A stretch of 39,985 bases of DNA from contig JACUUL010000014.1 of the NCBI GenBank assembly GCA_014859345.1, positions 1 to 39,985 of the forward strand. The letters run 5' to 3'. The notes beneath the pieces are model-generated. The model was not told the DNA's origin. It saw nothing but the letters and a program-made list of their open reading frames with translations, and ran no database searches. This stretch comes from Thermoleophilia bacterium (lineage in GTDB: Bacteria > Actinomycetota > Thermoleophilia > BMS3ABIN01). Below are positions 1 through 39,985 of the stretch, piece by piece (the stretch's first letter is position 1; every line of letters begins with the position of its first letter). The translations under genes were made by a program, and so were the position numbers.

Positions 1-33
1 GTCATGGCCTGAGGAAGGGCTTGACATTCACAT

Positions 34-94
34 AGCAGCGAAGCGAAGAATCTGCATTTTGCGATTAACAAGCAGATGCTTCGTCGCTTTGCTT
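34..94. repeat. Imperfect inverted repeat near the left edge
   Basis: The left arm at 34-55 reads AGCAGCGAAGCG followed by AAGAATCTGC. The right arm at 72-94 begins GCAGATGCTTCG and continues TCGCTTTGCTT. The inner 12 bases pair with one mismatch; the outer part pairs only loosely. The loop is about 16 bases. I infer a decayed dispersed hairpin element or the tail of an upstream terminator; there is no U-run. The rest of 1-207 shows no gene I can support. Confidence 0.4.
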
Positions 95-207
95 CTCAGG
101 GCTTGCCCTCGAGCGCAGCGTTGGGATGACAAATGCCGGAGTTTATGGATGGGCATCATGAATAATATGTGGTTTTTTTCTGGCAATTTGCGGGGGTGGT
201 GGAATAA

Positions 208-1530
208 TTGACGCAAAGCTCTGGAAGCGGGGGCCGAGCGGTTGTCATCGGTCTCGACGGCACCCCCTACAGCTTCCTTAAAAAAGAGGTATCAGCCGGG
301 AACCTGCCCCATCTCGCCCGGCTTTTTTCTGCAGGCAATCTCGGCCGCATGGAAACGGAGATTCCCACAATCTCGTCCGTGGCATGGGCTTCCTTTATGA
401 CCGGAAAAAACCCGGGAGATCACGGAATTTTTGGATTTACCGACCGCTGGCCCGGCACCTGGCAGCTATATTTCCCCAACTACCAGCATCTCAAGTGTGA
501 GGCCGTCTGGGAAACTCTCAGCCGCCAAGGCAAACGCTGCTGTGTCATAAACGTGCCCTCCACCTATCCGGCCCGGGAGTTAAACGGTGTACTGGTATCC
601 GGGTTCGTGGCTCCCACCTTGGAAAAAGCCGTATATCCCGCATCGACTTTCGAATATTTGAACCGCATAGGCTACCGAGTGGACGTTGATGCGGCCAGGG
701 GCCGGGAGTCGCTGGACGCCCTGCTTGAGGACCTGTTCCTGACCCTGGAAAAACGTCGTCAGGCCATTTTGAAGCTCTGGGACCAGGAACCATGGGACCT
801 GTTTGTGGCTGTCATCACCGAAACCGACCGCCTGCACCATTTCATGTGGCGCTACTACGAGGAACAGGACCCGGTCTACTCATCTGAATTTCTCAGTTTT
901 TATCGCGCCGTCGACGAGTTCGCAGGCGAGCTGGCGGAGATGGTCCCGGACGAATCGGCTCTCTTCATGCTTTCCGACCACGGTTCCTGCACGATAGAGA
1001 AAGAGGTATACATAAATGCCTTCCTGAAGGAAAAAGGATATCTGGCCCTGAAGGGAGAGTCTCCCATGACAATCGCCGACCTGGATCCGCAAAAGACACG
1101 CGCCTACTGCATGGATCCCGGCCGCATCTACCTGAATCTGGAAGGCCGTGAGCCAGGCGGCATCATCGGCCCTGAAGACGGAGCGGGCTTGCGCGAGGAG
1201 ATTATCAAAGACATGCAGGACCTGATGGATCCGGACAGCGGCGAGCCCGTGGTCGGACGTATTATCGGGCGCGATGAGATCTACGCGGGCCCGGAAGTCG
1301 GCAGAGGGCCGGATTTCATCGCCCATCCCAGGCCGGGCTATGATTTTAAGGGCGCAATCGCCAGGCAGGAAATATTCTGGAAAGGTCATCTCAACGGCAT
1401 GCACACCCAGGACGATGCTTTTGTGTTTGTGAAAACCCCCTGGGAGGCCCATGCCCCCGGGCACATCAGGGACATAGCGACGCTCATCCGGAAGGCGTTT
1501 TCCGGTGGCAGGGATAATACTGTTGAATAA
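208..1530 (+). CDS. AlkP-superfamily phosphodiesterase (module A)
   Basis: This is a 440-residue protein of the alkaline phosphatase superfamily, type I phosphodiesterase/nucleotide pyrophosphatase branch. These two-metal enzymes cut or transfer phosphodiesters. The metal and catalytic landmarks are visible in order: IGLDG (Asp17), a Thr/Ser-rich nucleophile region PTISSVAW near 53-60, TDRLHH near 206-211, SDHGS at 256-260 and a late GMHTQDD histidine. There is no signal peptide or membrane segment, so it should be cytoplasmic. The TTG start is forced, because IGLDG begins 13 residues in and the next in-frame ATG is at codon 48; a purine-rich GGGGGTGGTGGA stretch lies upstream. The flippase gene follows after 5 bases. 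Unlike the two other AlkP copies (19654 and 22951) it is shorter and lacks their acidic C-terminal tail ending LGYL. The substrate is unknown. Confidence 0.85.
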   Translation: MTQSSGSGGRAVVIGLDGTPYSFLKKEVSAGNLPHLARLFSAGNLGRMETEIPTISSVAWASFMTGKNPGDHGIFGFTDRWPGTWQLYFPNYQHLKCEAVWETLSRQGKRCCVINVPSTYPARELNGVLVSGFVAPTLEKAVYPASTFEYLNRIGYRVDVDAARGRESLDALLEDLFLTLEKRRQAILKLWDQEPWDLFVAVITETDRLHHFMWRYYEEQDPVYSSEFLSFYRAVDEFAGELAEMVPDESALFMLSDHGSCTIEKEVYINAFLKEKGYLALKGESPMTIADLDPQKTRAYCMDPGRIYLNLEGREPGGIIGPEDGAGLREEIIKDMQDLMDPDSGEPVVGRIIGRDEIYAGPEVGRGPDFIAHPRPGYDFKGAIARQEIFWKGHLNGMHTQDDAFVFVKTPWEAHAPGHIRDIATLIRKAFSGGRDNTVE

Positions 1531-1535
1531 TAAGG

Positions 1536-3089
1536 TTGCCCAAGTTGCAGCCTCATAAGCAGAAGCCTGCGGCTCAAGTCGACAGCCCGCAGATCAACCT
1601 GCTGGCCAGAGGCGCCACGATCAACCTCCTGGGCGCCGGCGCCAGAACTTCGCTGTTGTTTGTCTACACGGTATTTCTGGCGCGAATTCTGCCCGTGGAC
1701 CAGCTGGGCGAATACTTTCTCATGTTCGCCATCATCAATGTCCTCGCGATGATAGCGACGGCTGGACTCGATTACGGTGTTGTCCGGTACGTGTCACTTT
1801 TTTTTGGCGAAAAGAAGTTAGGACTGGTGCGCAAAACCACACTGGTCGGCCTGGCCATGGGACTTTCGGTCGGCACGGTCATGGCCCTAGGTCTGTTCCT
1901 GGCCGCTCCCTGGATTTCCCAGCGGTTTTTTGGAGGCAGCGCGCTGGCGCATAATGGCCTGCAAATCTTCGCCATCTCCATTCCGCTCTGGGTGGCCGCC
2001 CGGGTTTTTAATGCCACTACCCAGGGCCTGCACAAGATGGAATACCAGGTTTATAGCCGGGACCTGGGAGAACAGCTGTCCAAACTCGGCTTCTCGGTGC
2101 TGGCTGTCGTGATGGGCGCAGGTCTGATTGGTATCGTCTGGGCAAATGTGGCATCCATGGTTGTGGCGATGGCCATGTCGGTGGCGTTTGCCTTGATGAT
2201 AATTCCCAAAGATCCAGGGCCGAAGGCCGTCGACGTCAAAGCGGGCAAGCTGCTGCTTTTCTATTCGTTGCCGCTGGCTTTCACAACGATTGTAGCCATT
2301 CTTCAGCAAAATGTTGACATGTTTTTTTTGGGATACCTGGGAACGTCTGAAGAAGTAGGTTTTTACGGAGCTGCTATAAGGGTTGGACTGGTCAGCGCCG
2401 CCATCCTGACGGCGTTCGGGACCATGTTCGCGCCAATAATTTCTGACACCTACAACAGGAAGAAGATCTCCGAACTGGCGGGAATGTTCAAGACCGTGAC
2501 CAGATGGATATTCCTTGTCACTCTTCCACTATTTTTAGTGGTAGCGCTATTCCCGGGATTCGTTTTGAAAATTTTCGGCGGCGAATTTGCCGAGGCGCGG
2601 GGGGCTCTCGTGATTCTCGCGGTCGCCCAACTGATACACGCTGGCACCGGTCTGGCGGGCATGATGGTGATGATGTCGGGAAGACCAAAAATGGAATTCG
2701 CAAACGTCGCGGTCGGCCTCATGGCCAATACGGCTGTTTGCCTGATAATGATACCCAGGTTTGGAATTTTGGGAGCGGCAGTGGCAAACATGGTCTCAGC
2801 AGGAGTGGTAAATGCTCTTCGGGCAATTGAGGTGTGGCTTTTCATGCGCGTTCATGCCTATGACCGCCGATCCCTCAAGCCCTTGCTGGCGGGAGCCTCA
2901 GCTGCCGCCGTGATACTGGCCGCAAATATCCTGCTGCCTTTCGAGCCCGGTCTGTTGCTGAATGGCCTTCTGGTGACCGTGCTTCTGGCCTCTTATATTG
3001 GTGTGATAGCCGCTCTGGGACTCGATGAAAATGATAAAATGGCATTGAGGCTGATAAAGGCCCGGCTGTTAAAACCAAGTGCCGCCTGA
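1536..3089 (+). CDS. Polysaccharide/lipid-linked oligosaccharide flippase (Wzx-like), copy 1
   Basis: This 517-residue integral membrane protein has many hydrophobic segments, consistent with the 12-14 helices of the MOP/Wzx-type flippases. That family moves lipid-linked sugar repeat units across the cytoplasmic membrane. It shares with the copies at 18078 and 21381 the signatures AGLD.G..RYV near the second helix, TQG.H.M with R/N-D-x-GEQ mid-protein, and a C-terminal acidic DENDK-like motif. The start is TTG, 5 bases after the AlkP stop, so the two are probably translationally coupled. The ligase gene follows at 3169. I see no frameshift or truncation. The family is clear; the transported glycan is not. 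Confidence 0.88.
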   Translation: MPKLQPHKQKPAAQVDSPQINLLARGATINLLGAGARTSLLFVYTVFLARILPVDQLGEYFLMFAIINVLAMIATAGLDYGVVRYVSLFFGEKKLGLVRKTTLVGLAMGLSVGTVMALGLFLAAPWISQRFFGGSALAHNGLQIFAISIPLWVAARVFNATTQGLHKMEYQVYSRDLGEQLSKLGFSVLAVVMGAGLIGIVWANVASMVVAMAMSVAFALMIIPKDPGPKAVDVKAGKLLLFYSLPLAFTTIVAILQQNVDMFFLGYLGTSEEVGFYGAAIRVGLVSAAILTAFGTMFAPIISDTYNRKKISELAGMFKTVTRWIFLVTLPLFLVVALFPGFVLKIFGGEFAEARGALVILAVAQLIHAGTGLAGMMVMMSGRPKMEFANVAVGLMANTAVCLIMIPRFGILGAAVANMVSAGVVNALRAIEVWLFMRVHAYDRRSLKPLLAGASAAAVILAANILLPFEPGLLLNGLLVTVLLASYIGVIAALGLDENDKMALRLIKARLLKPSAA

Positions 3090-3168
3090 TCTTTGCAAAT
3101 ATCTTATCTCCACCGCAACAATTGTCCCCCCGGAATGACACCTAGCGGGCAGACTCTTATGAAAATTA

Positions 3169-4554
3169 ATGAAGAGAAGGGCCAAAACAGCATTCGAAGT
3201 TATGGCTACTGATAAATTCATGTATGAGCAAATCCCTACAGATGACTGCCGAAGCCGGAGATGCCTGGCTGGACTGTGGGCGCTAACGATCCTCCTGGCT
3301 GGAATCTTGCTATATCCCGATACCTACGCCGATGCGGGTTTGCGTCTCGGTTCCCTGCGCCTGAGCCCGCTCAGCCTCGTATTTGCCGTGACGGCGCCGC
3401 CAATCGTTTATTTCATTTTTTCGGCTCGAAAAAAACTGACGCTCTCCTTGCTGGATGCTGTCTTGATCGGCACCAGCCTCTTTCTGGTAACCCGGGGGCT
3501 GCTGGCCGTCTCGAATCCGAACGCCGCCGCTTTGCTGCTGGCATATTTTGCCTACGCAGGGGTGGCATATTATGGCTCCGCAACCCTGGCACAGAATGCC
3601 GCCGCCAGACGAGTACTGTTCACCGCCCTGGTAGTGCTGAGTCTGATAATTGCCGTGTATGCGATGATCGAGTTTCTCTTTAACCGCAATTTCCTTTTTG
3701 CGGACATCACGTCCGAAAAGGTTCCCATCAAGAATGCTGACTTCCATCGCAGCGGTTCGACGCTGGGTCATCCCACGGCTCTGGGAATGCTTATGGTACA
3801 GGCATTGCCTTTTCTGCTACTGTTTTTCGTCGAGTCCAGAAACCTGGGGAAAAAGACATTATGGGGGCTAGGCATACTGGCGGTAGTTATGGCCTTGATT
3901 GTTTCGTTTGCCAAAGGCAGCTGGATTACCGCGGGGCTCCTGGGGCTGGCCGCAATAATCTGGCTGGTAAAAAGCCAAATAAAACACAAGTGGACGTACA
4001 TGTCGCTGGCGATCGCAGTGGTAATGGTTTCCGGCAGTGTCATGCTCATGTTCTACAACACTTTAAAGTTTAATGTCCTCTCGGAGACGAGGCAGAATGA
4101 AAGCTTTAACACACGTATCATTTTATGGGAAAAGGGAGCTCAGAACTTCCTGGCGCATCCTCTGTTTGGAGTGGGACTTCAGCAGGGAGGAGCAGCAATA
4201 TTTAAAGAAAATTTTACAGCCGAGGAGCAGGAGATTATGGAGGGAAAAGCTCTGCCGGTAGATAATTTATACCTGACTATATTTGTGGAAGGCGGAATAG
4301 TAGGAGCGGCCTTGGTTTTGCTTGCCGCTTGCCTCCTCCTGAAGAATATGGCTGCGGCCGCCAAAAGCAGCGAGGAACTGAGAATGTGGCTGGTGCCGGC
4401 CGCAATCAGCATGGCGGCCGTTCTGATCAATGGCATGACTATCGACTCGTTGCTGTTCTGGCCGGCCATGGTCGTGTTCTGGCTGTGCGCAGGTCTTTTC
4501 CGTGCAATCAGTGAAGTAAATAATGCTGGTCTCAACGGATCGCTAAAAAGTTAG
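3169..4554 (+). CDS. O-antigen ligase/polymerase family membrane protein, copy 1
   Basis: This 461-residue multi-spanning protein resembles the O-antigen ligase/Wzy_C family, which joins or polymerises lipid-linked glycans on the outer face of the cytoplasmic membrane. A central FAKGSWIT segment and a periplasmic-loop-like region with RIILWEKGAQNF and HPLFGVGL match the usual Arg and Gly-rich loop pattern. It is a close paralogue of the protein at 16628: both have YPDT followed by GSLR.SPL near the N-terminus. The start is uncertain. ATG 3169 has no clear ribosome site, and an in-frame ATG at 3202 is an alternative. It ends module A (AlkP, flippase, ligase). Ligase and polymerase cannot be told apart from sequence alone. 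Confidence 0.8.
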   Translation: MKRRAKTAFEVMATDKFMYEQIPTDDCRSRRCLAGLWALTILLAGILLYPDTYADAGLRLGSLRLSPLSLVFAVTAPPIVYFIFSARKKLTLSLLDAVLIGTSLFLVTRGLLAVSNPNAAALLLAYFAYAGVAYYGSATLAQNAAARRVLFTALVVLSLIIAVYAMIEFLFNRNFLFADITSEKVPIKNADFHRSGSTLGHPTALGMLMVQALPFLLLFFVESRNLGKKTLWGLGILAVVMALIVSFAKGSWITAGLLGLAAIIWLVKSQIKHKWTYMSLAIAVVMVSGSVMLMFYNTLKFNVLSETRQNESFNTRIILWEKGAQNFLAHPLFGVGLQQGGAAIFKENFTAEEQEIMEGKALPVDNLYLTIFVEGGIVGAALVLLAACLLLKNMAAAAKSSEELRMWLVPAAISMAAVLINGMTIDSLLFWPAMVVFWLCAGLFRAISEVNNAGLNGSLKS

Positions 4555-4594
4555 GGTGTCGCAGTCCTGATGTTCAAAAAACAGAGACAATAGC

Positions 4595-5788
4595 ATGGAC
4601 CCGGTAGAGAGATCTCTACTGGTGGCTGCTTCCAGGCTGAATGCCGACTCAGCCCGTATGCAGCGCGTACAGAAACTGGCCCAGCGGGATTTAAACTGGG
4701 AAGCTCTAGTAAATCAAAGCACGATACACGGCACGGCTGGGATAATTTATCGAAACCTGACCGCTTCGGGGCATAGCGTGGACATTCCGGAAGCCGAACT
4801 GGAGCGCCTGAAAAAAATCTATTTGATGACGGCCGCCATGGGCCTGAGGCATCTTACGCAGCTGAGGGAGATAGCCCAGGAGCTGACTTCTCAGGGGATC
4901 GAAATTATAGTGCTCAAGGGCGCCGTCCTGGCGGAAAGAATATATGGCGACGTCGGCCTCAGGCCTTTTTCCGATGTTGATATTCTCGTGCGCGAAGAGG
5001 ACTGGCCCCGGATCTATGAGGTTTTAAAAAAAAAGGGCTGCCAGCCGCCGCCAGGAAAAGACTTCAGGGAGGTTCCGCCAAAGCTGATGAAATATGACGT
5101 CATGTCGCACATGCAATGGACGTCACCGCTCGGCACATGTCTCGAGTTTCAGTTCGATCTGCTTACCATGGGTGTGGGGATGCGCGATATCGGCGGGGTC
5201 TGGGACCGGAGCCGGAAGGCAGAGATACTCGGTTCCGAAGTCAGGGTCCTGGGTCCTGAGGACCAGCTGCTGCATCTGGTGATACATGCCAACAGGCACG
5301 GCTGCGCCAGGTTAAAGTGGCTGTCCGATATCTCCGAAAGCCTGTATCAAAACGGTCACGATTGGGACCTTCTGGTCCGGATAGCGCAAAGGGAAGGAAT
5401 AGCGGCCTGCTTCCATGCGACGATTGCCCATATTCAGAGGCTGTATGACACGAGGCTGGTGCCCGAGGAGGTCATGAGGAGGATCAAGCCGCGCTTCTAT
5501 AAGGAAGCAGTATGGAATCGGATATGGCCACAAGAGCAATTGGGCGAGTTTCAGGGAAGACACGAGGATGCCATCTGCTTTTATTTTTACCGCCCGTTAA
5601 GCGGATGGAACTTGCTGAATTTTGTGCTCACAGGAAGAGTCCGGGACAAGCTGGTCTACCAGCTGCGATGGATCTTTCCTTCGCTTAAATGGATGTCTGT
5701 CACGTACGGAAAACCGAGGTCTCTGGCGCTGCTCAAGTATTATCTCTGGAGATTGGCCGGATTTGCAGTGAAAAGAGATAAACATTGA
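4595..5788 (+). CDS. Nucleotidyltransferase-fold family protein (NTP_transf_5 type)
   Basis: This 397-residue protein matches the uncharacterised nucleotidyltransferase family (NTP_transf_5, PF14907). The diagnostic core is LKGA at 107-110, then RIYGDVGLRPFSDVDILV, where Asp127 and Asp129 form the D-x-D metal pair. An all-helical N-terminal third and a helical C-terminal half flank it. There is no signal peptide; it should be cytoplasmic. Members often accompany HprK-like kinases and PqqD-like proteins in peptide or exopolysaccharide loci, and such a set lies on the minus strand at 33543-35327. It follows the ligase gene by 40 bases on the same strand and may be the last gene of that transcript. 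The reaction is unknown; nucleotidyl transfer to a protein, peptide or sugar is only inference. Confidence 0.8.
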   Translation: MDPVERSLLVAASRLNADSARMQRVQKLAQRDLNWEALVNQSTIHGTAGIIYRNLTASGHSVDIPEAELERLKKIYLMTAAMGLRHLTQLREIAQELTSQGIEIIVLKGAVLAERIYGDVGLRPFSDVDILVREEDWPRIYEVLKKKGCQPPPGKDFREVPPKLMKYDVMSHMQWTSPLGTCLEFQFDLLTMGVGMRDIGGVWDRSRKAEILGSEVRVLGPEDQLLHLVIHANRHGCARLKWLSDISESLYQNGHDWDLLVRIAQREGIAACFHATIAHIQRLYDTRLVPEEVMRRIKPRFYKEAVWNRIWPQEQLGEFQGRHEDAICFYFYRPLSGWNLLNFVLTGRVRDKLVYQLRWIFPSLKWMSVTYGKPRSLALLKYYLWRLAGFAVKRDKH

Positions 5789-5958
5789 TTTTTAGATTCG
5801 CGGATAGATTGCTATATTTAGTGCAGGGGGAATGCCTCGCAGGCGTCATGGATTGCCCACCGCCACCAATTCCAGGTGCAGCAGACCGGCATTGCTGTGT
5901 TCATCCGTGCTGGAATGTTAAGACGAATAGGTGGAGAAAGGAAGTCTCTTGAGATTTG

Positions 5959-5970
5959 AGAGGAAGGAAT
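5959..5970 (+). promoter_or_regulatory. Strong Shine-Dalgarno site deciding the Wzz-like start
   Basis: AGAGGAAGGAAT lies immediately before ATG 5971 and supports that start over an in-frame TTG at 5956. The intergenic stretch 5789-5970 otherwise holds a weak TATATT near 5813 without a good -35 and nothing else I can support. Confidence 0.7.
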
Positions 5971-6750
5971 ATGGATCTAGCAGAATTTTTTGGAGTTATC
6001 AGGAAATGGAAGTGGCTGATCCTGGCAGTGATCGTGGTAGCCACCGCTTATGCCGGTGTATCCGGCGCCAGAAGTACACAGATGTATCAGGCGGAATCCA
6101 CTCTGGTTGTGGGCCTGTCGCAGATAGCCTCAGCCACCGGCAGCGGTATCAGCCTGGCGCAGAGCGGCGATCGTATCGGCGCCACATATGCCGAGCTTGT
6201 GACCGGCAACGAAGTCATGGAAAATGCCTTGGGGAAAGCGAACCTCAACTGGAACCCCAACGTCCTTAAGGCCAGGACAGCTACCGAATCCATCAGAAAT
6301 ACGTCGGTGCTGAAAATCGCCGTTACCGACAGCGACCCAGTCCGCGTGCAGGTGCTGGCCAACGCCGTGGCTGAATCGTTTGTCGATTATCTGAAGGAAG
6401 CCAGCCAGGACGCCATCGAGCAGACTGCCGAGATGCTGACCGACGATCTGGCGGATATTGGAGACGAGATCTCATCGCTGAGCGCCGCACAGCCGGCGGG
6501 CGATCAAGGCAAGCTCAGGGCTTTGCAGGACCGCCGGGACGCCATTTTGGAGGGGCTGGAGAATCTGCAGGAACAGAAGGCCGCTTCGACAGATGTGCGA
6601 ATTGCGGATGAGGCAACCCTATCCCGGGCGGTGGGCGTTCCGATGACGCAGAGGATTCTTATCGGCTTCATGATCAGCGTGTTCGCCGGATCCATGCTTG
6701 CTTTTGTGACCGAGGCTGTGATATCGGTCCGCAAAAACCCGGATGAATGA
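5971..6750 (+). CDS. Wzz-like polysaccharide chain-length/copolymerase protein
   Basis: This 259-residue protein has the layout of Wzz/YveK-type polysaccharide copolymerases, which set polymer chain length. It has a short cytoplasmic start (MDLAEFFGVIRKWKW), a first membrane helix near 12-32, an extracytoplasmic coiled region with many Ala, Glu and Asp residues (about 120-215), and a second membrane helix near the C-terminus (ILIGFMISVFAGSMLAF). I chose ATG 5971 because AGGAAGG sits just before it; a TTG 15 bases upstream would remove that site. There is no Walker motif or BY-kinase domain, and no separate kinase is in the window, so regulation by tyrosine phosphorylation is not evident. It converges with the GT4 gene at 6754-7902, with 3 bases between. 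Confidence 0.8.
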   Translation: MDLAEFFGVIRKWKWLILAVIVVATAYAGVSGARSTQMYQAESTLVVGLSQIASATGSGISLAQSGDRIGATYAELVTGNEVMENALGKANLNWNPNVLKARTATESIRNTSVLKIAVTDSDPVRVQVLANAVAESFVDYLKEASQDAIEQTAEMLTDDLADIGDEISSLSAAQPAGDQGKLRALQDRRDAILEGLENLQEQKAASTDVRIADEATLSRAVGVPMTQRILIGFMISVFAGSMLAFVTEAVISVRKNPDE

Positions 6751-6753
6751 GCA

Positions 6754-7902
6754 TCAGGGACATCTGCCGGTCAGTGAGCGGTATGCGCTCCAGGTCTCCC
6801 GGGCTGTCTTGTCCCATGAGTATTTCCGGGACATGTCTGCGCCCGCAGAAATAAGCTGTCTCCGGACCTTTTCATCGGTTATGAGCCGATGAATTGCGTT
6901 CGCCATTCCAGCCACGTCGCGCGGATCGAAATACAACGGAGCCTCACCGAGAGTCTCGGGTATGCAGGGAGCGGTGGAGGCCGCCACCGGGACACCATAA
7001 TGCATGGCCTCCAGCGGCGGAAATCCAAAACCCTCGGCAAGCGAAGGAAATACGAAAACAGAAGCTCTTTGATACAGAGCCGCGAGTAATGAATCTGAGA
7101 CCTTTCCTGTCAGAGTTACCTTGTCCGTCAGCCCTTCCTGATGAATGATGTCAATAACTTCGGAGTGCCCGCACGCGGGCGGCCCGGCAATGATGAGTTT
7201 GTGACCTCCATTCTTGCCGGACTTGACCAACTCCGAGAAGGCCTTCACCAGGGAGGAAAAATTTTTATTAGTCGCAATGGCGCCAACTGAAAGAATATAT
7301 GGCGGTAATTCGGCAACCGACCGCAAATCTTCCTCGAGGGCTTCACGTTGTGGAAGGCCAAGATTGATCACCTCGGTTTTTTTCTCGTCGGCGCCGAGTA
7401 GCTCGATAATTTCGGTTCTTGCCATGTGGGTGTCGCAGAGAATTTTGTCGGCATGTCTGGCGGCAAAGCGGAAATGCCACCTGGCATATGTGCGCCAGAG
7501 GGGATCGCGGCCCTTGGAATTGGTCATGAAATGGACATCGTGAATTGAACATACCTGGGGAATCCTGACCAAGGGAGCAATATTGTTGGCAGGCATATGC
7601 AGAACATCGATTTTATGTTTACGGACCGCCAGGGGAAGAAGAATGTTGAGCCATAGAATTTCCAGCCAGAAATTCATGAATTTTGTCGCAAGGGATTTGC
7701 GGGAAAAGGGCTTCGGAGCCCGAAGGGGCACAATCTCCATGTCTTCAGGCTGGAGATTGTGCAACGCTTCCAGCAGGTCTCTTGCGTACACGCTTGTGCC
7801 TGTTGTGCAGCGATCCGTCACGGAGACGTCCAGGCCAACTCTGCAGAGGCGCTTCGTTGTCAGGGGATCGCGGTCCGAATGTCCGGTGTCGATTTGAAGC
7901 AT
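6754..7902 (-). CDS. GT4 glycosyltransferase
   Basis: This is a 382-residue GT-B fold glycosyltransferase of family GT4, retaining enzymes that use nucleotide-activated sugars. The N-terminal acceptor domain begins near residue 20 with RVGLDVSV and a Gly-Thr-Ser loop. The C-terminal donor domain starts near 201 (PYILSVGAIATNKN) and carries the E-x7-E type motif EGFGFPPLE at 290-298. It has no signal peptide and is expected on the cytoplasmic face of the membrane. It is transcribed divergently from the ligase at 7963 and is the only minus-strand gene between 208 and 11753. Upstream of its ATG I see no strong ribosome site. The donor and acceptor sugars are not predictable from this sequence. 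Confidence 0.87.
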   Translation of the reverse strand: MLQIDTGHSDRDPLTTKRLCRVGLDVSVTDRCTTGTSVYARDLLEALHNLQPEDMEIVPLRAPKPFSRKSLATKFMNFWLEILWLNILLPLAVRKHKIDVLHMPANNIAPLVRIPQVCSIHDVHFMTNSKGRDPLWRTYARWHFRFAARHADKILCDTHMARTEIIELLGADEKKTEVINLGLPQREALEEDLRSVAELPPYILSVGAIATNKNFSSLVKAFSELVKSGKNGGHKLIIAGPPACGHSEVIDIIHQEGLTDKVTLTGKVSDSLLAALYQRASVFVFPSLAEGFGFPPLEAMHYGVPVAASTAPCIPETLGEAPLYFDPRDVAGMANAIHRLITDEKVRRQLISAGADMSRKYSWDKTARETWSAYRSLTGRCP

Positions 7903-7962
7903 ATAATAATTTTACCATTCGCGATGGCGACAATAGCAGCAATTTAGCCGGGGTGGGAGCTT

Positions 7963-9420
7963 ATGGATACGTTGGCCGGACAAAAAAATAGTAAAGTTCC
8001 AGGACTGGCGGCGCTATTGGGGGCGGCGGTAGGTCTGCTCGGCGGTCTTCTGCTGGTGCAGATGTTTCAGCTGGGATACCTCCTGTCCCTGCTTGTGATA
8101 GGCGCCGTCGTTCTGATGCTGGCCTCTCTGGACACCTACCGGGCCTGGCTGCTGCTGCTGCTGGCCGCCAACATCAACATTTTCCGGTTTGTCGTAAGTG
8201 ATTTCACAATTCGCCCCGAGCAAATTGTCTTTATGGCGCTGATTCTGGGCCTGGCAATGTCATTCCTGATCGGCAAGATCCGTTTCTACAGAGTGCCTAT
8301 GCTGCTGCCGCTCTTCCTGTATCTGACCGCCAACTTTGTTGCATCGGCCCTGTATTCACCGGACAAGGCGGAAAGTTACAAGGGCTCTACCCTGCTGGTC
8401 ATTTACGGAATGATGTATATCGGTACGGTTCTGGTCCTCAATACCCATTCGGACAAGCTCAAAAATGCCATAAAAATATTGATGGTCTTCGCCGGGATAC
8501 ATGCTGCGTTCTCAATTCTTGCGCTGGCCCTTCACGCTGCCGGCCTGGATATTGGCTTTGTCATGAGGCCGATCTCTGAATCCAGCGCGAGCTGGCGAAC
8601 CAGCGGCGGTTTTGAGGAGGCAAACCTGCTGGGTGCATTCACTGCTGCGATGGGCCTGATGTTCATTGCGTTCCTAACCTCAAAAGAGAGTGCTGCTGAC
8701 AGTCACAGGAAGTTGATCTTCATTACATTGGTTGTAATTTTGGCCGCCATGATACTCACCTATACCAGAGCTGCCTGGATTGGTTTTGGCATAGGAATGT
8801 TTATGCTGCTATTTATGCAAAAACCCCCAGGGAACATCTTTAATCCCAAAACGATGACTATGCTGATCCTGTCGGTAATGGTGCTCCCTGTCATGCTGTT
8901 GCCCGTGCTTCAGGCCTATGCGCCGGCGTTGCTGAATGACACACAGAATCGGATGAGTGAGATACTGGATTTCAGCAGCAGCTCAGGCGAGGGCCGGGTG
9001 GAGGTACAGAAAGTCGCCCTGGATCGGTGGCGCGGATCTATCATGCTCGGCAAAGGGACGTTGTCGCTCCCGCCGGAAGCCGCCAGGCCGGCGCCTCCGG
9101 GCTCCTGGCTGTACAGCTCGCTTATTCAGGCGATCCATGATACAGGCATTGTCGGCCTTCTGTTGTACTTATGGTTTCAAGTAGGCGTTCTCGCAGTGAT
9201 ACTTCGCGGCTATTTGCTGTCGAGAGATCCCTTCCTCCGGAGTGCGCTCGCTGGTTTTGCCGCTGGAGGAATCGCCCTCTTAATTGCCTCGCAGGCATCG
9301 TCCTTTATCTGGCTCGGCTTCCCCTGGATCTTTTCCGGCCTGGGCGTGGCCGTCGCAGCTTCAGAAATCAAGAAGCACCGCGCCGGATGTCGGCGGCTTC
9401 ATGAACTTAACAGGCCGTAA
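7963..9420 (+). CDS. O-antigen ligase/polymerase family membrane protein, divergent copy
   Basis: This 485-residue multi-spanning protein has the O-antigen ligase/polymerase pattern: about a dozen hydrophobic helices, a LTYTRAAWIGFGIG segment mid-protein (the position of FAKGSWIT in the copy at 3169), then a large polar loop (about 325-385) before the last helices. It lacks the YPDT and GSLR signature shared by the other two ligase copies, so it belongs to another subgroup and may polymerise a different unit. The start ATG 7963 has GGGTGGGAG upstream. A TATAAT at 7902-7907 could be its -10 box, but I see no good -35. Two GT4 genes follow at 3 and -4 bases, so these three form an operon. Confidence 0.8.
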   Translation: MDTLAGQKNSKVPGLAALLGAAVGLLGGLLLVQMFQLGYLLSLLVIGAVVLMLASLDTYRAWLLLLLAANINIFRFVVSDFTIRPEQIVFMALILGLAMSFLIGKIRFYRVPMLLPLFLYLTANFVASALYSPDKAESYKGSTLLVIYGMMYIGTVLVLNTHSDKLKNAIKILMVFAGIHAAFSILALALHAAGLDIGFVMRPISESSASWRTSGGFEEANLLGAFTAAMGLMFIAFLTSKESAADSHRKLIFITLVVILAAMILTYTRAAWIGFGIGMFMLLFMQKPPGNIFNPKTMTMLILSVMVLPVMLLPVLQAYAPALLNDTQNRMSEILDFSSSSGEGRVEVQKVALDRWRGSIMLGKGTLSLPPEAARPAPPGSWLYSSLIQAIHDTGIVGLLLYLWFQVGVLAVILRGYLLSRDPFLRSALAGFAAGGIALLIASQASSFIWLGFPWIFSGLGVAVAASEIKKHRAGCRRLHELNRP

Positions 9421-9423
9421 GCT

Positions 9424-10632
9424 TTGGACGTTTCCGGAAAAAAAATACTACTGGTGCATTCTTCTGCCGCACTATACGGCTCGGATCGGTGCCTGCTCGG
9501 CATCGCGGCCGAGCTTAGGTCGAGAGGTTATCAGGTCCATGCGGCGTTGCCCAATTACGGGAGGCTTGCCGATAAGCTCGCAATCGCGGGTGTCAGGGTT
9601 CACATCATGGAAACCGTGGTTTTTCGGCGGGACATCTTTACGCTAAAAGGCATGGCAAAAATGGCGATTAAATCGCCGGTGGCAATTTGGCGTCTTCGGA
9701 AATTCATGCGGCAGGAACACTTCGACCTGGTGCATACGAATACGGGTGTGACTGTGGGAGGCGCGGTTGCCGCTCGTTTAGCTGGAGTACCTCATGTATG
9801 GCATTTCAGGGACATCCTTTCGGAATTTGGATTTTTCTTTCGATTTTATCAACCGCTGGTCAGATTCCTGTCTACGCGAAGTATATTTATTACGAAAGCG
9901 GTTCGCGACCAGTTTTCTGACAGTAGGCTGAAAGAGGCGGGTGTTGTAATTTACGACGGCGTTCCTGTTGATAAATTTATTGACACGCCGCCGGAAAAAA
10001 TTTTTGAAAAGACAGTAATTGTGACAGTTGGACGCCTGGCGCCCTACAAGGGCCAGGATGTGCTGATAGAAGCATTAGGCAGGGCCGCGCGGGATGGTTT
10101 GAACCTTAAAGCTTTCATTATTGGTGATGTTTATGGCGGCCGGCATAGCTTTCGCGAGGGCCTCGAGAAACAAGCCAGGGAATTGGGCCTTGAAGACCGG
10201 ATCGAGTTCACTGGCTTTCAAGAACATGTTCAGCCTTTTCTTGAAGAATGCAATATCTTTATTATGCCCTCGGTGCGACAGGAGCCGTTAGGGATTGTCA
10301 TGCTGGAAGCAATGGCCGCTGGCCGTGCTGTGATTGCATCAGATGGAGGCGGGGCTCCAGAAATCATAGAGAATGGCAAGAATGGGATTCTAGTGCGTTG
10401 TGGAGATCCTGTCAGTATGGCCCAGGCGATAATTCGACTGGCAAACGATAATGGATTGCGAAAAAAGCTTTCAGCGAACGGCAAGATGAAAGTTCTGGAA
10501 AAATTTTCGGAAGAAGCGTCCGCCACGGCGATCGTTTGTGAGCTTGAGAAGGTTTTGAAGAGAAATAACCATGGGGCGACGTTTGGAGGAAATGTGGCCG
10601 GCTCGAATCAGATAGTCGAGGAAGAAGAATGA
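9424..10632 (+). CDS. GT4 glycosyltransferase
   Basis: This is a 402-residue GT-B glycosyltransferase, family GT4. The N-terminal domain begins at once with KKILLVHSSAALYGSDR, a typical GT4 opening with a glycine-containing loop. The C-terminal donor domain shows TVGRLAPYKGQD near 201-212 and the acidic motif QEPLGIVMLEAMAAG at 286-300, then APEIIENGKNG. The TTG start at 9424 is needed to include the first beta strand and lies 3 bases after the ligase stop. Its last four bases overlap the next gene as ATGA, so translational coupling is likely. The last 20 or so residues are polar and variable. Sugar specificity is unknown. Confidence 0.88.
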   Translation: MDVSGKKILLVHSSAALYGSDRCLLGIAAELRSRGYQVHAALPNYGRLADKLAIAGVRVHIMETVVFRRDIFTLKGMAKMAIKSPVAIWRLRKFMRQEHFDLVHTNTGVTVGGAVAARLAGVPHVWHFRDILSEFGFFFRFYQPLVRFLSTRSIFITKAVRDQFSDSRLKEAGVVIYDGVPVDKFIDTPPEKIFEKTVIVTVGRLAPYKGQDVLIEALGRAARDGLNLKAFIIGDVYGGRHSFREGLEKQARELGLEDRIEFTGFQEHVQPFLEECNIFIMPSVRQEPLGIVMLEAMAAGRAVIASDGGGAPEIIENGKNGILVRCGDPVSMAQAIIRLANDNGLRKKLSANGKMKVLEKFSEEASATAIVCELEKVLKRNNHGATFGGNVAGSNQIVEEEE

Positions 10633-11753
10633 GAATAGCCATGATCGGCACGCGTGGTATTCCTGGTGGATACAGTGGTTTTGAAACCGCGGTTGAGGAG
10701 CTGAGCGTACGCCTGGCCGCAAGAGGCCACGATGTTACCGTTTACTGCCGCCCGCACGTCATCAAGTACCAGGGCGAGGAGTACAAGGGCGTCAAGCTGG
10801 TCAAACTGCCGACGGTTCCGGAAAAACATCTCGACACGTTCGCGCATACATGCATTAGCACTTTCCATGCCATGATCAAGGGTCGGTATGATGTGGCCAT
10901 TTATTTCATCGCTGGGAACAGCCCCTTTGTTTTTCTGCCCCGGCTCACCGGGGTACCTACTGCTCTCAACGTTGACGGCCTCGATTCCCAGAGAGAAAAA
11001 TGGAGCGCTCCCGCAAAATTTTATCTGCGTCTTGCGGAGCGCTTGGCCCCCATCGCGGCAACTCAGATAATAACCGATTCACAGGTGGTGCGAAGATACT
11101 ACCAGGACAGGTTCGGCGCCAGCAGTGTTTATATCCCATATGGCGCGGATATGCCGCAAGTTGAAGGAACCAAGTGGTTGGACAGGTTTGGTATCGAGCC
11201 GAGGGAATATATCCTATTCGTGGGACGCCTCGTGCCCGAGAATTGTGCTCATGTGCTGGTCGAGGCTTTCCGCCGGCTGGACACGGATGAAAAGCTGGTA
11301 ATCGTGGGCGATGCTCCGTACGCCGATGAGTATATTCGTGAACTTAAGAGAAATGCCGGCAAGAACGTTATCTTCACTGGCTATGTCTTTGGTGAAGGGT
11401 ACAGGCAACTAAGCCAGAACGCGCTACTCTTCGTGGTTCCTACGGTTGTAGGAGGAACCCATCCTGTCATAGTGGAAGCGCTCGCTGCCGGCAATTGCGT
11501 GATTGTGAGCGATCATGAGCCAAACCTGGAAACAGTGGGCGATGCCGGTATCAGCTTCTCTGCCAGGATGGGAGCAGCCGATCTTGGTGAAAAAATCTCG
11601 GCATTACTCGCAAACCCGGAGATGATTGAAAAATACCGAGTCCTGGCAAAAGAGCGGGCTCAGAAGGTTTACAACTGGGACAAGATTACCGAGCAGTATG
11701 AGCAATTGTGTAACGACCTGGTAAAGAAAAAAAGGGCTGGTAACAAGACCTAG
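10629..11753 (+). CDS. GT4 glycosyltransferase with DUF1972-type N-terminus
   Basis: This 374-residue GT-B enzyme has the DUF1972-type N-terminal domain, recognisable by IGTRGIPGGYSGFET at 6-20. That domain is common in rhamnosyl- and related transferases of exopolysaccharide loci, followed by a GT4 donor domain (YILFVGRLVPEN, then PTVVGGTHPVIVEALAAGN). The usual E-x7-E first acidic residue is replaced by a Gly-Thr-His context, which is frequent in this subgroup. It overlaps the upstream GT4 by 4 bases and is the last gene of the 7963-11753 run. It converges with the next GT4, with only 12 bases between and no visible terminator hairpin. Acceptor and donor are unknown. Confidence 0.87.
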   Translation: MRIAMIGTRGIPGGYSGFETAVEELSVRLAARGHDVTVYCRPHVIKYQGEEYKGVKLVKLPTVPEKHLDTFAHTCISTFHAMIKGRYDVAIYFIAGNSPFVFLPRLTGVPTALNVDGLDSQREKWSAPAKFYLRLAERLAPIAATQIITDSQVVRRYYQDRFGASSVYIPYGADMPQVEGTKWLDRFGIEPREYILFVGRLVPENCAHVLVEAFRRLDTDEKLVIVGDAPYADEYIRELKRNAGKNVIFTGYVFGEGYRQLSQNALLFVVPTVVGGTHPVIVEALAAGNCVIVSDHEPNLETVGDAGISFSARMGAADLGEKISALLANPEMIEKYRVLAKERAQKVYNWDKITEQYEQLCNDLVKKKRAGNKT

Positions 11754-11765
11754 CGGGCCGTGTAA

Positions 11766-12821
11766 TCACGCCGATTTTGCTCCCGCAACCTCCGCCGCCA
11801 TCGCGATGATTTTGGATACCGACATCGCCTGCGTGAAACTTTCCCGGTGGGTCCTTCTGGCCGCCTCTCCCAGCTCCCCGCGCCTGTCGGCGTCGCCGAG
11901 CAACCCCCCGATCGCCGACGCCATCGCTTTCGGATCGTCCGGCGGCACCAGCACGCCATTTACGCCATCGGTTATATAATCCCTTACCCCCGGCGCATTG
12001 GTGGCAATGATGGCTTTGCCCAGCTCCATCGCTTTCAGGAGAGTGAGCTGGCCGCTGGCGAAACACTTGTCATAAAGCGGCAGCACCACAATCGTGGAAG
12101 CAAGTATCTCCCTTTCGTAATCATCACCATAAACATCGCCAAGGAACTCCAGGTTTTGCGACTCTCCGGGGTGGTCTGCCTTCTTCGCGAAAATCTTCAG
12201 TTTTACGTCAGGAATACCTTCCATTGCCTTAACCAGGGTATGATAGTCCCTGTTTGTGGTACCGCCGCTAAATATGAACGGGGCCGGCGATGATTCCTCC
12301 AGCTTTTTCAACTCTTTCTCAAGATCAAGCGAAGTCGGATCCGCGCCCACAGGCACGAATCTGAACTTTTCGGCATGCCGCGGAAACTCTTTTTTGTAGC
12401 GGGCTACCTCGACGGAAGAGAAGCAGATAATCTTGCTTACCCGTTTGAGGCCGAAGTTGGCAAAGGCATACCTGAGCCTGTCCATGAATGGATATTTCCA
12501 CGGACGCAATAAAAACATTGAAATTACAATCGGCGGTGTCTCTAACCTGAGTAATCTGGCAGTCGAGGCAAAAATAAGGCCACACATAGGATCGAAACAG
12601 AGGATGACGTCTTTCCCTTTCCGCCTTACCAGACCGCGGATGGCTATCTTGACGCTTGGCCCATACCACTTCCAAAGCTTGCCCCAGATGCCCTGCCAGT
12701 CGAATGGCAATCCATCCTGAAGTATCTCACTATCCAGGCTGAGAACTGTTGCGCTCTCCTGGACCAGTCCTGCCCCTGCCTCTCCACCCCAAGGCTGCAA
12801 AAATAGCGCCTGTTTCCCCAT
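11766..12821 (-). CDS. GT4-like glycosyltransferase
   Basis: This 351-residue protein is a GT-B glycosyltransferase close to GT4. The C-terminal domain is clear: PFIFSGGTTNRDYHTLV, then ASGQLTLLKAMELGKAIIAT and GVNGVLVPPDDP, which are the donor-binding loops. The N-terminal half is less typical, with a tryptophan-rich stretch (LWKWYGPS) and a hydrophobic patch that may bind the membrane. The ATG start at 12821 keeps the first strand (QALFLQPWGG). It is a single minus-strand gene, convergent with the GT4 ending at 11753. Its upstream region is shared with the riboswitch leader of the divergent secreted protein at 13117. Specificity is unknown. Confidence 0.82.
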   Translation of the reverse strand: MGKQALFLQPWGGEAGAGLVQESATVLSLDSEILQDGLPFDWQGIWGKLWKWYGPSVKIAIRGLVRRKGKDVILCFDPMCGLIFASTARLLRLETPPIVISMFLLRPWKYPFMDRLRYAFANFGLKRVSKIICFSSVEVARYKKEFPRHAEKFRFVPVGADPTSLDLEKELKKLEESSPAPFIFSGGTTNRDYHTLVKAMEGIPDVKLKIFAKKADHPGESQNLEFLGDVYGDDYEREILASTIVVLPLYDKCFASGQLTLLKAMELGKAIIATNAPGVRDYITDGVNGVLVPPDDPKAMASAIGGLLGDADRRGELGEAARRTHRESFTQAMSVSKIIAMAAEVAGAKSA

Positions 12822-13035
12822 TTAATAAACCTTTCGCGAACGAAACATCTCTTCAAGAAAACCGTGCTGATTAGATAATACCTTCAATAAGCCCTTTCTG
12901 ACTACTTTATCTCCTAACACCTCTATTTTTTTTGCCGAAATCATTAGTTAAGGTTTGAGGCTGGTGCATACATAGCGGAGCGTGTGTTCTACGGGGAGGA
13001 GACACCGCCACCCTGTCATCTGGCGCCGGGCTTCA

Positions 13036-13104
13036 GACAAAGGCAAACCTGTCGCGAGACAGGGACGCAAAGCCAAGGGTCTCAATTGATACGGCCTGGC
13101 TGCC
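13036..13104 (+). ncRNA. Cyclic di-GMP-I riboswitch aptamer (GEMM-I)
   Basis: The conserved GEMM-I blocks occur in order and at normal spacing. GGCAAACC is at 13042-13049. A six-pair stem follows, CCTGTC/GACAGG at 13048-13053 and 13058-13063, capped by the GNRA tetraloop GCGA. GGGACGCAAAGCC is at 13062-13074, GGGTCT at 13077-13082 and the closing GGCTGCC at 13098-13104. Such aptamers bind the second messenger c-di-GMP. It sits 12 bases before the GTG start of the secreted protein at 13117. The leader from about 12955 is also structured: CCCTGTC at 13011-13017 could pair fully with GACAGGG at 13058-13064 and compete with the aptamer stem. No second copy is visible before the paralogue at 37760. 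Confidence 0.93.
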
Positions 13105-13110
13105 AGGTAG
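13095..13110 (+). promoter_or_regulatory. Putative riboswitch expression platform: hairpin hiding the ribosome site
   Basis: CCTGG at 13095-13099 and CCAGG at 13103-13107 form a perfect five-pair hairpin with loop CTG. It uses the same bases as the aptamer's closing strand (GGCTGCC, 13098-13104) and covers the AGG of AGGTAG (13105-13110), the only Shine-Dalgarno candidate for GTG 13117. The two folds exclude each other. I infer translational control in which bound c-di-GMP holds the aptamer closed and frees the ribosome site, an ON switch. No terminator hairpin or U-run lies between aptamer and start. Confidence 0.55.
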
Positions 13111-13116
13111 CAAAAA

Positions 13117-14817
13117 GTGCGGCGTTTTATAACACTTTTAATATCGATATCGCTGACCGCTGCTTTGCTGTCATTCACTGTCTCGGTGGCCAGTCCGGCC
13201 TCGGCGCAGGAATCTGTTCGTCTTTCCGAGGATCCGTTGACGGGACGGGTCTACGTGGAGACAGAAACAATCAAGGCGGTCTGGCATTACAAGACGCTGG
13301 CATCGGAAAGTTACAATCAGGGCGGGGGCAATCTTTACGAGCTTTATTACAAACCGCTCGATCCGGAAATGAAAAGGAACCTTGTGTCATTTATCCCGTC
13401 TCCCAGTTGGGGGAACGGAAACTCGACATCGATCTGGGCCGGGATCGGCGGCGTGGGCACTACCACTCTGTACGCTACGGACAGCCTTCCATCTTCTTCC
13501 GGCACAAATTCGTTTGCTGACATCATCTCCGATAATAACCTGAGTGGCACGCTGGAATCTCAATCCGCGCAGATCGAAGCTAAAGGGAATGCCGAACTCA
13601 ATTTTACCTACAGGGTAAAAAACCGGTCGACCGGAAAAGAATGGTACCGGGCTGTTAAGACATGGACCGTTAAACAGGATGGCTCGATATATCTGAATGT
13701 TGACTGGTCTGTCCTGCGGTCGGGATATTATTCGGAGATCTCGGTCAGAAGCGACTGGAGCTACTTCGCGGGTTGGAACCGTTTTAGTAAATACGGTAAG
13801 GACTGGTCGTCTGAGGCAAACCCGAAGTACCTGCTGGGATCCAATGGCATCGAATCGAAAACAGCAGAATGCTGGAACTCCCTCAATGCTTTTCATCCGG
13901 ACTGGGTCTCCCTGACCGGTTCTGCTATCGCGCCCACGCTGGTTATGTCGGCGGATAATGACGGCCAAGGATTCGCGGGTAGCGGATTGTATCAGCTGGG
14001 AAAACAACTTTTCGGCAGTGCCGCAAATCCTATCGCGGAACAGTGCACGCACAGGGCAAATCAAAGCGTGGGCGCTCATGGTCTGGCCTGGATGTCCTGG
14101 TGGGGCGGCAATCCACCGACCGGTCACCGGTACCGGTGGGTCGATGCGGGAACTGAGTGGAGCGACTCCTTTGTAATAAGCCTCATTGAGGGTCCGCCAG
14201 GGGGAGGACCCGACATTTCCAGAGTCCAGTCGCACAATACGGGTGACAGCGTACAGATTACCTGGCATACGGATGTTAAGGCCAGTTCCCAGGTGCAGAC
14301 TCATAACTCTTCCAACCCCTGGGTGTGGACGACGCTGTCCACTTCGTCAGACATGGTAACGGATCACGCGCTGGTTCTTGGCGAACTTCCTCCGGATCAA
14401 GTCTACAGATATCGGGTGCGCAGCGTCGATTCTGCGGGAAGGGTTGCTGTAAGTGGAAATTACTTATTCAGCACCTTCCAGTCCGGTGTACTTGGCGCGG
14501 TAGATCTGACTCTAACCCAGGAGCGCAGCTACTGGGTCAGTTTCAGGGATTATTTGGCTCGGGTATTGTCCGTTGGATATGTGATTTCTAATACAGGACC
14601 CGGTTCGGCAAACGACGCAAAAGTTACCTCGTCATCGGCATCGAGAGGCGTAAAAACGGTTAGCAGTCTTCCGGTGCAGATAGGCACTGTTCATCCCGGC
14701 TCATCTGCCCGGATAATCATTGAATACGAAGTTCCTGCGGGAGTACCAAGCTTCACTGCCTATCTGCGAGGAAATGCCCTTGACGAAAGCGGCGGACTTC
14801 ACGAATTTCCGCACTGA
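13117..14817 (+). CDS. Secreted multi-domain surface protein under c-di-GMP riboswitch control
   Basis: This 566-residue protein has a clear Sec signal peptide (MRRF, hydrophobic core 5-24, cleavage after ASPASA near residue 30). Residues about 45-355 form a domain I do not recognise, rich in Trp, Gly and Tyr, with two Cys (252 and 310) conserved in the paralogue at 37760. Residues about 366-455 look like a fibronectin type III domain (ITWHTD then VYRYRVRSVDSAG). Residues about 462-566 look like a CARDB/DUF11-type beta domain. There is no LPXTG, PEP-CTERM or C-terminal membrane anchor. GTG 13117 is preceded by AGGTAG within the riboswitch platform. A role as an extracellular matrix or glycan-binding protein is inference; an enzymatic (lyase- or hydrolase-like) role for the N-terminal domain is also possible. 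Confidence 0.8.
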   Translation: MRRFITLLISISLTAALLSFTVSVASPASAQESVRLSEDPLTGRVYVETETIKAVWHYKTLASESYNQGGGNLYELYYKPLDPEMKRNLVSFIPSPSWGNGNSTSIWAGIGGVGTTTLYATDSLPSSSGTNSFADIISDNNLSGTLESQSAQIEAKGNAELNFTYRVKNRSTGKEWYRAVKTWTVKQDGSIYLNVDWSVLRSGYYSEISVRSDWSYFAGWNRFSKYGKDWSSEANPKYLLGSNGIESKTAECWNSLNAFHPDWVSLTGSAIAPTLVMSADNDGQGFAGSGLYQLGKQLFGSAANPIAEQCTHRANQSVGAHGLAWMSWWGGNPPTGHRYRWVDAGTEWSDSFVISLIEGPPGGGPDISRVQSHNTGDSVQITWHTDVKASSQVQTHNSSNPWVWTTLSTSSDMVTDHALVLGELPPDQVYRYRVRSVDSAGRVAVSGNYLFSTFQSGVLGAVDLTLTQERSYWVSFRDYLARVLSVGYVISNTGPGSANDAKVTSSSASRGVKTVSSLPVQIGTVHPGSSARIIIEYEVPAGVPSFTAYLRGNALDESGGLHEFPH

Positions 14818-14973
14818 CGCGATGCGGCGGTTACCCTTGCCGGTGTTGCCAGGCAATTCGTACTCTGGTAAGCAGAATTGCTGAGTGATAATATTTATCA
14901 GGAGAAAACGCCAGTAATGAGTGCCGCTGCGCGCAAACGCCGGGCTCGGAGCTGGAGATGATCCGGGGACTGC

Positions 14974-16446
14974 TCAGGAGTGCCTGACCCGGCTTCGGGA
15001 GCGGGTAAGGGCCACGGTCTTTCGCATTATTTTGCTCAACGGGCTACCCTCGTCGGAATACGTGCGGTGGATCCATTCCAGGGCGGGAAGCTCGAGCGGG
15101 AACCTGAAGTTATATGATGAAAGTCGCCACACGGGTATCTTGTTTATTACCGGGATTTTCAGGTATCTGAGTTGCAGCAGCTTGGCGTACCTGCCGGCTC
15201 TGACGAAATTCTCCCTTTCCTCCTTCGTCACCCAGGACAGCCAGGGCAGCTCCATTTCATCGTTCATGCGGTTGATTACCTCCCAGTCCTCGGTCCGCTC
15301 CGGTGCCACGAATCCCTCATCGACGAGAAGATCGTAAAGCGGCACGCCCGGGAAGGGCAGGAACGCGCCCAGGGAGAAGCTCATCTTAGGGTGTATCTCC
15401 AGCAGCTTCAGGCAGAAATCTATGGTTTTCCTGACCTCTTCCCTCGTCTCGGTGGGGTTGCCCAGGATGAAACAGCCGGTAACCCTGATAGCCGGATACT
15501 TAGCCAGTGCCGCGGTTCCGCGGATGATGTCTTCGGTAGTCTGGTCCTTGCGGATCAGTTCGAGGATCCGGTCGCTGCCGGACTCGAAGCCGAAGCAGAT
15601 GCCCTGGCACAGGGTTTCATCGAGCGTTTCCGCCAGTTCGCCGGTGATGTAGCCGATTCGCAACTGTCCTTCCCACGGGAGGTCGACCGCCTTAAGAATC
15701 TCCACCGCGCGCTTCTTGTTGGCAAAGAAATTGTCGTCGTAAAATTTTATTCCGTCAATGCCGTAGCGCCCTTTGAGTTCCTGTATCTCGGAAATTACGA
15801 ACTCCCTGGAATGGGACCGCCAGCGCCGCCGGTTGAACCTCTGGTTGTAACAGAAGCCGCATTTGAACGGGCAGCCGCGCGAGGTGATGAAATTGATCAC
15901 CCGCTTGCGGCCCCAGGCAGGCGTCAGGTAGTTTTCGATATCCACGAGATCCCAGTCGAGCCTGTACCGGTCAAGGTTCTCGATCAGGGGCCTGGGCTCG
16001 TTGAACACGGGCTCCCCGTTATCCTTGAAGCCGATACCCGTTACGCCGCCGAGGCTGACTCCGGATTCAAGCGTGCGGGCCAGGTCGACGGCCGTCTCTT
16101 CGCCTTCCCCGATCACCACGATGTCCACGTATTCTTCGCCGAGAGTCTGCTCGGGGCCCATGGAGGCGTGGACGCCGCCCCATACGACCGGAGATTCGCA
16201 CCTTTCCCTGAATAAGCGGGAAAAGCGGGCTCCAAACCGGGTCTGGTTGCTGGTGAAGGCTGAGATACCCACAAAGAGCGGCTTTCCCCTGGAGATGATC
16301 TCGGCTTGCCTGGGGATCTCGTCCGGAGTGAAATGGGAAACCCTGACTTCGTAGCCCGCCTTCTTCAGCGCATCTCCGACGTAAAGGATTCCCAGCGGAG
16401 GCACATTCATGAACTCCGGGGAGCAAATGGATACAAGGCTGATCAT
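14974..16446 (-). CDS. B12-binding-domain radical SAM protein
   Basis: This 490-residue protein has an N-terminal cobalamin-binding-type Rossmann domain (about 1-130, with PPLGILYVGDALKKAGYEV and the WGGVHAS...GEGEET pattern). It lacks the classical DxHxxG motif, as is common in this class. The radical SAM barrel follows, with the 4Fe-4S motif C-x3-C-x2-C at Cys192, Cys196 and Cys199 (GCPFKCGFCY). The C-terminal part is of the type found in Mg-protoporphyrin cyclase-like (BchE-like) relatives. Members do methylations, rearrangements and cyclisations; the substrate cannot be read here. It is a single gene, convergent with the secreted-protein gene and divergent from the ligase at 16628. Between it and the upstream gene there is only a weak hairpin at 14853-14881 with no U-run. 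Confidence 0.88.
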   Translation of the reverse strand: MISLVSICSPEFMNVPPLGILYVGDALKKAGYEVRVSHFTPDEIPRQAEIISRGKPLFVGISAFTSNQTRFGARFSRLFRERCESPVVWGGVHASMGPEQTLGEEYVDIVVIGEGEETAVDLARTLESGVSLGGVTGIGFKDNGEPVFNEPRPLIENLDRYRLDWDLVDIENYLTPAWGRKRVINFITSRGCPFKCGFCYNQRFNRRRWRSHSREFVISEIQELKGRYGIDGIKFYDDNFFANKKRAVEILKAVDLPWEGQLRIGYITGELAETLDETLCQGICFGFESGSDRILELIRKDQTTEDIIRGTAALAKYPAIRVTGCFILGNPTETREEVRKTIDFCLKLLEIHPKMSFSLGAFLPFPGVPLYDLLVDEGFVAPERTEDWEVINRMNDEMELPWLSWVTKEERENFVRAGRYAKLLQLRYLKIPVINKIPVWRLSSYNFRFPLELPALEWIHRTYSDEGSPLSKIMRKTVALTRSRSRVRHS

Positions 16447-16578
16447 TTTTGAAATAAGAGCATCCCTTTCTGTTCAAGCCACTAAAAACAGAAGAAAAAC
16501 AGTTGCAGTACACTCAATTTTAGAGAAGGCGGGAGGCTATTTGCAATTGGACGGCGGCAAGCTGAACTACCCGCTTTT

Positions 16579-16607
16579 TTGACTAATAATGTCCATAGCA
16601 CTAAAAT
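16579..16607 (+). promoter_or_regulatory. Sigma70-like promoter of module B
   Basis: TTGACT (16579-16584) and TAAAAT (16602-16607) are separated by exactly 17 bases. Transcription would start near 16614, about 14 bases before GTG 16628. It lies in the 181-base divergent gap between the radical SAM gene and module B and is the best promoter I find in the window. Confidence 0.6.
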
Positions 16608-16627
16608 CAAACCAGTAATGGAATAAA

Positions 16628-18067
16628 GTGAACCAGTTTTCATTGGTTTTTGCCCGGACCCTCACGGGTTTTACTTCTGAAATGAATGATTCTCCCTTGA
16701 ACGAAGCTCCAGAAAGCCCGACGGCAAATATGGATTTTGCCGCCGGCGGCAGAGAAGGCCGGCGTTCTCATATGGCGGCATTGTGGACGCTGGTTTTGCT
16801 GGTTGCCGGCACAATTGCTTATCCTGACACTTTTGTGTATGCTGCCCTGCGCGCGGGCTCCCTTCGGATAAGTCCCTTAGGCCTGCTTTTTGCCATTGCC
16901 ACTCCGGCGGTACTGTGGCGCCTGTGGATCTGCAGAAACCGGCAGGCGCTCTCTCCGCAGATAATCGATCTGATGCTGGCAGTATACATCGCCTTTATAA
17001 CCATAAGGGGGATGGCAGCAGCAAGCAATGCCAATCAACTGGGCCTGGTTCTCGCATTTGCGGGATATGTCCTTCTTGTTTACTACGGTTCCGCAGTTGT
17101 GGGCCAGGCGCAAAGATCGTTGCGGATAATGTTCCTTACGGTGGTTGTCATGGGAGTGGCTGCCGCAGCGTATGGCCTGATAGAGTTCGCCCTGGAGCGC
17201 AATATTCTTTATGGCGAGATCATCAAGGAAAGCGTAAGGCCATTCCCGGGAGAGGGATATCATCGAATCGGTTCGCTGCTGGGCCAGCCCGTGGTAATGG
17301 GAGCATTCATGGTCCAGACCATTCCGTTTGTCATTTACTTCTTTATCCGCTCCAGCGCAGCCTTGACGCGGTTCGCCTGGGGTGCGGCTGCGGTTGCGGT
17401 TTTTCTGGCTCTGATCGTCACGTACAGCAAAGGAGCATGGATCACAGCCGCTCTGCTGATTGTGGGAGGACTGGCCTGGATGACTCTCCGCCGGCCTCCC
17501 GCCACCCGCCGGCTGATTCTGCTGATGGGGGCAGTGGCTCTGGCAGCTGGCATGTTTACCGCAAGTTTCTATAATACGGTTCATGCTGGCACACTGTCGA
17601 AAGCGCGCACCAGCGAAAGCATTTCTCCCAGGACCTATATGTGGTCAAAAGCACCCGCCACCTTCATGGCAAATCCACTGATAGGCGCGGGGCTATGGAA
17701 GGGTGGCTCGGAAATACATCGTGTCAGCCAGGCTCCTGACCGGCCAAACCGGCCCATCGCGATTGATAATATGTATCTGACAGTGCTGATTGAGCAAGGA
17801 TTGTTCGGGGCGCTGCTTGGGGCATCGGTGCTGGTGCTTTTTGGGATCCATGTCCTGAAGTTGTTGAAGAAAGGTGGAACACAGGCGGGCTGGGCATGGC
17901 CTTTGGCTGTCTGTATGCTGGTCACTATCGTGAACGGACTCACTTTTGACATATTGATGGTTTGGCCTACGATGGTGGTATTCTGGCTGGCGTCGGGAAT
18001 GGTCAGGGCTTTGGGAGAGACAGCGAGGCAGGCCGGCCAGGCCCTGGACAGCCGGGTTTGCGGCTGA
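16628..18067 (+). CDS. O-antigen ligase/polymerase family membrane protein, copy 2
   Basis: This 479-residue multi-spanning protein is the paralogue of the ligase at 3169. It shares YPDT, GSLR.SPLG, YGSAVVGQAQRS-like spacing, a TYSKGAWIT segment and a polar loop with RTYMWSKAPATF and NPLIGAGL. Like the first copy it should join or polymerise lipid-linked glycan outside the membrane. The first 18 residues are unusual; GTG 16628 has only a weak ribosome site, and ATG 16682 is an in-frame alternative. It is the first gene of module B and is followed after 10 bases by the flippase at 18078. In module A the order is reversed (AlkP, flippase, ligase). Confidence 0.8.
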   Translation: MNQFSLVFARTLTGFTSEMNDSPLNEAPESPTANMDFAAGGREGRRSHMAALWTLVLLVAGTIAYPDTFVYAALRAGSLRISPLGLLFAIATPAVLWRLWICRNRQALSPQIIDLMLAVYIAFITIRGMAAASNANQLGLVLAFAGYVLLVYYGSAVVGQAQRSLRIMFLTVVVMGVAAAAYGLIEFALERNILYGEIIKESVRPFPGEGYHRIGSLLGQPVVMGAFMVQTIPFVIYFFIRSSAALTRFAWGAAAVAVFLALIVTYSKGAWITAALLIVGGLAWMTLRRPPATRRLILLMGAVALAAGMFTASFYNTVHAGTLSKARTSESISPRTYMWSKAPATFMANPLIGAGLWKGGSEIHRVSQAPDRPNRPIAIDNMYLTVLIEQGLFGALLGASVLVLFGIHVLKLLKKGGTQAGWAWPLAVCMLVTIVNGLTFDILMVWPTMVVFWLASGMVRALGETARQAGQALDSRVCG

Positions 18068-18077
18068 GGCCTGCGGA

Positions 18078-19634
18078 ATGCCGCGAGGTACATCATCCGG
18101 CGCCGAAAGCGCCGCAACCGACTCATACCTCCCCCACATAGCCCACGGCGCCGCCGTTAATTACGCGGGCATCATCGCCCGCATGGTCTTTTTGTACGGA
18201 TATACCTATCTGCTGGCGCGGATGCTGCCGGTGGCGGAGCTGGGCACTTTTTTTCTGATATTCAGCATGATCAGCCTGCTCGGCCTGGCCTCTCTGGCGG
18301 GGCTCGATCACGGTGTGGTCAGGTATGTCGCCCTGTATGCAGGTGAAGGCAAGCCGGGCCTGGCGTGGAGAACTGTAAAGGTCGCGCTGATTTTCGGCCT
18401 GCCCGTGGCGTCACTGGTCACTGTGGGATTGATCGTCATGGCTCCCCAGGCCGGAGAGCATTTCTTTGATGGCAGCGCTGAGGCCGTGAGCGCGCTCCGA
18501 ATATTCGCGTTCGCTATTCCCTTGCTGGTGGCGGCCAGGATGTTCAACGCTGCCACCCAGGGAATGCACCGGATGAAATACCAGGTTTTGAGCCGGGATT
18601 TCGGCGAGCAGATCGCCAAGATCGGGCTTTCGGCGGGAGCTCTCGTGTTCGGCTTGGGGCTGGCGGGGGTGATCTGGGCGAATCTGGCGTCAGTGGCGGT
18701 GGCGGCTGCTCTGTCACTGATTTTCGCCCTGATGGTGCTGGCCGGTCCGGCAAAGCACAGCCGAAGTGAAATCACCGGAGACCGCCCGATGGCGGCGATT
18801 TTGAGATATTCTTATCCGCTCGCTTTTTCCGCCGTCATGGCTGCCATGATGCTTACCATATCGACGCTCCTGCTGGGACTTTTGGGGACATCCGAGGATG
18901 TAGGGTTTTACGGCGTCGCGCTCAGGATCTCTCTATTCGGGACCAAGATCGTGGCCGCGTTCATCACTGTCTTTGCTCCCGTCATCGCTCATTTGTGGAA
19001 TCAGAGAAAGACTGAGGAGCTCGAGGGTCTTTATGTCACCGTCGGCCGCTGGATCTTCATTCTGACCTTTCCCATATTTTTGATAATTATCCTGTTTGCA
19101 GACTCGCTGATGTTAATATTCGGCGAAGGGTTCGTGGCCGGAAGCAATGCCCTGATAATTCTGGCAACAGGCCAGTTTTTAGCGGCGCTCACCGGAGCCG
19201 CGGGCCTGATGGTGTTGATGACCGGACGCTCCAAGCTGGAACTGTTGAACATAGCAGTAGCCCTGTCTACTGTGATCGGCCTCTGCCTGCTGCTGATTCC
19301 CAGATATGGCGTAGCGGGCGCGGCCATGGCTCATTTGTCAGCGCTGGGAATAGTCAATCTGCTGCGGGTGGTCGAGATCTGGATTCTCATGCGGATGCAT
19401 GCCTACAATCTCGGCTATCTAAAGCCGTTGCTGGCCGGCGGCATTGCCGCGGTCCTGGCTGGCTTGGCCGGCAGGTTTGTCATCCCGGAAGAGGGCCTGG
19501 TTCAAGTCGCCGTCCTTGCAAGCCTCTTCCTGCTCGTATATGTTTTTTCTATGGGGGTTCTGGGACTGAATGAGCAGGATAAGGACCTGCTCAGGAGGAT
19601 AAAAGCCAGCGCGGCCCAATACCGCGCCGCATGA
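18078..19634 (+). CDS. Polysaccharide flippase (Wzx-like), copy 2
   Basis: This 518-residue integral membrane protein is of the same MOP/Wzx flippase type as those at 1536 and 21381. It shares AGLDHGVVRYVALYAG, NAATQGMHRMKYQV with SRDFGEQ, and a C-terminal GLNEQDKD. The N-terminal 15 or so residues are polar (TSSGAESAATDS) and the first helix follows GAAVNYAG. The ATG lies 10 bases after the ligase stop, with GAGG-like purines upstream. An AlkP gene follows after 19 bases. It appears intact. The cargo is unknown; three flippases in one locus suggest several glycans or redundant copies. Confidence 0.88.
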   Translation: MPRGTSSGAESAATDSYLPHIAHGAAVNYAGIIARMVFLYGYTYLLARMLPVAELGTFFLIFSMISLLGLASLAGLDHGVVRYVALYAGEGKPGLAWRTVKVALIFGLPVASLVTVGLIVMAPQAGEHFFDGSAEAVSALRIFAFAIPLLVAARMFNAATQGMHRMKYQVLSRDFGEQIAKIGLSAGALVFGLGLAGVIWANLASVAVAAALSLIFALMVLAGPAKHSRSEITGDRPMAAILRYSYPLAFSAVMAAMMLTISTLLLGLLGTSEDVGFYGVALRISLFGTKIVAAFITVFAPVIAHLWNQRKTEELEGLYVTVGRWIFILTFPIFLIIILFADSLMLIFGEGFVAGSNALIILATGQFLAALTGAAGLMVLMTGRSKLELLNIAVALSTVIGLCLLLIPRYGVAGAAMAHLSALGIVNLLRVVEIWILMRMHAYNLGYLKPLLAGGIAAVLAGLAGRFVIPEEGLVQVAVLASLFLLVYVFSMGVLGLNEQDKDLLRRIKASAAQYRAA

Positions 19635-19653
19635 CGCCTGGGGATGGGTTGAT

Positions 19654-21354
19654 TTGTCGAAGGTACGCGTAATCGGTCTGGATGGAGCCACTTTTTCCAT
19701 CATCGATCATCTGGCCGCCGGAGGGCGCCTGCCGAATTTTTCACGGTTAATGGACAAGGGCAGGCGCGCCACCCTGCTTTCCACCGCGCCGCCGGTTACA
19801 TGGCCGGCCTGGGCCTCATTTTATACCGGCACCAATCCGGGCAAGACGGGAGCGGCCGATCTTTTCAGGTTCCGCCCCGGCACCTACAAGCTGGAGCCAA
19901 TGAATGCCGGCAACCTGCACGGCAGGCCCATCTGGTCGCTGGCCGGCGATGCCGGCAGGAGGGTGTGTGTCTACAACGTGCCGGTTACCTACCCGGCTGC
20001 GCCTGTCAATGGTATCCTCATCTCCGGCCTCGACGCCCCGAGCTTTAACCAGCACGCCATCTATCCACTGGAGTTTAAAGAGAAGCTCCTGTCGGCGGTC
20101 CCGGACTTTCAGATCAACTATCACAACGACGCCAAGTATCTGGTTAACCGCCATCCGGACCCTGTGCGGGAATGGATCCGGCGGCTGAAGGCATTTCTCG
20201 ACATGGAGATCAGGACCATCAATTACCTGATGGGCCTGGAGGACTGGGACCTCTTTGTCTCGGTGATCAGGTCGCCCGATATATTCCAGCATACCTTGTG
20301 GCGCGACGCCGAGAAGGCGATATCGGGCGAGGAGCTCAGCGCAGAAGAGCACCTGCGCGCAGAGGCGGTTTTTGAGTGCTATGAAGCCATCGACCGGCAG
20401 CTTGGAGAAACAGGCAGCGGCTGGGGGGTGGACGGGAATCTTGTCATCATGTCCGACCATGGCTTCGGCCGGCTGCGGGGCAGCGTCTGCCTGAACCGGG
20501 TGCTGGCCGAAGCCGGTCTGCTTAAATTTCACCCTTTGAGCGAGCGTAAGCGCACGCGTGAATTTCTAAGAAAGAAGCTGCAGGCCCGGATGTCCCACCA
20601 GACCCGGCAGAAGATCAAGCGGTTCCTGGGGAAAGAAAGGCCGGACGAAGGCTGGTCGACCTATGTGGACGTGCTCGTTTCCGATATCGACTGGGAGCAC
20701 ACTCGCGTCGCATCAATCGGCGGATTCGGATGCCTGTTCGTGAATATCAAAGGGCGCGATCCCCTGGGGACAGTATCCTCGGAAGAGGAGATGGAAAAGG
20801 TGATTGCCAAGGCCGAGGCGGCCATCTCCGGGCTCAGGGATCCCTGGGATGGGGAACCGATGGTCACCAGGTTCTACCGCAAGGAAGAGCTTTTTCACGG
20901 CCCTCTGGCCGCCGCCATGCCGGATCTGGTGGTTAATTTCAGGGACTGGTCTTACTGTCCGGTAATCGGCACCGCCACCGAGCTGGACGGAGGGCCGATC
21001 GTCAGGCCTCCGGTTCAGGACTGGAAGCAGCTTGCCCATACCGGAACCCACCGGCGGGAAGGCATCCTGATCCTGGCAGGCGCCGCCGGCATGGAAGGCG
21101 CCGAGCCGGACCAGGCGGACATGGTGGACGTGGCTCCGACCATAGCCGATCTCCTGGGCCTGCCCCGGGTTGAGGAGTGGGACGGCCGAAGCCTTCTGAA
21201 GGAGCCGGTTGAAGGGAACGAAGCCCAGCCGGACGAAGACAAACCTGCTGCCGACGGGGCTCCCCCCGCGAGCCGGCCGGAGGATCTGCCGGCATATTCG
21301 GAAGAGGACGAGGATGAAGTGCGAAAGCGCCTGGGCGACTTGGGATACCTTTAG
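19654..21354 (+). CDS. AlkP-superfamily phosphodiesterase (module B, copy 1)
   Basis: This 566-residue enzyme of the type I phosphodiesterase/nucleotide pyrophosphatase branch has the full metal set: IGLDGATF near residue 7-14, PPVTWPAWASFYTG with the presumed Thr nucleophile, SPDIFQH (Asp and His), SDHGFG, and GTHRREG near 465. It has no signal peptide. An insert of about 100 residues with a basic helix (ERKRTREFLRKK) sits in the middle. After a Pro/Glu-rich linker it ends in an acidic helix (EEDEDEVRKRLGDLGYL), a tail also seen at 22951 but missing at 208. The start is TTG, as in both other AlkP genes. It lies between two flippase genes, which suggests a substrate linked to lipid-carrier glycans; that is inference. 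Confidence 0.87.
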   Translation: MSKVRVIGLDGATFSIIDHLAAGGRLPNFSRLMDKGRRATLLSTAPPVTWPAWASFYTGTNPGKTGAADLFRFRPGTYKLEPMNAGNLHGRPIWSLAGDAGRRVCVYNVPVTYPAAPVNGILISGLDAPSFNQHAIYPLEFKEKLLSAVPDFQINYHNDAKYLVNRHPDPVREWIRRLKAFLDMEIRTINYLMGLEDWDLFVSVIRSPDIFQHTLWRDAEKAISGEELSAEEHLRAEAVFECYEAIDRQLGETGSGWGVDGNLVIMSDHGFGRLRGSVCLNRVLAEAGLLKFHPLSERKRTREFLRKKLQARMSHQTRQKIKRFLGKERPDEGWSTYVDVLVSDIDWEHTRVASIGGFGCLFVNIKGRDPLGTVSSEEEMEKVIAKAEAAISGLRDPWDGEPMVTRFYRKEELFHGPLAAAMPDLVVNFRDWSYCPVIGTATELDGGPIVRPPVQDWKQLAHTGTHRREGILILAGAAGMEGAEPDQADMVDVAPTIADLLGLPRVEEWDGRSLLKEPVEGNEAQPDEDKPAADGAPPASRPEDLPAYSEEDEDEVRKRLGDLGYL

Positions 21355-21380
21355 TTATATCTCTCTATTAGCGATGGCGG

Positions 21381-22934
21381 GTGGAGGAATCGGGCGAAAT
21401 CTCTAACGGGCCGCCGGGCCCGCAAGCAAAGACAGGTTATCTTCCCCATATAGCCAGGGGAGCGGCGATCAATTTCTCCGGCATCTTCGGCCGGGCGTTG
21501 ATCGTCTACGTTTATACCTTTATTCTGGCGCGGCTGATGGCTCCCGAACAGCTGGGCGAATTCTTCCTGATGTTCACCGTTATCAACCTGGTGGCGCTGG
21601 CTGCGGTGGCCGGCCTTGATTTCGGGATACTGCGCTACGTCGCCCTCTATGCTGGAGTCGGTGAGCTTGGGTCCGCCAAGAAGGTCGTAAAGGGGGCGGT
21701 TCTTTTAGGGCTGGCGACCAGCGTGACATTGATGATCATTCTTTGGTTGTCCGCTCCCGCCATTAACCGCATCCTGTTCGACGATAGCAATGTCGCCGTT
21801 AACGGAATTCGCATTTTTGCGATTGCCATCCCCCTGATGGTTTGCGCCCGGCTGTTCAACGCCACCACCCAGGGCATGCACCAGATGCGCTTCCAGGTCT
21901 ACGCCAACGACATAGGCGAGCAGGTATCCAAACTTCTGCTGGCGGGAACGGCGCTGATCCTGGGGGCGGGCCTGATCGGCGTGGTGCTGGCAAACGTGAC
22001 CGCGGTGGCTATCGGCTTGATGATGGCGGCGACTTTCGCGTTATGGGTGCTTTTCCGCCGGCCGGAGACGGCCGAGTCATCCGAGAAGCCGGTTGCCAAT
22101 CTCGTCAAGTATTCCGTGCCCCTGGCGGCAACGACCGTTTTGATGGCGCTTATCATGTGGATAGACACGCTGCTGCTCGGATATTTCTCGACCTCCACAA
22201 ATGTCGGCTATTACGCCGTGGCGGCCAAGGTGGCGCTGGTAAGCGCCAGGATACTGACCGCTTTTGCCGCCGTGTTCTCCCCGGTGATCTCCGATCTCTG
22301 GAACCGCCGCCAGGGAGAGGAGCTGAACATTCTTTTCAAGACGGTCAGCCGATGGATATTTACCATGACCTATCCGATATTCCTGGTGCTGGCGGTTTTC
22401 GCGGATCCCGTGTTGAGCATTTTCGGCGCTGATTTCGTGGTGGCGAGCACGGCCATGATCATGATTGCCTTCGGCCAGCTGGTAACCGCCAGCACCGGCA
22501 CCGCCAGCATGATGCTCCTGATGTCGGGGCGCTCGCGCCTGGAGCTGGTCAACGTGCTGATAATCCTGGTTTTTGACGTTATCATGTGTATATTGCTTAT
22601 TCCCCGCTTCGGACTGGCCGGGGCGGCCTTCGCCAATATGGCGTCTTTCTCCCTGGTGAACATGATCAGGGTGGTTGAGGTATGGTTTCTCATGCGGCTT
22701 CACGCTTTTGACCGATTTTACTTTAAGCCGCTGCTGTCAGGCGCCATGGGCGCCGCTGTGGTATTCGTGGCGGGCAGGTTTCTGCTGGCTGACGGGCAGC
22801 CGGTCCGGATAGCCGCGCTGGCAGCCGTCATGGTTATCCTTTATGTAGGCTCGATGGCGCTCATGGGATTCAATGAAAGGGATAAAAAAATATTAAACAT
22901 GGTCAAGACGCGCCTGGCGAGGGCGGAGGCCTGA
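21381..22934 (+). CDS. Polysaccharide flippase (Wzx-like), copy 3
   Basis: This 517-residue MOP/Wzx-type flippase has AGLDFGILRYVALYAG, NATTQGMHQMRFQV with NDIGEQVSK, and a C-terminal GFNERDKK. Its order and signatures match the flippases at 1536 and 18078. The GTG start at 21381 reads GTG GAG GAA; an ATG 7 bases upstream opens only a ten-codon frame that stops at once. It lies 26 bases after the previous AlkP gene and 16 before the next one. The repeating flippase-AlkP-flippase-AlkP order indicates a tandem duplication of the pair followed by divergence. Confidence 0.88.
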   Translation: MEESGEISNGPPGPQAKTGYLPHIARGAAINFSGIFGRALIVYVYTFILARLMAPEQLGEFFLMFTVINLVALAAVAGLDFGILRYVALYAGVGELGSAKKVVKGAVLLGLATSVTLMIILWLSAPAINRILFDDSNVAVNGIRIFAIAIPLMVCARLFNATTQGMHQMRFQVYANDIGEQVSKLLLAGTALILGAGLIGVVLANVTAVAIGLMMAATFALWVLFRRPETAESSEKPVANLVKYSVPLAATTVLMALIMWIDTLLLGYFSTSTNVGYYAVAAKVALVSARILTAFAAVFSPVISDLWNRRQGEELNILFKTVSRWIFTMTYPIFLVLAVFADPVLSIFGADFVVASTAMIMIAFGQLVTASTGTASMMLLMSGRSRLELVNVLIILVFDVIMCILLIPRFGLAGAAFANMASFSLVNMIRVVEVWFLMRLHAFDRFYFKPLLSGAMGAAVVFVAGRFLLADGQPVRIAALAAVMVILYVGSMALMGFNERDKKILNMVKTRLARAEA

Positions 22935-22950
22935 AGCGGAAAGGAACCGG

Positions 22951-24639
22951 TTGTCAAAACTTTTGGTGATAGGACTCGATGGCGGCACCTTTACCGTTAT
23001 TGATTACCTGATCGGGAAGAACAGGCTGCCCAATTTCGCCCGCCTGATTGAATCCGGGAGCCACGCGACCCTGATGTCGACCCTGCCTCCGATCACCCCG
23101 GCCGCCTGGTCTTCTTTCTTCACCGGCACAAACCCGGGCAAACACGGTTCCGTGGGCTTTTTCCGTTTCCGGGAAGGCACATACCAGCTCGAGCCGATGA
23201 ACGCCGCCAATGTCCGGGGAGCTTCCGTCTGGGGCCTGGTCTCCGGGGTGGGCAAACGCGTGTGCGTTTACGATGTGCCGGTCACATATCCCGCTTATGA
23301 GGTCAACGGAGTCATGATTTCCGGGATGGATGCGCCCCATCTGGACGAAAAATCAACATTTCCGCGGACATTCAGGGAGGAATTGCTTGAGTCCGTGCCG
23401 GATTTCGCCATATCCTCCTCCGTGGATTCCCCGTATCTCCTGAGCCATCATCCCGATCCTGTCGGCGAGTGCATAAGGCAGCTCAGGGCGCACCTGGACG
23501 TCGAGCTGAGGACGGTCCGCTATCTGATGGAGAAAGAGGACTGGGACATGCTGGTGGCTGTCATCAGGTCTCCCGACAGCTTTCAGCATATCTTCTGGGA
23601 TTCGGCGGAGAAGGTGATGAGGGCGGATCCTGCGGCGGATGATGAGGACCGGCGGCGGGCCGAGTCGGTTTTTTTATGTTATGAGGTCCTGGACAGCGAG
23701 CTGGGCGAGAGGTGGATGCGATGGGGAAAGGACCGGAACCTGCTGATCATGTCCGATCACGGTTTCGGCCGCCTCGAGAAAGAGATCTGCCTCAACAGGG
23801 TGCTGGCCGAGGCGGGTCTGCTTCATTTCCATCCGGTACGAACCAGGCAGAAAGCCAGAAAATACCTCATGGGGAAGCTTCAGGCCCATCTTCCGGTGAG
23901 GACCCGGCGAGGGGTGAGGAAGCTGCTGGGCCGGGACGTAAGCGGCAGGCGCTGGGAGATCTTTGTCGATGCGCTGATCTCGGATATCGACTTCAGCCGC
24001 ACCCGGATCTTTTCCATCTCGCAGTTCGGCTGCCTGTTCGTGAATACGAAAGGGCGCTATCCTTCCGGAACAGTCGCGGGAGAGATGGAGAGGCGGCTGG
24101 TGATCGACGAAACCGTTGCCGCGCTGGAGGAGCTGGCCGATCCCGGGGACGGCCTGCCGGTCCTGTCGCGGTTTGACCGCAAAGAGGAGATATACAGCGG
24201 GCCGTTGATGGAGGAGATGCCCGACCTGGTGATAAACATGAGGGAATATGCCTACCGCGGCATCCACAGCACTCAGCTCGAGCTGGCGGAGCCGGGCATC
24301 ATCAGGGAGCCGATGAAAAAGTGGGGGCCACTGGCACATACCGGCGCCCATCGGCGCGAGGGCATCCTGGTCATGCACGGGCCGGACATCCTGCCCGCGG
24401 ATCTGGGTCAGGTGCAGATGGTGGACGTGGCCCCGACCATCGGCGCGCTTCTGGACCTTCCATATCCCGAGGATTGGGACGGTAGGGCCCTGACAGAAGC
24501 TTTCAGGGATAAAAAAGGACAACCGCGTGCCGCCGAGGCAATATCCGCTGCCCAGGAGCCCGGTCCGGGCCCCTCAGTCTATACGGAAGAAGAGGAAGAC
24601 GAGGTGCGCAGGCGCCTTGAAAATCTTGGTTATCTGTAG
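22951..24639 (+). CDS. AlkP-superfamily phosphodiesterase (module B, copy 2)
   Basis: This 562-residue enzyme is the closest relative of the one at 19654. It carries IGLDGGTF near residue 7-14, PPITPAAWSSFFTGTNPG, SPDSFQH, SDHGFG and GAHRREG, giving the full two-metal set. Where the 19654 copy has TWPAW at the nucleophile region, this one has TPAAW, so the Thr is kept. It lacks a signal peptide and ends in the same acidic tail (EEEEDEVRRRLENLGYL) after a Pro/Ala-rich linker. The TTG start has AAAGGAA upstream at good spacing. The GT4 gene follows after 24 bases. Cytoplasmic location and phosphodiester chemistry follow from the family; the substrate is unknown. Confidence 0.87.
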   Translation: MSKLLVIGLDGGTFTVIDYLIGKNRLPNFARLIESGSHATLMSTLPPITPAAWSSFFTGTNPGKHGSVGFFRFREGTYQLEPMNAANVRGASVWGLVSGVGKRVCVYDVPVTYPAYEVNGVMISGMDAPHLDEKSTFPRTFREELLESVPDFAISSSVDSPYLLSHHPDPVGECIRQLRAHLDVELRTVRYLMEKEDWDMLVAVIRSPDSFQHIFWDSAEKVMRADPAADDEDRRRAESVFLCYEVLDSELGERWMRWGKDRNLLIMSDHGFGRLEKEICLNRVLAEAGLLHFHPVRTRQKARKYLMGKLQAHLPVRTRRGVRKLLGRDVSGRRWEIFVDALISDIDFSRTRIFSISQFGCLFVNTKGRYPSGTVAGEMERRLVIDETVAALEELADPGDGLPVLSRFDRKEEIYSGPLMEEMPDLVINMREYAYRGIHSTQLELAEPGIIREPMKKWGPLAHTGAHRREGILVMHGPDILPADLGQVQMVDVAPTIGALLDLPYPEDWDGRALTEAFRDKKGQPRAAEAISAAQEPGPGPSVYTEEEEDEVRRRLENLGYL

Positions 24640-24663
24640 TCCATTATCAACGGCCGGGCAGTC

Positions 24664-25839
24664 GTGAAAATCATTCAGGTAGCGGCCAACCTCAGACGCG
24701 GCGGCATGCCGCTTCAGGTGCTGGGTCTGTCTTCAGGGCTGAAGGAGCGCGGTCACGAGGTGCTCGTGCTCAGCCTGGACGACGCTCCCCTGGCGCCGGA
24801 GTTCAGGCGAAGCGGCATCCAGGTGGAGACGGCCGCCGGGCTGGGGGAACGGGCCAGCCGCAACCCGCTGACGCTGGCCCGGGTGGCGCGCCGTGTGGGC
24901 GAGGCCATAAGAAAGGTCGAGCCGGACGTAGTGCATTCTCATGGGCCGCGGGCCCATCTTTTTACCGGGCTGGCCTGGCGCTCGCGCAGGAATGCCGCCT
25001 GGGTGGCCAGTTTCCATGGTTCTTTCTCCCAATTCGTGGAGGGCAACGAGGAAGAGGCCGGACATTTCAGGCGGCGCCTGAGGAAGTTGCAGTACGGCTC
25101 CCTGGACCGTCTGACTGTGCGGGCCGCGGGCAGGGGGATCGCCGTCTGTGAGGCCACCCGTAAGGAAATGGTGGCGGAGCTCGGAATTAATCCAGGTTCC
25201 GTGGCGGTGGTCCCAAACGGCGTCGAGGAACCGCGGCTTGATGAGGCAGCCATCCAGGAGATACGCGGGCGGTTCGGCTGCGGGGCGGCGCAAAGGCTCG
25301 TCACTTATGTCGGCCGGGTAGCCTGGCACAAGGGAGCCCGGGACCTGATCGAAGCGATGGAAGAAGCGGGGCAGAAAAGACCCGAAGCGAGGTTTCTGAT
25401 TGTCGGGGACGGGCCCATGGAGAACGAGCTGCGCCGCCGGGCCGAAACCGGACCGCTGCGGGGAAGGGCCCGGGTCAAGGGCAGGCTGGATTGCGGCGCC
25501 GAAATCATCGCCGCTTCGGATATCATCCTGTTGCCCTCGCTCTCTGAAGGATTGCCCATTACCCTGCTGGAGGCAGCCGCTGCCGGCCGGCCGGCCGTAG
25601 CCACTAACGTGGGCGGCATCCCGGAGATAGTCAGGCATGGCGAGACGGGCTTACTGGTCAAGCCGCGCCGTCCCCACGACTTCGCAGAGGCGATACTTGA
25701 ACTGCTGGACGACGAGCCGCGGCGCTTGCGGATGGGGGCAGCCGCCAAACTGCTGTGGCGGCAGGAGTTCACCCTGGATAAAATGGTTGACAGGACGGAA
25801 GCGATTTATGAGGAGATTGTCTTCAGGCGCCAGGGTTGA
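24664..25839 (+). CDS. GT4 glycosyltransferase ending module B
   Basis: This is a 391-residue GT-B, GT4-family enzyme. The N-terminus starts with MKIIQVAANLRRGGMPLQV, the typical strand plus Gly-Gly acceptor loop. The donor domain has TYVGRVAWHKGARD near 215-230, the acidic motif SEGLPITLLEAAAAG, then NVGGIPEIV and GETGLLV. It is expected on the cytoplasmic face of the membrane. GTG 24664 begins 24 bases after the AlkP stop. An inverted pair AGGCGCC/GGCGCCT (25825-25831 and 25848-25854) overlaps its stop codon and could slow transcription before the convergent gene, but there is no U-run. Sugar specificity is unknown. Confidence 0.88.
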   Translation: MKIIQVAANLRRGGMPLQVLGLSSGLKERGHEVLVLSLDDAPLAPEFRRSGIQVETAAGLGERASRNPLTLARVARRVGEAIRKVEPDVVHSHGPRAHLFTGLAWRSRRNAAWVASFHGSFSQFVEGNEEEAGHFRRRLRKLQYGSLDRLTVRAAGRGIAVCEATRKEMVAELGINPGSVAVVPNGVEEPRLDEAAIQEIRGRFGCGAAQRLVTYVGRVAWHKGARDLIEAMEEAGQKRPEARFLIVGDGPMENELRRRAETGPLRGRARVKGRLDCGAEIIAASDIILLPSLSEGLPITLLEAAAAGRPAVATNVGGIPEIVRHGETGLLVKPRRPHDFAEAILELLDDEPRRLRMGAAAKLLWRQEFTLDKMVDRTEAIYEEIVFRRQG

Positions 25840-25897
25840 GCCGGCTCGGCGCCTCGCCCGCCTTTGCGCATAAGAACGTACTGCCTCCGGCCCGCGC

Positions 25898-27469
25898 CTA
25901 GGGAGCTTCTGCCGGGCCGCGTTCCAGATACAGCGTTTCGCTTTCGGGTTCAAATACGAACAGATAGCCGTCGCCGGTCTCGTCAAGTGGAACAACTCCC
26001 CGGCTGAACCACGGGGCCCACTCCATCATGGGATCCACGTAATGAATCTGCAGATCGCTTCTGTCATATTTTATGGAGACGGATTCGACTATCGCGCCGC
26101 CCAGCAGGTGGCCTCCCCAGGCCATGGGCAGATTGCGGAAATACAGCGTGGCGTTCTCAGGGGGGTCCGGCAGCAGTCTCACAGTCTCCTCGGGTATGTA
26201 ATCGGCCACCTGGGCTGAATGGGACCAGACGCGGTTGTTTTGCTGAATGCCCCACCAGGACAGCGGCACAAGCAATAATATCGCCAAACCTGCCGCTATC
26301 TGCCAGGATCTGCTTCTCCAGCCGAAGCCGATCAGGCCCGTGACCACGATGCCGAGGAAAGCCGCCATGGTCACGTAAAAAAAGCGGCTGTCGTTCAGAA
26401 GTTGAGTCAGGCCCGAAATGAAAAAGGCGTGGTACACCGGCGCCAGGGATGCGAGAAAAAACGCCACCAGAAAGATCCAGGTTCTGCGGGCCGCCACGCT
26501 GGCTTTCCTCCATCGGAAGATGACCAGGCCGACAGAGACGGCCAGCAACAGCCCCACGGACAGGCGCATCAGATTGATCATCAACCCGGAAACCATGAGC
26601 GAATCCAGGGGAGACAGGAGAGTGAGAAAAGACCTCACGGCAGCCCTGGGGCTGGGGACGCCGAACAACGGCACATCGCGGTAGTTGCCGATCCTGCCCA
26701 TGACCGCGTATCTGAATGCGACGTAGCCGGCGAACAGCGTTCCGAAAATCAGCAGCCTGATGCCGGCGGTCCTCAGCCAGTCTGCCTTGGCTGGCAGCTT
26801 TAATCCCGGCGAGCCCGGGAAAAACCTGTTGACGATTTCGAGCACGGGGAACATAACGATGAGGACCATGGCCGATTCCTTGCTGAACAGCGCGGCCATG
26901 GCGGCCGCCATGGCGCCCGCGAAGGCGGGCCGGCTTTTTTTCTCCAGGGCGCCCTGGTAGAGCGCCAGGGCCAGCAGCATGAAAAAGAGCGCCCAGACGT
27001 CAAATCTCCCGGCCGTCCAGGAAACAGCCTCCGGAGCGATCGGCGTAAACAGGAAGAGAATCGACGAAAGGAACGCCAGGCGGAAAGAAGCGCTGAGCCT
27101 GGTAAGGAGCCAGAACAGCAAAAAGGCGTTAGCCCCGTGCATGACCACGTTGAGCACGTGTGAGGCAAACCACTCCAGGCCGAAAATCTGATAGAGGATC
27201 CAGACGGAGAGGAAGGGCAGCGGCCGCATGAAGATCGGGGACTGGACGGTAAAAACGCGCCAGAGCTCCGAGGCTTCCAGCCAGCCGACCCTGGTTATGT
27301 GACCGTAGTCATCCGCTACCAGGCTGTCGTTCAGTACGGGCAGGTAGGCAAGAAGCGCCAGAACGACGAAGGCGCCAAGGATGAACGGATACCGCCAAGT
27401 ACTGCCCGCGGCATTGGCTGCGGGGGCTTCGTTGCCGGCCGGGGCGGCGCCGGTCTGCCTTTTTCTCAC
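25898..27469 (-). CDS. GT-C-like polytopic membrane glycosyltransferase
   Basis: This 523-residue protein has about 11-13 membrane helices and a periplasmic C-terminal tail of about 80 residues. The first extracytoplasmic loop has Asp53-Asp54 (VADDYGHI), the acidic pair typical of GT-C fold transferases (PMT/ArnT-like), which use polyprenyl-phosphate sugars. I cannot assign it to one family. The GTG start has a strong GGGAGGAG site immediately upstream. The gene lies 47 bases after the SPASM radical SAM gene on the same strand, so the two are probably cotranscribed. It converges with the GT4 gene at 24664. An alternative reading is a membrane protein of unknown function with a GT-C-like fold. 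Confidence 0.7.
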   Translation of the reverse strand: MRKRQTGAAPAGNEAPAANAAGSTWRYPFILGAFVVLALLAYLPVLNDSLVADDYGHITRVGWLEASELWRVFTVQSPIFMRPLPFLSVWILYQIFGLEWFASHVLNVVMHGANAFLLFWLLTRLSASFRLAFLSSILFLFTPIAPEAVSWTAGRFDVWALFFMLLALALYQGALEKKSRPAFAGAMAAAMAALFSKESAMVLIVMFPVLEIVNRFFPGSPGLKLPAKADWLRTAGIRLLIFGTLFAGYVAFRYAVMGRIGNYRDVPLFGVPSPRAAVRSFLTLLSPLDSLMVSGLMINLMRLSVGLLLAVSVGLVIFRWRKASVAARRTWIFLVAFFLASLAPVYHAFFISGLTQLLNDSRFFYVTMAAFLGIVVTGLIGFGWRSRSWQIAAGLAILLLVPLSWWGIQQNNRVWSHSAQVADYIPEETVRLLPDPPENATLYFRNLPMAWGGHLLGGAIVESVSIKYDRSDLQIHYVDPMMEWAPWFSRGVVPLDETGDGYLFVFEPESETLYLERGPAEAP

Positions 27470-27516
27470 TTCTCCTCCCGGTGTTGACGAACTTTGCCGC
27501 CCTTCAGGGATACCTT

Positions 27517-28653
27517 TTAAGTGGCGGAAGGCGACGGCCGTCCCCAGAGCGGCCAGAGGCGGCGGTAAATTCTCATGTTCGAAAGAGCCATCTCGCAGCC
27601 CCGGCAGCGGCTCCTGGGAACAGGTGTCTGGGTACGGTGGATGTTCAGGGCAATATCGTTTAGGCGGCTTTTTTCTTTTGAGTACCAGATCTGCTCAAAC
27701 GAGGATTCGGCAAGGTTTCCCAGAACCTCCCGGCTGACACAGCAATACGTGATGTCGCCGTTGGCAAGGACAAAGGGGAATAGCCAGCCCGCGAAACACG
27801 GGGCGGGAATGCCACCGTCGGCCCGCAGTTTAACCAGCTGACGGAAAGATTCGATGTTCTGGGCGATGCCGTGGCTTTCCGCCACCTGCGCGGCTATGGC
27901 AAACGAACTCTCAAGCCTTTCATAATCTTCGTCACTCAGGGAGTATTTTTCCGTTTGCGGGCCCGTGTCAACAGGCCGGAAACAGATACTGGCGGCTCCC
28001 ACATCTGCCGCCAGCCTCGCCATCTCCGGAACTTTACGGAAATTCACGTTGCTGATTACGTTCGAGAGCGTCACCCGGGGGTTATCTGTTCCCCGTCTCC
28101 GCTTGTATTCATCGAGTTTTTTGAGCCCGGTGATGATTTGGTCAAAGACAGTATTGTCCTGATTTGCGTGGACTAGCCCGTATTCTTCGCGCGACCCGGC
28201 GTTAAGGCTGATGCTGAGATCGTCCAGCCCCGCGTCAACAAGCTCCCTTGACAGCTCTTCATCGAGCAGGGAACCGTTTGTGGTTATCCAGACGCTCATC
28301 TTTTTCTGCCTGGCAAAGACAACCGCGTCCACAATATGCCTGTGCAGGAGGGGTTCGCCGATGCCCGCCAGGCCGATCTGCCTGGCGCCGGTGGATTTCA
28401 TGCCCTCGACCAGTGTTTTATAGATGTCAAGGTCCATGACGGTGGCCTTGTTCTTCTTCTCGGCATGGTAGCGCCGGGAGAATTCATCGGCGCCCCGCCC
28501 TTCGAACTCCGGGGAATGCTCCCAGCACATGATGCACCGGTAGTTACAGGCGTCGACGATGCTGACCTGTACCGAGTGGGGGCCGGTAAATACCTTGCGG
28601 GCCAGAATTCCCGTGATGATTTTGGAGCTATGCCGGATTTCGCGGAAATCCAT
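27517..28653 (-). CDS. Radical SAM/SPASM-domain protein
   Basis: This 378-residue enzyme has the radical SAM motif C-x3-C-x2-C at Cys36, Cys40 and Cys43 (ACNYRCIMCW), GIGEPLL near 95-101, and a C-terminal SPASM-like domain. Its extra cysteines are in CFAGW, ITYCCVS and SRCRGCE and should bind auxiliary Fe-S clusters. SPASM proteins modify peptides, proteins or small molecules. A small hairpin (CCCGT/ACGGG, 28662-28673) lies just upstream of the ATG, and no ribosome site is visible there. The GT-C-like gene follows. A PqqD-like peptide-binding protein lies 5 kb away on the same strand, but no precursor peptide is next to this gene. The substrate is unknown. Confidence 0.87.
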   Translation of the reverse strand: MDFREIRHSSKIITGILARKVFTGPHSVQVSIVDACNYRCIMCWEHSPEFEGRGADEFSRRYHAEKKNKATVMDLDIYKTLVEGMKSTGARQIGLAGIGEPLLHRHIVDAVVFARQKKMSVWITTNGSLLDEELSRELVDAGLDDLSISLNAGSREEYGLVHANQDNTVFDQIITGLKKLDEYKRRRGTDNPRVTLSNVISNVNFRKVPEMARLAADVGAASICFRPVDTGPQTEKYSLSDEDYERLESSFAIAAQVAESHGIAQNIESFRQLVKLRADGGIPAPCFAGWLFPFVLANGDITYCCVSREVLGNLAESSFEQIWYSKEKSRLNDIALNIHRTQTPVPRSRCRGCEMALSNMRIYRRLWPLWGRPSPSAT

Positions 28654-28726
28654 CAGGCGCGCCCGTGAACGGGAGGAGGAGAATTATCTCGAAAGGTGAT
28701 AGTCATGCTTAGCAAAGAATGAAAAA

Positions 28727-28747
28727 TATTATATGTTACATATAATA
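28727..28747. promoter_or_regulatory. Perfect AT-rich palindrome in a divergent gap
   Basis: The arms TATTATATGT (28727-28736) and ACATATAATA (28738-28747) are exact reverse complements around a single T. Each strand carries TATAAT (plus strand 28741-28746), so it may be a shared -10 region or an operator for the divergent SPASM and GT2 genes. No good -35 is seen at standard spacing on either side. Confidence 0.5.
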
Positions 28748-28776
28748 ACATCCGGGTTGACGGAGCCCCACCGGGC

Positions 28777-29796
28777 GTGGCCATCCCTATGGACGATGGT
28801 CGACTCTGCTGCTACCATTTTAATATGAGCAATAAAACCAATTCAATCAGGAATAATGCTATTGCTGCGCGTGAGCCTGATGTATCCATAATCATTGTCA
28901 ACTGGAATCTGAAAGATTATCTTCTCCGGTGCCTCGAGAGTCTTCAGCAGGGCGCGAGCGGTGTATCCACGGAAACGATAATCATCGACAACGCCTCTTC
29001 TGACGGAAGCGCGGAGGCTGTGCGGGAGCGGTATCCCGCCGCGAAGGTCTTGCAAAATGACACAAACGAGGGCTTTTCCCGTGCCAACAACCAGGCGATG
29101 GAAATCGCCAGGGGCCGCTATTTTTTCCTGTTGAACAACGATACGTTTCTTTACGAGCCGGCCCTGAAGAAGCTGGTCGAATTCATGGATGCGCATCCGG
29201 AAGCAGGCATTTGCGGCCCGAGGGTGCTTAACGAGGATGGCACTCTTCAGTTCAGGTCAAAGGGCCGGTATCCCTCAATCGTCCGGGCCCTGGGACACTT
29301 CTTTCTTCCCGAGTCGCTTCAGAAACGCAGCGGCAACCGCACCCTGGGTTTTTACGACTTCGGGGAAAACGGCAAGGAGCGCCGGATGGATTGGGTCAGC
29401 GGATGCGCCTTGATGGTACGGAGCGAAGTCGTAAACCGGATAGGCAAGCTGGACTCCGATATGTTCATGTATTGTGAAGATGTCGACTGGTGCTTCCGCG
29501 CCGCCAGGGCCGGATGGTCAACGTATTACGTGCCTTCCGCGCGGGTTCTTCACTACGGCGGCATGAGCATGAGCCGGCAGACCGGCAGAGCCGTGGCGGG
29601 GCACAAGACTGGCCTGTCCGGCTACTACGGCAAGTATCATGGCTCCGCTGCGACGGCTCTTTTCCGCTCGATACTTTGGCTGGGTTACGGCGTTCAGGCT
29701 TGCGGCTGGCTGGCCGCGTTCCTGCGAGGCAACGATAGGGACGCCGGCAAGATAAAGAGGATGCTGAGCGGATTGCGTCCAGGTTCGGACAAGTGA
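28777..29796 (+). CDS. GT2 family glycosyltransferase (rhamnosyltransferase-like)
   Basis: This 339-residue GT-A fold transferase of family GT2 (WbbL-like) opens with VSIIIVNWNLKDYL. It has IIDNASSDGS, the metal-site equivalent LLNNDT, and a C-terminal EDVDWCFRAARAGW with a later His-Tyr-Gly-Gly. Such enzymes add one sugar, often rhamnose, to lipid-linked intermediates; rhamnose is inference. The start is uncertain: GTG 28777 has a GGAG 11 bases upstream, while ATG 28825 would give a more usual short N-terminus and has no visible site. The C-terminus has a hydrophobic stretch that may touch the membrane. The next gene overlaps its stop as GTGA. Confidence 0.85.
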   Translation: MAIPMDDGRLCCYHFNMSNKTNSIRNNAIAAREPDVSIIIVNWNLKDYLLRCLESLQQGASGVSTETIIIDNASSDGSAEAVRERYPAAKVLQNDTNEGFSRANNQAMEIARGRYFFLLNNDTFLYEPALKKLVEFMDAHPEAGICGPRVLNEDGTLQFRSKGRYPSIVRALGHFFLPESLQKRSGNRTLGFYDFGENGKERRMDWVSGCALMVRSEVVNRIGKLDSDMFMYCEDVDWCFRAARAGWSTYYVPSARVLHYGGMSMSRQTGRAVAGHKTGLSGYYGKYHGSAATALFRSILWLGYGVQACGWLAAFLRGNDRDAGKIKRMLSGLRPGSDK

Positions 29797-30953
29797 GGAT
29801 CGCTCTCTATTATCCCTGGATCTACCTGCGGTCCGGCATCGAACGCATGATGTTGGAACTGGTTAGCCGGAGCCGCCATGACTGGGTAATCTTCACCAGC
29901 CATTACAATCCCGATCAGACCTACCCCGAATTCAGGAAGCTGCCGGTGGTCGAGCTTTCCCGGGTGCCCGTGGACCGGGGCTATTTCCCGGTGGGAAAGG
30001 CGGCGATGACCATCTTCCGGGAAAAGATAAACCTGAAGGATTTTGACGCGCTGGTGGTCTCATCCGAAGGCCTGGGAGATTTCATAACCTTCCGCAATCA
30101 TGATGTGCCGGTCATCTGTTATTGTCATACGCCCCTTAAGGTGATTCACGACCACTTTGCCCGCCGCCGGTACCTGAACGAGAACAAGCGAATGAAAATT
30201 CCTTTTTTCCTGTACGCGGGGGTGTTCAGGGCCGCCGACTGGCTGGCCTGGCGCAATTATCAATACATTTTCTGTAACAGCCAGGAAGTTCGCCGCAGAA
30301 TACTCAAGGCAGGGCTGGCTCCGGAGGGGAAGATCGACGTATTGTCTCCCGGCCTGGACACCAGCGTCATGCAACCGACCTGGAATTATCAGAAATATTT
30401 CATGGTCGTGGGACGGATCAAATGGTGGAAGAATCTGGAACTGGCTTTGCAATCATTCATTGAATTCAAGCGGCGCTATCCCCGGTTTGCAGAATTCAAG
30501 TTGATAATCGCCGGTCAGGTAGACCGCAAGAGCGAGGCCTACTTGCGCAAGCTGAAACGGATAGCGGCCGGACGGGATGACATAATCTTCAGGCGCGATC
30601 CCGCTGAGGAAGAGCTGATGGAGATCTACCGGAATGGTTACAGCCTGATGTTTCCCAGCCTTAACGAAGACTGGGGCATGACCCTGCTGGAGGCTATGGG
30701 GTTTGGAAAGCCGGTGATCTCCGTAAACCAGGGAGGGCCCGTCGAGAGCGTGATCGATTCAGAGACGGGTTACCTGGTTGAAGCAGCCCCGGGAGCCTTT
30801 GCGGACGCCATGGCCCTGCTGGCTGAGGATCAAAATCTCACCCGCAAGCTGGGCGAAGCCGCGGCCCTCCATGTACAGAAATATGACTGGGAGCATTTCG
30901 TGGACCGGTTTGACTCTTATCTCAGCTCGTTGGGCCCCCGGCAGGCACCCTGA
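29793..30953 (+). CDS. GT4 glycosyltransferase
   Basis: This 386-residue GT-B enzyme, family GT4, starts MRIALYYPWIYLRSGIERM. The donor domain has FMVVGRIKWWKNLE near 201-214 and the acidic motif EDWGMTLLEAMGFG, then NQGGPVESV. This resembles mannosyl- and related transferases, but donor assignment is not safe. The GTG start overlaps the GT2 stop by four bases, so the two should be coupled and act in the same pathway. Its last 32 bases overlap the convergent methyltransferase gene on the other strand, so the two transcripts would be antisense at their ends. It appears intact. Confidence 0.87.
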   Translation: MRIALYYPWIYLRSGIERMMLELVSRSRHDWVIFTSHYNPDQTYPEFRKLPVVELSRVPVDRGYFPVGKAAMTIFREKINLKDFDALVVSSEGLGDFITFRNHDVPVICYCHTPLKVIHDHFARRRYLNENKRMKIPFFLYAGVFRAADWLAWRNYQYIFCNSQEVRRRILKAGLAPEGKIDVLSPGLDTSVMQPTWNYQKYFMVVGRIKWWKNLELALQSFIEFKRRYPRFAEFKLIIAGQVDRKSEAYLRKLKRIAAGRDDIIFRRDPAEEELMEIYRNGYSLMFPSLNEDWGMTLLEAMGFGKPVISVNQGGPVESVIDSETGYLVEAAPGAFADAMALLAEDQNLTRKLGEAAALHVQKYDWEHFVDRFDSYLSSLGPRQAP

Positions 30954-31635
30954 CCATAGCCGTAATCGAGCTGCAAAAACGCGGAAACAGCGCCCTCAGG
31001 AATCCTCTTTCGACGGGCCCCAGCCAGCCCTTTTTCAGGAGAAAAAGCCTTGCCCGGCGGGGCACCGGCAGCGCCACAGAGTCATGGAAGAACTCGGCTA
31101 TCTCAAGGCCGCAACCCAGCTCTAAAAAGGTTTTGAAATGAGACCAGTCCCAACTGTACAGATGAAGGCGGTTGACGTAATCGACTCCAAGCCGTCCAAT
31201 CGACCTTAAGATGTAGGGGGAGTAATAGGGATTGGGCACCGAGATCAACATCAATCCCCTGGAGACGGAGGCCGCCCGCCTGATTATATCGCGGGGATTT
31301 TCGATGTGCTCGATCACGTGGGACAACACCACGCAGTCAAATCTTTCATCGAAGCTCTCATTTGAAATCCGGCCCGCGTCCAGCTCGAGGACGGTCCCGA
31401 AGCGGCTCGACAATCTGACGCATTCCTCATCCGCGTCCACTCCATGGACCCGGTAACCGCGGGCGGCGGCTTTTTGCATCAGTTCCCCCCTGCCGCAGCC
31501 GATATCGAGCAGGCTTCCGCCGGGACGGACGTATTTGCCAACCGCGCTCAGAAGCGTGTCGTAGATAGACCCGGTCTCGAACTCTTCGATCGGATCCAGG
31601 CCCGAATAGGGAAGATGTCTGCCGTCTCCGCTCAT
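30922..31635 (-). CDS. Class I SAM-dependent methyltransferase
   Basis: This 237-residue methyltransferase has motif I LLDIGCGRG at 42-50, the acidic GVDADE at 65-70 and DCVVLSHVIEHIENP as motif IV. It is of the Methyltransf_11/23 type, which methylates small molecules, sugars or lipids; the target is unknown. The C-terminal part has a basic stretch (VPRRARLFLLKK). It starts directly at the base after the stop of the DUF2079 gene (TAA then ATG), so it is the last gene of the five-gene minus-strand operon. Its end overlaps the convergent GT4 gene by 32 bases. A role in capping or decorating glycan is plausible. Confidence 0.88.
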   Translation of the reverse strand: MSGDGRHLPYSGLDPIEEFETGSIYDTLLSAVGKYVRPGGSLLDIGCGRGELMQKAAARGYRVHGVDADEECVRLSSRFGTVLELDAGRISNESFDERFDCVVLSHVIEHIENPRDIIRRAASVSRGLMLISVPNPYYSPYILRSIGRLGVDYVNRLHLYSWDWSHFKTFLELGCGLEIAEFFHDSVALPVPRRARLFLLKKGWLGPVERGFLRALFPRFCSSITAMVRVPAGGPTS

Positions 31636-33546
31636 TTAATGTGTATCAGGTTGCGCCTGGTCAAGACCCGATCTGACATAAAGCTCGAGGTCGTCACGGG
31701 CGAAGACTTTTTCGAATTCCTGTGAGCCATCGAGATAATTGACAACCTCGACCACGCCCTGGAAGTACTGGCTGTCGCCGCTGCGCGCCGGGATACGGCT
31801 GTCCAGGAGGATGTAATCTTCGCTCAGCACAAACTCGCCCCGGAGGTCGATCTGGTACGCGATCTGGTGGAACCCGTGCGCTTTCTGATCAGGGCGGGCG
31901 TACAGAAGCATGTATTCCGGAAGCCTGACGGCGGCGTCGCCGGGAATCATGTCCAGAGCCTCCAGGGCGGCCTCGTAATTGTACCTTGGCTGGTAAAGAC
32001 CCGGATTGAACCAGGTATGGAAGGCCGAGGTTCCCAAAAAGAACAAAAAGATACCCACCAAAGCCGCGGCGAGCCCTTTTTCCAGACCCAGGCGCCTTTG
32101 GGCAATCCCGTCCAGCCTGGCGAGTCCCAGAATATACGCCGCCATGAGCGTGGGCACCGCCAGGAGCGCCATGAAGTTCACCAGGGTGGTTGTATCCTGG
32201 AGCATGAGCTCCGCTACGCCTGGCACCGCCAGCAAGGTGGCGCCGGAAAGCAACGGCACACCGAGACCGAAAGTCATGAGCAAACCATAGGCAACCCCTA
32301 TGTGGGAGGGAGTGGCAAACGCTGCCGACACGAGTCTCCAGGGCCGGAACAAGACAGTCTTAAGGATATCCGGTCCACTGGCGCCCAGGGCCGAATATCG
32401 CACCGCTACCCTGACGCTGGTTTCAGCCGGGCTCAGCCGCGGCAAAAGTAAAGCGCCCATGGCCCCGAACCAGGCCAGTCCGCTAGCCAGGGGAGCGGCA
32501 ATCCATTTCCAGGAACGGCGCAAAAACAGGGCATATATGCCGAAGAAAGCGACGAAAAATCCCATGTCTTCCCTCACCAGAAGCAGCAGCAGAGCCGCTA
32601 TGGCGAATCCTCCCGCCCGTTTTTTATCAAAGAAATAAAAAGATGTCAGAAAAAGCACGGGGACGAAACGCAGTTCCGAGAAGTCGGAACGGCCCGGCTG
32701 CGCGGTCATTATCGGATGGAAAAGGAGCATGGCGGCCATGAGCAGGCTCAGGGACGGAGAAAACCGGCGCCTGGCTATCAGGTACGCGGGGACCGCAGCC
32801 AGCGCCAGGGCGACATCGGAAATAAACAGCAGAAGACGGTAATCCGGCCAGAGGCGGAAAATCGGCATGATCAGAATCATGATGGAATTCATGTGAGCGC
32901 CGAAAACCGAGGCCCCCTCGCTGAGTATCAGGTTGGTGTACATAAAGCCGCGCTCGTCAAAGCCATTCAGCATGGCTTCGCGGAACACAGCGCTGTTGAT
33001 GGTGGTGACGTGCATGTACTGGTTCTTGAGAATATCCAAAGGCAGGAAGACGGCCAGCCAGATGATCATCATGGCTCCGAGAACGTAGGCCGGATATCTT
33101 TCTGTCTTTGCCAGTATGCCGCATTCCCTGCTGCCCAGATAGAAGCGCAAGAGCACCACAAGCAAAGCCAGCGACCACAGAAGCAGGAGAACAGAAGAAA
33201 AGCGGGCGCCCAGCGGGGGCAACTCGACCGAATCACCTTCGAGGCCGCTGCGGTAAAGGAGATAGGGAAAATAGGAAATCAGGGGAGCCAGGCTGGCGGC
33301 AAACACGAACCAGAGAGGCCGCTCAGCCTTGTCAGGCCGTAACCGGGTGGAAAGGAAAACCGTCAACGCCGCGAGAAGAAGCCAGAGAAATGCCGCCAGC
33401 AGGCCTGATAAAAGCGACAACGAAACGGCGTCCGCCGGACTTTTCCCCATAAGTGCCGGTCCCAGGACTGCGCCGCCGGCAAACCCGGCCGCGAAAACAA
33501 GGCCTGCCGCCAGGACGCGGCTATGGGAGAAGGCGGATGAGTTCAA
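31636..33546 (-). CDS. DUF2079-family polytopic membrane protein
   Basis: This 636-residue protein has about 12 or more membrane helices and an extracytoplasmic C-terminal part of about 130 residues. It matches the DUF2079 pattern: an early loop with a DIL...N start (INSAVFREAM), FGAHMNSIMILIMPIF, AVPAYLIARRRF and a late FHTWFNPGLYQPRYN. The family is uncharacterised but GT-C-like in layout, so lipid-linked sugar transfer is a reasonable inference. It overlaps the B2-like gene by 4 bases and abuts the methyltransferase gene. It is one of only two large membrane proteins on the minus strand here; the other, at 25898, may be a distant relative. Confidence 0.82.
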   Translation of the reverse strand: MNSSAFSHSRVLAAGLVFAAGFAGGAVLGPALMGKSPADAVSLSLLSGLLAAFLWLLLAALTVFLSTRLRPDKAERPLWFVFAASLAPLISYFPYLLYRSGLEGDSVELPPLGARFSSVLLLLWSLALLVVLLRFYLGSRECGILAKTERYPAYVLGAMMIIWLAVFLPLDILKNQYMHVTTINSAVFREAMLNGFDERGFMYTNLILSEGASVFGAHMNSIMILIMPIFRLWPDYRLLLFISDVALALAAVPAYLIARRRFSPSLSLLMAAMLLFHPIMTAQPGRSDFSELRFVPVLFLTSFYFFDKKRAGGFAIAALLLLLVREDMGFFVAFFGIYALFLRRSWKWIAAPLASGLAWFGAMGALLLPRLSPAETSVRVAVRYSALGASGPDILKTVLFRPWRLVSAAFATPSHIGVAYGLLMTFGLGVPLLSGATLLAVPGVAELMLQDTTTLVNFMALLAVPTLMAAYILGLARLDGIAQRRLGLEKGLAAALVGIFLFFLGTSAFHTWFNPGLYQPRYNYEAALEALDMIPGDAAVRLPEYMLLYARPDQKAHGFHQIAYQIDLRGEFVLSEDYILLDSRIPARSGDSQYFQGVVEVVNYLDGSQEFEKVFARDDLELYVRSGLDQAQPDTH

Positions 33547-33986
33547 TGGGGGTAGGAATAGGTCTTTGCGAAAGAGTTCTGCTGATGCTCATCCTCCAGG
33601 AACGGCGCACCGTCCAGCACCAGCCAGCTGTGCCCGGTGATGTCTGCCCGATGGCCGTCAGTCCTGCGAACACCGAAATGGATCTCCACAGGCCAGCCCT
33701 GAAGCCTGAGGAACCTGAACAGAACCAGCGATCGCATCAGGCATTTGCCATAGCGTTGGAAGGGACGGTACTTGAGCAGTGAGTCCGCGAACCCTGCCGT
33801 CTTTCTGAGCTTGGCCTCGTCACGGGCACCGGGCGCCACTCCCGGATCTATCCCCGCCAGCAGGTCCGGGAGGCTCTGGCGCCTTATCCGCCGGGGAAGG
33901 AATATCAGCATGAGGAAAATCTGAAGGAACAGCCAGAGATCACTCGGGTTCCTGAGCCGCCTCATCATCCTGAGGAGTTTCGACAA
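33543..33986 (-). CDS. Lasso-peptide B2-like transglutaminase-fold cysteine protease
   Basis: This 147-residue protein of the transglutaminase-fold family (PF13471 type) is named for the lasso-peptide maturation protein B2, which cleaves a leader peptide. The catalytic Cys82 lies in YGKCLMRSL and His119 in TGHSWLVLDG, with Asp125 a candidate third residue. The N-terminus has a hydrophobic helix near 16-30 that may tether it to the membrane. Its start overlaps the PqqD-like gene by 47 bases and its end overlaps the DUF2079 gene by 4. There is no asparagine-synthetase-like lasso cyclase in the window. I infer a peptide- or protein-processing role in this operon, target unknown. Confidence 0.83.
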   Translation of the reverse strand: MSKLLRMMRRLRNPSDLWLFLQIFLMLIFLPRRIRRQSLPDLLAGIDPGVAPGARDEAKLRKTAGFADSLLKYRPFQRYGKCLMRSLVLFRFLRLQGWPVEIHFGVRRTDGHRADITGHSWLVLDGAPFLEDEHQQNSFAKTYSYPH

Positions 33987-34254
33987 CTTTAACCAGACCT
34001 TCTTTGGCCAACTGCCCGGCCAGCTCTATTATGTCCTTTTCGGCTTCTTCTCTCGAGATCTCGAATTCTTCCGTGATCTCCCCGGCCAGATCGCCGATAG
34101 TCTTGCTGCCGTCGGTGATCGACCAGAGCCGCGCTCCAACCTTGTTGAGGCTGTAGTAGTCGCCACGCTGCACGTGCAGGAGAACGGCATCATCTCCCAT
34201 GGACGTGAACAGCACTTCACTGTCTTTCACAAGATAATGACCTTTTTCAATCAT
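33940..34254 (-). CDS. PqqD-like peptide-binding protein (RRE/B1 type)
   Basis: This 104-residue small protein has the PqqD/RRE winged-helix layout: an N-terminal beta hairpin (VLLHVQRGDYYSLNKVGARLW), then three helices with TIGDLAGEITEEF and a C-terminal LAKEGLV. PqqD-type domains bind leader peptides and bring them to modifying enzymes. The acidic C-terminus (DDEAAQEPE) lies in the 47-base region shared with the B2-like gene. Its start overlaps the kinase stop by 4 bases. The context matches lasso-peptide B1 and HPr-rel-A PqqD-like proteins. No precursor peptide is visible within the operon or in the 117-base upstream gap. Confidence 0.85.
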   Translation of the reverse strand: MIEKGHYLVKDSEVLFTSMGDDAVLLHVQRGDYYSLNKVGARLWSITDGSKTIGDLAGEITEEFEISREEAEKDIIELAGQLAKEGLVKVVETPQDDEAAQEPE

Positions 34255-35327
34255 TCCTTTTCCTCGCCAATTGCTTTACCGGAGCGGTTCAACAAACTTC
34301 CGATCACCCGCTCCAGCTCTTCCTGGTTTCTGCCGGCGTACAGGCGGTAGCAATGCGCCTGGCCGGCAAGCCGTGACAATATCTCGAAATGCCTGGCGGT
34401 GGTGGACGGGTCCAGGAAGAAAAAGCCGTAGCGCATGGACAGTGCCAGGGCCTCGGTCCGGGACATGGGCTCCACCACCGTGGCATCAGAATCAGCGATC
34501 TCGGGAAAAACCAGCACTCTCGGTATTGACGATTCTACCACGCATCCGGGATAAAGCTCATCTATGGAGAAGGATGATTTTCCCCTGAGCTCGTTGAAAC
34601 TGAAATTTTTTACCTTCGATAGCTCCGGCAGTAACTGAATGGTTTCTTCTTTGACGTTGATTTCCTCCGGGAAAGACAATACCCGCACGCGGTCCTCTTC
34701 CTGCTGAAGACGCAAAAAGACAGTGTCGTCACTAAGGAGCCCGTAGCCGCCGCGCACCAGATTTAGGGTTAGCGTCGATTTGCCGCTGCCGCTTTTTCCC
34801 AGGAATAAAAAACCCTTGTCATCCCGGGAAAGTCCCGCGGCGTGCAGCGGAAACAGGCCAGACTCCTTGACCAGTTGCGCCCAGAGAGGATAGAAAAAAA
34901 GATTGGATATGAGCCAGTCGGAAAAAAGAAGCTCCTGGCCAGCAAAGCCTACGGCGGTTTTTTGGCCGATGTCGGCAACCACCCGGGCCCGGTCATCGAC
35001 TTTCAGGTAGCGTTCCTGGCCGGCATGGAAGATCTTGAGCATCCCCCAGTCGTAAAGCAGGGAGGCTTCCGCCGGAACCGGGGCCATGTCCTCAACGAGG
35101 TCATCTACCGCGAACAGGTGGACGGTGATATCGGTTTTACTGGAATCCTCGACCCTGAAAGGCCGCAGGAGCTTGCTTACCGCGCCGGCCATGGTATCGG
35201 AGTTTGTCAGCAATAGCGTCGTGACTCCGTGCACGTTGAACGTCCGCGCCCGCAGCCTGTCCTGCGAGTGCTGCTGGCCCAGCCGCACGAGGTCGGCAAC
35301 GGCGCCGGATGTGGAGTCAGGAGTCAT
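34251..35327 (-). CDS. HprK-like kinase (HPr-rel-A/lasso kinase type)
   Basis: This 358-residue protein has a C-terminal HPr-kinase-like ATP-binding domain: Walker A GKSGSGKST at 177-185 after FPLHAAGLS, then LLSDDTVF at 198-204. The N-terminal half is a domain I do not recognise. Relatives include HprK-related kinase A of PqqD-associated exopolysaccharide systems and the kinase that phosphorylates the lasso peptide paeninodin. It is therefore a likely Ser/Thr or peptide kinase, but it could use another substrate. It is the first gene of the operon, with ATG 35327 and no clear ribosome site. It is divergent from hemW across 117 bases. Confidence 0.83.
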   Translation of the reverse strand: MTPDSTSGAVADLVRLGQQHSQDRLRARTFNVHGVTTLLLTNSDTMAGAVSKLLRPFRVEDSSKTDITVHLFAVDDLVEDMAPVPAEASLLYDWGMLKIFHAGQERYLKVDDRARVVADIGQKTAVGFAGQELLFSDWLISNLFFYPLWAQLVKESGLFPLHAAGLSRDDKGFLFLGKSGSGKSTLTLNLVRGGYGLLSDDTVFLRLQQEEDRVRVLSFPEEINVKEETIQLLPELSKVKNFSFNELRGKSSFSIDELYPGCVVESSIPRVLVFPEIADSDATVVEPMSRTEALALSMRYGFFFLDPSTTARHFEILSRLAGQAHCYRLYAGRNQEELERVIGSLLNRSGKAIGEEKE

Positions 35328-35444
35328 TTAAGTGTGATGGAAAGAGCAAATGGAGCGCCGGCTGGCCATCATCGCCGGACCTTGTGCAATAATACCATAT
35401 AAGCAGAATTTCAGACCAGAATTATTGAGTTTCCAGGTCTTATT

Positions 35445-36542
35445 ATGGACAAAAAGGCTTTCCATCTTTATATTCATCTGCCCTTCTGCGTCCGGCGCTG
35501 CGGCTACTGCGATTTTTACTCAGAAACGGGAAAACTGGGACGCGCAAACGGATATGTCGGCGCCCTGCTTGCCGAGCTTGAAGATTGCGGAGAAATCCTC
35601 GGACCGCTTAAGACAGTCTACCTGGGGGGCGGCACGCCGGCGCTGATCGGAAAGGACCTCCTGGAGAGGCTGCTGGGAGGAGTTCCGGCGCGGCCCGCTG
35701 ATGGCGCCGAGGTTACCATGGAGGCAAACCCCACCACAATAACAGGGAAGCTGGCCGTCAGCCTGAAGGATGCCGGAATTACGCGCGTGTCGCTTGGAGC
35801 CCAGAGCTTCATGCCGCGGCTCAGGCAGAACCTGGGCCGGGGGGGACAGGCCGGGGCGGTCAGGCGGGCGGTGGACCTTCTGCGCGACGCCGGATTCAGC
35901 AACGTCGGCCTGGACATGATCTTCGGGATACCGGGTCAGGAGATAAACGATCTGCGGCTCGACATCGAGGCGGCTCTGGAGCTCCGGCCGGAGCATATCT
36001 CTTATTATGAGCTGTCCGCCACCGAAAGCGGGCAGTACCGGCGCCGCTGGAGGGCGGAGCTGGACGCGCAAAAACTGCGGGGGCGGCTGTTCTACGAGAC
36101 AGTGGTTGATTCAATGCAGGCTGCCGGATACGCCTGGTACGAGACCAGCAGCTTCGCGCTGCCAGGCCGAGAATGCCGGCATAATCTGGCCTACTGGCAG
36201 GGTGCCGACTTCGTCGGCCTGGGCGCCGGAGCATGGAGCACGGTAGGGTTGAGGCGCTGGCGAAACCTGGAGGATATCGAGGCCTATGTCGCCGGAAACG
36301 GTCAGGTGGCCCGGGATAACGAGCTGTTAAGCCATAAAGAGAGAATACGCGAACGACTGGTGCTGGGACTCAGGCGCAGCTCAGGTGTCGACATCAGCGA
36401 GGTCGATTCGGCAATAGACCGCGATGAGCTGGACTTGATTCTCGGCGCGGGTTTTCTCCAGAAATCCGGAAATATGCTGAGGTTAACGCGGGAGGGGCGA
36501 TTCATAGGCAACGAGGTATGCGCCCGGCTGATCAGATGTTAG
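35445..36542 (+). CDS. hemW: Radical SAM heme chaperone HemW
   Basis: This 365-residue protein has the HemW signature YIHLPFCVRRCGYCDF, where Cys15, Cys19 and Cys22 form the C-x3-C-x2-C cluster site. EANPTTI and RVSLGAQSF follow, and the HNLAYWQGADFVGLGAGA motif (HNxxYW) distinguishes HemW-like proteins. HemW binds heme and is thought to deliver it to respiratory enzymes; older annotations call it oxygen-independent coproporphyrinogen III oxidase. Its length fits. It is the only housekeeping-type gene among surface-polysaccharide genes here. It is divergent from the HprK-like operon and convergent with the epimerase gene, from which a strong hairpin separates it. Confidence 0.9.
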   Translation: MDKKAFHLYIHLPFCVRRCGYCDFYSETGKLGRANGYVGALLAELEDCGEILGPLKTVYLGGGTPALIGKDLLERLLGGVPARPADGAEVTMEANPTTITGKLAVSLKDAGITRVSLGAQSFMPRLRQNLGRGGQAGAVRRAVDLLRDAGFSNVGLDMIFGIPGQEINDLRLDIEAALELRPEHISYYELSATESGQYRRRWRAELDAQKLRGRLFYETVVDSMQAAGYAWYETSSFALPGRECRHNLAYWQGADFVGLGAGAWSTVGLRRWRNLEDIEAYVAGNGQVARDNELLSHKERIRERLVLGLRRSSGVDISEVDSAIDRDELDLILGAGFLQKSGNMLRLTREGRFIGNEVCARLIRC

Positions 36543-36573
36543 TCCGGGAGCCGTGATCAAAAATCCGTCTTAC

Positions 36574-36601
36574 CTTGCGGCGCGTCGCGGCCGGCCGCAA
36601 G
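36574..36601. terminator. GC-rich hairpin between convergent genes
   Basis: CTTGCGGC (36574-36581) and GCCGCAAG (36594-36601) are perfect reverse complements with a 12-base loop. The hairpin lies in the 85-base gap between hemW and the epimerase. No U-run follows on the plus strand; on the minus strand a short TTTTT occurs 9 bases beyond. It is a plausible weak bidirectional terminator. Confidence 0.45.
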
Positions 36602-36627
36602 CATAATGTAACAACCCATCTCCAGGC

Positions 36628-37563
36628 TTAAGGATGATTTTTGCGGCTCGACATCACGAGATGTTGTAGTCCGTCCGCGATGGAAACCCAGGACTGGGAG
36701 CCATAGGTCTTCTCGAGCAATCCTGTATCGGCACATGACCGGTGAATATCTCCTGCGCGGGGCGGCCCATAGGTGATCCCGGCGCTGATGCCGGCAGCCG
36801 CCTGTATCATTTCGGCGGCATCGATTATCCTGGTCTCCCCGCCAGTGCCCACGTTTATGACCGGTGGCTGCGGAGGCTTTGCCTCGGCGGCCAGCAGATT
36901 TACCCGAGCCACATCCGAAACATGAATGAAATCCCTGGTCTGGAGGCCGTCTCCGTATATGATCAGCGGTTTCTCGTCGAGAGCGCTCCGCACAAATATG
37001 GAAAGCACACCCGAATAAGGTGATTCGGGATCCTGCCGGGGGCCATACACGTTGAAGTATCGCAATGCGATGAATTCCAGGCCAGATAGCTCCGCGTACG
37101 TCTGTCCGTAGAACTCGCTGGAAAGCTTGTGCCAGGCATAGGGCGACCGGGGCTGGACCGGGGAACTCTCTTTCTTGGGAAGTTCGGGATGGTCGCCATA
37201 CACAGCTGCCGAACTGGAATAGATAACTCTTCTTACAGAGGCCCGGCGGGCGGCCTCCAGCACGTTGAGGGTGCCCGAGGCGTTGACGGCGTGAGTCCTG
37301 AGCGGTTCCTGGATCGACTGCTCCACTGAGGAAATGGCAGCGAGGTGGAATACGACCTCGATGTGCAGGCAGGCGGCGCTGACTGTCTCCAGATCCAGGA
37401 TGTCCGCCTCGACAAGATCGATCTCTTTTTTCACGGTCGCGAGGTTGGAACTGTTGCCGGCGGAGAAATCATCCAGGACCCTGACTTCGTGCCCAGCCTT
37501 TATGAGAAGCTCCGCCGTATGAGAGCCGATAAAGCCGGCTCCGCCGGTGATCAGGACTTTCAT
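36628..37563 (-). CDS. NAD-dependent sugar-nucleotide epimerase/dehydratase
   Basis: This 311-residue extended short-chain dehydrogenase has the NAD-binding GGAGFIGSH at 7-15, Asp31, Ser117 in YSSSAAVYG and the catalytic Y-x3-K at Tyr142/Lys146 (SPYAWHK). It also has ALRYFNVYGPRQDP and RDFIHVSDVA. It is of the UDP-glucose/UDP-GlcNAc 4-epimerase (GalE-like) group and supplies sugar nucleotides for the locus; the exact substrate is not decided. I chose ATG 37563 because the fold begins there (MKVLITGG). An upstream in-frame TTG 37620 would add 19 residues before the NAD motif. It is convergent with hemW and divergent from the secreted-protein paralogue at 37760. Confidence 0.88.
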   Translation of the reverse strand: MKVLITGGAGFIGSHTAELLIKAGHEVRVLDDFSAGNSSNLATVKKEIDLVEADILDLETVSAACLHIEVVFHLAAISSVEQSIQEPLRTHAVNASGTLNVLEAARRASVRRVIYSSSAAVYGDHPELPKKESSPVQPRSPYAWHKLSSEFYGQTYAELSGLEFIALRYFNVYGPRQDPESPYSGVLSIFVRSALDEKPLIIYGDGLQTRDFIHVSDVARVNLLAAEAKPPQPPVINVGTGGETRIIDAAEMIQAAAGISAGITYGPPRAGDIHRSCADTGLLEKTYGSQSWVSIADGLQHLVMSSRKNHP

Positions 37564-37759
37564 GGGGTAACAATAGCCTAAATGAGGGATGCGGGCAAAA
37601 ATATTGGATTCAACAAACAATTGTTGGGGATATCACAGTTGCATCTTGGAGAAAGGCCGATTTCAGATCAGTATAGCCCGCTCCTTCTCGGGGTAATGCC
37701 TCTGAAAAATACAGGAAATCCGGCAGCGTAATATTTAATTGACCGGTTAGGTTAAGTAT

Positions 37760-39817
37760 ATGAAAAGAGAGGGGCTGAAAAGCAGGCTTGCGCTCATGCT
37801 TAAAGGGCAATATCTGTGGCATGTTGGCAGACTATGTCAGAAGAGAGAGACGCGGATTCCCAAATATCTCGGTCTGGCGGCGCTTCTTTTTGTCTCGGTT
37901 ATCGGCTACGTGGTGTTCGGTCCTTCTGAGACCCAGTGGCCAGTAATCACGGAAGACGCGGTTAACGGCCGGATCACGTTTGAGAATGAAAATGTCAAGC
38001 TAGTCTGGCATTACAAGGCGCTGGCCTCGGAAAGCTACAATCAGGGCGGGGGCAATCTATACGAGCATTATTACAAACCGCTGGATCCGGAGATGACAAG
38101 AAATCTTGTCTCGTTTGTCTCGTCTTCCGGTTGGGGCAATGGCAGGTCGACATCAATCTGGGCCGGAATCGGCGGTGTGGGCAATACCACTCTGTACGCT
38201 ACGGACAGCCCCCCGTCTCCATCCGACACAAATTCTTTCGCTGACATTATCTCCGATAACAACCTTAGCGGTTTGCTGGAATCCCACTCCTCGCAGGTCA
38301 ATGCCGAGGGTAATGCCGAGCTCAGGTTCACGTACAGAGTCAGGAACCAGTCGACAGGCAAAGAGTGGTACCGGGCGATTAAAACCTGGACGGTCAAACA
38401 GGATGGCTCGATACACCTGAATGTAGATTGGACCGTGCTGGAGTCCGGATATTTTTCAGAAATCGCGATTAGAAGCGACTGGAGCTATTTTGCGGGGTGG
38501 AACCGCTTCAGCAAATACGGAAAGGACTGGTGGCCGCAGGGCAGCCCCAGTTATCTTCTAGGAGCCTACGGCATCGATACGAAGACTGCGGAATGTTGGG
38601 ACTCTCTTAACACTTTTCATCCTGACTGGGTGTCCTTTACAGGTTCGGAAGTTGCCCCCACGCTGGTGATGTCGGCGGATAATAACGGTCAGGGATTCGC
38701 AGGCAGCGGCTCCTATCAACTGGGAACGGAACTCTTCGGCAGCATCGCAAATCCTACCATGGAACAGTGCTCAATGAGGCCAAATCAAAGCGTGGGCGCT
38801 CATGGTATGGCGTGGATGGCCTGGTGGGGCGGCAATCCTCCCAAGGGTGACCGGTACAAATGGGTCGACGCCGGCACTCAGTGGAGTGACTCCTATAAAA
38901 TAAATCTCGTGGAGGGGCCGGCCGCGAGCCCCGACATATCCGGGATCGTATCGGAGGAGTTGGGCGATCGGATAAGGATTGCCTGGCATACGGATACAGC
39001 GGCCGATTCCCAGGTGCAAGTGAACAACTCCGACAACCCTTGGGCATGGACCGCGATATCCAGTTCATCAGAGAAGGTTACGGATCACGAGCTGGTCCTG
39101 CTGGATCTTCCCCCGGATCAGGTTTACAGGTATCGTGTGCGCAGCGTCGATGATGCCGGTCAGGTCGCAGTAAGCGGCAATTACTTTTTCAATACCCCCA
39201 AGTCCGGCGAAGTTCCGCAGCCCCCCATTATTGACGGCATCGACAGTGAGCCAAGTAACGATGGGGCAGCAATCAGCTGGACCACGGACATCGAATCAAA
39301 TTCAGAAGTCCAGGTAATGGACGCCGAAGGATCGGTTGTCGCCACAGCCAGGGATGCCGCTTTGGTTCGGAATCATCGGCTGCCGGTAGCGGGATTGCAA
39401 CAAGGAACCACATATTTTTTCAAAATAATCAGCACCGATGCTTCAAATAATGCCAGTGAGAGCACCGGCCATAGCTTTACTACTATAAACGGGCCTGCTT
39501 TCGATCTTGTGATTTCTCTGGATAATGCTTATTGGAGCACATTCGCGGATTTCAAGGATCGCCGGCTGTCGGTGGTTTTCTCCATCGTCAATAAGGGACC
39601 CGCGATGGCCAGAACGGTTACCATTACCTCTGCGGTCGCCAGCAGGCATGCTTACGCCATCGATGAATTTCCCGTAACTCTGGGAGACCTGGATGCCGGC
39701 GGCGCCACCACATTTACGCTGTTGTTTTATGTACCGAATGGAATCAACAAGTTCGAGACGTGGTTGTATGGCTTTGCCGTGACGCCCACCGGAATCAGGG
39801 TCGATAGCGGGCAGTGA
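37760..39817 (+). CDS. Membrane-anchored paralogue of the riboswitch-controlled secreted protein
   Basis: This 685-residue protein has a basic N-terminus and one hydrophobic segment near 36-54 without a clear cleavage site, so a signal anchor is likely. Residues about 70-385 are the same unknown domain as in the protein at 13117, with very high identity by eye (for example WHYK.LASESYNQGGGNLYE and WSYFAGWNRFSKYGKDW). Both conserved Cys are kept. Two fibronectin type III domains follow (about 390-480 and 492-580; the first copy has one), then the CARDB/DUF11-like end. ATG 37760 has TAGGTTAAG upstream. There is no riboswitch here. The gene lies divergently beside the epimerase gene. A role as a surface or matrix protein is inference. 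Confidence 0.78.
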   Translation: MKREGLKSRLALMLKGQYLWHVGRLCQKRETRIPKYLGLAALLFVSVIGYVVFGPSETQWPVITEDAVNGRITFENENVKLVWHYKALASESYNQGGGNLYEHYYKPLDPEMTRNLVSFVSSSGWGNGRSTSIWAGIGGVGNTTLYATDSPPSPSDTNSFADIISDNNLSGLLESHSSQVNAEGNAELRFTYRVRNQSTGKEWYRAIKTWTVKQDGSIHLNVDWTVLESGYFSEIAIRSDWSYFAGWNRFSKYGKDWWPQGSPSYLLGAYGIDTKTAECWDSLNTFHPDWVSFTGSEVAPTLVMSADNNGQGFAGSGSYQLGTELFGSIANPTMEQCSMRPNQSVGAHGMAWMAWWGGNPPKGDRYKWVDAGTQWSDSYKINLVEGPAASPDISGIVSEELGDRIRIAWHTDTAADSQVQVNNSDNPWAWTAISSSSEKVTDHELVLLDLPPDQVYRYRVRSVDDAGQVAVSGNYFFNTPKSGEVPQPPIIDGIDSEPSNDGAAISWTTDIESNSEVQVMDAEGSVVATARDAALVRNHRLPVAGLQQGTTYFFKIISTDASNNASESTGHSFTTINGPAFDLVISLDNAYWSTFADFKDRRLSVVFSIVNKGPAMARTVTITSAVASRHAYAIDEFPVTLGDLDAGGATTFTLLFYVPNGINKFETWLYGFAVTPTGIRVDSGQ

Positions 39818-39985
39818 CCATGCCAATCCATGCCGCCGACTGCACGGAGATCCCGGAAGCGTCAGGCGCCTGTTCCCGATAGGTTCATGTACTCTGGCCG
39901 GGCGGCTGGACGAATAATGTAAACCTCCTGCATTACTGTGGATTCCCCGCCTGTGAAGATGATAAAATATCATTGATGCGGCGCC

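What the first reader, a model, noticed from the sequence alone, without database searches (positions are those of the whole stretch)
13036..13117. c-di-GMP-I riboswitch with a compact ribosome-site switch controlling a secreted protein
All GEMM-I conserved blocks are present. The closing strand overlaps a perfect five-pair hairpin (CCTGG, loop CTG, CCAGG) that hides the only Shine-Dalgarno candidate, AGGTAG. The overlap of about ten bases predicts an unusually small translational ON switch with no terminator.
Basis: partly seen in the sequence, partly recalled or inferred. Interest (0 to 1): 0.8.

Follow-up and report, generated by a model that had tools for sequence, protein, structure and literature searches.

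The report
c-di-GMP riboswitch, probably an OFF switch
An uncultured actinobacterium carries a genuine RNA switch for the signal molecule c-di-GMP in front of a gene for a secreted protein beside a slime-polysaccharide gene cluster, and comparison with relatives suggests that the signal turns translation of that gene off, not on as first proposed.

Summary
The aptamer is real: window 13033-13108 scores 65.4 bits (gathering 59) for Rfam c-di-GMP-I-GGC (RF03167) and 62.1 bits (gathering 35) for c-di-GMP-I. The three ligand-contact positions are canonical (G13042, A13069, C13103), so c-di-GMP is the likely ligand. The proposed ON mechanism is not supported: of 132 related aptamers only the window has all five hairpin pairs, and in 8 orthologous leaders the pairing is no better than shuffled sequence. 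The aptamer's 5' strand (M, 13023-13038) can pair with the Shine-Dalgarno/start codon (R), or with an upstream leader segment (L, 12953-12967) that resembles a ribosome site (15 of 15 pairs in the window). M:R extends helix P1, so ligand binding should hide the ribosome site: a translational OFF switch. Across the lineage these aptamers precede pilin, glycoside-hydrolase and GGDEF genes, and 61 of 132 follow a WhiG/flagellar-type promoter (2.4% in shuffles). Sign and strand exchange are inferred; nothing was tested at the bench.

The parts
12915..12941 (+). Candidate WhiG/flagellar-type promoter: TAAC (12915-12918), 15 nt, GCCGAAAT (12934-12941); 9 of 12 consensus positions
   Evidence: Sequence and consensus scan. 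Weak alone (shuffle p about 0.28), but GCCGAA sits at the aligned place in four of the five orthologues (the fifth, G002, starts downstream of it), and 61/132 aptamers of the class have a match of 10/12 or better upstream.
12953..12967 (+). Leader segment L (GUUUGAGGCUGGUGC), complementary to M; resembles a ribosome site (GAGG...GUG); proposed anti-sequestor
   Evidence: 15/15 pairs with M in the window, 93% of cells paired in six orthologues against 26-50% when slid; shuffle p=0.02 for the window.
12966..12987 (+). Leader hairpin GCAUAC 12966-12971 / GUGUGU 12982-12987 (GCACAC/GUGUGC in orthologues)
   Evidence: Alignment A3 and consensus fold.
12993..12999 (+). Conserved GGGGAGG, Shine-Dalgarno-like, role unproven (decoy or standby site)
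   Evidence: GGGGAG upstream of 13/19 translational loci of this family and 0/40 other loci.
13023..13038 (+). Strand M: P1 5' strand plus extension; can pair with L or with R
13033..13108 (+). c-di-GMP-I aptamer; ligand-contact equivalents G20=13042, A47=13069, C92=13103; P2 13048-13053/13058-13063 with GCGA loop; P3 13071-13078/13095-13101
   Evidence: cmscan RF03167 65.4 bits, RF01051 62.1 bits.
13095..13107 (+).
   Evidence: Sequence; not conserved.
13105..13120 (+). Strand R: ribosome site AGGTAG 13105-13110 and start codon GTG 13117-13119, pairing with M (13107/13034, 13109-13111/13030-13032, 13117-13120/13023-13026)
   Evidence: Column pairs; full helix in orthologues.
13117..14817 (+). 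Regulated gene: 566-aa secreted protein, signal peptide, N-terminal domain of unknown family, Fn3-like 369-453, C-terminal domain 460-565 shared with dozens of proteins per genome
   Evidence: orthologues in 8 other genomes of the family.

Best explanation
This is a c-di-GMP-I riboswitch acting on translation, most likely as an OFF switch. The mRNA starts at a WhiG/flagellar-type promoter about 90 nt before the aptamer (inferred). As the leader is made, segment L pairs with M, the 5' strand of P1. Without ligand M stays with L, and the Shine-Dalgarno and GUG start are open. When c-di-GMP binds, P2, P3 and the G20/A47/C92 pocket form, P1 is stabilised, M moves from L to R, and M:R covers both the Shine-Dalgarno and the start codon, so the secreted protein is not made. 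Shown here: the aptamer, its canonical ligand residues, conservation of L:M and of the orthologues' M:R complementarity, and the non-conservation of the rival hairpin. Inferred: ligand identity, the sign, and the order of strand exchange.
For: Aptamer over both Rfam thresholds. G20 and A47 equivalents are canonical, A47 in 128 of 128 readable relatives. In 34 loci scored as translational, native P1-extension pairing is -18.1 kcal/mol against -14.4 with 5' strands swapped between genomes (25/34 better than the median swap); the hairpin shows no signal. In 8 orthologues L:M beats shuffled leaders (p below 0.05 in 6/8, window 0.02) and M:R beats shuffles (0.002-0.034 in four, 0.068-0.106 in three including the window). 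L:M is 93% paired in register, 26-50% when slid; the window's changed M keeps all 15 L:M pairs. Orthologue start codons are predicted fully paired with M. The genome's other aptamer, in front of pilin, has a GTGGTTTGCC complementary to its own GGCAAACCAC before a terminator-like hairpin, an arrangement that also predicts OFF. Eight GGDEF proteins are present. A P1-based translational OFF switch is precedented by Vc2, as described in PMC9262584.
Against: For the window alone M:R is weak (8 pairs in register, shuffle p 0.11; swap rank 0.58) and its Shine-Dalgarno is poorer than in orthologues. No double compensatory change in L:M; one uninformative one in M:R; control (a) shuffles show no covariation. 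Energy folding of the window predicts a more open Shine-Dalgarno in the aptamer-constrained fold (0.68 against 0.04 unpaired), which taken alone favours ON, though the start codon stays paired in both. Most orthologue leaders show little predicted difference between the two states.
Confidence: 0.62

Rival explanations
1. Translational ON switch as first proposed: without ligand CCTGG/CCAGG hides AGGTAG; ligand forms P3, breaks the hairpin and frees the site.
For: The hairpin is perfect and exclusive with P3. Constrained folding opens the Shine-Dalgarno in the window (0.04 to 0.68 unpaired).
Against: Only 1 of 132 aptamers has the five pairs, orthologues 2-3. P3 end x ribosome site is no better than shuffles in 8/8 or swaps in 34 loci. 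The GG/CC part is forced by aptamer conservation. The start codon stays paired in the constrained fold.
Confidence: 0.17
2. Aptamer intact but switching lost or minimal in this species: the gene keeps a weak, largely constitutive ribosome site.
For: Window M:R and Shine-Dalgarno are weaker than in orthologues; P1 has non-standard pairs in the model alignment.
Against: L:M is fully kept although M has changed; aptamer core fully conserved.
Confidence: 0.12
3. The ligand is another cyclic dinucleotide (for example 3',3'-cGAMP) or an unknown variant ligand of the GGC type.
For: RF03167, a variant family, scores above RF01051.
Against: G20 equivalent is G; A47 equivalent is A where the RF03167 consensus has G (alignment; 128/128 relatives A). 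GGDEF enzymes are present. Known cGAMP aptamers carry A at position 20 (own knowledge).
Confidence: 0.07

Closest known systems
c-di-GMP-I (GEMM-I) riboswitch, RF01051; Vc2 of Vibrio cholerae as translational type
   Same: Aptamer core, P2 GNRA loop, P3 and ligand-contact residues; control of translation through P1 and the ribosome site (Vc2 is described as a translational OFF switch in PMC9262584).
   Different: Upstream leader segment resembling the ribosome site and competing for the P1 5' strand; candidate WhiG-type promoter; actinobacterial host.
c-di-GMP-I-GGC, RF03167
   Same: Best-scoring Rfam model, above gathering in the window and in 50 of 99 related genomes.
   Different: Window and 128/128 readable relatives have A, not G, at the A47 position of that model's consensus.
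RsiG-(c-di-GMP)-WhiG switch of Actinobacteria (PMC8325347)
   Same: Same promoter type (TAAA / GCCGATAA) and same kind of target, type IV pili, under c-di-GMP control; a WhiG equivalog is present.
   Different: Protein, not RNA; no RsiG recognised in this genome by exact motif. The riboswitch would be a second layer.

Membership tests
c-di-GMP-I riboswitch (RF01051 / clan CL00126) | Covariance-model score above gathering | tested here: met
   RF01051 62.1 bits (gathering 35); RF03167 65.4 bits (gathering 59)
c-di-GMP-I riboswitch (RF01051 / clan CL00126) | Ligand-contact residues G20, A47, C92 | tested here: met
   G13042, A13069, C13103 by alignment to the model and tabulation; position equivalence from own knowledge of Vc2
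c-di-GMP-I riboswitch (RF01051 / clan CL00126) | Binds c-di-GMP | not testable with these tools
   Needs in-line probing or ITC
c-di-GMP-I-GGC variant (RF03167) | Consensus G at the A47 position | tested here: not met
   Window has A13069; 128/128 readable relatives have A. That GGC names positions 20/47/92 is my reading of the model, not a cited definition
Translational OFF switch (Vc2-like) | P1 3' side continues into the ribosome site and pairs with the P1 5' side | tested here: inconclusive
   Strong in orthologues and lineage, weak in the window alone (p 0.11)
Translational ON switch through P3-end hairpin | Conserved pairing of P3 3' end with the Shine-Dalgarno | tested here: not met
Transcription-terminating riboswitch | Intrinsic terminator between aptamer and gene | tested here: not met
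   13 nt between C13103 and GTG; no terminator on the + strand
WhiG/FliA promoter | TAAA-N15-GCCGATAA | tested here: inconclusive
   Window 9/12 (shuffle p about 0.28); class-wide enrichment 61/132 against 2.4% in shuffles

The most novel reading that the evidence does not exclude
In this early-branching actinobacterial lineage type IV pilin, secreted glycoside hydrolases and this secreted protein form one regulon with double c-di-GMP control: WhiG-type promoters (WhiG being held by c-di-GMP through RsiG in relatives) followed by c-di-GMP-I OFF switches, the translational ones using an upstream decoy copy of the ribosome site as the competing strand.
Probability: 0.35. Interest if true: 0.68.

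Novelty: new variant of a known kind. Interest (0 to 1): 0.5.

Why it matters
It would give c-di-GMP signalling in poorly known, mostly uncultured Actinobacteria a concrete target list (pilin, matrix-active enzymes, this secreted protein) and a testable sign. If the promoter link holds, the same second messenger gates these genes twice, at sigma-factor availability and at the mRNA. The ribosome-site-like leader strand is a simple expression-platform design that can be tested with a few mutants in a laboratory host.

Tried and rejected
ON hairpin 13095-13107: rejected as the conserved mechanism. Unrelated second Rfam family in the leader: nothing credible. Leader element as a widespread independent RNA: model R1 hits only the six genomes with the orthologous gene, others E 0.07 or worse. 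RsiG by exact motif: none in the own genome, 72 hits in 19 family genomes against 49 for the reversed control, not interpretable. Protein function by fold: AlphaFold mean pLDDT 63 with the N-terminal domain poor, PDB hits only generic Ig/Fn3; sequence search finds only Fn3. Thermodynamic folding as arbiter of the sign: gives conflicting or flat answers. Papers on c-di-GMP riboswitches in Thermoleophilia: none in the library.

Full report
What is there. The window is a whole 39,985-base contig of a 2.08-Mb genome. Its relatives by protein search are uncultured Actinobacteria/Thermoleophilia assemblies. A scan against all Rfam families gives a single hit, RF03167 c-di-GMP-I-GGC, at 13033-13108, 65.4 bits against a gathering score of 59. 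The parent family RF01051 gives 62.1 bits against 35.

Ligand. By alignment to the model, the Vc2 G20, A47 and C92 equivalents are G13042, A13069 and C13103. The RF03167 consensus shows G at the A47 place; the window and all 128 readable relatives have A. The best-scoring model is therefore the GGC variant, but the binding pocket looks canonical. The genome encodes eight GGDEF domains above the Pfam cut-off. c-di-GMP is the most likely ligand; binding was not tested.

Gene. The 566-aa product starts with a signal peptide and carries an N-terminal domain without a Pfam family, an Fn3-like domain at 369-453 and a C-terminal domain at 460-565 found in dozens of other proteins per genome. It lies among glycosyltransferases, two Wzy-like polymerases and a flippase. 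An orthologue in G009 lies beside a repeat-unit polymerase and glycosyltransferases. Eight other genomes of the family have an orthologue, and in seven of these the same aptamer sits directly upstream; the eighth, G010, is cut by the contig end.

Testing the ON model. The proposed hairpin pairs the P3 3' end with the ribosome site. Among 132 aptamers from related genomes only the window has all five pairs; the seven orthologues have two or three. In 34 loci automatically scored as translational (a few of them pilin loci with doubtful near starts), P3-end pairing is -7.6 kcal/mol native and -8.05 when partners are swapped between genomes. In the eight orthologous loci it never beats shuffles (p 0.46-0.98). 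The GG/CC part is a by-product of aptamer conservation.

The alternative. In the same 34 loci the region upstream of the aptamer pairs with the region between C92 and the start at -18.1 kcal/mol native against -14.4 swapped, 25 of 34 better than the median swap. In the orthologues this is a helix of strand M with both the Shine-Dalgarno and the start codon (for example CGCACUU x AAGUGCG), contiguous with P1. Ligand binding, which needs P1, should stabilise it and repress translation.

The competing strand. Orthologous leaders share a block between promoter and aptamer. Its first part, L, is complementary to M over 15 pairs. In the window M has diverged (GCGCCGGGCUUCAGAC against GCACUUAGCUUCAGAU) and all 15 L:M pairs are still standard. 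Across six species 93% of cells pair in register against 26-50% when slid. Shuffling the leader gives p below 0.05 in six of eight loci, 0.02 for the window. L resembles the ribosome site (GAGG, then GUG), which is why both compete for M. A second Shine-Dalgarno-like motif, GGGGAG, occurs upstream of 13 of 19 translational aptamers of this family and none of 40 others. Relatedness inflates these counts: the 13 loci fall mainly into two gene groups, the orthologues number eight, and there is no two-sided compensation in L:M (controls show no covariation above shuffles).

Limits for the window itself. M:R is weaker than in relatives (8 pairs in register; shuffle p 0.11; swap rank 0.58) and its Shine-Dalgarno is poor. 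The OFF sign therefore rests mainly on homology and on the regulon.

Regulon. Of 132 aptamers 38 precede a type IV pilin motif. Twenty-one of these carry 8-10 nt (mostly GTGGTTTGCC) complementary to the aptamer's own GGCAAACCAC, most followed by a U-run, an arrangement that predicts transcription termination with ligand, also OFF. The window genome's second aptamer is one of these, after pilB, pilT, pilC and a sigma gene and before pilin. Other targets include GH26, GH99/71-like and GHL15 proteins and a GGDEF protein.

Promoters. TAAA-N14..16-GCCGATAA at 10/12 or better occurs upstream of 61 of 132 aptamers, 2.4% of shuffles and 0 of 126 downstream controls. This is the consensus used for WhiG targets in Rubrobacter, where c-di-GMP arms RsiG against WhiG and type IV pili are the target (PMC8325347). 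The genome has a WhiG equivalog (358.8 bits, cut-off 343). The window's own match is 9/12 and weak on its own; RsiG was not identified.

Verdict. A true c-di-GMP-I riboswitch and an ordinary member of that class in its aptamer; the sign proposed first is probably wrong. The strand-exchange leader and the promoter link are the parts worth a specialist's time.

Noticed in passing
L001 1501-1581; L194 4608-9931 (G000:C105): The genome's other c-di-GMP-I aptamer follows pilB, pilT, pilC and a SigB/F/G-like sigma gene and precedes a pilin, with a 10-nt anti-aptamer GTGGTTTGCC and a terminator-like hairpin.
   Followed up: partly
132 aptamers in loci L001-L162: WhiG/flagellar-type promoters (10/12 or better) upstream of 61 of 132 c-di-GMP-I aptamers in this actinobacterial class, 0 of 126 in downstream controls.
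   Followed up: yes
L194 4608-6320: PilB of this genome carries the MshE-type c-di-GMP-binding motif (NF053729, 62.3 bits, cut-off 38), another c-di-GMP input to the pilus.
   Followed up: no
window 37760-39817: Close paralogue (73% identity over 24-458) of the regulated protein, with an N-terminal membrane anchor; no riboswitch was found upstream.
   Followed up: partly
protein residues 460-565 (window 14494-14811): C-terminal domain of about 105 aa that recurs in dozens of otherwise different proteins per genome in this family; possibly a cell-surface module.
   Followed up: no
G001:C7, G004:C39, G005:C8, G009:C6, G018:C17 (L066/L119, L004/L112, L019/L120, L070/L154, L027/L106): Two aptamers on opposite strands about 9.7-10 kb apart in at least five genomes, one before a GH26-like gene (checked in G005), the other with a long leader; what lies between was not examined.
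   Followed up: no
L133 (G087): Two near-identical aptamers about 0.9 kb apart, each in front of its own short open reading frame (the first a pilin).
   Followed up: no

Follow-up and report, generated by a model that had tools for sequence, protein, structure and literature searches.

The locus described here has two nearest known counterparts: phosphoglycosylated lasso peptide clusters and the HPr-rel-A systems, which are described at the level of annotation (TIGR04352/TIGR04353 with a nucleotidyltransferase). In the phosphorylated and phosphoglycosylated lasso clusters of the paeninodin and pseudomycoidin type, for which biochemistry of the kinase (K) and the nucleotidyltransferase (N) is available, PsmN of pseudomycoidin is thought to decorate the phosphate with a sugar or nucleotide (PMC9266682, PMC8498205), and the lasso kinases carry a His-Lys-Asp-Asp motif (PMC9266682). 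HPr-rel-A systems combine a PqqD-like RiPP recognition element (RRE), an HprK-related kinase, and a nucleotidyltransferase in the absence of a cyclase, and a set of this type is found side by side and cyclase-less in Sphingomonas. By itself, the lack of a cyclase next to an RRE of the lasso type is nothing exceptional: a 2020 survey of discrete lasso-type RREs, roughly 8,000 in number, found neither leader peptidase nor cyclase for about half of them, which it put aside as uncharacterized classes or possible false positives (PMC7470986).

Gene content and comparison with known systems

The analyzed window, a stretch of 39,985 nucleotides from a Thermoleophilia bacterium that constitutes a whole contig (C81), contains an operon encoding an HprK-like kinase, a PqqD/RRE protein, a B2-type cysteine peptidase, and a DUF2079 protein (Table 1). 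The first three genes lie where the first-pass annotation had placed them, and each matches its family by profile. The B2 protein scores above the cut-off of the lasso B2 family (NF033537; 50.4 bits, cut-off 33), and the best NCBIfam match of the RRE is lasso_PqqD_Bac, at 62.9 bits, under that family's own cut-off of 80; the RRE is the sole PqqD protein in the genome, and B2 is likewise present in a single copy. Neighboring genes overlap by 4 nt (HprK/PqqD), by as much as 47 nt, according to which start is used (PqqD/B2), and by 4 nt (B2/DUF2079), so that the previously noted fusion by overlaps extends to DUF2079 but not to the methyltransferase gene, which directly abuts DUF2079 with zero overlap. 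Two genes on the opposite strand stand between the operon and a radical SAM/SPASM gene, and no radical SAM maturase is encoded inside the operon.

Table 1. Features of the operon and its surroundings, with positions in the window
Feature	Position	Strand	Profile match or other evidence
HprK-like peptide/protein Ser kinase (K), candidate	34251..35327	(-)	Hpr_kinase_C 27 bits; HprK_rel_A 64.5 bits (cut-off 200)
PqqD-family RiPP recognition element (RRE), B1-like	33940..34254	(-)	PF05402, 66 bits, E=3e-18, above cut-off
B2-type transglutaminase-like cysteine peptidase	33543..33986	(-)	Transglut_core3 PF13471, 65.5 bits, E=5e-18
DUF2079 polytopic membrane protein	31636..33546	(-)	PF09852, 119 bits; ~11 hydrophobic segments
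SAM methyltransferase (MetW/UbiG-like), optional operon member	30922..31635	(-)	Methyltransf_23, E=2e-18
NTP_transf_5 (NTP5) nucleotidyltransferase, candidate distant system member	4595..5788	(+)	PF14907, 174 bits
GT2 + GT4 glycosyltransferases, conserved flank	28777..30953	(+)	
Radical SAM/SPASM protein, conserved neighbor, own transcription unit	27517..28653	(-)	
Shared C-terminal domain (CTD) of secreted proteins	14470-14814 and 39470-39814		

The catalytic residues of HprK, B2, and NTP5 are intact. The kinase has the His-Lys-Asp-Asp set of lasso kinases (H162, K183, D200, D201), which is kept among its relatives; Cys82, His119, and Trp121 of B2 are invariant in an alignment of lasso and non-lasso B2 proteins, with E131 retained in the branch formed by the family of the window (f1) and a distant family (f16); and in NTP5, the DxD motif (D127/D129) and D245 are conserved. 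A structure search with B2 gave no significant match, the weak ones being to transglutaminase-like enzymes, and a sequence search of solved structures returned none for B2 and distant HprK proteins for the kinase.

The operon thus shares K, B1, B2, an N-type nucleotidyltransferase, and the His-Lys-Asp-Asp residues with the paeninodin and pseudomycoidin clusters but, in contrast to these, comes without cyclase, precursor, or exporter, and its B2 protein branches outside the lasso ones. With HPr-rel-A systems it has in common the RRE, the kinase, the lack of a cyclase, and the nucleotidyltransferase, the PF14907 protein being encoded 29 kb off in the window and attached to the operon in four relatives. 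It differs from them in the additional B2 peptidase and DUF2079 and in its location within a polysaccharide locus, and membership in HPr-rel-A was rejected on the basis of scores far below the family cut-offs (HprK_rel_A, Table 1; PqqD_rel_X, 17 versus 35 bits).

Searches for a cyclase, a precursor, and an exporter

Of the hallmarks of lasso clusters, the B1-type RRE and the B2 Cys/His pair were recognized, whereas a cyclase, a precursor with the YxxP...G...T pattern, and an ABC exporter were not. In agreement with the initial impression, no asparagine-synthetase-like cyclase is encoded in the window, that is, the whole contig; no ABC exporter was found among the window genes scanned; and no plausible precursor was present among all gap ORFs of at least 20 aa, every one of which was listed. 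Nor did a cyclase or precursor, which just outside the window would have made this an ordinary lasso cluster, appear beside the operon in any relative seen (a few kb to ~10 kb on each side). The suggested scan of short ORFs with leader models likewise gave no precursor in the window or conserved near the operons of relatives, where the small conserved ORFs comprise only PqqD, B2, HIT/YqeY genes, and shadow ORFs, and none of the family genomes showed a substrate peptide close to the operon. Across the whole genome, the full YxxP...G...T motif occurred at control level only, in a search that could miss a divergent leader; matches in the family genomes were also at control level, the recurring ones lying inside long housekeeping and transport proteins. 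In one genome (G088), a leader-motif match was observed at an unrelated radical SAM cluster.

The NCBI lasso-cyclase cut-off was not relied on by itself, given that the AsnB-like protein of a presumed lasso locus in a sister family scores 124.8 of 525 bits, far below it. In a phylogenetic tree, the only two strong AsnB matches of the genome fall among ordinary AsnB proteins and are separated from most lasso cyclases (95/95), and no lasso-type cyclase was found in the genome. An ordinary lasso cluster was accordingly rejected, on the missing cyclase, precursor, and exporter and on the AsnB and B2 trees.

Conservation in the family and cyclase-less relatives

The window-type B2 gene is present in 16 of the 19 genomes of the host family and in one of ~280 other genomes of the class, and the family operon always lies within a polysaccharide locus. 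Given this distribution beside polysaccharide genes, the operon is not a broken lasso cluster. The order HprK-PqqD-B2 is kept in 14 of the family loci examined and recurs in genomes of seven genera, far beyond chance, with the RRE adjoining HprK in every f1 operon seen; because the family is a single clade, co-distribution carries little independent weight. DUF2079 follows B2 in most family loci but is missing from that position in three of the loci from genus g2; most relatives have the GT2 + GT4 pair facing the end of the operon. The methyltransferase, with an orthologue in place in only three family loci, is not a regular operon member, and conservation thus varies among the five genes. One genome (G048) carries HprK-PqqD-NTP5 with B2 undetected.

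A clear NTP5 gene was identified in only 11 of the 19 family genomes, in nine of these within ~30 kb of the trio on the same contig. The copies attached directly to the operon in four relatives (L045, L046, L099, and L108) form a second subfamily, ~26% identical to the distant NTP5 of the window. In another family (L106), a PqqD-B2-HprK-NTP5 operon adjoins genes for Wzz and a UDP-sugar dehydrogenase. HprK-NTP5 pairs also recur in unrelated contexts, which points to chemistry on a phosphate; one such pair lies in a Streptomyces cluster (L117) in which no RRE was found and which also encodes phosphatases, kinases, and an epimerase. The latter arrangement and G048 would fit phosphorylation of a small molecule, sugar, or lipid, with the RRE and B2 as accessories, which we consider unlikely given that RREs are peptide binders, that an RRE stands beside HprK throughout the f1 operons, and that B2 retains its catalytic residues. 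Similarly low odds apply to a regulatory function, in which the kinase would control export or chain length by phosphorylating polysaccharide-assembly proteins, the RRE acting as an adaptor and B2 as the processing enzyme: the family-wide presence in polysaccharide loci, the protein kinases among HprK relatives, and the failure to find a precursor agree with it, but a dedicated RRE, B2, and NTP5 would be needless, and the recurrent HprK-NTP5 pairing argues for phosphate chemistry instead.

In a survey of the phylum, 23 of 40 other B2 loci were also without a nearby cyclase, and several of these carry a precursor with a YxxP leader together with a radical SAM enzyme. In the B2 tree, the f1 and f16 proteins form one branch (91/97), apart from both lasso and radical SAM-associated B2s, and its members sit in polysaccharide loci in which no precursor turned up. 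The loci of families f26, f40, and f29 share PqqD, B2, and HprK with the window, their HprK falling on the same side of the tree, but differ in that a radical SAM gene lies next to HprK or PqqD and that they encode a precursor of 50-60 aa with a YxxP leader; the f26 locus also has NTP5 and Wzz-type genes nearby. From the clear precursors of these cyclase-less relatives, it would seem that RRE/B2/HprK sets need no lasso cyclase to act on peptides. The precursors of the cyclase-less radical SAM loci are conserved and contain Cys.

The tree also bears on a split lasso system, with precursor and cyclase encoded elsewhere in the genome and the operon providing leader removal and phosphorylation. 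The f23 loci, in which a lasso-like precursor is encoded with no cyclase next to it, fall within the lasso clusters, the B2 of the window scores above the lasso B2 cut-off, its RRE is closest to lasso RREs, and the family conserves, on a different contig, an AsnB that is probably glutaminase-dead (Ser2). We nevertheless regard such a split as highly improbable, since the AsnB genes of the genome group with ordinary AsnB, the full leader motif stays at control level, and the f1/f16 B2s constitute their own branch.

Possible role in surface-glycan assembly

An AlphaFold model of DUF2079, of low confidence (pLDDT 62), had OST/STT3, PglB, AftA, and ArnT as its best Foldseek matches (E 2.4e-4 to 0.018), at ~11-14% identity to these GT-C transferases. 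Based on this predicted fold, DUF2079 is probably a GT-C glycosyl or glycan transferase.

With a probability of about one half, we read the locus as a cyclase-independent system for RRE-guided phosphorylation and cleavage of a peptide or protein, possibly phosphoglycosylating, that serves surface-glycan assembly. The PqqD-like domain would recognize a ribosomally made peptide or protein by its leader or by a tag; the HprK-like kinase would phosphorylate a Ser, perhaps C-terminal, by analogy with PadeK/ThcoK; the B2 protease would remove the leader; and the NTP_transf_5 enzyme could add a sugar or nucleotide onto the phosphate, as proposed for PsmN. The product may then serve the surface-polysaccharide or glycoconjugate locus, for example, as an acceptor or anchor for the OST-like DUF2079. 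We infer the existence and nature of the substrate, the order of the reactions, and the links to DUF2079 and to the distant NTP5. Counting against this reading are the missing substrate peptide, NTP5 in 11 of 19 genomes, the position of the window's NTP5 29 kb off and its different subfamily, G048 without B2, three g2 loci without DUF2079, and the low confidence of the DUF2079 model. The earlier proposal of a nonlasso function tied to polysaccharide is supported by the absence of cyclase and precursor beside the operon in the relatives seen, the fixed locus, the four attached NTP5 genes, and the GT-C-like DUF2079; its further element, processing of an export protein, gained no support, as no substrate was found.

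Candidate substrates are the secreted proteins of the family with a shared C-terminal domain, which might be processed for covalent glycan anchoring. The domain recurs at least 11 times per genome throughout the family and is present in one of 230 other genomes. In most genomes of g2, and in one locus each of g3, g4, and g6, a CTD gene lies directly past the end of the operon, and a second HprK homologue is encoded among CTD genes. However, genes specific to a clade co-occur through common descent, neither a C-terminal Ser nor a leader motif is conserved in the domain, and several trio loci have no CTD gene nearby, making these proteins very doubtful substrates. A fuller scheme, in which an RRE-guided kinase and nucleotidyltransferase would make phospho- or phosphoglycosyl-Ser, B2 would trim, and the OST-like DUF2079 would join the product to surface polysaccharide, with CTD proteins as clients, is speculative and rather improbable; if true, it would mean that RiPP enzymes have been recruited to cell-envelope assembly.

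Nearly the whole of this uncultured family keeps an RRE set at a fixed site of a polysaccharide locus, with intact active sites and a probable membrane transferase as a frequent partner. The cyclase-less radical SAM loci, with their precursors, represent a further, directly testable peptide family. The locus itself offers a concrete, testable case for the role of cyclase-less RRE/HprK/NTP5 systems and points to peptide-modifying enzymes in cell-surface assembly.

Operon structure and conservation in the host family

The window corresponds to the whole of contig C81; the draft genome totals 2.08 Mb in 122 contigs, with its completeness rated at 100%. The window carries genes with family matches to an HprK-like kinase, PqqD/RRE and a lasso-type B2 peptidase, as the first-pass annotation had proposed, and the PqqD and B2 genes are each the only one in the genome. 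The annotation further described this trio as fused by overlaps to its neighbors; the trio genes indeed overlap each other (4 nt and up to 47 nt), as do B2 and DUF2079 (4 nt), whereas the methyltransferase gene abuts DUF2079 without overlapping it. The His-Lys-Asp-Asp motif reported to be essential in lasso kinases (PMC9266682) corresponds to H162, K183, D200 and D201, residues also kept in relatives. Cys82, His119 and Trp121 of B2 are retained in all classes compared, with Glu131 being invariant in the host family and present in some lasso B2s, and the NTP_transf_5 protein (NTP5) retains the DxD of Pol-beta-type nucleotidyltransferases. The top structural matches of the low-confidence DUF2079 model (pLDDT 62) are GT-C enzymes, including oligosaccharyltransferase STT3, PglB, AftA and ArnT (best E 2.4e-4).

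Coordinates of the operon and related features (L, other loci)
Feature	Location	Strand
HprK-like kinase	window 34251-35327	minus
PqqD/RRE	window 33940-34254	minus
Lasso B2 peptidase	window 33543-33986	minus
DUF2079	window 31636-33546	
Methyltransferase	window 30922-31635	
NTP5	window 4595-5788	
A3 C-terminal domain	window 14470-14814; 39470-39814	
Phosphodiesterase, flippase and polymerase modules	window 208-4554; 16628-24639	
Second HprK homologue	L090:1534-2559; L091-L096	
Candidate RiPP precursors (B2-PqqD-HprK-radical SAM/SPASM loci)	L173:1762-1914; L175:10795-10947; L168:7055-7207; L185:10368-10532; L184:5815-5976	
Precursors, lasso-like leader and CNPSDGCVAPGLGSQ core (PqqD-B2-HprK-NTP5 loci)	L162:4904-5098; L163:8255-8449; L176:8420-8698	
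AsnB-like gene pair	L007:5656-11451	
PqqD and radical SAM/SPASM cluster	L211:1-1860	

By profile search, B2 is present in 16 of the 19 host-family genomes vs 1 of ~280 others in the class; a genome scan recovered B2 at 59-66% identity in five loci from Thermoleophilia/Actinomycetes and unclassified MAGs. Conserved co-occurrence of the five operon genes with NTP5, as envisaged earlier, holds in part: the order HprK-PqqD-B2 is constant in 14 loci from seven genera and DUF2079 follows B2 in most family loci (but not in L040, L042 and L044 of genus g2), whereas the methyltransferase orthologue comes next in only three, and a clear NTP5 was found in 11 of 19 genomes. One flank of the trio in relatives consists of hemW and its housekeeping neighbors hrcA and dnaJ, and the opposite one of glycosyltransferases, Wzx, Wzy, Wzz or phosphodiesterases. 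Within one locus, the window carries type I phosphodiesterase, Wzx-like flippase and Wzy-like polymerase genes as repeated modules.

In 9 of the 11 NTP5-positive genomes, the trio and NTP5 share a contig, at most ~30 kb apart. NTP5 is the last gene of the operon in two genomes, G088 and G077 (L045, L046), and HprK-PqqD-NTP5 are contiguous in two others, G030 and G048 (L099, L108). In G030, B2-DUF2079 is located at a distance of ~20 kb, and in G048 the profile search detected no B2. The window NTP5 represents another subfamily, which shares ~26% identity with the operon type and in several relatives has Wzy and Wzz genes around it.

Lasso machinery and other B2 loci

Consistent with the first-pass annotation, neither a cyclase nor an ABC exporter nor any plausible precursor was found among the window genes and the short, featureless ORFs in the gaps. 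Both strong Asn-synthetase matches in the genome lie on contig C92, one with Cys2 (MCGIAG) and the other with Ser2 (MSGIAG). In a tree, both cluster with AsnB-type proteins of the ordinary kind and are separated from the majority of lasso-locus cyclases (95/95). The AsnBs of the presumed lasso loci L158 and L191 may be plain AsnB as well, because they fall on the same side of the tree. At L007, a conserved Cys2 and Ser2 AsnB-like pair is surrounded by genes for B12-type radical SAM enzymes and a SPASM protein; the Ser2 protein is probably glutaminase-dead. The proposed scan for nearby short ORFs and leaders yielded no conserved small ORF in the stretches examined around the relatives' operons (few kb to ~10 kb per side), and genome matches to the strict (2 vs 4 in the control) and looser (5 vs 6) lasso leader motifs were at control level, in searches blind to a divergent leader.

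Across the phylum, an AsnB-like gene is near B2 in 17 of 40 further loci and absent nearby in 23, some of which are on short contigs where a cyclase may be cut off; 21 of these 23 include HprK. In families f26 (11 loci) and f40, a radical SAM/SPASM gene comes after B2-PqqD-HprK, and most loci encode a 50-54 aa peptide (...YEKPxMxVxxINRFFFGGCQxxWPNCYSxYLFxPGxARCR) that has a YxxP leader and contains conserved Cys residues. The f26 loci have NTP5 nearby, no lasso cyclase was found in the examined stretches of this type, and the set represents a candidate RiPP family. A separate PqqD and radical SAM/SPASM cluster in G088 carries two tandem Cys-rich precursors (EEAVLANCKC...) with Ser at the end. 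The f23 loci, which encode NTP5, an ABC transporter, Wzy, Wzz and, between B2 and HprK, a peptide of 64 aa whose leader is lasso-like, are best read as lasso-derived, since they nest among lasso loci in trees. No cyclase was found within the examined stretches of L162, L163 and L176. In f16, PqqD-B2-HprK-NTP5 adjoins Wzz and UDP-sugar dehydrogenase (L106), and the B2-containing sets of L180 and L188 adjoin genes for sugar epimerase or glycosyltransferase, with neither cyclase nor precursor found in these loci. The host family, f1, and f16 form a single branch in the B2 tree (91/97), and the HprK tree separates f1, f16 and the radical-SAM type from the lasso, f23 and proteobacterial HPr-rel-A types (80/88), the deep nodes of both trees lacking strong support.

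Possible substrates and function

Secreted proteins of the family sharing a C-terminal domain of ~110 residues (alignment A3; pattern YWxSYxDY...LSVDF...VPxGVxxFxT...YP, weak Pfam matches only) are improbable substrate candidates. Each of the 19 family genomes has at least 11 copies of this domain, apparently one for sorting or anchoring that is specific to the family, vs its presence in 1 of 230 others, possibly a contamination. An A3-domain gene lies right after the operon in most g2 genomes; in g3, g4 and g6, single loci show this arrangement. Furthermore, all seven family genomes searched for a second HprK homologue have one, located among A3-domain genes and a small lipoprotein gene, in some cases with uppP. 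However, common descent could account for these associations, and we therefore assign this possibility a low probability. The second HprK is ~38% identical, with the motif intact, and neither PqqD nor B2 adjoins it in L090-L096; the lipoprotein has a conserved C-terminus, GWDxGGIxIxVPPxP.

The kinase and nucleotidyltransferase form a recurring pair, given their association on plasmids: in the HPr-rel-A locus of Sphingomonas, genes named by NCBI as PqqD, HprK-related kinase A and nucleotidyltransferase are consecutive; in Crinalium, PqqD-NTP5-HprK adjoins glycosyltransferases; and in Streptomyces, an HprK-like and NTP5 gene pair lies in an apparent small-molecule cluster. In pseudomycoidin, a kinase phosphorylates Ser, and addition of hexoses to the Ser phosphate requires a nucleotidyltransferase (PMC9266682, PMC8498205). 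The likeliest reading, to which we give roughly even odds, is that the RRE, kinase, B2 and NTP5 handle a peptide or protein for a glycan locus. Of this reading, the genes, their active-site residues, their conservation and their surroundings are observed, and the substrate and every reaction are inferred. The RRE would present this substrate, the HprK-like kinase would phosphorylate it, B2 would cleave it and NTP5 would decorate the phosphate, so that the whole system would serve the glycan locus, with DUF2079 perhaps being the transferase.
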